The translations under genes and the position numbers were made by a program. A stretch of DNA of 34,398 nucleotides, taken from assembly GCA_017442785.1 (NCBI GenBank), contig JAFRZB010000003.1:1-34398 (forward strand), given 5' to 3'. Under the pieces are notes generated by a model. That model was given only the letters and a program-made list of their open reading frames with translations. It was not told the origin of the DNA and made no database searches. Source of the stretch: Bacillota bacterium (GTDB taxonomy: Bacteria; Bacillota; Clostridia; Peptostreptococcales; Anaerovoracaceae). Of the stretch, positions 1 to 34,398 are shown in pieces (within the stretch, counting starts at the first letter, position 1; each line of letters begins with the position of its first letter).

Positions 1-56
1 AAGCCCCTTCAGGGGCGGCCAAAGTGACAAGGACACTGAGGCTTTTGAACGAAGTG

Positions 57-82
57 AAAAACCCGCGTCTTTAGGCGCGGGT
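57..82 (-). terminator. Rho-independent terminator of the nuclease-like gene
   Basis: On the minus strand the arms ACCCGCG and CGCGGGT (61-67 and 76-82) form a 7-bp stem with an 8-nt loop. A run of five T follows (A57-A61 on the plus strand). It lies just past the stop codon of the minus-strand gene ending at 88. A second small hairpin, GCCCC-TTCA-GGGGC, sits at 3-16 at the window edge. Confidence 0.75.
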
Positions 83-87
83 CAGTG

Positions 88-936
88 TCAGGGGCTTACA
101 GCCCCGGTTCGAACCACCCGTTTTACGGGTGGCACCGATTTTATTAAATATGCTCTGATCAGCCTGTCTATGTCGAAGGATCTGATTGGCGAGCGGGCGG
201 TCTCGAAACTGCAGATAAGGTCCTTGCCGGGAGTAAGGCCGGAGTTCAGATAGACCGACAGTTTTTTACAGGTCCTTTCCGCGTATCCTGAATCGTCCAT
301 CATTCCGAAATGCTCCCAGAAGACCTCCCGGTCTGTGCGCACGTCATACAGCGTAAAGTCCGGAAAGAGCGGGGCGCGCAGGATGTCCGTGCAGAACGGG
401 CGTTCATAAAGATATGGTATGCCGTAGTGGTACAGCGCGTCCGATATCAGAACCTCTGATTTTGAGCGCACCAGATCTCCCCGCAGTGTCTCGAATCTCA
501 GATCCCCGTCGTATCCAGGCCGCTGCGTCCAGGTCTGGGCCAGCCAGGTTTCGCTGCGTTTTTCCGGGGACGTATAGATGCCCTCGGACAGTGCAAGTAC
601 GTATTCCGGCAGCTCTCCTGCGGCGTCGTCTTCCTCCATGCCGCTGTAAACGGACATGAACCGGCAGGCTGCCCGGAGGTTGCTTCGAAGCTTCGGCAGG
701 ACTTTTCTTATGTAGCGTTTTTCGGCCAGCGATGCGGCCGTTTCCTTGTCTGCGATCCTTATGTACTGCTCCGACAGCTTGTAGTCTTTGCAGGTCCTGA
801 CATAGAAGGCAGTTCTTTCCCCGTGCCTGACCGCGTGCAGTGAGCCTTCCGGTGTTGCTGCCAGGCGCTTTTCCAGCATACTTACTCTCTTTTGCAGTAG
901 ATCGCGGTATCTCGATACCTGTTCATATATGTCCAT
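88..936 (-). CDS. Hypothetical protein with PD-(D/E)XK nuclease-like signature
   Basis: A 282-aa soluble protein with no signal peptide or membrane segment. I chose the ATG at 936 because AGGAG lies 7 nt upstream (944-948); an ATG 33 nt further out at 969 has no such site and falls inside a palindrome. The N-terminal third is charged and helical. The C-terminal half carries a K159-S-E161 motif, then P-D193-F-T, then W-E208-H-F-G. That spacing of acidic residues resembles restriction-endonuclease-fold proteins, but the usual ExK lysine is not seen (E208 is followed by H). Similar hypothetical proteins are, as far as I recall, common in gut Clostridia; this was not searched. The nuclease role is inference. 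It appears to be a single-gene unit, with a terminator at 57-82 and a TACC...GGTA palindrome 28 nt upstream of the start. The palindrome array at 1124-1320 lies further upstream on the same side. Confidence 0.6.
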   Translation of the reverse strand: MDIYEQVSRYRDLLQKRVSMLEKRLAATPEGSLHAVRHGERTAFYVRTCKDYKLSEQYIRIADKETAASLAEKRYIRKVLPKLRSNLRAACRFMSVYSGMEEDDAAGELPEYVLALSEGIYTSPEKRSETWLAQTWTQRPGYDGDLRFETLRGDLVRSKSEVLISDALYHYGIPYLYERPFCTDILRAPLFPDFTLYDVRTDREVFWEHFGMMDDSGYAERTCKKLSVYLNSGLTPGKDLICSFETARSPIRSFDIDRLIRAYLIKSVPPVKRVVRTGAVSP

Positions 937-963
937 AGCCTTGCTCCTTTTGTACCCATATAG

Positions 964-990
964 TACCATAAAAACTGGTAAAAAATGGTA
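964..990 (-). promoter_or_regulatory. Palindrome in the promoter region of the nuclease-like gene
   Basis: TACCAT (964-969) and ATGGTA (985-990) are inverted around an AT-rich centre containing AAAAACTGGTAAAAA. The site begins 28 nt upstream of the ATG at 936, where an operator would lie. Its centre resembles unit 3 of the array at 1124-1320 (AACTGATAAAACATGG), so it may be a shorter relative of those palindromes. The operator role is inference. Confidence 0.45.
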
Positions 991-1123
991 CAGACATGTC
1001 CCCGGGAGCCCGAAATGGCAGAAAAGGCGGATGGGTCAGCGATTGGACAGGCGGATATCTCCGGCAGGACAGGAGAGCACAGCCGGTAGGAAAGGAGGAT
1101 ACAGCCAGCAGGAAAGCGTCGTT

Positions 1124-1320
1124 TACCCAAAAACAAAGAAACAGGCTGTTTTTGGGGTACATATCTGCGGTTTTATTACCCCAAAATCAGGTAAAAAGGT
1201 TCTTTTAGGGGTATCTCTTTTTTATTCCAGTACCCCAGAAACTGATAAAACATGGGCTTTAGGGGGAGGATCATTCTTTTTCCGTACCCCTAATACTATA
1301 AAACAGAGGGTTTAGGGGTA
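1124..1320. repeat. Four-unit array of degenerate TACCCC...GGGGTA palindromes
   Basis: The units lie at 1124-1159, 1177-1213, 1231-1267 and 1285-1320 (36-37 nt each). They are separated by three T-rich spacers of exactly 17 nt, giving a period of 53-54 bp. Each unit opens with TACCC(C) and closes with GGGGTA or GGGGGA. Inner arm bases change together: unit 4 pairs CCCCTAA with TTAGGGG, and unit 1 pairs CCCAAAAACA with TGTTTTTGGG. This suggests that pairing, or a dimeric protein site, is what is kept. The rest of the intergenic stretch from 991 to about 1450 holds no convincing gene. It has a direct repeat AACTGCCGCGG at 1352-1362 and 1432-1442. An ORF that runs through the array only reflects the near-54-bp period. 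Confidence 0.8.
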
Positions 1321-1455
1321 AAACCGCCGGGCAATCGTTCATTGAGGGGTGAACTGCCGCGGTGGCTGCGCCCTGAGTGACAGGATCGCCGGGCTGCTCC
1401 CCGAAGGTCGCTCTTCCTAATAACTGCCGCGGAGCCCCGGCCAGGTACAGAAAAT

Positions 1456-1484
1456 TTGACAGGAACTGCGAAATTTCATATAAT
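1456..1484 (+). promoter_or_regulatory. Consensus sigma-A promoter of the E2-like/PlsC/GtrA operon
   Basis: TTGACA (1456-1461) and TATAAT (1479-1484) are separated by exactly 17 nt, a perfect vegetative promoter. Transcription would start near 1491, giving a leader of about 27 nt with AGGAG at 1506-1510. It also argues against the upstream ATG at 1377 as the start of the first gene. Confidence 0.85.
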
Positions 1485-1517
1485 ATCATTTTGCCTAATA
1501 AAGACAGGAGACAGAAA

Positions 1518-2381
1518 ATGAAGAAACATCGCGGAGACAGAAGAGACGGCGTTCTGCTCAGGGACATCGACTCCATGCACTATATAATGCCTCTTATGTA
1601 TCCCAACAGGTGCGACAACGAGGCATTCATATCCGAGCGGATAGACCTTGAGGATCTTGACCGCTTTCTTGAAAAGAAGAACGCGGACAGCCCGGAGTAT
1701 AAATATACAGTATTCCACATAGTCGTAGCGGCCGTCCTCAAGACGATAACGCTGAGACCGCAGCTTAACCGGTTCTATGCAAATTACAACCTGTACCAGC
1801 GCAAAGAAGTCTCTGCCGCGTTCACGATAAAGGTGCAGTTCGACGATTCCAGCGATGAGGCTCTGGCATTCATACACAGCAAGCCGGAGGATACGCTGGA
1901 CAGCATACATGCGGAGATACAAAGACAGGTCTCCTACGTCCGCAGCCAGGGCAAAGATCAGTCTACGGAGAGCATGGACGCCATACAGAAGATCCCGGGC
2001 TTCCTAAAGAAGCTCATCGGGCGCGGCGCCAGATTCCTCGACCGTCACGGATGGATGCCCCAGTCTGTCATTGCGACCGACCCCTACCAGTCTTCCGTAG
2101 TCCTTGCAAATCTCGGATCTATAAAGCTCCATGCAGGGTACCACCACCTCACCAACTGGGGCACCACCTCGGTATTCTGCATCGTGGGTGAGAAGAAGCC
2201 CCGCTGGACCGATATGCCGGACGGCACCAGAGCCCTCAGGAACAGTCTCGATATAGGGCTCACGATAGATGAGCGCATTTCTGATGGATTCTACTGCGCG
2301 AGGTCTGTAAAGCTGCTCAAGACTTTGCTCGAGTCTCCGGAGCTTCTTGAAAAGCCGCTGGCAGAGCCCGTCGATTTCTAA
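1518..2381 (+). CDS. E2/CAT-fold acyltransferase-like protein lacking the catalytic His
   Basis: A 287-aa protein resembling the catalytic domain of 2-oxoacid dehydrogenase E2 subunits and chloramphenicol acetyltransferase. It has no lipoyl or subunit-binding domain. The start at 1518 has AGGAG 7 nt upstream and lies behind a consensus promoter. The C-terminal active-site motif, normally D-H-R-x-x-D-G, reads D251-E252-R-I-S-D256-G257, so the general-base His is replaced by Glu. A central segment reads DPYQSSVVLANLGSI, and HHLTNWGTTSVFC follows, as expected of the fold. Loss of His makes standard CoA-dependent acetyl transfer unlikely; a structural role or another chemistry is possible. The next gene, a PlsC/PAP2-type lipid enzyme, starts 13 nt downstream, so a role in the same membrane-lipid process is inferred. 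Confidence 0.75.
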   Translation: MKKHRGDRRDGVLLRDIDSMHYIMPLMYPNRCDNEAFISERIDLEDLDRFLEKKNADSPEYKYTVFHIVVAAVLKTITLRPQLNRFYANYNLYQRKEVSAAFTIKVQFDDSSDEALAFIHSKPEDTLDSIHAEIQRQVSYVRSQGKDQSTESMDAIQKIPGFLKKLIGRGARFLDRHGWMPQSVIATDPYQSSVVLANLGSIKLHAGYHHLTNWGTTSVFCIVGEKKPRWTDMPDGTRALRNSLDIGLTIDERISDGFYCARSVKLLKTLLESPELLEKPLAEPVDF

Positions 2382-2394
2382 ACAGAAGGAATAG

Positions 2395-3846
2395 ATGAAA
2401 AAGAGATCTTTGCTTTTTAAGTTGATAAAGGCGATCGTAAGGTTCTTTTACCCGAGGACCGAGATGCTGTGGACGGAGAACATTCCGGATGAGCCGTGTG
2501 TGATAGTGGCTAACCACTCTCAGATGAACGGCCCGATAGTCTGCGCCCTGGATCTGCCCGGGAAGAACTATATCTGGTGCGCCGCTGAGATGATGTCTCT
2601 TAAGGAGGTCCCGGCTTACGCCTACAGAGACTTCTGGTCCCGGAAGCCGAAGTGGATAAGGTGGTTCTACAAGATCCTTTCTTACCTGATAGCGCCGCTT
2701 TCGGTAAGCATATTCGGGAATGCGGACACGATACCGGTCTATCGCGACACCCGTGTGATAACGACTTATAGAGAGAGCCTCAGGAAGCTGGACGAGGGCG
2801 CGAACATAGTTCTGTTCCCGGAGCACGACGAGCCATATAACAACATACTTTACGATTTCCAGGACCGCTTTGTAGACCTTGCCGGCATGTATTACCGCAA
2901 GACCGGGAAGATCCTGAAGTTCGTACCTATGTATCTTTCCCCGCAGAGAAGGGAAGCCTACTTCGGCTGCCCCGTGAGCTTCGACCCCTCCGCAGCCAAG
3001 GAGGAGGAGCGGGTCCGCGTCTGCGTTGCTCTCAAGGAGAGGATCACAGCCATAGCGCGCGCACTCCCGAAGCACAGGGTGGTGCCTTACCGCAACATAG
3101 GAAGAAAATACTATCCCAGCAATCTAAGCTCCGAGCCCTGCGGCACCCTTATAAAGACGCCGGTCGTGGACTATAGGCAGCTGCGTCCGAAGCTGATGTT
3201 TACCGACAAGCGTTTCAGCCATCTTAAGCTGCTGGGCGGCTGGCTGGTGTATTTTGTGATGTATTTCCTCAGCGAGAAATTGATACCTGTCGAGAGCTGT
3301 CACGTGATCCACTGCGCCCTGGACGACCTGATACCTTTCAACGAGTTTTTCCTGTTATTCTACTGCGCGTGGTATGTCTGGATAATATGGTCGCTGCTGT
3401 ACTTTTTGCTCTACGACATCAACAGTTTCAAGAAGCTGCAGACGTATTTCATAATAGTGCAGGCGATAGCCATGCTGGTCTACATACTCTATCCGAGCGT
3501 TCAGCTGATGCGTCCGGAGAGCTTTGAGCGCAGCAACATCCTTACATGGCTGATGGGCTTCATATACAGCTTCGATACGCCGACAGGAGTCTGCCCGTCG
3601 CTGCATGTGGCATATTCCATCGGCATCTGCGCGGTCTGGCTGAGGCGCCGCGATACCGCAAACGGCTGGAAGCTGCTGCAGGTATTCCTCTGCATAATGA
3701 TTTCGATATCCACGGCTTTCGTTAAGCAGCATTCCGTGGTGGACATAGCGGCCGCGATACCGCTGAGCGCCTTTGCGCTGATCCAGCTCTACGGAAGCTT
3801 CAGGGGACACAGACCAAAGCTTCAGGAAAAGCTCGACAGTATCTAG
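2395..3846 (+). CDS. PlsC-like acyltransferase fused to a PAP2/AUR1-like membrane domain
   Basis: A 483-aa two-domain protein. Residues 1 to about 230 look like a 1-acylglycerol-3-phosphate acyltransferase (PlsC). Motif I is N40-H41-S-Q-M-N-G46, where the usual HX4D aspartate is Gly. The motif III position reads F141-P-E-H-D-E-P147 rather than FPEGTRS. From about residue 280 there are several hydrophobic spans. The C-terminal region has C-P401-S-L-H404 and K-Q-H446-S-V-V-D450, the two signature motifs of PAP2 phosphatases and AUR1-type phosphotransferases. The protein is probably a membrane enzyme that moves an acyl or phospho-headgroup between lipids; the substrate cannot be read. It follows the E2-like gene by 13 nt and is followed within 6 nt by the GtrA-like gene. 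The altered PlsC motifs leave open whether the first domain is active. Confidence 0.75.
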   Translation: MKKRSLLFKLIKAIVRFFYPRTEMLWTENIPDEPCVIVANHSQMNGPIVCALDLPGKNYIWCAAEMMSLKEVPAYAYRDFWSRKPKWIRWFYKILSYLIAPLSVSIFGNADTIPVYRDTRVITTYRESLRKLDEGANIVLFPEHDEPYNNILYDFQDRFVDLAGMYYRKTGKILKFVPMYLSPQRREAYFGCPVSFDPSAAKEEERVRVCVALKERITAIARALPKHRVVPYRNIGRKYYPSNLSSEPCGTLIKTPVVDYRQLRPKLMFTDKRFSHLKLLGGWLVYFVMYFLSEKLIPVESCHVIHCALDDLIPFNEFFLLFYCAWYVWIIWSLLYFLLYDINSFKKLQTYFIIVQAIAMLVYILYPSVQLMRPESFERSNILTWLMGFIYSFDTPTGVCPSLHVAYSIGICAVWLRRRDTANGWKLLQVFLCIMISISTAFVKQHSVVDIAAAIPLSAFALIQLYGSFRGHRPKLQEKLDSI

Positions 3847-3852
3847 ACTGAC

Positions 3853-4278
3853 ATGAAGAACAAAGAACTCGTAAGAGCCATAAAATTCGCGCTGTTCTCG
3901 GCAAGCGCAGGGGTAATACAGCTGGGCTCCTTTACCCTTCTGAATGAGCTGCTGCACCTTCCGTACTGGCTCAGCTACCTGACCGCGCTGGTGCTCTCCG
4001 TGCTGTGGAACTTTACTCTCAACAGGAAGTTCACCTTCAAGTCCGCAGCCAATGTGCCCAGGGCAATGCTTAAGGTCGCCGCGTATTATGTGGTATTCAC
4101 GCCGCTCTCGACGCTGCTGGTTAAGTATCTTACTGATACCTGCGGCTGGAACGAGTACCTGGTGACCATACTCAACATGCTGATCAATTTCTCGACGGAA
4201 TTCGTATACCAGAGGTTCTTCGTGTTCGGGAACAGCCTGGACACCCAGCCTCAGGCGTCAAAGGATAAGTCGGAATAG
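3853..4278 (+). CDS. GtrA-like membrane protein
   Basis: A 141-aa protein with four hydrophobic segments and the typical GtrA-family layout: a short charged N-terminus, a W-N-F-x-x-N-R-K-F-T-F motif at about residues 55-65, and a second aromatic motif Y-Q-R-F-F-V-F-G near the C-terminus. GtrA proteins are thought to help move polyprenyl-linked sugars across the membrane for glycosylation of lipid or cell-wall polymers. It starts 6 nt after the PlsC/PAP2 stop and ends the operon. The context suggests a role in making or moving a glycolipid or phospholipid. The substrate is unknown. Confidence 0.8.
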   Translation: MKNKELVRAIKFALFSASAGVIQLGSFTLLNELLHLPYWLSYLTALVLSVLWNFTLNRKFTFKSAANVPRAMLKVAAYYVVFTPLSTLLVKYLTDTCGWNEYLVTILNMLINFSTEFVYQRFFVFGNSLDTQPQASKDKSE

Positions 4279-4299
4279 ATCGCTTTTTGCAAAACAAAA

Positions 4300-4326
4300 G
4301 CAGGAGAGCCGGCCTCCTGCTTTTTT
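4300..4326. terminator. Bidirectional terminator between the GtrA-like gene and pta
   Basis: GCAGGAG (4300-4306) pairs with CTCCTGC (4314-4320). Six T follow on the plus strand (4321-4326), and an A-rich run on the left serves as T-tract for the minus strand. It separates the convergent GtrA-like gene and pta. Confidence 0.85.
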
Positions 4327-4342
4327 AGTGCTTTTATGCAGA

Positions 4343-5353
4343 TCAGAGCGCTGCAGTGATGATGGCCATCTTGTAGACTTCTTCCGCATCGCAGCCGCGG
4401 GAGAGGTCGTTGATGGGAGCGTTGAGCCCCAGGAGTATCGGGCCGTAGGCCGCGTATCCGCCGAGCCTCTGAGCTATCTTGTAGCCGATGTTTCCTGCCT
4501 CGATGAGCGGGAAGATGAAGGTGTTGGCATAGCCTGCAACCTTGGAGCCGGGGAACTTAAGCTGGCCGACTGTCGGGGAGACTGCGGCGTCGAACTGCAT
4601 CTCGCCGTCTATGAGCATGTCGGGGTTGAGCTCTCTTGCGATCTTTGTAGCTTCCGCTGAGAGGGCTACTGTGCCGCCCTTGCCGGAGCCCTTGGTGGAG
4701 AAGGAGAGCATGGCCACCTTGGGGTCTATGCCGAATACTCTTGCGCACTTCTCGACTTCTACGGCAACTTCTGCGAGCTTGGCGGCGCCGGAGAGTGTAA
4801 CGTTTCCGTCCTTATCGACGGTATCGGTGTAGTCCAGGTTTACTGCGCAGTCGCCCATTGCTATGGTTCGGAGCTCTTCCGGACCTTCCTCGCGGTTGAG
4901 TATGAAGCAGGAGGATACAAGGTGGGAGCCCGGCTTGGTCTTTACCAGCTGCAGTGCAGGACGAATGGTGTCGGCTGTGGAGTAGGTGGCTCCGCCGAGC
5001 AGGCAGTCTGCCTTGCCTATCTTTACCAGCATGGTGCCGAAGTAGTTGCCCTTAAGAAGCGCGGCGCGGCACTCTTCCGGTGTCATCTTGCCCTTGCGCA
5101 GCTCTACCATCTTGGCTACCATGTCGTCCATCCCCTCGTAGGCGGCGGGGTCCATTATAGTGGCCTTGCTGACGTCGAAGCCGCCCTTGGCTGCAGCGGC
5201 CTTAACCTCGTCGACGTTTCCAACGAGCACTACGCCCATGAGCCCTTCGGCAAGGAGCCTGGAAGCGGCGCTTAAGATCCTGGCGTCGGTACCTTCGGTG
5301 AAGACGATGGTCTTCGGCTGTGCCTTGACTTTTTCAATAAGCTTATCGAACAT
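4343..5353 (-). CDS. pta: Phosphate acetyltransferase
   Basis: A 336-aa cytoplasmic enzyme that interconverts acetyl-CoA plus phosphate with acetyl phosphate plus CoA, the first step of acetate and ATP formation in fermenters. The whole length matches the short PTA family (about 330 aa). It begins MFDKLIEKVKAQPKTIVF and contains V-F-T-E-G-T-D-A-R-I-L near the N-terminus. Further on are F-S-T-K-G-S-G-K-G and A-E-A-T-K-I-A-R-E, then G-E-M-Q-F-D-A-A-V, all in the family order. GGAGG sits upstream of the ATG. No acetate kinase gene lies next to it in this window. It is a single gene on the minus strand, sharing a short divergent region with the GH3 lipoprotein gene. Confidence 0.93.
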   Translation of the reverse strand: MFDKLIEKVKAQPKTIVFTEGTDARILSAASRLLAEGLMGVVLVGNVDEVKAAAAKGGFDVSKATIMDPAAYEGMDDMVAKMVELRKGKMTPEECRAALLKGNYFGTMLVKIGKADCLLGGATYSTADTIRPALQLVKTKPGSHLVSSCFILNREEGPEELRTIAMGDCAVNLDYTDTVDKDGNVTLSGAAKLAEVAVEVEKCARVFGIDPKVAMLSFSTKGSGKGGTVALSAEATKIARELNPDMLIDGEMQFDAAVSPTVGQLKFPGSKVAGYANTFIFPLIEAGNIGYKIAQRLGGYAAYGPILLGLNAPINDLSRGCDAEEVYKMAIITAAL

Positions 5354-5419
5354 TGTTTTTCCTCCGTTAAACGCTTAGAAAGCATAATTATCATCCCTAC
5401 AAGTATATACTAAAATGCG

Positions 5420-5450
5420 CTGAAAATAAAGGGCGCGGATGTGTTATAAT
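5420..5450 (+). promoter_or_regulatory. Promoter directly in front of the GH3 start codon
   Basis: TATAAT lies at 5445-5450, only 6 nt before the ATG at 5457. A weak -35 (CTGAAA, 5420-5425) lies upstream. Transcription from this -10 would start at or next to the ATG, predicting a leaderless mRNA. Confidence 0.55.
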
Positions 5451-5456
5451 ATCAAC

Positions 5457-6692
5457 ATGCCGAGCAGAAACAGAAAACTTAAGATATGCGCAGCGGCGCT
5501 GGCAGTGCTTATGGCGCTTCTGTGTGCCTGCGGAAAGACAGAGTCCGCGGAGAATGCCGTTCCGGAGAGCTTTTCGCCGAAGGCGGCGGCTGCCGAAGAC
5601 CATGCGCGGGAGGACTGCGACGCCTACTGCAGCTATGCGCTTGCGGGCATGACGCTCCGCGAGAAGGTCGGCCAGATGTTCATAATAAGGCCGGACCAGC
5701 TGGTGACATCCATCCCGCCGGCTTCCACGCACACCAGCAAGGGCAGCAAGGTAAAGAGCATGTCGTCCGAAATGCTGGAGGTCCTTAAGGACTATCCGGC
5801 CGGAGGCTTCATAATATTCGACAAGAACATAGAGAGCAGGACCCAGATAATGAATTTCACCGCGCAGATGCGCGAGGTCTCGAAGTACCTGCCCTTCGTT
5901 GCCATAGACGAGGAGGGCGGCAAGGTGACGAGGCTGGCAGGCTCCACGGACAAGGGCATCTACGTCAAGACCTACAGGAGCATGGGCGCCATAGGAAAGA
6001 CCGGAGACCCCGCCAACGCGCTGGAGGCAGGGCAGACCATAGGAAAGTACCTTAAGGAATACGGTTTTAACCTGGACTTCGCGCCTGTGGCGGACATCAA
6101 CACCAACCCCAGAAACGTGATAATAGGGGACCGCGCCTTCGGATCTGATCCCGAGCTTGCCGCAAAGATGGTCTGTGCTTTCATAGACGGCCTGCACGAG
6201 AGCAGCGTGCTCTCAAGCGTAAAGCACTTCCCCGGGCACGGGGACACCACGGCGGACACCCACTACGGCATGGTGGCGGTAAAGAAGACCTGGGAGCAGC
6301 TTAAGGAGGCGGAGCTGATACCTTTTTCGGCCAGCTTCGGGACCACGGATTTTGTGATGATAGCCCACATAAACCTGCCCAACGCCACGTCCGACGGGCG
6401 CCCGGCATCGCTTTCAAAGGAGCTCATAACGGATAAGCTCCGCGGGGAGCTCGGATATACAGGCCTTGTGACGACGGATTCCCTGGCCATGGAGGCCATT
6501 ACGGACCAGTATTCCCAGGAGGAGTCCGCGGTGCTTGCCGTGGAGGCGGGCGTGGACGTTCTGCTGATGCCTTTTGATTATACGACAAGCTTCGACTCGA
6601 TAGTAGCGGCTGTGGAGAGCGGCAGGATACCCGAGAGCCGCATAGATGATAGCGTATTGAGGATACTCCGGGCAAAGGCCGGAGTGCAGTGA
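5457..6692 (+). CDS. GH3 family beta-N-acetylhexosaminidase lipoprotein (NagZ-like)
   Basis: A 411-aa secreted lipoprotein of glycoside hydrolase family 3. Residues 1-25 form a lipoprotein signal: basic n-region RNRKLK, hydrophobic core, then L-L-C-A-C25. Family motifs follow in order: I-D-E-E-G-G-K-V-T-R-L, F-A-P-V-A-D-I-N, I-G-D-R-A-F-G-S-D-P, K-H-F-P-G-H-G-D-T-x-x-D-x-H (the catalytic His loop of NagZ), and T-D-S-L-A-M-E-A-I with the Asp nucleophile. It probably removes terminal N-acetylhexosamine from peptidoglycan fragments or host glycans at the cell surface. I chose the ATG at 5457 because the signal peptide begins there. No good ribosome binding site precedes it and a TATAAT ends 6 nt upstream. 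The glutathione peroxidase gene follows after 19 nt. Confidence 0.88.
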   Translation: MPSRNRKLKICAAALAVLMALLCACGKTESAENAVPESFSPKAAAAEDHAREDCDAYCSYALAGMTLREKVGQMFIIRPDQLVTSIPPASTHTSKGSKVKSMSSEMLEVLKDYPAGGFIIFDKNIESRTQIMNFTAQMREVSKYLPFVAIDEEGGKVTRLAGSTDKGIYVKTYRSMGAIGKTGDPANALEAGQTIGKYLKEYGFNLDFAPVADINTNPRNVIIGDRAFGSDPELAAKMVCAFIDGLHESSVLSSVKHFPGHGDTTADTHYGMVAVKKTWEQLKEAELIPFSASFGTTDFVMIAHINLPNATSDGRPASLSKELITDKLRGELGYTGLVTTDSLAMEAITDQYSQEESAVLAVEAGVDVLLMPFDYTTSFDSIVAAVESGRIPESRIDDSVLRILRAKAGVQ

Positions 6693-6711
6693 CAGCTGCA
6701 GGAGGACGGAT

Positions 6712-7185
6712 ATGACAGTTTACGATTTCGTTATGAAGGACGCTAAAGGAAACGATGTGTCCCTTGCGGATTATAAGGGCAAGGTGCTGCTTATAGTCAA
6801 CACCGCCACCGGCTGCGGCTTTACGCCCCAGTACAACGCGCTGGAGGCGCTCTATGAAAAGTATAAGGATCAGGGCTTCGAGATCCTGGACTTCCCCTGC
6901 AACCAGTTCGGGGAGCAGGCTCCGGGCACGGACGCGGAGATCACCGAATTCTGCGCAATAAACTTTGGCGTCAGTTTTAAGCAGTTCTCCAAGATAGACG
7001 TCAACGGTGAGAACGAAGCCCCGCTCTACACCTGGCTGAAGAACGAGAAGCGAGGCGTCTTAAGCAGCAAGATCAAATGGAATTTCACCAAGTTTCTTCT
7101 TGACAGGGACGGTAACGTGGCGGAGCGCTACGCTCCCACGGTAACGCCGGAGAGGATAGAGCCGAGGATAAAGGAACTGCTGTAG
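6712..7185 (+). CDS. Glutathione peroxidase family thiol peroxidase (Cys type)
   Basis: A 157-aa protein of the glutathione peroxidase family, which reduces hydrogen peroxide and organic peroxides. In bacteria the donor is usually thioredoxin rather than glutathione. The peroxidatic residue is Cys35, in N-T-A-T-G-C-G-F-T-P-Q-Y. The rest of the active site is visible as F-P-C-N-Q-F-G-E-Q (Gln) and K-W-N-F-T-K-F (Trp and Asn). The segment E-F-C-A-I-N-F-G-V-S-F holds a possible resolving Cys. GGAGG lies before the ATG. It probably shares a transcript with the preceding GH3 gene (gap 19 nt) and ends before a terminator at 7353. The role is likely peroxide defence in an anaerobe exposed to traces of oxygen. 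Confidence 0.92.
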   Translation: MTVYDFVMKDAKGNDVSLADYKGKVLLIVNTATGCGFTPQYNALEALYEKYKDQGFEILDFPCNQFGEQAPGTDAEITEFCAINFGVSFKQFSKIDVNGENEAPLYTWLKNEKRGVLSSKIKWNFTKFLLDRDGNVAERYAPTVTPERIEPRIKELL

Positions 7186-7269
7186 GATGCGAAGACCCGG
7201 TCTGTATCACAGAAACTACAAAAATACGGCGGGCATTCTTCACACAGGCTTGCCGCAGATCACATATAA

Positions 7270-7325
7270 AGGGTCTATACTTTAGCCATCAGGAACAGGA
7301 AAACACAATTCTTCATATAGACCCT
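7270..7325. repeat. 10-bp perfect inverted repeat, 36-nt loop
   Basis: AGGGTCTATA (7270-7279) and TATAGACCCT (7316-7325) are exact inverted copies around 36 nt of unrecognised sequence. The structure lies between the glutathione peroxidase stop and its apparent terminator, so it would be in the 3' untranslated RNA. It could be a structured RNA or a protein site. I see no ORF inside. The flanking 7186-7269 shows nothing else. Confidence 0.6.
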
Positions 7326-7352
7326 CCTTTAAGAACAGAAATAAGAAGCATC

Positions 7353-7381
7353 AGGGCGGACTCCAAAGAGCCCGCCCTTTT
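7353..7381 (+). terminator. Terminator after the GH3-glutathione peroxidase unit
   Basis: AGGGCGG (7353-7359) pairs with CCGCCCT (7372-7378). The inner CTC/GAG pairs around a CAAA loop, and TTTT follows. It isolates this unit from the T-box promoter at 7431. Confidence 0.8.
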
Positions 7382-7430
7382 GTTAGTCAGAAGCACGTTC
7401 CGATTTTTTGTGGAATCCCACAAAAAAGTG

Positions 7431-7459
7431 TTGACATTTTCGTCCGCCGGGAGCATAAT
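7431..7459 (+). promoter_or_regulatory. Promoter of the T-box leader/trpB2
   Basis: TTGACA (7431-7436), a 17-nt spacer, then CATAAT (7454-7459). The predicted start is near 7466, giving a leader of about 365 nt before the trpB start, of which the T-box fills the first 290. Confidence 0.85.
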
Positions 7460-7465
7460 ACACGT

Positions 7466-7758
7466 AATTTCATATTGAAATAAACCTGTGAGGAAGAGTA
7501 GTACCCTGCAAAGCAAAGCTATAGCTAGCTCCGGACGGTGGAAGCGGAGCGCGGCGCGGCAGGCGAATGGACTTCTGAGGGCGGACCGAAAAGCATCCTG
7601 AAAAGGAGCGCTCAGTAGGGACCGACGGGATCCCTCCTGTTACAAATCGGGGTGCCTGTGATGGCAGGCATAAGTGAGAGGCGCGCAAGCGCAACTCGGG
7701 TGGCAACGCAGAAGCAGACGCTTTTGTCCCGGGATACCGTGGATGAAAGCGTTTTTTT
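7466..7758 (+). promoter_or_regulatory. T-box riboswitch, tryptophan-specific
   Basis: The stem I internal-loop motif AGGAAGAGTAGTA lies at 7491-7503. The specifier region GAA-TGG-AC-TTCTGAG (7565-7579) places a UGG (Trp) codon at 7568-7570, followed by the usual purine. The T-box GGGTGGCAACGC is at 7698-7709. A full antiterminator can be drawn: CGGG (7697-7700) with CCCG (7728-7731), a 7-nt bulge TGGCAAC (7701-7707), then GCAGAAG (7708-7714) with CTTTTGT (7721-7727). The bulge UGGC would pair with GCCA, which fits the G discriminator expected for bacterial tRNA-Trp. Uncharged tRNA-Trp should stabilise this antiterminator and switch on the downstream TrpB2 gene. The T-box core differs from the common UGGNACC by having AAC. 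Confidence 0.92.
7718..7758 (+). terminator. T-box regulatory terminator
   Basis: ACGCTTT (7718-7724) pairs with AAAGCGT (7746-7752), and the T-run continues to 7758. Its left arm overlaps the CTTTTGTCCC used by the antiterminator (7721-7731), so the two structures exclude each other as expected of a T-box. Confidence 0.85.
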
Positions 7759-7831
7759 ATCCCACATTCCATCACATACAGGATGGCGGCAGGCGCAGGG
7801 CGCCCCGCAGAAAAGGAAAGAGGAAAACAAA

Positions 7832-9211
7832 ATGGCAAAGAAAGAGGCAGCACCGTACAAGATCTATCTTACAGAGAACGAGCTCCCAACAAGTTGGTAT
7901 AACCTGAGGGCGGACATGAAGACCAAGCCCGCTCCGTTCCTTCATCCGGGAACTCTTAAGCCCCTCAAGTTCGAGGAGATGCAGCCGATATTCTGCGACG
8001 AGCTTATAAAGCAGGAGCTGGACAACGATACTCCGTACATACCCATTCCGGAGCCCATCATGGACTTCTACAAGATGTACAGACCTTCGCCGCTGGTACA
8101 CGCTGAGTTCCTGGAGAAGCTCCTGGATACGCCGGCAAAGATCTACTATAAGTTCGAGGGCAACAACACTTCCGGAAGCCACAAGCTCAACTCCGCCATA
8201 GCTCAGGCCTACTACGCAAAGCAGCAGGGCCTTAAGGGAGTAACCACCGAGACCGGAGCCGGCCAGTGGGGCACGGCGCTTTCCATGGCCTGTTCTTACT
8301 TCGACCTCGACTGCAAGGTGTTCATGGTAAAGGTCTCCTACGAGCAGAAGCCTTTCAGAAGAGAGGTAATGAGGACTTACGGCGCTAACGTCACCCCGTC
8401 CCCCTCCATGGAGACAGAGGTCGGCCGCAGGATCAACGCGGAGCATCCGGGGACCACAGGATCCCTTGGCTGCGCCATCTCCGAGGCCGTTGAAGTTGCG
8501 GTAGGCACCCCGGGCTACAGATACGTTCTGGGAAGCGTGCTCAACCAGGTGCTCCTGCACCAGTCCGTCATAGGCCTTGAGACCAAGGCTGCCTGCGATA
8601 AGTACGGAATAGAGCCTGACATCATCATAGGCTGCGCAGGAGGCGGATCCAACCTGGGCGGACTTATTGCTCCGTTCATGGGCGAGAAGCTTCGCGGCGA
8701 GAAGGACTACAGGTTCATAGCCGTAGAGCCGGCATCCTGCCCCAGCTTTACCCGCGGCAAGTACGTTTACGACTTTGCTGATACCGGCAAGGTGTGCCCG
8801 ATGGCCAAGATGTACACCCTGGGCCACGACTTCATCCCCTCCGCCAACCACGCGGGCGGCCTTAGGTACCACGGCATGAGCCCGGTACTCTCCGAGCTCT
8901 ACGACGAAGGCCTCATGGAGGCAAGGTCCTACGAGCAGACCGCTGTGTTCGACGCGGCAGTCAAGTTCGCCAGGGTAGAGGGCATCCTCCCCGCTCCGGA
9001 ATCCGCCCACGCCATAAAGGGAGCCATAGACGAGGCCATAAGGTGCAGGGAGACCGGCGAGGAGAGAACCATAATCTTCGGTCTTACCGGGACCGGTTAC
9101 TTCGACCTCGTTGCCTACCAGAAGTACAACGACGGCCAGATGAGCGATTACATCCCCACCGACGAAGACCTTGAGAAGGGCTTCGCCAGCATCCCGAACA
9201 TCGGGCTGTAA
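7832..9211 (+). CDS. trpB: Tryptophan synthase beta-like enzyme (TrpB2 type)
   Basis: A 459-aa PLP enzyme of the TrpB2 group, longer than the usual TrpB1 of about 400 aa. The PLP lysine is Lys118 in N-T-S-G-S-H-K-L-N. The phosphate-binding loop is G-C-A-G-G-G-S-N-L-G-G, and the TrpB2-like stretch E-T-G-A-G-Q-W-G lies between. It condenses indole with serine to form tryptophan. TrpB2 proteins often act without TrpA, and no trpA or other trp gene is seen here, so indole salvage is a likely role (inference). The start at 7832 is behind AGGAAAGAGGAAA; longer in-frame extensions would run back into the T-box. The Trp-specific T-box and its promoter place it under tRNA-Trp control. A terminator follows at 9251. 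Confidence 0.9.
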   Translation: MAKKEAAPYKIYLTENELPTSWYNLRADMKTKPAPFLHPGTLKPLKFEEMQPIFCDELIKQELDNDTPYIPIPEPIMDFYKMYRPSPLVHAEFLEKLLDTPAKIYYKFEGNNTSGSHKLNSAIAQAYYAKQQGLKGVTTETGAGQWGTALSMACSYFDLDCKVFMVKVSYEQKPFRREVMRTYGANVTPSPSMETEVGRRINAEHPGTTGSLGCAISEAVEVAVGTPGYRYVLGSVLNQVLLHQSVIGLETKAACDKYGIEPDIIIGCAGGGSNLGGLIAPFMGEKLRGEKDYRFIAVEPASCPSFTRGKYVYDFADTGKVCPMAKMYTLGHDFIPSANHAGGLRYHGMSPVLSELYDEGLMEARSYEQTAVFDAAVKFARVEGILPAPESAHAIKGAIDEAIRCRETGEERTIIFGLTGTGYFDLVAYQKYNDGQMSDYIPTDEDLEKGFASIPNIGL

Positions 9212-9235
9212 CACAGGGGACGGTTCTCTATATCA
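9212..9235 (+). repeat. REP-like repeat, copy A
   Basis: The core AGGGGACGGTTCTCT begins 4 nt after the trpB stop codon; the repeat itself abuts the stop. It is the inverted partner of copy B (9306-9333), and the trpB terminator lies between them. It differs from copies B and C at its ends (CACA for CATA, and TATATCA for TGTGTCA). Confidence 0.8.
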
Positions 9236-9250
9236 CTGTATAACAGCAGC

Positions 9251-9276
9251 AAGGGAGTCTTCGGGCTCCCTTTTTT
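9251..9276 (+). terminator. trpB terminator with UUCG tetraloop
   Basis: AAGGGAGTC pairs with GGCTCCCTT around a TTCG loop closed by C-G (9259/9264), followed by TTTTTT. A strong intrinsic terminator. Confidence 0.92.
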
Positions 9277-9305
9277 ATTGGTCTTGCTTATGCCTGACGC
9301 GCAAA

Positions 9306-9333
9306 AAATGACACAGAGAACCGTCCCCTATGT
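9306..9333 (-). repeat. REP-like repeat, copy B (inverted)
   Basis: On the minus strand this copy is identical over 28 nt to copy C at 14746-14773, with core AGGGGACGGTTCTCT. It is inverted relative to copy A, making an A-terminator-B doublet. Its right edge abuts the TATAAT at 9334. Confidence 0.85.
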
Positions 9334-9339
9334 TATAAT
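9334..9339 (+). promoter_or_regulatory. -10 element of the AIM24-family gene
   Basis: TATAAT directly follows REP copy B. No good -35 is seen at 17 nt; the nearest resemblance is ATGACA (9308-9313) in the A-run and REP end, at 20 nt. Transcription from it would leave a short leader with AAAGGAGG before the ATG at 9362. Confidence 0.55.
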
Positions 9340-9361
9340 GTAAAAAAAAGGAGGTCGTGAA

Positions 9362-10042
9362 ATGAAATACGAGATAACCGGAGACAACGCCCCTGTCGTG
9401 ATATGCACGCTTGAGAACGGAGAGTCCATGATAACCGAGGGCGGCGGCATGGCATGGATGAGCCCCAACATGGAGATGGCGACCAGCGGAGGCGGAAGCC
9501 TGGGAAAGGCCCTCGGCCGTATGTTCTCGGGAGAGAAGATATTCCAGAACATATACACCGCGCGCGGCGGACAGGGCATGATAGCCTTTGCGCCGAGCTT
9601 CCCGGGACAGATACTTGCCCTGGACGTAACGCCCGACAAGCCGCTCATACTTCAGAAGAGGGCATTCCTTGCCTCTGAGAGCGGAGTTGAGCTTTCGTTA
9701 TACTTCCAGAAGAAGGGCATGACAGGCTTCTTCGGAGGAGAAGGCTTCATAATGCAGAAGGTGTCCGGCAAGGGCAAGGTGTTCATAGAGGTGGACGGAT
9801 CTGCGGTAACATATGACCTCGGTCCGGCGGAACAGCTTATCGTAGACACCGGGACGCTGGCCGCCATGGAAGCGACCTGCACCATGGATGTTGTGACTGT
9901 CAAGGGCGCCAAGAACATACTGTTCGGCGGAGAGGGCCTGTTCAACACCGTCGTCACCGGCCCGGGAAAGGTGACGCTGCAGACCATATCCTTCACCAAC
10001 CTGGTAAGCGCCATAGCAGCATCCATTCCGTCAAAGAGCTGA
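9362..10042 (+). CDS. AIM24 / TIGR00266 family protein
   Basis: A 226-aa glycine-rich beta-structured protein matching the AIM24 (TIGR00266) family. Recognisable stretches are M-I-T-E-G-G-G-M-A-W-M-S near the start, P-S-F-P-G-Q-I-L-A-L-D in the middle, and G-P-G-K-V-T-L-Q-T near the C-terminus. It has no signal peptide or membrane span, so it is probably cytoplasmic or peripheral. The bacterial role is not established; the name comes from a yeast mitochondrial protein. AAAGGAGG lies in front of the ATG. The next gene starts 29 nt downstream and probably shares the transcript. Confidence 0.82.
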   Translation: MKYEITGDNAPVVICTLENGESMITEGGGMAWMSPNMEMATSGGGSLGKALGRMFSGEKIFQNIYTARGGQGMIAFAPSFPGQILALDVTPDKPLILQKRAFLASESGVELSLYFQKKGMTGFFGGEGFIMQKVSGKGKVFIEVDGSAVTYDLGPAEQLIVDTGTLAAMEATCTMDVVTVKGAKNILFGGEGLFNTVVTGPGKVTLQTISFTNLVSAIAASIPSKS

Positions 10043-10071
10043 AAAACATATAGATAAAAGGGGGTAAAAAG

Positions 10072-10893
10072 ATGAAGACCGCAAAACAGCGCTGGTACCG
10101 CAAGTGGGACCTGGACATTTCAAAAGAGGACGTTAAGAAGGCAATAGATTCCAGCCTTGATCCAAAGGAGTACACCCAGATAAGGTTCGACGGGCCGTAC
10201 GCGCCCAAGGACAACGACGACCTTAAGGGAAAGACCCTGGTGTTCGAGGGCGAGGGGCATGTGTTCTCCTTCCGCGTCACGGACCTTAACACATTGTTCT
10301 TTGCCGAGGACGGAGGAGAGGAGAAGGAGTGCTACGTTCAGGTAAGGACTCTGGACAAGGAGCTCTACTTCCTGAACTTCCTCGTGCCCGGAGCCGAGAC
10401 CGCAAGGCAGATAAGCCTCATAGCCGACACCGTTACAGGATACAGCACGGTGTGCGATGCCCACATAGGCACGGAGAACTCCAACAGGGACGTAGGCCGT
10501 GAGTTCATCTTCGGGCGCCTTAAGGGAAGCTTTAAGGACGGCACGCCGCACTGCTTTACCAACGACCTTATCGGAAAGGCTGTCATATGGGACTACGGCG
10601 ACGGAGGTCCGTGCATAAAGCACATCTACAACTCCAACCTTTACTACACCTACATGATGGATTCCCCCAACGGAGCGTGGGTGGCGTCCAACCCGGCGGA
10701 CTACATAAAGGTGAAGGACAACATCTACATCTTCTCCTTCATAGAGGAGCGCCAGCCCGGACTGCAGATGCTGCTTCTGATCTACATGGACAAGCTGCAC
10801 GACCTCGGATCCTGCTTCGGAGTGGGCAAGGGACTGCGCAGTGCGTGCGTGGGAGCCGTAGGAAAAGAGGCCGATCCGTACGCTGTTTTCTAG
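10072..10893 (+). CDS. MoaF-like (lipocalin-fold) protein, tentative
   Basis: A 273-aa soluble protein, probably two beta-barrel-like halves. The C-terminal half contains W-D-Y-G-D-G-G-P, then H-I-Y-N-S-N-L-Y-Y-T-Y and F-S-F-I-E-E-R-Q-P-G. This resembles the MoaF family as I remember it, which is lipocalin-like and was named from molybdenum cofactor operons. The N-terminal half has L-K-G-K-T-L-V-F-E-G-E-G, like a first barrel strand. No molybdenum genes are nearby, so the historical name says nothing about its job. A plausible alternative is a binding protein for a small aromatic or lipid ligand. It follows the AIM24-family gene by 29 nt with GGGGG before the ATG, and the unit ends at the terminator at 10961. 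Confidence 0.55.
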   Translation: MKTAKQRWYRKWDLDISKEDVKKAIDSSLDPKEYTQIRFDGPYAPKDNDDLKGKTLVFEGEGHVFSFRVTDLNTLFFAEDGGEEKECYVQVRTLDKELYFLNFLVPGAETARQISLIADTVTGYSTVCDAHIGTENSNRDVGREFIFGRLKGSFKDGTPHCFTNDLIGKAVIWDYGDGGPCIKHIYNSNLYYTYMMDSPNGAWVASNPADYIKVKDNIYIFSFIEERQPGLQMLLLIYMDKLHDLGSCFGVGKGLRSACVGAVGKEADPYAVF

Positions 10894-10960
10894 TTAAAAT
10901 TTCTACTGAATGATAAAAAGAAGACATCCGGACATCGTTCGAATATTACAGAACATTTTA

Positions 10961-10990
10961 AAAGGCAGACCGGAAATCGGTCTGTCTTTT
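10961..10990 (+). terminator. Terminator before the purine operon
   Basis: AAAGGCAGACCG (10961-10972) pairs over 12 bp, with one G-U pair, with CGGTCTGTCTTT (10978-10989). The T-tail is short (10987-10990). Confidence 0.82.
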
Positions 10991-11024
10991 GGCCTGTTTT
11001 ACGCAGAAAAAGCCCTCTTTGCTG

Positions 11025-11030
11025 TATAAT
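11025..11030 (+). promoter_or_regulatory. purE: -10 element of the purine operon
   Basis: TATAAT is preceded directly by TG. No clear -35 lies 17 nt upstream. The leader to the purE ATG is only about 25 nt, so there is no room for a purine riboswitch. A weak -35 would suit activation or repression by a protein. A clear PurR box was not found. Confidence 0.6.
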
Positions 11031-11061
11031 AAATACGCAGTTTTATTTTCGGAGGAAACAC

Positions 11062-11544
11062 ATGAAAAAAGTCGGAATAATAATGGGAAGCGACAGCGAT
11101 ATGCCTATAGCTCAGAAGGCTGCGGACATGCTTAAGAGCCTGGGCGTTCCCTACGAGGCGCACATCTTTTCCGCGCACAGAACGCCGGAGCAGGCAAGGG
11201 AATTTGCCCTCAATGCCAGGAAGAACGGCTTCGGAGCGCTGATCGCAATGGCAGGCATGGCGGCCCATCTTGCGGGAGCCATAGCGGCCAATACCACCAT
11301 CCCCGTGATAGGTATCCCCTGCAAGTCCGGAGCGCTTGCCGGAATAGACGCGCTGCTTGCTACCGTGCAGATGCCCACAGGCATACCGGTAGCTACCGTT
11401 GCGATAGACGGCGGAGGCAACGCTGCGCTGCTGGCTGCCCAGATAATAGCGGTAGAGGACGCGGAGCTTGCCGAAAAGCTCGACGCAAAGCGCAGGACGG
11501 ATTCCGCCAAGGTCCTTGCAAAGGACGAGGCCCTGTCTCTTTAA
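11062..11544 (+). CDS. purE: N5-carboxyaminoimidazole ribonucleotide mutase (PurE class I)
   Basis: A 160-aa enzyme converting N5-CAIR to CAIR. It carries M-G-S-D-S-D-M-P at the start, S-A-H-R-T-P near residue 35-40, and G-M-A-A-H-L-A-G, the class I form. Class I enzymes normally work with PurK, but no purK is in this window. Either purK lies elsewhere or this PurE uses AIR and CO2 directly; I cannot tell which. CGGAGG precedes the ATG. It is the first gene of the operon, and purC follows after 45 nt. Confidence 0.95.
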   Translation: MKKVGIIMGSDSDMPIAQKAADMLKSLGVPYEAHIFSAHRTPEQAREFALNARKNGFGALIAMAGMAAHLAGAIAANTTIPVIGIPCKSGALAGIDALLATVQMPTGIPVATVAIDGGGNAALLAAQIIAVEDAELAEKLDAKRRTDSAKVLAKDEALSL

Positions 11545-11589
11545 TACAGTTTAAAAAACATTTCACATAAGTTCCAAAGGAGAAAGAAA

Positions 11590-12276
11590 ATGGAAAACAA
11601 GCTCGTTTACACAGGAAAGACCAAGAACGTTTACGCAATGCCCAACGGACATTATCTTCTTAAGTTCAAGGACGACTGCACCGGAGCAGACGGTGTGTTC
11701 GATCCTGGCATGAACACCGTAGGCCTCACCATCGAGGGTGTCGGCGACGTAAACCTCCGCATGACTGACTACTTCTTCAAGCTCATAAACGAGGCTGGCA
11801 TCCGCACCCACTTCGTAAAGGCCAACTTCGAAGACACCACCATGGAAGTCCTTCCTGCAAAGGTATTCGGCAAGGGTCTTGAGGTGATCTGCCGCTACAA
11901 GGCAGTAGGAAGCTTCTTCCGCCGCTACGAGCAGTACTGCACCCTCGGCCAGGATCTTCCGGCCTACGTTGAGATGACCTTCAAGAACGACGAGAAGGGC
12001 GATCCGCTCGTCACCAAGGAAGGCCTTATCGTTCTTGGCGTAATGACCGCCGAGCAGTATGACGCCATCGTTGAGATGACCAAGAAGATCACCAAGATCG
12101 TCGCCGACGAGATGACCAAGCGCGGCATGGACCTCTACGACATCAAGTTCGAGTACGGCTACGACGCCGACGGCAAGGTAATGCTGATCGACGAGATCGC
12201 CTCCGGCAACATGCGCGTTTACAAGAACGGAGAATACATCGACCCGATGACGCTCTCCAAGCTGTTCTTCGCGTAA
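11590..12276 (+). CDS. purC: SAICAR synthetase
   Basis: A 228-aa enzyme joining CAIR and aspartate with ATP to form SAICAR. It begins [15 protein letters not shown], the family's nucleotide-binding opening, and has [11 protein letters not shown] near the end. Full length for the family. AAGGAG lies before the ATG. Its stop codon overlaps the purF start by one base (TAATG), so translation is coupled. Codon use differs from its neighbours: by hand count 11 of 12 Ile codons are ATC, while purE uses ATA for 10 of 14. Confidence 0.95.
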
Positions 12277-13703
12277 TGGGCGGTTTCTTCGGCGCAGTCT
12301 CAAGCGGAAGAAGTGTGGTCCTGGACGTTTTCTTCGGAACGGACTATCACAGCCACCTTGGAACAAACAGCGCGGGGCTTATGTTCTGGGACAGCGAAAA
12401 GGGCTTTTCCAGAGAGCTTCATAATATCTCAAATACGCCTTTCCGCACCAAGTTCGAGAACGACCTCTACAAGTTCTCCGGAAGCTGCGGAATAGGCTGC
12501 ATAAGCGATTCCGACCCTCAGCCGCTGCTGGTAAAGTCGCAGCTCGGGGTATACGCGATAACCACGACAGGCCTCATCAACAACGCAGATGAGCTTATCG
12601 AGGACGTTTTCAGAAGGGATCACAACCAGTTTATGGTGCTGAGCTCGGGCAAGGTAAATACCACCGAGCTCGTTGCAGCGCTAATAAACCAGCAGAGCAC
12701 CATAGCCGAGGGCATAAAGCACGCCCAGCGCGTCATAAAAGGCTCCATGAGCATAGTGATCATGACGGACAAGGGCGAGATCATAGCGGCAAGAGACGCG
12801 CTCGGCCGCACCCCGGTGCACGTGGGCAGGAGCCAGGACGCGCAGTGCGTATCCTTTGAGTCCTTCGCCTACGGAAAGCTCGGGTATCACGACAGCAGAG
12901 AGCTGGGCCCCGGAGAGATAGTAAGGCTCACCGCGGACTCCCAGGAGGTGCTGGCAGAACCCGGCAAGGACATGAAGATTTGCGCCTTCCTCTGGAGCTA
13001 CTACGGCTATCCGAACTCGGACTACGAGGGCGTCAACGTGGAGCTGATGCGCTACCACAACGGCGAGAGCATGGCTCAGGCCGAGATGGACCGAGGCACG
13101 CTTCCGGATGTGGACTACGTGGCGGGAGTGCCGGATTCCGGCGTTCCGCACGCCATAGGCTATTCCACCAGGAGCCGCAAGACCTTCGCAAGGCCATTCG
13201 TAAAGTATACGCCCACCTGGCCGAGATCCTTCATGCCAAACGACCAGTCCGTAAGGAACATGGTCGCCAAGATGAAACAGCTGCCGGTAGACAGGCTGAT
13301 AAGAGGCAAAAAGCTGCTGTTCGTGGACGACTCCATAGTCCGCGGGACTCAGCTCAGGGAGACCGTAGACTTCCTCTACGAGTCGGGAGCAAAGGAAGTG
13401 CACATGCGCTCCGCCTGCCCCCCGATAATGTACTCCTGCAAGTATCTCAACTTCAGCCGCGGCAACTCCGACATGGACCTGCTTGCGAGAAGGACCATAC
13501 AGGAGATAGAGGGCGACGAGGGCTCAAAGCACATAGCGGAATATGCCGACGCAGGCACCGAGCGCGGCAAGTGCCTGCTCTCCACCATCTGCAAAAAACT
13601 GGGCTTCGATTCCCTGGGCTACCAGAGCCTTGACGGGCTGCTGGACGCCATAGGGCTCGACAGGGACAAGGTGTGCACTTATTGCTGGACAGGAAAGGAA
13701 TAG
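12276..13703 (+). CDS. purF: PurF-type amidophosphoribosyltransferase with degenerate glutaminase site
   Basis: A 475-aa protein in the PurF family, which makes phosphoribosylamine from PRPP and glutamine. The phosphoribosyltransferase half is intact, with the PRPP loop L-F-V350-D351-D352-S-I-V-R-G-T. The N-terminal Ntn half is not canonical. The protein begins M-G-G-F-F-G where M-C-G-I-x-G is expected, so the Cys1 nucleophile is Gly. The H-V-R-Y-S-T region reads G74-C-I-S-D-S-D, losing the Arg. The H-N-G-N motif reads T96-T-T-G-L-I-N-N. Glutamine hydrolysis is therefore unlikely, and free ammonia or a partner amidotransferase would be needed. The start is fixed by the TAATG overlap with purC. 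Such MGGFFG paralogues are, as I recall, found in Clostridia and Bacteroidetes; this one sits in the main pur operon. Confidence 0.85.
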   Translation: MGGFFGAVSSGRSVVLDVFFGTDYHSHLGTNSAGLMFWDSEKGFSRELHNISNTPFRTKFENDLYKFSGSCGIGCISDSDPQPLLVKSQLGVYAITTTGLINNADELIEDVFRRDHNQFMVLSSGKVNTTELVAALINQQSTIAEGIKHAQRVIKGSMSIVIMTDKGEIIAARDALGRTPVHVGRSQDAQCVSFESFAYGKLGYHDSRELGPGEIVRLTADSQEVLAEPGKDMKICAFLWSYYGYPNSDYEGVNVELMRYHNGESMAQAEMDRGTLPDVDYVAGVPDSGVPHAIGYSTRSRKTFARPFVKYTPTWPRSFMPNDQSVRNMVAKMKQLPVDRLIRGKKLLFVDDSIVRGTQLRETVDFLYESGAKEVHMRSACPPIMYSCKYLNFSRGNSDMDLLARRTIQEIEGDEGSKHIAEYADAGTERGKCLLSTICKKLGFDSLGYQSLDGLLDAIGLDRDKVCTYCWTGKE

Positions 13704-13708
13704 AGAAC

Positions 13709-14746
13709 ATGAAGAGCAGATCCGAGTCTTACGCCGCCGCAGGCGTGGATATCGAAGCGGGCTACGAGGGCGTCAAGCTCATAAAGCCCCTGGTAGAAAA
13801 GACCAACATCCCCGGCGTGGTCTCCGGAATAGGAGGCTTCGGCGGGCTGTTCGCCCCGGACGTTAAGGGCATGGAGGAGCCGATACTGGTCTCCGGTACC
13901 GACGGCGTGGGCACCAAGCAGCGCATAGCGCAGATCCTCGGCAAGAACGACACAGTAGGCATAGACTGCGTTGCCATGTGTGTAAACGACATCATCTGCT
14001 GCGGAGCAAAGCCGCTGTTCTTCCTGGACTACATAGCCATAGGAAAGAACATACCCGAAAAGGTGGCGGAGCTTGTGGCAGGCGTTGCCGAAGGCTGCGT
14101 GCAGGCGGGCTGCGCCCTGATAGGCGGAGAGACAGCCGAGCACCCGGGCACCATGGCCGCCGACGACTACGATCTTGCGGGCTTTTCGGTAGGCATGGTG
14201 GATAAGAAAAAGCTCATAGACAACGACCGCATGCAGGAGGGCGACGTCATAATAGCGCTTCCTTCAAGCGGCATACATTCCAACGGCTACTCTCTGGTAA
14301 GGAAGGTCTTCGACGTTGAGAACGCGGACCTTTCCGTAAAGCCGGAGGAGCTCGGCGGGCAGACCCTTGGCGAGGCGCTTCTTACGCCTACCAGGATATA
14401 CGTAAAGCCTGTCCTGGCGCTTCTTGAGAAGGCGGACGTAAGGGGCATAAGCCACATAACCGGAGGCGGCTTCTACGAGAACGTCCCCAGGTCCATACCC
14501 GACGGGCTCTGCGCCGTGATAGACAGGGCGTCCGTAAAGATACCGCCGATCTTCAGTCTTCTTCAGAAGAAGGGCGGCATACCCGAGCGCGACATGTTCA
14601 ACACCTACAACATGGGCGTGGGCATGGTAGTGATAGTTGCCCCGGGGGACGCGGACAAGGCTCTTGAGGTCCTTAAGGAAAGCGGCGAGGACGCCTACGT
14701 AATAGGAAAGGTCGCAAAGGGCGAGGACAAGATAATAATCAAATGA
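13709..14746 (+). CDS. purM: Phosphoribosylformylglycinamidine cyclo-ligase (AIR synthetase)
   Basis: A 345-aa enzyme closing the imidazole ring of FGAM to AIR with ATP. I chose the ATG at 13709, 5 nt after the purF stop, because it gives S-Y-A-A-A-G-V-D-I-E-A-G, the typical start; an earlier in-frame ATG at 13673 lies inside purF. Other marks are V-S-G-T-D-G-V-G-T-K, L-I-G-G-E-T-A-E-H-P-G and H-I-T-G-G-G-F. It has the usual length for the family. A REP-like repeat abuts its stop codon, in the gap before purN. Confidence 0.96.
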   Translation: MKSRSESYAAAGVDIEAGYEGVKLIKPLVEKTNIPGVVSGIGGFGGLFAPDVKGMEEPILVSGTDGVGTKQRIAQILGKNDTVGIDCVAMCVNDIICCGAKPLFFLDYIAIGKNIPEKVAELVAGVAEGCVQAGCALIGGETAEHPGTMAADDYDLAGFSVGMVDKKKLIDNDRMQEGDVIIALPSSGIHSNGYSLVRKVFDVENADLSVKPEELGGQTLGEALLTPTRIYVKPVLALLEKADVRGISHITGGGFYENVPRSIPDGLCAVIDRASVKIPPIFSLLQKKGGIPERDMFNTYNMGVGMVVIVAPGDADKALEVLKESGEDAYVIGKVAKGEDKIIIK

Positions 14747-14773
14747 CATAGGGGACGGTTCTCTGTGTCATTT
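14741..14773 (+). repeat. REP-like repeat, copy C
   Basis: The core AGGGGACGGTTCTCT is flanked by AAATGACA (14741-14748) and TGTCATTT (14766-14773), an 8-bp perfect inverted pair. The TGA stop of purM is formed inside the left arm. The copy matches copy B over 28 nt (14746-14773). It lies in the purM-purN gap of the operon mRNA. Confidence 0.88.
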
Positions 14774-14788
14774 CATCGGGAGGAAATG

Positions 14789-15406
14789 ATGGCTGGCGAA
14801 AAGAAAGCAAGGATAGCCGTGCTGGTATCCGGCGGCGGAACTAATCTTCAGGCGCTGATAGACGCGCAGAAGTCCGGGATCATAAAGAGCGGCGAGATAG
14901 TCCTGGTGGTATCCAACAAGACGGGGGCGTATGCCCTTGAAAGGGCGGAGAAGGCGGGGATAAAGGCCGTAACGCTTACCAGAAAGGCCTGCGGCGGAAA
15001 GGAGGGCTTCGAAAAGGCCCTTTGCGAGCTGCTGGAGGCAGAGAAGATAGACCTCATAGTGCTTGCCGGTTTCCTTGCGATACTGAGCGCGGACTTTACC
15101 TCAAGGTATCCGGAGCGCATAATAAACGTGCACCCGTCTCTTATCCCGAGCTTTTGCGGCGAGGGCTTCTACGGGCTTACAGTGCACGAGAGAGCGCTTG
15201 AGTACGGCGTGAAGGTCACCGGAGCCACGGTGCATTTTGTCAACGAGATCCCCGACGGAGGAAAGATAATACTCCAGAAGGCGGTATACATAGAGGACGG
15301 GGACACCCCGGAGGTGCTGCAGCGCCGCGTAATGGAGCAGGCTGAGTGGATCATCCTGCCTCAGGCGGTGGAAAAGGTCAGCGCGGACATAGTAAACAAA
15401 GCATAG
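14789..15406 (+). CDS. purN: Phosphoribosylglycinamide formyltransferase (10-formyl-THF)
   Basis: A 205-aa enzyme formylating GAR from 10-formyltetrahydrofolate. It has R-I-A-V-L-V-S-G-G-G-T-N-L-Q-A-L at the N-terminus, then I-N-V-H-P-S-L-I-P with the catalytic Asn and His, and I-P-D-G-G-K-I with the catalytic Asp. The loop after the His reads S-F-C-G-E-G-F-Y-G, a clostridial variant of the usual P-x-Y-x-G. Two ATGs are adjacent (14786 and 14789); GGAGG at 14779-14783 is 5 nt from the second, which I prefer. The REP copy ends 4-5 nt before that ribosome binding site, so a hairpin there could affect its use. Confidence 0.94.
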   Translation: MAGEKKARIAVLVSGGGTNLQALIDAQKSGIIKSGEIVLVVSNKTGAYALERAEKAGIKAVTLTRKACGGKEGFEKALCELLEAEKIDLIVLAGFLAILSADFTSRYPERIINVHPSLIPSFCGEGFYGLTVHERALEYGVKVTGATVHFVNEIPDGGKIILQKAVYIEDGDTPEVLQRRVMEQAEWIILPQAVEKVSADIVNKA

Positions 15407-15427
15407 CAGATATACAGGAGGAAAGAG

Positions 15428-16057
15428 ATGGATCTTATTAAGTTCCTTAAGGAAACAAGCTACCCCGGACGCGGGATCGTCATCGGAAACAACGTGGCGT
15501 ACTACTGGATAATGGGCCGTTCCGAGAACAGCCGCAACCGCATATTCGCGCTCACTGAGGACGGGATAGAGACCCGCGCCTTTGACGAGAGCAAGGTGGC
15601 GGACCCGAGCCTTATAATATATCATCCGGTGCGCGACACCGAAAAGGGTCTGATCGTAACCAACGGCAACCAGACCGACACCATAGCCGACATGGGATGC
15701 TTCAAGAAGGCCCTCATGACCCGCGAGTACGAGCCGGACGAACCGAACTGGACTCCGCGCATCTCCGCCATGATATACAAGGATGGAAGCTTCGACATCT
15801 CCATCCTTAAGCACTTAGGCGGCACGTGCCTTCGCGAGTTCTTCTGCTACGAGAAGGCAGCCGAGGGCAAGGGCTACTTTATAAGCACCTACCAGGGCGA
15901 CGGCAAGCCGCTGCCCAGCTTTGCGGGCGAGCCCATAGAAGTGGATCTTCCCACCCCGGACGAGCTCTGGAAGGCTCTTAACATCGACAATAAGGTCTCG
16001 CTGTATACCAACGTGGGCGGCGAGGTAAGGATATTCAACAAGCACCTGGGAGATTAA
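15428..16057 (+). CDS. PurO-like IMP cyclohydrolase
   Basis: A 209-aa protein of the archaeal-type IMP cyclohydrolase family (PurO), which closes FAICAR to IMP. Recognisable stretches are P-G-R-G-I-V-I-G-N near the start, Y-W-I-M-G-R-S-E-N-S-R-N-R, and T-P-R-I-S-A-M in the middle. The usual bacterial solution is one PurH protein with both activities. Here this gene sits 10 nt upstream of a stand-alone AICAR transformylase, so the pair replaces PurH. GGAGG is upstream of the ATG. It is 21 nt after purN. Confidence 0.88.
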   Translation: MDLIKFLKETSYPGRGIVIGNNVAYYWIMGRSENSRNRIFALTEDGIETRAFDESKVADPSLIIYHPVRDTEKGLIVTNGNQTDTIADMGCFKKALMTREYEPDEPNWTPRISAMIYKDGSFDISILKHLGGTCLREFFCYEKAAEGKGYFISTYQGDGKPLPSFAGEPIEVDLPTPDELWKALNIDNKVSLYTNVGGEVRIFNKHLGD

Positions 16058-16067
16058 GGAGAAAGAG

Positions 16068-17243
16068 ATGAAAACATTTGAACTAAAGTACGGATGCAAC
16101 CCCAACCAGAAGCCGGCCTTCGTAAGCATGAAGGACGGATCCGAGCTTCCCTTCACCATACTCAACGGACGCCCCGGATACATCAACTTCATGGACGCCC
16201 TCAACTCCTACCAGCTGGTAAAGGAGCTCAAGGAGGCCACAGGCCTTCCGAGCGCTGCCAGCTTTAAGCACGTATCCCCGGCAGGAGCTGCCGTGGCAAA
16301 GCCGCTTACGGACATCGACAGGAAGATATACTTCGTGGAGCAGGAGAGCGTATCTCCCATAGCAAGCGCCTACATCAGGGCCCGCGGAGCCGACAGGCTC
16401 TGCTCCTACGGAGACTGGGCAGCGCTCTCCGACGTCTGCGACGCGGATGTCGCCAACTACCTTAAGCTGGAGGTGTCCGACGGAATAATCGCCCCGGGAT
16501 ATACCGACGAGGCCCTTGAGATACTCAAGACCAAGAAGGGCGGAAAGTACAACGTCATACAGATAGACGAGAACTACGTCTGCGCTCCTCAGGAATGCAA
16601 GGACGTCTACGGAATAACCTTCGAGCAGGGACACAACAACTTCAAGATCAACGAGGACCTGCTCAAGAACATAGTTACAAAGAACAAGGAGCTCCCCAAG
16701 GAGGCCGTCACGGACATGATAGTCTCCCTGATAACCCTTAAGTACACCCAGAGCAACTCCGTCTGCTACGTAAAGGACGGCATGGCCATAGGCGTAGGCG
16801 CCGGCCAGCAGAGCCGCATCCACTGCACAAGGCTTGCCGGAAGCAAGGCCGACAACTGGTATCTGCGCCAGTGCCCGAAGGTCCTGAGCCTGCCCTGGAA
16901 GGAGAACGTGCGCCGTCCCGACAGAGACAACGCCATAGACGTATACACCTCCGACGAGTACGAGGACATACTCCGCGACGGCGAGTGGCAGAAGGTGTTC
17001 ACGGAAAAGCCCGAGGTCCTTACCGCAGAGGAAAAGAAGGCCTGGATAGCCACTCAGAGCGGCGTCACGGTAGGCTCCGACGCGTTCTTCCCCTTCGGTG
17101 ACAACATCGAAAGAGCCCGCAAGTCCGGAGCCGCATACATTGCCGAGCCGGGCGGATCCATAAGGGACGACAACGTCATAGAGACAGCGGATAAGTACAA
17201 CATGGTGATGGCCTTTACAGGAATGAGGCTCTTCCACCACTGA
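16068..17243 (+). CDS. AICAR formyltransferase (PurH transformylase domain only)
   Basis: A 391-aa enzyme formylating AICAR to FAICAR with 10-formyl-THF. It resembles the C-terminal part of PurH: L-K-Y-G-C-N-P-N-Q-K-P near the start, L-N-G-R-P-G-Y-I-N-F-M-D-A-L-N, then F-K-H-V-S-P-A-G, the catalytic Lys-His motif. The N-terminal cyclohydrolase domain of PurH is absent and the separate PurO-like gene just upstream should supply it. GGAG precedes the ATG. It is 10 nt after the PurO-like gene; the LRR membrane protein follows after 19 nt. Confidence 0.92.
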   Translation: MKTFELKYGCNPNQKPAFVSMKDGSELPFTILNGRPGYINFMDALNSYQLVKELKEATGLPSAASFKHVSPAGAAVAKPLTDIDRKIYFVEQESVSPIASAYIRARGADRLCSYGDWAALSDVCDADVANYLKLEVSDGIIAPGYTDEALEILKTKKGGKYNVIQIDENYVCAPQECKDVYGITFEQGHNNFKINEDLLKNIVTKNKELPKEAVTDMIVSLITLKYTQSNSVCYVKDGMAIGVGAGQQSRIHCTRLAGSKADNWYLRQCPKVLSLPWKENVRRPDRDNAIDVYTSDEYEDILRDGEWQKVFTEKPEVLTAEEKKAWIATQSGVTVGSDAFFPFGDNIERARKSGAAYIAEPGGSIRDDNVIETADKYNMVMAFTGMRLFHH

Positions 17244-17262
17244 TAAATACATTCCCGGGATC

Positions 17263-18939
17263 ATGGGACGCAGCGAAAAAAGCAAAAAGAAAAAAATAAT
17301 ACTTGCGGCGGTCATAGCGGCAATTGCCGCTGCTGCCGTCATAGGGGCGCTGACGGCTACCAGTAATCTGGTCTGGTTCAGGCACGGCGTGCACTTTAAG
17401 AACACCGCCTCCCTGTCCCACAGGCTGGAAGCGGGGGAGACCGCAAAGCTGGACCTTCTTCCGCGGCTGTCCACAGCGGACTTTAAGGACAGCGAGAGCT
17501 ACGAGGAGCTCTACAGCTGGGCCAAGGCGCATCCCGATATCCACGTAGTCTACGACGTAAAGCTCCCGGCGGGGGCCTCATACGATCCTGTAAGCCGCAC
17601 GGCGGATCTTTCTGCTCTGGACCACGATGCCGCGGAGGTGACGTCCAACCAGAAGGTCCGGTACATCCTGGGGCTCGAGGGCGTCAGGCTCGGCCTTTCG
17701 GACTGGACCCTGCAGCAGATGGAAGCCTATGCGGAGCACTATCCGGACTGGCGCATAGAAGGAAGCAAGGAGCTCGGCCGCGTGGGTGCGGAAGAGTTCG
17801 CTGCATACAGAAAGGCCATGCCCGGGGTCGAGCTTACCGGCGAGGTAATGCTTGGAAATGCGGCTGTCCCGATAAAGGCCGAAAGCGCTGTGCTGGCCGG
17901 CCTTGACGAGGCTGGCTTTAAGGACCTTGGCGAGGCGGCTGACTTTATGCCGGCTCTTAAGAGCGTGGATTTCGGGGAGGATCCCGAAGGCCATGCGATG
18001 CTGCCTCAGGTCTACGCCTTCCTTAAGGCTCACCCGGACATTAAGGTGGACTATAAGTTTACCGTCTTCGACCGTACCCCAGGGATACACGACATAAAGC
18101 TGGACTTAAACCACAGGAAGATGACGGACCAGGGCGCGGAAGTCCGTGAGGTGATAGCATGCATGCCCGACCTTAAGTGGCTGGACATGGACAGCTGCGG
18201 CGTGGACGACGAGCACATGGCCGCCATCAGGGATGATTTCCCGGGCGTAAAGGTGGTATGGCGCATATGGTTCGGTCCGAGGAAGACCTATTCCGTAAGG
18301 ACGAACGTCATAAGGATACTGGCAAGCGCTCCGGAAAGCGCGGGCAGCCTTACACCGGCCTCAACGCAGTCCCTTAAGTACTGCACGGACGTGAAGTATC
18401 TGGACATAGGCCACAACGAGTACCTGTACAACATAGATTTCGTAAAATACATGCCTGACCTTGAGGTGTTCATAGTCATGGACGGCACCATAAGCGACAT
18501 CTCATTGCTGGCGGGCTGCAGGCATCTGGAGTATCTGGAGCTGTTCACCAACAGGATAACGGATCTTACTCCGCTGTCCGAGCTCAGCGAGCTTAAGCAC
18601 CTGAACATCTGCTGGAACAGAAAGTTGGCGGACATAAGCCCGATCTACGGACTGGATCTTGAAAGGCTCTGGATAGGATGCCTGACGCAGGTCCCCAAGG
18701 AGCAGATAGATAAGTACAGGGAGCTGCACCCGGACTGCATAGTAAACGACGAAGTACTGGATTCCCATACCGACTGGCGCTGGGACAAGGACAGGAACTA
18801 CTATCCAAGGTACGCGCTTTTAAGGCAGCAGCTCGGGTATCACTACCCGGAGGGCGGTACGGACTACGTGTTCTACTGGATGGATCCTTTGTACGCGCCT
18901 CACGACGATTCCGTAACAGATCCGCTCTGCCCGTACTGA
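17263..18939 (+). CDS. Membrane-anchored leucine-rich-repeat-type protein inside the pur operon
   Basis: A 558-aa protein. Residues 1-12 are basic (K-K-K-K), followed by one hydrophobic segment (about 12-31). This predicts an N-terminally anchored protein with most of its length outside the cell. Residues about 60-370 hold several D-x-H-P-D-I-x-V-x-Y-type segments that I cannot assign to a family. Residues about 377-470 are leucine-rich repeats of roughly 22 residues, as in Y-L-D-I-G-H-N, L-E-Y-L-E-L-F-T-N-R-I and L-K-H-L-N-I-C-W-N. The C-terminus is rich in Trp and Tyr. The start at 17263 lacks a clear ribosome binding site, but the membrane segment fixes it closely. It lies between the AICAR transformylase gene and purD, all co-directional. 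It is no purine enzyme I know; a binding or sensing role is possible. Confidence 0.7.
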   Translation: MGRSEKSKKKKIILAAVIAAIAAAAVIGALTATSNLVWFRHGVHFKNTASLSHRLEAGETAKLDLLPRLSTADFKDSESYEELYSWAKAHPDIHVVYDVKLPAGASYDPVSRTADLSALDHDAAEVTSNQKVRYILGLEGVRLGLSDWTLQQMEAYAEHYPDWRIEGSKELGRVGAEEFAAYRKAMPGVELTGEVMLGNAAVPIKAESAVLAGLDEAGFKDLGEAADFMPALKSVDFGEDPEGHAMLPQVYAFLKAHPDIKVDYKFTVFDRTPGIHDIKLDLNHRKMTDQGAEVREVIACMPDLKWLDMDSCGVDDEHMAAIRDDFPGVKVVWRIWFGPRKTYSVRTNVIRILASAPESAGSLTPASTQSLKYCTDVKYLDIGHNEYLYNIDFVKYMPDLEVFIVMDGTISDISLLAGCRHLEYLELFTNRITDLTPLSELSELKHLNICWNRKLADISPIYGLDLERLWIGCLTQVPKEQIDKYRELHPDCIVNDEVLDSHTDWRWDKDRNYYPRYALLRQQLGYHYPEGGTDYVFYWMDPLYAPHDDSVTDPLCPY

Positions 18940-18998
18940 TCCCGGGCGCAGGAGCATAGAAAATAAAAGCATTTGATATTCAGAAGGGAGAAGCAAAC

Positions 18999-20264
18999 AT
19001 GAAGATCCTTGTTGTAGGAGGCGGCGGAAGAGAGCACGCCATAATCAAGAAGATAAAGGAGAACCCGTCCGTGGACGCCATCTACGCGCTGCCCGGAAAC
19101 GCCGGCATGGCGGAGGACGCGGACTGCGTGAATATAAGCGCCTCGGATCTCGACGGGATAGTGAGCTTTGCCAAGGGGCACGGCGTGGACTACGCCGTAG
19201 TTGCTCCCGACAACCCGCTGGTTGACGGATGCGTGGACAGGCTCGAGGCAGAGGGCATACCGTGCTTCGGACCGCGCGCAAATGCCGCGATAATAGAGGG
19301 CAGCAAGGTCTTCTCCAAGAACCTGATGAAGAAATACGGCATTCCGACGGCTGCCTACGAGGTGTTCACTGACGCCAGGAAGGCCCTGGAATATGTAAAG
19401 ACCTGCCCCATACCCACAGTAGTAAAGGCCGACGGTCTGGCTCTGGGCAAGGGCGTAATAATAGCAGAGACCCGCAAGGACGCCGAGGACGCCATAGTCT
19501 CCATAATGGAGGACAAGAAGTTCGGCGCCAGCGGCAACAGCATAGTAATAGAAGAGTTCCTGGAAGGACCGGAGGTATCCGTGCTGTCCTTTACCGACGG
19601 CAAGGTGGTGGTGCCTATGGTATCCTCCATGGACCACAAGAGAGCCCTGGACGGAGACAAGGGACTCAACACCGGCGGCATGGGCACCATTGCTCCTAAC
19701 CCGTACTACACGGAGGAGATAGCGGAGCGCTGCATGAAGGAGATCTTCATCCCCACCATGGACGCCATGAACAAGGAAAACAGGACCTTCAAGGGCTGCC
19801 TTTATTTCGGCCTTATGCTGTGCAAGGACGGCCCGAAGGTGATAGAATATAACTGCCGCTTCGGAGACCCGGAGACCCAGGTGGTGCTGCCGCTACTTAA
19901 GAGCGACCTTCTTACCGTAATGCAGGCCGTGACTGACGAGCGCCTTGCCGAGACTCCGGTAGAGTTCTCAGACGGAGCGGCGTGCTGCGTGGTAGTAGCG
20001 TCCGAGGGCTATCCGGGAAGCTACGAGAAGGGCAAGCCCCTCGTCATCGAGGACGAGGTAAAGGACAAGGTCTTCGTTGCCGGAGCTGCCTTCAGGAACG
20101 GCATCCTGGTGACCAACGGAGGCCGCGTGCTGGGCTGCACGGCTACTGCGGAGGATCTCCCTTCTGCCATAGAGGCCGCCTACAAGGTAGTGGAGAAGGT
20201 ACACTTCGAGAACGCATACTGCAGAAAGGACATAGGCGCCAAGGCACTTAAGGCGCTCAGATAA
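18999..20264 (+). CDS. purD: Phosphoribosylamine-glycine ligase (GAR synthetase)
   Basis: A 421-aa ATP-grasp enzyme joining phosphoribosylamine and glycine. It begins M-K-I-L-V-V-G-G-G-G-R-E-H-A-I. The ATP-grasp stretch is V-K-A-D-G-L-A-L-G-K-G-V, and N-T-G-G-M-G-T-I-A-P-N-P-Y and Y-N-C-R-F-G-D-P-E-T-Q-V follow. Full length for the family. GGGAG lies before the ATG. It takes the unstable product of the upstream PurF-like enzyme. purL starts 11 nt after it. Confidence 0.96.
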   Translation: MKILVVGGGGREHAIIKKIKENPSVDAIYALPGNAGMAEDADCVNISASDLDGIVSFAKGHGVDYAVVAPDNPLVDGCVDRLEAEGIPCFGPRANAAIIEGSKVFSKNLMKKYGIPTAAYEVFTDARKALEYVKTCPIPTVVKADGLALGKGVIIAETRKDAEDAIVSIMEDKKFGASGNSIVIEEFLEGPEVSVLSFTDGKVVVPMVSSMDHKRALDGDKGLNTGGMGTIAPNPYYTEEIAERCMKEIFIPTMDAMNKENRTFKGCLYFGLMLCKDGPKVIEYNCRFGDPETQVVLPLLKSDLLTVMQAVTDERLAETPVEFSDGAACCVVVASEGYPGSYEKGKPLVIEDEVKDKVFVAGAAFRNGILVTNGGRVLGCTATAEDLPSAIEAAYKVVEKVHFENAYCRKDIGAKALKALR

Positions 20265-20275
20265 AAGGAGCAGAC

Positions 20276-23200
20276 ATGGTCTACAGAGTTTATTCAGAGA
20301 AGAAGAAGGAGTTCGCGCACGAGGCAAAGGCACTGCTGCTGGAGGCTAACAAGCTTCTGGGCATAGAAGGGCTTAAGGACGTAAGGGTAATAAACCGTTA
20401 CGACGCGGAGAAGATAAGGCCGGAGCTCTTCGAATACGCCAAGACGGCGGTGTTCTCGGAGCCCCAGGTGGATATCTGCACGGAGACGCCGGACCTTAAA
20501 GGCGCTTCGGTCTTTGCGGTGGAATATCTTCCCGGACAGTTCGATCAGCGCGCGGATTCCGCGGCGCAGTGCATACAGCTGATCTCCCAGGAGGAGAGAC
20601 CGCTGGTGCGTTCCGCCAAGGTCTACGCTCTCTACGGAGATCTTTCGGACGATGACATAGCCGAGATAAAGAAGTACGTGATAAACCCTGTGGAGGCCAG
20701 AGAGGCTTCGCTGGACATCCCCGATACTCTGGAGATGAGCTACGCGGTGCCCGAGAGCGTAGCGGTCCTGGACGGCTTCCTTGCCCTTGATGAGCAGGGC
20801 CTTTCCGACTTCATAAAAGCCAACGGCCTTGCCATGGACCTTGCGGACATAAAGTTCTGCCAGGACTACTTTAAGACCGAGGGCCGCTGCCCCACGATCA
20901 CCGAGATAAAGGTAATAGACACCTACTGGTCCGACCACTGCCGCCATACCACCTTCGGGACCATAATCGACAGCGTCACCTTTGAGGACGAGCTGCTGCA
21001 GGACACCTGGAACGACTACATCGCCGTGCGCAAGGAGCTCGGCAGGACCAAGCCGGTATGCCTTATGGACCTTGGCACCATAGGCGCTAAATATCTTAAG
21101 GCGAAGGGCCTTCTGGACAAGCTGGACGAGTCCGAGGAGGTGAACGCCTGCACCGTAAAGCTGGATGTTGAGATAGAGGGCAAAAAGGAGCCCTGGCTGC
21201 TTCTTTTCAAGAATGAGACCCACAACCACCCGACGGAGATAGAGCCCTTCGGCGGCGCCGCCACCTGCATAGGCGGAGCCATCAGAGACCCGCTCTCCGG
21301 AAGGTCTTATGTATACGCGGCCATGAGAGTCACCGGCGCTGCGGATCCGACAGTTCCGATCAGCCAGACCATACCCGGAAAGCTCCCCCAGAGGAAGCTC
21401 GTATCCACCGCAGCCGCAGGATATTCCTCCTACGGCAATCAGATAGGCCTTGCCACAGGCATAGTAGACGAGCTCTACCACCCGGGCTACGCAGCCAAGC
21501 ACATGGAGATAGGGGCCGTGATCGCCGCCGCACCTGCTGAGAACGTGCGCAGGGAAAGGCCGTCCGCAGGAGATGCGGTGATACTCCTGGGCGGAAGCAC
21601 CGGACGCGACGGAATAGGCGGAGCCACCGGTTCCTCCAAGGCCCACGACGTCCATTCCGTAGAGAACTGCGGGGCGGAGGTCCAGAAAGGAAACGCGCCC
21701 GAGGAAAGAAAGCTCCAGAGGCTCTTCAGGAACGCTGCAGCCGCAAAGATGATAAAGCGCTGCAACGACTTCGGCGCGGGCGGAGTATCCGTTGCCATAG
21801 GAGAGCTGGCTGACGGTCTTACTGTGGACCTTAACGCGGTGCCCAAGAAGTACGAGGGTCTGGACGGCACGGAGCTTGCAATAAGCGAGAGCCAGGAGAG
21901 GATGGCGGTGGTAGTAGCCGCAGAAGACGTTCCTGCCTTCCTTGAGCTTGCCGCATCCGAGAACCTTCAGGCAGTGCAGGTGGCGACTGTCACCGAGGAG
22001 CCCAGACTGGTGCTCTCCTGGAACGGTCAGAAGATAGTGGATATCAGCAGGGAGTTCCTCAACTCCAACGGCGCTGAGAAGCATATAGAAGTAGAAGTAG
22101 CGAAGTCCTGGCCGGAGAGAAGGAAGATCAACGGCGAGACCTTCGCCGAAAAATACATAGCCATGGCCGAGAGCCTCAACTGCTGCTCAAGGCGCGGCCT
22201 TTCCGAAAGGTTCGACTCCACCATAGGCGCGGGCACCGTCCTGATGCCCTTCGGCGGTAAGAACCAGATGACGCCCATCCAGGCCATGGTCAACAAGATA
22301 TCCGTAGAGGACAGGGACACGGACACCTGCTCCGTAATGTCCTGGGGCTACAACCCCTTCCTCACCGAGAGCTCCCCGTACCACGGCGCGTACACCGCTG
22401 TGGTGGAATCCGCCGCCAAGCTGGTTGCCACGGGCGCGGAGTTTAAGGACGTATACCTCACCTTCCAGGAGTACTTCGAAAAGCTCGGAAGGGACAGCAA
22501 AAAGTGGGGCAAGCCGCTGGCTGCTCTTCTGGGAGCCTTCAGGGCACAGAAGGAGCTCGGCATAGCTGCCATCGGAGGGAAGGACTCCATGTCCGGTTCC
22601 TTCGAGGACATACACGTTCCGCCGACGCTTGTATCGTTCGCGGTGACAGACGAAAAGATAGAGAATATCATAAGCCCCGAGTTCAAGTGCGTGGGAAGCT
22701 CCGTCTTAAGGATCTCCCCCAGGCTTGGAAAGGACAGGCTCCCCGAGGCACAGTCCCTGCTGGCGCTGTTCGGGTACATCACCATGCTCCAGAGGAGCGG
22801 CGCGGTCCTGGCCTGCTATACACCCGGCATGGGCGGCACTGCGGAGGCGATATTCAAGATGTGCATAGGAAACGGCTTCGGATTTAAGTTCGACGACGGC
22901 CTTGCCGCCGTGGACACCAGGCTGTTCAACTACGACTACGGCAGCTTCATAGTAGAGCTCGGAGAGGCGCCGGACGGCATATTCTCCCAGGATCAGATCC
23001 CCGAAGGCGTGAGCGTGGGCTTCCTCGGAAGGACCACTGACGACGGAAAGATCTCCCTCGGAGAGGAAGAGGTAGGCGTGGACATCATAACCGCGGCCTA
23101 CGAGAACAAGCTCGAGGGCATATACAGCTGCAACATAAAGCAGGAGATAGGCAAGGTGGAGAACATCAGCTTTGAAGCAGACGCCTGGGCGTCTCCTGCC

Positions 23201-24010
23201 GTAAAGACAGCAAAGCCGAAGCTCCTTATACCGGTCTTCCCCGGCACCAACTGCGAGTACGACAGCGCCAAGGCTGCCGCGGCCGCAGGTCTTGATCCGC
23301 AGATCATGGTCATAAGGAACCTCAGCTCCGACGACGTTTCAAGAAGCGTAGACGAGTTCGCAAAGGCGGCCTCCCAGTCCCAGATAATATTCATACCCGG
23401 CGGATTCTCCGGCGGAGACGAGCCGGAAGGCAGCGCCAAGTTCATTACAGCGTTCTTCAGGAACGGCGCTGTAAAAGAGCAGGTCACGGAGCTGCTCGAA
23501 AGGCGTGACGGACTGATGCTCGGAATATGCAACGGCTTCCAGGCGCTTGTAAAGCTCGGTCTGGTTCCCTACGGAAAGATCGTCGATACCGACGCGGACA
23601 GCCCGACGCTCACATTCAACATCATAGCAAGGCATCAGTCGCGCATAGTCCGCACCCGCATCGCGAGCAACAAATCTCCGTGGCTGGCACTCACAAAGCC
23701 GGGCGAGATCTACAGCGTGCCCATCTCCCACGGCGAGGGACGCTTCATAGCAGGCGACGAGGAGCTCAGAAAACTCATCGAGAATGGTCAGGTCGCTACT
23801 CAGTACGTGGATCTCGACGGCATGGCCAGCGCTGACGTGCGCTTCAACCCCAACGGATCGGTGATGGCGATCGAAGGCATCACCAGCCCGGACGGAAGGG
23901 TGCTCGGAAAGATGGGCCACTCGGAGCGTGTCGGCAAGGGCCTCTACAGGAACGTTCCCGGAGACTACGACATAAAGCTCTTCGCTGCAGCGAAGGAATA
24001 CTTCAGGTAA
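20276..24010 (+). CDS. purL: Phosphoribosylformylglycinamidine synthase, single-chain
   Basis: A 1244-aa enzyme converting FGAR and glutamine to FGAM. It is the large one-chain clostridial type, with the PurS-, PurL- and PurQ-equivalent parts in one protein, so purS and purQ are not needed. The central part has Y-W-S-D-H-C-R-H-T-T-F, N-E-T-H-N-H-P-T-E-I-E-P-F-G-G-A and G-G-K-D-S-M-S-G. The C-terminal glutaminase has the nucleophile C1085 in G-I-C-N-G-F-Q and the H1152/E1154 pair in P-I-S-H-G-E-G-R-F. In contrast to the operon's PurF, its glutaminase looks complete. AAGGAG lies before the ATG. It is the last gene of the operon. Confidence 0.96.
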   Translation: MVYRVYSEKKKEFAHEAKALLLEANKLLGIEGLKDVRVINRYDAEKIRPELFEYAKTAVFSEPQVDICTETPDLKGASVFAVEYLPGQFDQRADSAAQCIQLISQEERPLVRSAKVYALYGDLSDDDIAEIKKYVINPVEAREASLDIPDTLEMSYAVPESVAVLDGFLALDEQGLSDFIKANGLAMDLADIKFCQDYFKTEGRCPTITEIKVIDTYWSDHCRHTTFGTIIDSVTFEDELLQDTWNDYIAVRKELGRTKPVCLMDLGTIGAKYLKAKGLLDKLDESEEVNACTVKLDVEIEGKKEPWLLLFKNETHNHPTEIEPFGGAATCIGGAIRDPLSGRSYVYAAMRVTGAADPTVPISQTIPGKLPQRKLVSTAAAGYSSYGNQIGLATGIVDELYHPGYAAKHMEIGAVIAAAPAENVRRERPSAGDAVILLGGSTGRDGIGGATGSSKAHDVHSVENCGAEVQKGNAPEERKLQRLFRNAAAAKMIKRCNDFGAGGVSVAIGELADGLTVDLNAVPKKYEGLDGTELAISESQERMAVVVAAEDVPAFLELAASENLQAVQVATVTEEPRLVLSWNGQKIVDISREFLNSNGAEKHIEVEVAKSWPERRKINGETFAEKYIAMAESLNCCSRRGLSERFDSTIGAGTVLMPFGGKNQMTPIQAMVNKISVEDRDTDTCSVMSWGYNPFLTESSPYHGAYTAVVESAAKLVATGAEFKDVYLTFQEYFEKLGRDSKKWGKPLAALLGAFRAQKELGIAAIGGKDSMSGSFEDIHVPPTLVSFAVTDEKIENIISPEFKCVGSSVLRISPRLGKDRLPEAQSLLALFGYITMLQRSGAVLACYTPGMGGTAEAIFKMCIGNGFGFKFDDGLAAVDTRLFNYDYGSFIVELGEAPDGIFSQDQIPEGVSVGFLGRTTDDGKISLGEEEVGVDIITAAYENKLEGIYSCNIKQEIGKVENISFEADAWASPAVKTAKPKLLIPVFPGTNCEYDSAKAAAAAGLDPQIMVIRNLSSDDVSRSVDEFAKAASQSQIIFIPGGFSGGDEPEGSAKFITAFFRNGAVKEQVTELLERRDGLMLGICNGFQALVKLGLVPYGKIVDTDADSPTLTFNIIARHQSRIVRTRIASNKSPWLALTKPGEIYSVPISHGEGRFIAGDEELRKLIENGQVATQYVDLDGMASADVRFNPNGSVMAIEGITSPDGRVLGKMGHSERVGKGLYRNVPGDYDIKLFAAAKEYFR

Positions 24011-24016
24011 AGAATG

Positions 24017-24057
24017 ATATCCCCCAGGGCAAACGTCCAGGGGGATATGACGTTTTT
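24017..24057 (+). terminator. Terminator region with two alternative hairpins after purL
   Basis: ATATCCCCC (24017-24025) pairs with GGGGGATAT (24040-24048). Alternatively AAACGTC (24031-24037) pairs with GACGTTT (24049-24055), which ends in the T-run 24053-24057. The two stems overlap and cannot form together. The second looks like the terminator proper. The following 24058-24114 shows nothing I recognise. Confidence 0.65.
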
Positions 24058-24114
24058 GGGCGAAAAGGCCGGCGATGGATTATTTTCATTGTGCTCCAAA
24101 TTTTTCGTCACGAC

Positions 24115-24143
24115 TTGACATTTTTTCAACTATAATGTATAAA
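24115..24143 (+). promoter_or_regulatory. Promoter of the adhesin gene
   Basis: TTGACA (24115-24120), a 17-nt spacer, then TATAAA (24138-24143). The expected start is near 24150. A second TATAAT at 24131 is too close to the -35 (10 nt) to be used with it. Confidence 0.85.
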
Positions 24144-24186
24144 GAAATATATTTATAAAAATGATTTTTATAAAGAGGGGACTATT

Positions 24187-27100
24187 TTGAGGAAAAACAG
24201 AATTCTTGGCATCCTGCTTGCGATCGTCATGCTGCTGAGCGTTTTCCCGGTCGGAAAGCTCGCCTTCGCAGCAGACGAGCAGAGCTTTGATGTCAACGGG
24301 TCCAAGAAGGCAGACCCGACAGAATTGGACAGCGCAAACCGCGAGACGACAGTCACGCTCTCGCTGCCTTCAGCAGAGTACCAGAACGAGATCGACATAG
24401 TATTCGTCACCGACAGTTCGACTTCTACCGATCTCGGATCACAGTTCATACAGTCTGCAACTGAGCTCTTCGAGAGCATCGTTAAAAACAATCCGAAGGT
24501 CACACTTAAGATCGGTGTGGTACTGTTCACCGGAAGTGCCAACGACGCCATCGAGTATGTATCCGAAGGTGCTCACAGCAAGCTCACTGTATACAATGAG
24601 GAGACAAAGGATCTCTTCAGCAAAGTCTTCAAACTCTCTGAGGACATGACCAAGGACGCTTTCAGGAACCAGTTCGGACGCGGATCCGGACCGCATGTCG
24701 GACTCGACATGGCCAACATGTGGCTCGAGGAAGATTCCGAGGTCGATGACAGCCACAAGTATGTAGTGCTCTTTACTGATGGAAAAGGCTATATGTGGGC
24801 CAATGAGGACCACGAGTCCATGACCATCTATTCGCAGTACTATACCAGCAATAAGTATCAGCTGGCCAGCAGCGGCAAGCCGTCTCTGAGCCAGGTCATG
24901 GGCTACAATAAGATGAGCTATTCAGTCGATGTGCTCGATAAGACAGGAAAGAGCAACATCGTCTGGTTCCCCACTTATGAAGATCTTTACAACTCGACTA
25001 ATCCGGAGCTCACCGGTGTGACCGAATATGATCAGCACTGCTTCTATGCCTATGGCGACACATGGGAAGCCGGACAGCCTGACGGCACTGTCGTAAAGCA
25101 CGAGACCACGAACGGAGAAGCGCTTTTCGGACAGGGCGGATCGGAATACGGATATCACGATCACTACCGCTACTGGTTCGAGTTCACCCCCAATGAGACC
25201 TGGGCAGGGATCAAGTATATGGAAGCAAACCCCTTCGAAGTGATCAAGAACGAAGACGGTACCTATACATTTGACACGGAAAACGTCAACCCGGATTACT
25301 ATCAGTACCATGTAGATAACCTTCAGAAGGGTATCTACAAGGCAGGACATCTCTGGACAGAGATGGGCGAAAAGTATAACCAGGCTGTCATAACATACGA
25401 CAGCAGCACCGGCGGCGGCCTTGAGCTCGTCGGACCTTTCAAGGCGTGGCTCAGAGCGAACAGCGATTACAGCGCGAGCAAAGATGACGCGACCCAGGTC
25501 CAGGAGCTCTTCAAGGGCATCGACAACTCCATCCGCTACATGGTATCCACCGGTGTCGTTACCGATAAGATCACCGATGATTTCACTCTTAAGAACGCGG
25601 ACAACGAGAACGCATTCCGCATGACCCTTACCGGTGAAGCTCTTGACGTCACCTACGAGGACGGCAAGTGGTATTTCGGCGAATCGGTCGAAGGAAAGTA
25701 TCCGTACGAAGTTTCCTACGATGAGAGCAAGAAGACCATCACCTGGACCATCAACGTTCCGATCGAGAACGTGAACCCGATAGCGCTCTCCTACGATCTG
25801 ATCATCGATGAGGATGCTGAGAGCGGATTCTACGATACCAACGTATCCGCGGTCCTGGACTACAAGTCCACAGACGGCAAGAGAGACGGTTCCTATACTT
25901 TCGAAGTGCCGAAGGTCTCATACATCAAGCTCATAGACATACCCGTGTCGAAGACCTGGGAAGACGCTGACGATCAGGACGGCAAGCGTCCCGGAAGCAT
26001 CAGTGTGAACCTGATGGACGGAAACGAAAAGGCTGCTTCCGCTACGATCTCCGAAAGGACTCAGTGGACATTCACCTTCGAGGGCATGCCGGACAGCAAG
26101 ATCGTTGACGGCAAGATGCAGAGCATCACTTATTCACTGACAGAAGATGCTGTTGAAAACTACTCTGCAGGCATCACCGCCACCGTAGCCGGAGGCTTCA
26201 CCATCACCAACACCCACGCGCCCGAGAAGATCGACATAGCTGTTACGAAGACCTGGGAAGACAGCGATGACCAGGACGGCATCCGTCCCGAGAGCGTCAA
26301 GGTCCAGCTGTATGCAGGCGAAGAAGCAGTAGGCGATCCTGCCGAGCTTACCGAGGCTGAAAAGTGGACCTACACCTGGACAGGGCTGGATAAGTATGCC
26401 GCAGGTGAGGAGATAGTCTACTCCGTCAAGGAGGTCGGCGAGACCGAAGGCTATGAAGCAGGTTCTGCCGGATCCGCAGCTAAAGGCTTCACCATCACCA
26501 ACACTCACTCGCCCGAGAAGATCGACATAGCCGTTACGAAGGTCTGGGAAGACAGCGATGATCAGGACGGCATCCGTCCTGAGAGCGTTAAGGTCCAGCT
26601 GTACGCAGGCGAGGAAGCAGTAGGCGATCCTGCCGAGCTTACCGAGGCTGAAAAGTGGGCCTACACCTGGACAGGGCTGGATAAGTATGCCGCAGGTGAG
26701 GAGATAGTCTACTCCGTCAAGGAGGTCGGCGAGACCGAAGGCTATGAGACAGAGACCTCCGGCACCGCAGCAGAAGGCTTTGTGATCACCAACACCCACG
26801 AGACCGAGAAGATCGACATAGCTGTTACGAAGACCTGGGAAGACAACGACGACCAGGACGGCAAGCGTCCCGAGAGCGTTAAGGTCCAGCTGTACGCAGG
26901 CGAGGAAGCAGTAGGCGATCCTGCCGAGCTTACCGAAGCTGAGAAGTGGGCCTACACCTGGACAGGCCTGGACAAGTATGCCGCAGGTGAGGAGATAGTC
27001 TACTCTGTCAAGGAAGTCGGCGAGACCGAAGGCTATGAGACAGAGACCTCCGGCACCGCAGCAGAAGGCTTCGTGATCACCAACACTCACGAGGCAGAGA

Positions 27101-27711
27101 AGACAGACATCACCGTAGAGAAGGTCTGGGTCGACAACGACGACGAGCGCGGGCTCCGTCCTGAGAGCGTCACCATCAACCTCCTTGCAAACGGCGAGAA
27201 GGTAGATTCCAAGAGCGTCACCAAGGCTGACGGATGGAAGTACACCTTCCCCGGACTGCCGAAGTACGAGGACGGCAAGGAGATCGAGTATACCGTTACA
27301 GAGGAAGCTGTCGAGGGTTATGAGACCACAGTCGACGGACTCACAGTAACCAACAAGGTGAACGCTCCCAAAGAGTACACCATCACCTACAAGCTCAACG
27401 GCGGCGAGTTCGGCGGAAAGACCGACGATATCCTTGAGGTATACCCCGGCGGCACAGTCATCTCCATCCACGAGGCTCCGACCAGAGAGGGCTACACCTT
27501 CCTCCGCTGGGAAGGCTCCAGCTATCAGCCGGGCGACAAGTATACCGTGACTGAGGACCATACCTTCACCGCTCAGTGGGAGGCAGATCCCGAGATCCCG
27601 GATACCGGAGACAACAGCCTGATACTGCAGTGGACCTCACTGCTCGTCATCTCCGCGTTCAGCCTCATAGGCGTCCTGCTCATGGACAGAAAGCGCAGAG
27701 CAGCTAAATAA
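24187..27711 (+). CDS. Wall-anchored VWA/Cna-B adhesin
   Basis: A 1174-aa surface protein. It starts with TTG at 24187, with GAGGGG 8 nt upstream. Residues 1-28 are a signal peptide ending A-F-A. A von Willebrand A domain follows, with the metal site D76-S-S78-T-S80 and L-F-T-D-G about 120 residues on. A Cna-B-like domain begins near residue 583. Three near-identical 97-aa Cna-B units cover 682-972 and a divergent one covers about 973-1060. These have V-x-K-x-W at the start and I-T-N-T-H or V-T-N-K at the end, so Lys-Asn isopeptide bonds are likely. Residues about 1062-1131 form an InlB-type repeat (Y-K-L-N-G-G, then G-Y-T-F-L-R-W). The tail is I1137-P-D-T-G1141, a hydrophobic span and R-K-R-R, a sortase signal. 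It resembles pilus-tip or host-binding adhesins; no sortase gene is nearby. ATC is the main Ile codon, unlike most neighbours. Confidence 0.93.
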   Translation: MRKNRILGILLAIVMLLSVFPVGKLAFAADEQSFDVNGSKKADPTELDSANRETTVTLSLPSAEYQNEIDIVFVTDSSTSTDLGSQFIQSATELFESIVKNNPKVTLKIGVVLFTGSANDAIEYVSEGAHSKLTVYNEETKDLFSKVFKLSEDMTKDAFRNQFGRGSGPHVGLDMANMWLEEDSEVDDSHKYVVLFTDGKGYMWANEDHESMTIYSQYYTSNKYQLASSGKPSLSQVMGYNKMSYSVDVLDKTGKSNIVWFPTYEDLYNSTNPELTGVTEYDQHCFYAYGDTWEAGQPDGTVVKHETTNGEALFGQGGSEYGYHDHYRYWFEFTPNETWAGIKYMEANPFEVIKNEDGTYTFDTENVNPDYYQYHVDNLQKGIYKAGHLWTEMGEKYNQAVITYDSSTGGGLELVGPFKAWLRANSDYSASKDDATQVQELFKGIDNSIRYMVSTGVVTDKITDDFTLKNADNENAFRMTLTGEALDVTYEDGKWYFGESVEGKYPYEVSYDESKKTITWTINVPIENVNPIALSYDLIIDEDAESGFYDTNVSAVLDYKSTDGKRDGSYTFEVPKVSYIKLIDIPVSKTWEDADDQDGKRPGSISVNLMDGNEKAASATISERTQWTFTFEGMPDSKIVDGKMQSITYSLTEDAVENYSAGITATVAGGFTITNTHAPEKIDIAVTKTWEDSDDQDGIRPESVKVQLYAGEEAVGDPAELTEAEKWTYTWTGLDKYAAGEEIVYSVKEVGETEGYEAGSAGSAAKGFTITNTHSPEKIDIAVTKVWEDSDDQDGIRPESVKVQLYAGEEAVGDPAELTEAEKWAYTWTGLDKYAAGEEIVYSVKEVGETEGYETETSGTAAEGFVITNTHETEKIDIAVTKTWEDNDDQDGKRPESVKVQLYAGEEAVGDPAELTEAEKWAYTWTGLDKYAAGEEIVYSVKEVGETEGYETETSGTAAEGFVITNTHEAEKTDITVEKVWVDNDDERGLRPESVTINLLANGEKVDSKSVTKADGWKYTFPGLPKYEDGKEIEYTVTEEAVEGYETTVDGLTVTNKVNAPKEYTITYKLNGGEFGGKTDDILEVYPGGTVISIHEAPTREGYTFLRWEGSSYQPGDKYTVTEDHTFTAQWEADPEIPDTGDNSLILQWTSLLVISAFSLIGVLLMDRKRRAAK
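26230..27102 (+). repeat. Three near-identical 291-bp tandem repeats (Cna-B units)
   Basis: Units start at 26230, 26521 and 26812, each exactly 291 bp (97 codons). They differ by scattered substitutions, mostly near the unit ends. Divergent relatives flank them on both sides (25933-26229 and from 27103). Such DNA identity allows unequal recombination, so the number of units may vary between strains. Confidence 0.92.
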
Positions 27712-27734
27712 TAAGAGCCATACGGCTTGAATGA

Positions 27735-27770
27735 AAAGATCCCCGGACGATGAGTCCGGGGATCTTTATT
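27735..27770. terminator. Bidirectional terminator after the adhesin
   Basis: AAAGATCCCCGGAC (27735-27748) pairs over 14 bp with GTCCGGGGATCTTT (27754-27767) around a 5-nt loop. The T-tail on the plus strand is broken (TTTATT). It also serves the convergent methyltransferase gene ending at 27782. Confidence 0.88.
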
Positions 27771-27781
27771 ATCCTTCGTTT

Positions 27782-28948
27782 TTATTTTCCGTAATACTGG
27801 TAGTAGCAGACCTCAAGGTCTCCGTTGTAGAGCTTGCGCCGTCTGTCCGCGGGGCGTCCCATGGCCTCCTCGACGCTCTTGTCGGAGGTTATGAGGAAGA
27901 GGGACCAGGCGGGATGCTCCTCAAGCCAGCTTCGAAGCGCCGCGTATATGCCCGGAAGGTCCTCGGACTCCCCTATGCGTATGCCGTAGGGTGGGTTTGC
28001 TATTATAACGCCGCGCCCGGCATCAATTCCCGGAGCGGAAGATCCGCGTCCGAGAAGCTTTCCCGCGGAGCCTTTAAGCTCCCGAACGTCCAGCACTTTA
28101 AAGTCTATGCAGTCGTCCACGCCGGCCTCCTCGGCGTTTCTTTTGGCCGCCTTTATGGCCCGCGCGTCTATGTCGGAAGCGACTATCTTAAATCCGGCGT
28201 CCTGGTCTATCGCCCTGTACGCGAGCGCCTTCTCTTCCTTCCATAGTTCCTGCGGGATCTGCTCCCAGAAGCTGCAGTCGAAGCGCCTGGAAAGGCCGGG
28301 AGCGATGTTTCTCGCCATCATTGCGGCCTCTATGGCTATGGTCCCGGAGCCGCAGAAGGGATCAAGCAGCAGCCTTCCCCGCTTAAAGAAGGAGAGGCTC
28401 ACCATGGCGGCTGCCATGGTCTCCTTAATGGGGGCGGGGACGTCTTTAACGCGGTAGCCGCGGTCGTGCAGACCCGGCCCGCTGGTGTTTATCATCAGGA
28501 CGAACTCGTCCTTTTGCGCCATGAACCTTACTGCATAGACCGGACCGTTCTTCTTAAAGCGCTCTACGCCGTAGTGCGCCCCGAGCCTTGTAACAATGGC
28601 CTTTTCAATTATAGACTGGCAGGCAGGCACGCTGTGCAGGATGGATCTTGCGGAGCTTCCCGTGACCGAAAAGTGCGCGTTCTCCGGCAGCCACTCCTCC
28701 CATGGAAGGGCTTTTGCAGCCTGAAAGAGCTCCTCGAAGGTCTTTGCGGTGAATTCTCCCAACTTAACATATACTCTGTCCGCGCAGCGCAGCCAGAGGT
28801 TTGAGCGCACGATGGCGCGCAGGTCTCCCTCGTAGGTGAGCCTTCCGTTCCTGGAGTCCGTTATGCGGTAGCCCAGGGCCTCTATCTCCCTCTTTACCAC
28901 GGCCTCCAGCCCGAAGGTCGCTGTAGCTATAAGCTCAAAGCTGTCCAT
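27782..28948 (-). CDS. THUMP-domain RNA methyltransferase (RlmL/YpsC-like)
   Basis: A 388-aa enzyme of the RlmL/YpsC family, which methylates guanine in 23S rRNA using S-adenosylmethionine. The N-terminal THUMP-type RNA-binding part begins F-E-L-I-A-T-A-T-F-G-L-E and ends near T-S-G-P-G-L-H-D-R-G-Y-R. The methyltransferase half has L-L-D-P-F-C-G-S-G-T-I (SAM loop), A-S-D-I-D-A-R and N-P-P-Y-G, the guanine N2 methylation motif. It is last in a minus-strand operon; its ATG is 4 nt past the stop of the EEP-family gene. The exact rRNA site cannot be read from sequence. Confidence 0.9.
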   Translation of the reverse strand: MDSFELIATATFGLEAVVKREIEALGYRITDSRNGRLTYEGDLRAIVRSNLWLRCADRVYVKLGEFTAKTFEELFQAAKALPWEEWLPENAHFSVTGSSARSILHSVPACQSIIEKAIVTRLGAHYGVERFKKNGPVYAVRFMAQKDEFVLMINTSGPGLHDRGYRVKDVPAPIKETMAAAMVSLSFFKRGRLLLDPFCGSGTIAIEAAMMARNIAPGLSRRFDCSFWEQIPQELWKEEKALAYRAIDQDAGFKIVASDIDARAIKAAKRNAEEAGVDDCIDFKVLDVRELKGSAGKLLGRGSSAPGIDAGRGVIIANPPYGIRIGESEDLPGIYAALRSWLEEHPAWSLFLITSDKSVEEAMGRPADRRRKLYNGDLEVCYYQYYGK

Positions 28949-28952
28949 ATGC

Positions 28953-30017
28953 CTACTTAAGAACGAAGGTCATGTCCACGGGGTTGTGGTCGGAGTACTT
29001 GAACTGAGTGTCTATTACGTCGGATCTGTTCACCTTGATGTTGTCCGTCACAAGGAAGCCGTCAATGGTGAGCACGTACTGCCCCTTGTGGTAGGGTCCG
29101 TCCGCGTTGCGGCAGGAGGGCACGGGAGAAGCTTCGTTGAACGGAGCCACCAGCTTAGCCTTGTATCCTGCCAGGACTTCCTCCGGGATGGGCTGTGCCC
29201 AGGTGTACTCTATGTCGGACTTTCCGAAGTATTTTGAGGAGTCTCCTAAGATGTCCTTGTTGAAGTCTCCTCCTGCTATGCAGTAGTTGCCCTTGTTGTA
29301 TTCAGCCTGGATGTCGTCCAGCAGTATCTGAAGCTGCTTGTTTGCTATGGTTCCGTCGGAGGTATATGCGGACAGGTGGAAGTTGTAGAGCACCAGTTCC
29401 TTTCCTCCGCTTACCGGAATGCGGCTCTTGCTGTAGCAGCGGTCCAGATCCAGGAGCTTCATAAGAGATTCCTCTATGGGAAGCTCCACTCTCTCCGCGC
29501 TGTTGATGTCTGCCTTGGAGAAGGTCATAAGGCCTGCCTTGCTTGCTCCGTGAGGCTGGGTTATGGGGTACATCAGGAAGGGCGAATCGTAGTTCTGCGC
29601 AAAGATGAAGCTGCTGTCTGTAAGGACGTCCGTAAGGTATATCCTCTCGTCGAAATGGTAGCTCCTCGTGGCGTCTATGTCCACCTCCTGGATAAGGTAA
29701 AGGTCCGCGGCCTGCTCGGAGAGCTTGGCAGCTATGTTCTTAAGGTTGGCGTCCAGGCGTTCCTTGGACCATGCCCAGCTCTGTGTGCCTCCGTCCATGA
29801 AGAAGCCGTAGTCGTCCTCGTAGGCGCCGAAGCCTATGTTCCAGGACACTATCTTGTACTCTTTGCCTGCGGAGAGCTCGCCCTCTCCCTTTCCCTGGAC
29901 AGTCACCGGACCGTCTCCTATCCTGTGGTAGGCTATGAAAACGTAGGCGAAATAAAGGGCGGCTATAAGTACTATTACTATGATAATGCTGAGTATTACT
30001 TTCAGAAGTCTTCTCAT
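28953..30017 (-). CDS. Endonuclease/exonuclease/phosphatase family protein, membrane-anchored
   Basis: A 354-aa protein with a hydrophobic N-terminal segment (about residues 5-30), predicting an anchored protein with the enzyme domain outside. The EEP metal-dependent phosphodiesterase motifs are present: S-W-N-I-G-F-G, I-Q-E-V-D, N-F-H-L-S-A, G-G-D-F-N-K-D and S-D-H-N-P-V. The fold covers DNases, sphingomyelinases and inositol phosphatases. Location outside the membrane favours a lipid, nucleotide or extracellular DNA substrate over DNA repair; the substrate is not known. AAAGG precedes the start. It lies 18 nt after the D-lactate-dehydrogenase-like gene. Confidence 0.87.
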   Translation of the reverse strand: MRRLLKVILSIIIVIVLIAALYFAYVFIAYHRIGDGPVTVQGKGEGELSAGKEYKIVSWNIGFGAYEDDYGFFMDGGTQSWAWSKERLDANLKNIAAKLSEQAADLYLIQEVDIDATRSYHFDERIYLTDVLTDSSFIFAQNYDSPFLMYPITQPHGASKAGLMTFSKADINSAERVELPIEESLMKLLDLDRCYSKSRIPVSGGKELVLYNFHLSAYTSDGTIANKQLQILLDDIQAEYNKGNYCIAGGDFNKDILGDSSKYFGKSDIEYTWAQPIPEEVLAGYKAKLVAPFNEASPVPSCRNADGPYHKGQYVLTIDGFLVTDNIKVNRSDVIDTQFKYSDHNPVDMTFVLK

Positions 30018-30035
30018 TGCGTGAGTTTCCTTTCG

Positions 30036-31019
30036 CTATACGAGTCTGGTCCGGAAGTTCCCGGTCTCTATCATGCTCTTTATGCCTTCAAGAGAGCTCT
30101 GTACCATGCCTGTAACGGCAACGTCCGTGTAGAAAGCCATGTGCGGCGTCATTACCACATTGGGGAACTGCTTAAGGTAGGCGTAGTCCTTGTTCTTGAG
30201 TATGTCGGTGCGGTGGTCTGCGTGTATTATGCCTGTCTCGCCCTCAACGGTATCAAGGCCCAGGCCGCCTATTTTCTTGCTCTCGATCCCTTCTATCAGG
30301 GCGTCCATGTCCATAAGCTCGCCCCTTGAGCAGTTTATGAGCACTATGCCGTCCTTCATCTTAGCAATGACGTCCCTGTTTATCATGTGGCGGGTCTGCG
30401 GAGTCAGGTGCAGGTGGAGGGTTATGACGTCGCTCCTTGCAATAAGCTCGTCAAATTCCACGTATTCGGCATACTGACGGACCTTATCATTGGGGTGGGG
30501 GTCGTAAGCCAGGAGCTTTCCTCCGAAGCCGCTTAAGGCCTTTATGACAGAGAAGCCTATCCTTCCGGTGCCTATTACGCCTATTGTAAGGTTGTTGATC
30601 TCTCTTCCCTGAAGGCCGGCCAGCGAGAAGTCGTTCACCTGGCCGCGCCAGAGGGCGGGCTTGTAGTTCCTCAGCACCAGGAGCATCATCATTACGGTGT
30701 ATTCGGCCACGCCCGTGGGCGGGTAGTCGCTGTTGCAGACCATGAGGCCTATGTCCTTTGCGTGCTGTATGTCCATGTGGTCGTAGCCTACGGTGCGGGT
30801 GGCTATTGCCTTAAGTCCCATTGCCTTCCAGGCGTCCAGCAGGGGAGAGTCTATCTTTCCCTGGCCCAGCATCGCGGCTCCGTCGCAGCCCGCGGCAAGG
30901 CCTGCCGTCTCAAGAGAGGGTATCTCCTTATGGAGCTTAAGCTCAAGGCCCAGCGCCTTTCCTATGTTTTCAAAATCCTTAAGCTCGTCCGCGCGCGCTT
31001 CGTAGATGCAGATCTTCAT
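30036..31019 (-). CDS. D-2-hydroxyacid dehydrogenase (D-lactate dehydrogenase / VanH-like)
   Basis: A 327-aa NAD-dependent enzyme reducing a 2-oxo acid to a D-2-hydroxy acid, most likely pyruvate to D-lactate. The Rossmann motif is I-G-V-I-G-T-G-R-I-G. Catalytic residues are Arg in N-C-S-R-G-E-L, Glu in D-T-V-E-G-E and His in T-P-H-M-A-F-Y-T, which is the D-lactate-dehydrogenase form. R-T-V-G-Y-D-H-M-D-I earlier is also typical of that subgroup and VanH. No ddl or vanX is nearby, so a resistance role is not supported. Its ATG follows the hydrolase stop after one base, so translation is probably coupled. Confidence 0.87.
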   Translation of the reverse strand: MKICIYEARADELKDFENIGKALGLELKLHKEIPSLETAGLAAGCDGAAMLGQGKIDSPLLDAWKAMGLKAIATRTVGYDHMDIQHAKDIGLMVCNSDYPPTGVAEYTVMMMLLVLRNYKPALWRGQVNDFSLAGLQGREINNLTIGVIGTGRIGFSVIKALSGFGGKLLAYDPHPNDKVRQYAEYVEFDELIARSDVITLHLHLTPQTRHMINRDVIAKMKDGIVLINCSRGELMDMDALIEGIESKKIGGLGLDTVEGETGIIHADHRTDILKNKDYAYLKQFPNVVMTPHMAFYTDVAVTGMVQSSLEGIKSMIETGNFRTRLV

Positions 31020-31020
31020 T

Positions 31021-31872
31021 CTAGTCCTCCAGAACCTTTGCGTAAACCTTTCCGGGGTTCTCCTCCACGTTCTTTAGGAAGAAGAGGCATTCCGGAACAG
31101 TGTCTTCCGTTATGTCCTGTGCGGGGCCGGAATGGCCCAGGCCGCTGTATATTATGAGCTTGCAGTTGGGGAGGGCCTTTGCGGAGCGCAGCATAAGGTC
31201 CGGCCTGCTTATCATGTCCTCCATGCCTCCTACTATGAGGGTGGGGGTCTTAATGGTGGAGAGCGCTTCCTTCAGCTTCTCCTCCGTGCCGAGCTTCTTA
31301 AGGGGCCGTCCGTAGTTCATCTCAAGCTGATGCCTGCGGCACTCCTCGCCGTATTCGGCGTAGCCTGCGCGGCGCTTGAGTATCGCCGGATCCTTCCAGT
31401 TGTCGCTGAGGAAGTTGATCTCCGGATGCTTGCTGGCTATCTCCCTTAAGTTGCTGGAGCCTTCTTCTATGTTGTGGGGGCCGGGCACGAAGGCTATGAA
31501 GGCCGTTACCCGCTCCTGATGTCTGAGAAGCAGGTGCCATCCCGTTCCTGCGCCGTGGCTGTTTCCGGTGTATACGAACTTGTCTATGCCCTTCTTGTCG
31601 GCAAAGCTAATGACGTCGTCCGCCCAGACATCGTACCAGCCGGGGCCGAAGTCTTCCGTTGCGGGAGATGACGGGCCGGAGCCTCTGTTCCACAGCAGGA
31701 ACACGTGGTATCCGTGGTCCGCGAACTTTCTCGCGTAGAACTGCTCGTTAAAGCCCATCTGGGTGCACAGAACGTACTTGTCGCCCGTGCCGAGCTCCTC
31801 GTAGCCGATCTCGATCCCGGGCTGTACCTCCAGTTTCTTTATCCTGGTCATCTGAAGTTCATAATCAGTCAT
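31021..31872 (-). CDS. Alpha/beta hydrolase
   Basis: A 283-aa alpha/beta-hydrolase. The nucleophile elbow is G-N-S-H-G-A-G and the His is in G-L-G-H-S-G-P. The acid is probably in G-G-M-E-D-M-I. I chose the ATG at 31872 because AGGAGGG lies about 8 nt upstream; an in-frame ATG at 31929 gives an extension that runs into the promoter. The protein has no signal peptide. It may act on an ester or lactone; the substrate is unknown. It is the first gene of the minus-strand operon, and the D-2-hydroxyacid dehydrogenase starts one base after its stop. Confidence 0.86.
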   Translation of the reverse strand: MTDYELQMTRIKKLEVQPGIEIGYEELGTGDKYVLCTQMGFNEQFYARKFADHGYHVFLLWNRGSGPSSPATEDFGPGWYDVWADDVISFADKKGIDKFVYTGNSHGAGTGWHLLLRHQERVTAFIAFVPGPHNIEEGSSNLREIASKHPEINFLSDNWKDPAILKRRAGYAEYGEECRRHQLEMNYGRPLKKLGTEEKLKEALSTIKTPTLIVGGMEDMISRPDLMLRSAKALPNCKLIIYSGLGHSGPAQDITEDTVPECLFFLKNVEENPGKVYAKVLED

Positions 31873-31908
31873 AACGTCCCTCCTGAAACATTTTTTCTCA
31901 TTAACAAT

Positions 31909-31914
31909 ATTATA
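31909..31914 (-). promoter_or_regulatory. -10 element of the minus-strand hydrolase operon
   Basis: TATAAT on the minus strand, about 37 nt upstream of the hydrolase ATG. The -35 region is AT-rich with no clear hexamer. Confidence 0.55.
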
Positions 31915-31941
31915 ACAGACTCTATGCATAAATAAGTAAAG

Positions 31942-31955
31942 AATAAATATTTATT
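31942..31955. promoter_or_regulatory. 14-bp perfect palindrome between divergent operons
   Basis: AATAAATATTTATT lies between the two divergent promoters, next to the plus-strand -35. It could be an operator for both operons, but the AT-rich context makes a chance palindrome possible. Confidence 0.4.
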
Positions 31956-31956
31956 G

Positions 31957-31986
31957 TTGCGCCGGAGGCGGAAAAGAAATTATAAT
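31957..31986 (+). promoter_or_regulatory. Promoter of the dehydrogenase-aminotransferase operon
   Basis: TTGCGC (31957-31962), an 18-nt spacer, then TATAAT (31981-31986). The leader to the ATG at 32033 carries AGGAGG. Confidence 0.65.
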
Positions 31987-32032
31987 ATACACAATATATT
32001 CATTTAGTTTCGGTAAAGACAGGAGGAAGAAC

Positions 32033-33022
32033 ATGAAAGTCGTTCTAATGGGAACTGAAACAAGGCAGACCAAGTTCGGATATGACATAGATACCAAGGG
32101 CGCGGAGCTTATCCCCGTAGCGGCGGACGCCAGCCCGGCGGACCTTGCCGCAAAGGCAGCGGACGCGGAATACGCCGTAATAGACGCCATCTCGCTGTTT
32201 ACGGCCGAGCACATGGACGCCATGCCCAAGCTCAAGCTCATACATTCCGAGGGCGTATCCATAAACAAGATAGATACTGCCGCTGCAGCCGAGAGGGGCA
32301 TAATAGTATGCAGCAACAAGGGCGCCAACGCCGTATCGGTAGCCGAGCACACCCTTACCCTGATAATGGCCCTTACCAAGAGCATCTACCCCGCGTACAA
32401 GGCAGTAATGTACGGCAGGCAGATAGAGACAAAGACCAGCATGATAAAAGAGGGCATCAAGGAGCTCTCCGACTACAGCCTCGGCCTTATCGGCTTCGGG
32501 GACATAGCCAAGGAGCTGGCCAGGATGATCCAGCCCTTCGGGACCAAGGTCTACTACAACGACCTCTTCCGCCCGTCAAAGGAGATAGAAGAAAAGTACA
32601 ACGTCACATACATCGAGAAGGAAGAGCTCATTGCGAACTGCGACATCATAAGCCTGCATGTTCCTGTGCTTCCGTCCACGGAGAACATGGTAAACAAGGA
32701 GTTCCTATCCAAGATGAAGAAGGGATCCTTCTTCATCAATACCGCAAGGGGCGAGCTTATGGTCAACGAGGACGTAATAGAGGCGCTCAGCATAGGAAAG
32801 CTTGCCGGAGCCGCGTTCGATACCATAGCTCCTGAACCCGTGCTTGCGGATAATCCGTGGCTGTCCATACCGCAGGAGATAGCGGACAAGGTCATAATCA
32901 CCCCGCACATAGCAGGCGTTACCATCAACATGTTCCGTAAGGCCTACCGCACCATTTGGAGCAACATCTTCAAGGTGGAGGCAGGGGAAGAGCCCGTAAA
33001 CTGGGTAAACAAGAAGAAGTAG
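32033..33022 (+). CDS. D-isomer-specific 2-hydroxyacid dehydrogenase
   Basis: A 329-aa NAD(P)-dependent enzyme of the phosphoglycerate/hydroxyacid dehydrogenase family. The Rossmann motif is L-G-L-I-G-F-G-D-I-A. Catalytic Arg is in N-T-A-R-G-E-L, Glu in D-T-I-A-P-E-P and His in T-P-H-I-A-G. It lacks the F-Y-T that follows the His in the D-lactate-dehydrogenase-like enzyme encoded upstream, so the two probably act on different substrates. AGGAGG lies before the ATG. The aminotransferase gene starts 10 nt after it. Together they could run an amino acid to 2-oxo acid to 2-hydroxy acid route, or serine synthesis; I cannot decide which. Confidence 0.85.
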   Translation: MKVVLMGTETRQTKFGYDIDTKGAELIPVAADASPADLAAKAADAEYAVIDAISLFTAEHMDAMPKLKLIHSEGVSINKIDTAAAAERGIIVCSNKGANAVSVAEHTLTLIMALTKSIYPAYKAVMYGRQIETKTSMIKEGIKELSDYSLGLIGFGDIAKELARMIQPFGTKVYYNDLFRPSKEIEEKYNVTYIEKEELIANCDIISLHVPVLPSTENMVNKEFLSKMKKGSFFINTARGELMVNEDVIEALSIGKLAGAAFDTIAPEPVLADNPWLSIPQEIADKVIITPHIAGVTINMFRKAYRTIWSNIFKVEAGEEPVNWVNKKK

Positions 33023-33032
33023 GAGAAAAGAG

Positions 33033-34223
33033 ATGCTTATAGACGCAAGGATGTTCCGCCTGGGCAACGCCAGGAACGTCATACGCGAGACCTTCGAGTA
33101 CGGAAAGAGCCGCGCAGAGGTGGTCGGACGCGAGAACATTTACGATTTCAGCATAGGAAACCCGGCCGTGGTGCCCCCCGAGGTGCTGAACAGGACCATG
33201 GAGGAGATACTCGAAAACGAGCCTCCAATAGACGTCCACGGCTACACCTCCGCGCAGGGAGACGCATCCGTAAGGCAGGCCATAGCCGAAGAGCTCAACA
33301 GCCGTTTCGGCACGCACTTCCACAAGGACAACTTCTACCTTACCTGCGGAGCTACGGCTGCCATAGCCATTTCTCTGGGCGCCATACTGGTGCCGGAGTG
33401 CAACGAGGTGATAGGCATAGCGCCTTACTTCCCCGAGTACGGCGTGTTTACGGAAAATTCCGGCGGAAAGTTCGTAGTGGTGCCGCCGGATACAGTCAAC
33501 TTCCAGATAGACTTTAAGGCTCTGGAGGAGGCGATCAACCCGAGGACCAGGGCGATAATAATCAACTCGCCCAACAACCCCGCGGGCATAGTGTATTCCG
33601 AGGAGACCATCAAGGCTCTGGCGGCGCTTCTTGAAAAGAAGTCCAAGGAGTACGGAAACGCCATAGTCCTTATAAGCGACGAGCCCTACAGGGAGATAGT
33701 CTACGACGGACTTAAGATACCTTTCGTAACTAAGTACTATAAGAACACCATAGTCTGCTACTCCTTCAGCAAGTCCCTGTCCATACCAGGAGAGCGCTTC
33801 GGCTACGCTCTGGTGCCGGACGAGATGGAGGACAGCCAGAGGGTATACCTTGCGGTCTGCGGAGCAGGAAGGAGCATGGGCTACATCTGCGCTCCAAGCA
33901 TTCTGCAGAGGACGCTCGGAAAGATCGTTGGAGCAGTTTCGGACATAAGCGAATACAAGAGGAACAGGGACCTTCTGTACGGAGGCCTTACAAAGATAGG
34001 CTTTGAGTGCGTAATGCCCCAGGGCGCGTTCTACCTATTCGTAAAGGCGATGGGTGGAGATTCCGCGGAGTTCTGCCAGCGCTGCAAGGATCTGGACATC
34101 CTGGTGGTGGACGGAGCGGGCTTCGGCTGCCCGGGCTACGTAAGGCTTGCCTACTGCGTAAAGCCCGAGATGATAGAGCGCTCCATGGGAGCCTTTAAGA
34201 AGCTGTACGATTCCTACAAGTAA
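33033..34223 (+). CDS. PLP-dependent class I/II aminotransferase
   Basis: A 396-aa aminotransferase of the aspartate aminotransferase fold. It has F-S-I-G-N-P near residue 34, H-G-Y-T-S-A-Q-G-D, I-N-S-P-N-N-P-A-G, I-S-D-E-P-Y-R and the PLP lysine motif S-F-S-K-S-L-S-I-P-G-E-R. Substrates cannot be predicted. AGGAG lies before the ATG at 33033; a second ATG six codons in is possible. It forms an operon with the 2-hydroxyacid dehydrogenase upstream (gap 10 nt). No terminator is visible before the insertion sequence begins. Confidence 0.88.
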   Translation: MLIDARMFRLGNARNVIRETFEYGKSRAEVVGRENIYDFSIGNPAVVPPEVLNRTMEEILENEPPIDVHGYTSAQGDASVRQAIAEELNSRFGTHFHKDNFYLTCGATAAIAISLGAILVPECNEVIGIAPYFPEYGVFTENSGGKFVVVPPDTVNFQIDFKALEEAINPRTRAIIINSPNNPAGIVYSEETIKALAALLEKKSKEYGNAIVLISDEPYREIVYDGLKIPFVTKYYKNTIVCYSFSKSLSIPGERFGYALVPDEMEDSQRVYLAVCGAGRSMGYICAPSILQRTLGKIVGAVSDISEYKRNRDLLYGGLTKIGFECVMPQGAFYLFVKAMGGDSAEFCQRCKDLDILVVDGAGFGCPGYVRLAYCVKPEMIERSMGAFKKLYDSYK

Positions 34224-34265
34224 AAAGGACAATATATAGCCCCGGCGCGGATCATCGATGATATG

Positions 34266-34398
34266 CTACCTCCCAGGTAGACAGTTAAAAAACCACAACT
34301 GTTTATTTGGGAGGTTTTTCTATGCGTAAGCATTCTTTCGAAACAAAAATGGAGGCTGTCAGGCGACGATTCAACAATCATGAGTCAACCAAATCTAT
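34266..34398 (+). mobile_element. Left end of an insertion sequence (probably IS3-type), cut by the window edge
   Basis: Two hairpins precede a transposase-like ORF: CTACCT-CCC-AGGTAG (34266-34280) and ACAGTT (34281-34286) with AACTGT (34297-34302). The outer boundary and inverted repeats cannot be fixed without the right end. A 12-bp palindrome ATCATCGATGAT (34251-34262) lies just outside. Confidence 0.55.
34322..34398 (+). CDS. Transposase OrfA N-terminus, partial
   Basis: The ORF runs off the window after 25 codons and reads M-R-K-H-S-F-E-T-K-M-E-A-V-R-R-R-F. That resembles the helix-turn-helix start of IS3-type OrfA proteins (K-x-S-x-E-x-K-x-x-A-V). GGGAGG lies 7 nt upstream of the ATG. 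It is too short to assign a subfamily. Confidence 0.6.
   Translation, partial: MRKHSFETKMEAVRRRFNNHESTKS

Follow-up and report, generated by a model that had tools for sequence, protein, structure and literature searches.

Purine synthesis is committed by the reaction of PurF, the textbook example of a glutamine amidotransferase. Pairs of enzymes that carry out one reaction with either ammonia or glutamine include AsnA and AsnB, as well as the ammonia- and glutamine-dependent forms of NadE. In PurF from Escherichia coli, replacement of Cys1 by Ala or Ser abolishes the use of glutamine, while the use of ammonia is retained (Mei and Zalkin 1989, as cited in PMC3261824). A PurF paralogue that lacks the N-terminal Cys and is encoded near purine genes, PurF', is known in crenarchaea, and its authors have put forward the untested proposal that it is an ammonia-dependent PRPP aminotransferase (Brown et al. 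2011, PMC3261824).

The stretch of DNA analysed here (the window, 34,398 nucleotides) carries a purine operon whose purF position is occupied by purF* (12276..13703, + strand), identified from TIGR01134 and a PDB sequence search as a gene for a 475-aa PurF homologue that is devoid of the glutaminase site and is referred to below as MGG-PurF. It has the two-domain layout and four cysteines of the Bacillus subtilis-type PurF (1gph, 1ao0; TIGR01134) but differs from it in having no propeptide, no Cys1, a deleted glutamine loop, and an altered flexible loop. Whereas AsnA is unrelated to AsnB, MGG-PurF and canonical PurF are homologous, with the glutaminase domain apparently kept as a dead scaffold. 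The E. coli Cys1 variants are laboratory point mutants whose glutamine pocket is otherwise intact, unlike that of MGG-PurF. The crenarchaeal PurF', as described in PMC3261824, is likewise a Cys-less PurF homologue encoded near purine genes (true of MGG-PurF in 67 of 80 loci), but many PurF' proteins are reported to have Ala or Val at the Cys site in place of the Gly of MGG-PurF. The crenarchaea studied each also have a Cys-type PurF, as does the window's genome; of the 107 family genomes that encode MGG-PurF, 29 have both forms and 78 the MGG form alone. That paper treats archaea, and the likeness is drawn from its description.

The window's MGG-PurF scores 176.9 bits against TIGR01134, well below the curated cut-off of 350, and similar scores are obtained by MGG-PurFs from Bacteroides (177.8), Adlercreutzia (181.7), and locus L134 (159.4). 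Its best PDB match in a sequence search is B. subtilis PurF 1ao0 (4.7e-42), and, as regards the type I phosphoribosyltransferase fold, it reaches 17.6 bits with Pfam PF00156, below the cut-off of 26.3, the PRPP-binding motif itself being present. Annotated MGG-PurF records bear the names amidophosphoribosyltransferase or hypothetical protein. The translation of 12276-13703 begins with M-G-G-F-F-G, and the purC stop codon (TAA, 12274-12276) overlaps the purF* ATG at 12276 by 1 nt. In 34 of 132 parsed family members, three codons or fewer are open upstream of the MGG start, the boundary being an in-frame stop in 33 of them and a contig end in one (L089). The start codon is fixed by the purC overlap and, independently of it, by the in-frame stops just upstream in relatives, and the argument of the first-pass annotation, that a 1-nt overlap with purC speaks against a misread start, holds. 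The same evidence rules out a hidden propeptide with a Cys, and the cleaved propeptide of the B. subtilis-type PurF is absent from MGG-PurF (a stop within three codons in 33 of 132 members, and the purC overlap). Residue 2 is Gly in all 134 family members, the window's included (132 parsed by script plus L046 and L110 read by eye, a set that overlaps with the 135-row alignment below). The Gly at the Cys site and its family-wide invariance are far beyond chance.

The operon has the order purE-purC-purF*-purM-purN-PurO-type IMP cyclohydrolase-AICAR formyltransferase-(LRR protein)-purD-purL. On the + strand it comprises purE (11062..11544; TIGR01162, 194.8 bits), a divergent purC (11590..12276; TIGR00081, 107.3 bits, cut-off 189.9), purF*, purM (13709..14746, start ATG 13709; TIGR00878, 441.4 bits), purN (14765..15406; TIGR00639, 196.9 bits), an IMP cyclohydrolase-like protein of the PurO type (15428..16057; PF07826, 157.4 bits), a stand-alone AICAR formyltransferase (16068..17243; NF005492, 704.8 bits), purD (18999..20264; TIGR00877, 528.3 bits), and a purL with its own glutaminase domain (20276..24010), in which the class I motifs G-I-C-N-G and H1215-x-E are present. 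Between the AICAR formyltransferase gene and purD lies a gene (17263-18939) for a protein of 558 aa that matches leucine-rich repeats. The PurH function is thus split (15428-17243) between a PurO-type cyclohydrolase and a separate formyltransferase, an arrangement usually described for archaea. The genome has two purC genes, the divergent operon copy (107.3 bits) and a canonical copy in a nitrogen cluster (L004:13521-14243, 262.9 bits), and a joint displacement of purC and purF is possible. No Rfam family matched at the gathering score in the window or in three other stretches of the same genome, so that riboswitch control found no support there.

Active-site residues were compared in an alignment of 15 canonical PurF rows and 135 MGG rows, one of which is the window's. 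L008, whose frame runs on into purM, L046 and L110, whose starts could not be parsed, and two canonical rows that are truncated (L074 and Sulfurovum) lie outside both the alignment and the dN/dS analysis. The catalytic Cys1, present in 15/15 canonical rows, is Gly in 135/135 MGG rows (Gly2 codon at 12279..12281, +). The R-Y-x-T columns are gaps in all 135 MGG rows, and the window has C75-I-S-D-S-D-P at this deleted glutamine loop (12498..12518, +). The H-N-G-N motif aligns with T97-T98-G99-L100 (12564..12575, +), where Gly alone is kept; across the MGG rows its H and N are lost, and the G is kept in 131. T129 (12660..12662, +) aligns with the Asp of the T-D-S-E motif, which is invariant in 15/15 canonical rows and is mostly Ser, Ala, Thr, or Asn in MGG rows. 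In canonical PurF this residue, Asp127, has a glutamine-binding role, and Asn101 also has a role in the active site. All glutaminase-site residues examined, except one Gly, have been lost from MGG-PurF. Arg73, Thr76, and Gly102 of PurF contact the glutamine analogue DON in simulations (PMC7953260).

The phosphoribosyltransferase side presents a different picture. The PRPP loop (D351-D-S-I-V-R-G-T358, 13326..13349, +) is intact, VDDSIVRGTQ being whole in the window; D351, D352, S353, V355, R356, G357, and T358 are kept in 135/135 MGG rows and I354 in 134, and the PRPP-side residues K310, R317, and K334 are kept in all 135. Cys236 and Cys388 are retained in 135/135 MGG rows and Cys467 and Cys470 in 134, with their canonical counterparts conserved in 15, 15, 15, and 14 of 15 rows; these four are presumably ligands of an Fe-S cluster. 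In the flexible loop, the canonical Y314 is replaced by T and T318 by S, so that the PRPP-side reaction, too, could differ. Other class II enzymes of the same genome retain their Cys (AsnB, MCS; GlmS, MCG; canonical PurF, EECGVF). The first-pass annotation had reported a lost glutaminase site, with Gly for Cys1 in M-G-G-F-F-G, T-T-G-L in place of H-N-G-N, the Arg of R-Y-S-T gone, and the PRPP loop intact. All of this is borne out in the window, with the Gly, the gapped R-Y-x-T columns, and the PRPP loop recurring across the 135 aligned rows, and the loss in the glutamine loop extends beyond the Arg to the entire stretch. The loss of the Asp127 equivalent, the four Fe-S-type cysteines, and a second, canonical PurF in the genome are additions to that account.

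The dead glutaminase domain is under purifying selection. In four same-genus pairs, dN/dS is 0.07-0.13 in this N-terminal domain and 0.04-0.08 in the other domain, the N-terminal ratios being rough for two of the four pairs, in which dS exceeds 1. A recent pseudogene is ruled out by these ratios and by the family-wide invariance. Compared with the 15 canonical rows, MGG-PurF has a mean identity of about 25% over the N domain and 34% over the C domain.

A search for homologues yielded at least 597 matched stretches, 596 of which encode a relative, and the best 80, which lean to the window's kin, were kept. MGG-PurF members are found in Bacillota and Actinomycetota, plus Bacteroides, Parabacteroides, and Phocaeicola, the spread in Bacteroidota being drawn from three records. 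In a tree built from 28 selected rows of the 135 MGG rows and 15 canonical rows (quick method, midpoint root), one branch with an SH-aLRT of 100 splits MGG from canonical PurF and places Bacteroidota inside the MGG side, although long branches, above all Saprospira, may join falsely. As judged from its sequences, MGG-PurF is a deep, old, and widespread clade with no local loss, and the earlier wording that the PurF of this operon "has lost" its site is misleading in suggesting a recent event. Among 14 control genomes, that of Bacteroides ihuae, in which purD is present, is the only one without a TIGR01134 match at 1e-100; its weaker match may be GlmS. In the three Bacteroidota records (L139, L140, L149), the MGG-PurF gene is followed in every case by pepT and then gcvT, a gene of glycine cleavage, which frees ammonia, and in Peptoclostridium (L138) pepT adjoins the MGG-PurF gene. 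The annotated Bacteroidota "plasmid" records carry the housekeeping genes eno, rplU, and nusB and look like pieces of chromosome, and much of a GenBank "Bacteriophage sp." entry (L141, MT836108.1) is a bacterial purine operon in which an MGG and a canonical purF gene stand in tandem. No title or abstract found in the literature, where subscription papers were mostly beyond reach, describes the bacterial MGG-PurF clade, its role as the sole PurF, or its gene company, all of which seem to be new.

In the window's family, replacement of the canonical PurF is common. The family sample comprised 166 genomes (165 filtered at ≥90% completeness plus the window's own), with MGG defined by a P0001 match below 1e-50 and canonical PurF by a P0002 match below 1e-100, with fragments included. 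The MGG form alone was detected in 78 genomes, the canonical form alone in 47, both in 29, and neither in 12; a Cys-type PurF thus accompanies the MGG form in 29 of the 107 MGG-bearing genomes and is absent from 78. purD is present in 76/78 MGG-only, 45/47 canonical-only, and 29/29 both-type genomes and in 1/12 with neither form, and the single exception (G043) has a C-terminal MGG fragment at a contig end. The difference in purD presence between MGG-only genomes and those with neither form has a Fisher p of 2e-11, computed on relatives and hence on genomes that are not independent. Many of the genomes are incomplete MAGs; in two single-contig genomes, 97% and 98% complete (G107 and G160), MGG is the only PurF form. 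The G107 operon, purE-purM-purN-purO-AICARFT-purD-purL, has no purF, and a solitary MGG gene elsewhere is its only PurF homologue, while in G160 the MGG gene lies inside the purine operon. In G009, a fragmented MAG of the window's genus (82% complete), purF* and purM form one 812-aa frame (L008:490-2925), although an error of sequencing or assembly could also account for this.

A canonical PurF was likewise not found in 24 of the 50 named genomes taken from the best 80 (completeness not stated), among them Adlercreutzia equolifaciens DFI.6.87 and Evtepia gabavorous KLE1738, the latter with the operon purE-purF*-purM-purN-purO-AICARFT-purD-purL. Across the phylum, such replacement is rare: in a sample of 398 Bacillota genomes, drawn evenly, 29 besides the window's own bear MGG-PurF, in 27 cases alongside a canonical PurF, the exceptions being G629 and G634. 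This coexistence implies that only certain lineages use the MGG form alone, and that elsewhere it may have a separate role.

The window's own genome, an 80% complete MAG, belongs to those with both forms. Its canonical PurF (C38, 515.6 bits) has all the motifs and is encoded in the cluster GSIII-Amt/PII-purF-asnB-dapF-dapL-glmS-purC, of which GSIII-amt-purF-asnB-dapF-dapL recurs in two genomes of the same genus, G005 (with glmS next) and G010 (glmS missing from its stretch); in both, the MGG copy is near purD and the canonical copy is in this nitrogen cluster. According to the first-pass annotation, its reading would fall if the work were done by a canonical purF at another place in the genome. 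Such a gene does exist, but its presence is not decisive, as 78 of the 166 family genomes have the MGG form alone, 76 of them with purD. In the window's own organism, where a canonical PurF is present, the MGG form is a candidate for the working enzyme and no more than that.

Gene neighbourhoods were labelled by tblastn with named query genes, a procedure that replaced a greedy ORF map confounded by antisense ORFs. At least one purine gene lies beside MGG-PurF in 67 of the best 80 loci, and no purine gene is nearby in 13, 10 of which are Coriobacteriia by record title; canonical and MGG genes stand in tandem, in both orders, at 8 of the 80. With the named query genes, no dedicated partner glutaminase was seen in the window operon or in the 80 loci. 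The canonical PurF gene and purD lie no more than 12 kb apart in 41/45 canonical-only genomes versus 7/29 both-type genomes (Fisher p 4e-9, with related genomes not independent and contig breaks scored as far). Of the 29 both-type genomes, 15 have the MGG gene near purD, 5 have the canonical gene there instead, and 9 have neither. In MGG-only genomes with purD, the MGG gene is within 12 kb of it in 55 of the 71 that could be placed (5 of the 76 are omitted, their gene places being split, partial, or not listed) and farther away in 16. Among 20 stretches around canonical PurF genes, 11 contain GSIII and/or asnB, in 9 cases no more than 2.5 kb away; these stretches, which the GSIII tally covers, were hand-chosen (G002 and 19 both-type genomes other than the 7 whose canonical gene is near purD), and several end at contig breaks. 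Such a layout would be compatible with a glutamine-type PurF linked to the making of glutamine and an ammonia-type PurF encoded in the operon.

A further companion of MGG-PurF is carB. The phylum sample includes four f34 genomes with MGG-PurF, and in all of them it is encoded directly downstream of a second carB, giving five pairs (L153, L157, L158, L159, and L182). Sequence identity is 89-97% among the paired carBs and 45-47% between them and the other carB of these genomes, which in each case has an adjacent carA; no carA was found near the paired carB in the fetched 10-16 kb. In the window's own genome, the pyr operon pyrC-carB-pyrK-pyrD-pyrF-pyrE (L184, C47:30000-44000, 5749-13470) has a carB and, in the fetched 14 kb, no carA, and a carA-carB pair is located in an arginine operon on C36 (L183). 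A carB without carA is suggestive only as a sign of ammonia use, and a shared CarA would explain the arrangement without ammonia. The carB ORF of the arginine operon (L183:2452-6513) encodes 1353 aa, about 280 aa beyond the 1066-1089 aa of most others read, and no CarB match at 1e-50 was found in the single-contig, MGG-only genome G107.

These data make it probable that MGG-PurF is an ammonia-dependent PRPP aminotransferase able to replace PurF. The phosphoribosyltransferase half would convert PRPP and free NH3 to phosphoribosylamine, and the N-terminal half would serve as a conserved scaffold that neither binds nor hydrolyses glutamine. Ammonia is the expected donor because the E. coli Cys1 mutants keep ammonia activity and the same proposal has been made for the crenarchaeal PurF'. 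In genomes with both types, the Cys-type enzyme could serve when ammonia is scarce, with glutamine made by glutamine synthetase. A more tentative proposal, on balance doubtful, is a two-isozyme nitrogen switch in anaerobes, in which an ancient ammonia-using MGG-PurF, often alone, would sometimes be joined by a carA-less carB (using ammonia likewise, for pyrimidines or arginine), and a glutamine-type PurF (often near glutamine synthetase) with CarAB would be reserved for poor nitrogen, or PurF would be lost.

The first-pass annotation had offered either free ammonia or a partner glutaminase, and the former is now the best explanation, while the latter found no support in the 80-locus maps (named genes only). 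Amidotransferases with separate glutaminase subunits do exist, PurLQ and CarAB providing the precedent, and the conserved N domain of MGG-PurF could form a docking surface. A separate glutaminase or amidase subunit that docks there and supplies NH3 is nevertheless unlikely, as the neighbours in the 80 loci are ordinary purine genes (although a partner could be missed with named queries) and the f34 operon companion is carB itself, without a glutaminase neighbour. MGG-PurF might instead be a regulatory or structural subunit in a mixed tetramer with the Cys-type PurF, as the tandem genes at 8/80 loci, in both orders, and the coexistence in 27 of 29 phylum-sample genomes could be taken to mean; this is quite improbable in view of the 78/166 family genomes and 24/50 named genomes in which no Cys-type PurF was found and of the PRPP-loop residues, whose conservation is broken by a single row at a single position.

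A different PRPP-dependent reaction with another amine acceptor, outside purine synthesis, appears very unlikely. It would accommodate the altered flexible loop, the 13/80 loci with no purine gene nearby, and the company of pepT (Peptoclostridium), pepT-gcvT (3/3 Bacteroidota records), and carB (f34 genomes), but not readily the purine gene beside MGG-PurF in 67 of the 80 loci nearest to the window's protein, the in-frame join to PurM in G009, or the way in which MGG-PurF tracks purD. The least probable reading is that the canonical PurF, with all its motifs at C38, does all the work in the window's organism and the window copy is vestigial; dN/dS of about 0.13 or less in both domains speaks against it, as do the same-genus genomes G005 and G010, which keep MGG near purD and the canonical gene in the nitrogen cluster.

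If MGG-PurF is an ammonia-dependent aminotransferase, it would be a natural case of a glutaminase domain kept as a scaffold after its chemistry was lost, in which the ammonia channel and interdomain signalling could be studied without the donor reaction. The annotation as EC 2.4.2.14 would then be wrong for MGG-PurF, and the expected sensitivity to glutamine analogues (DON, azaserine) would need revision. MGG-PurF is carried by many gut bacteria, which probably start purine synthesis from free ammonia; should this be true for many gut Clostridia, Coriobacteriia, and Bacteroidota, nitrogen models and predictions of purine auxotrophy would have to be revised for them.
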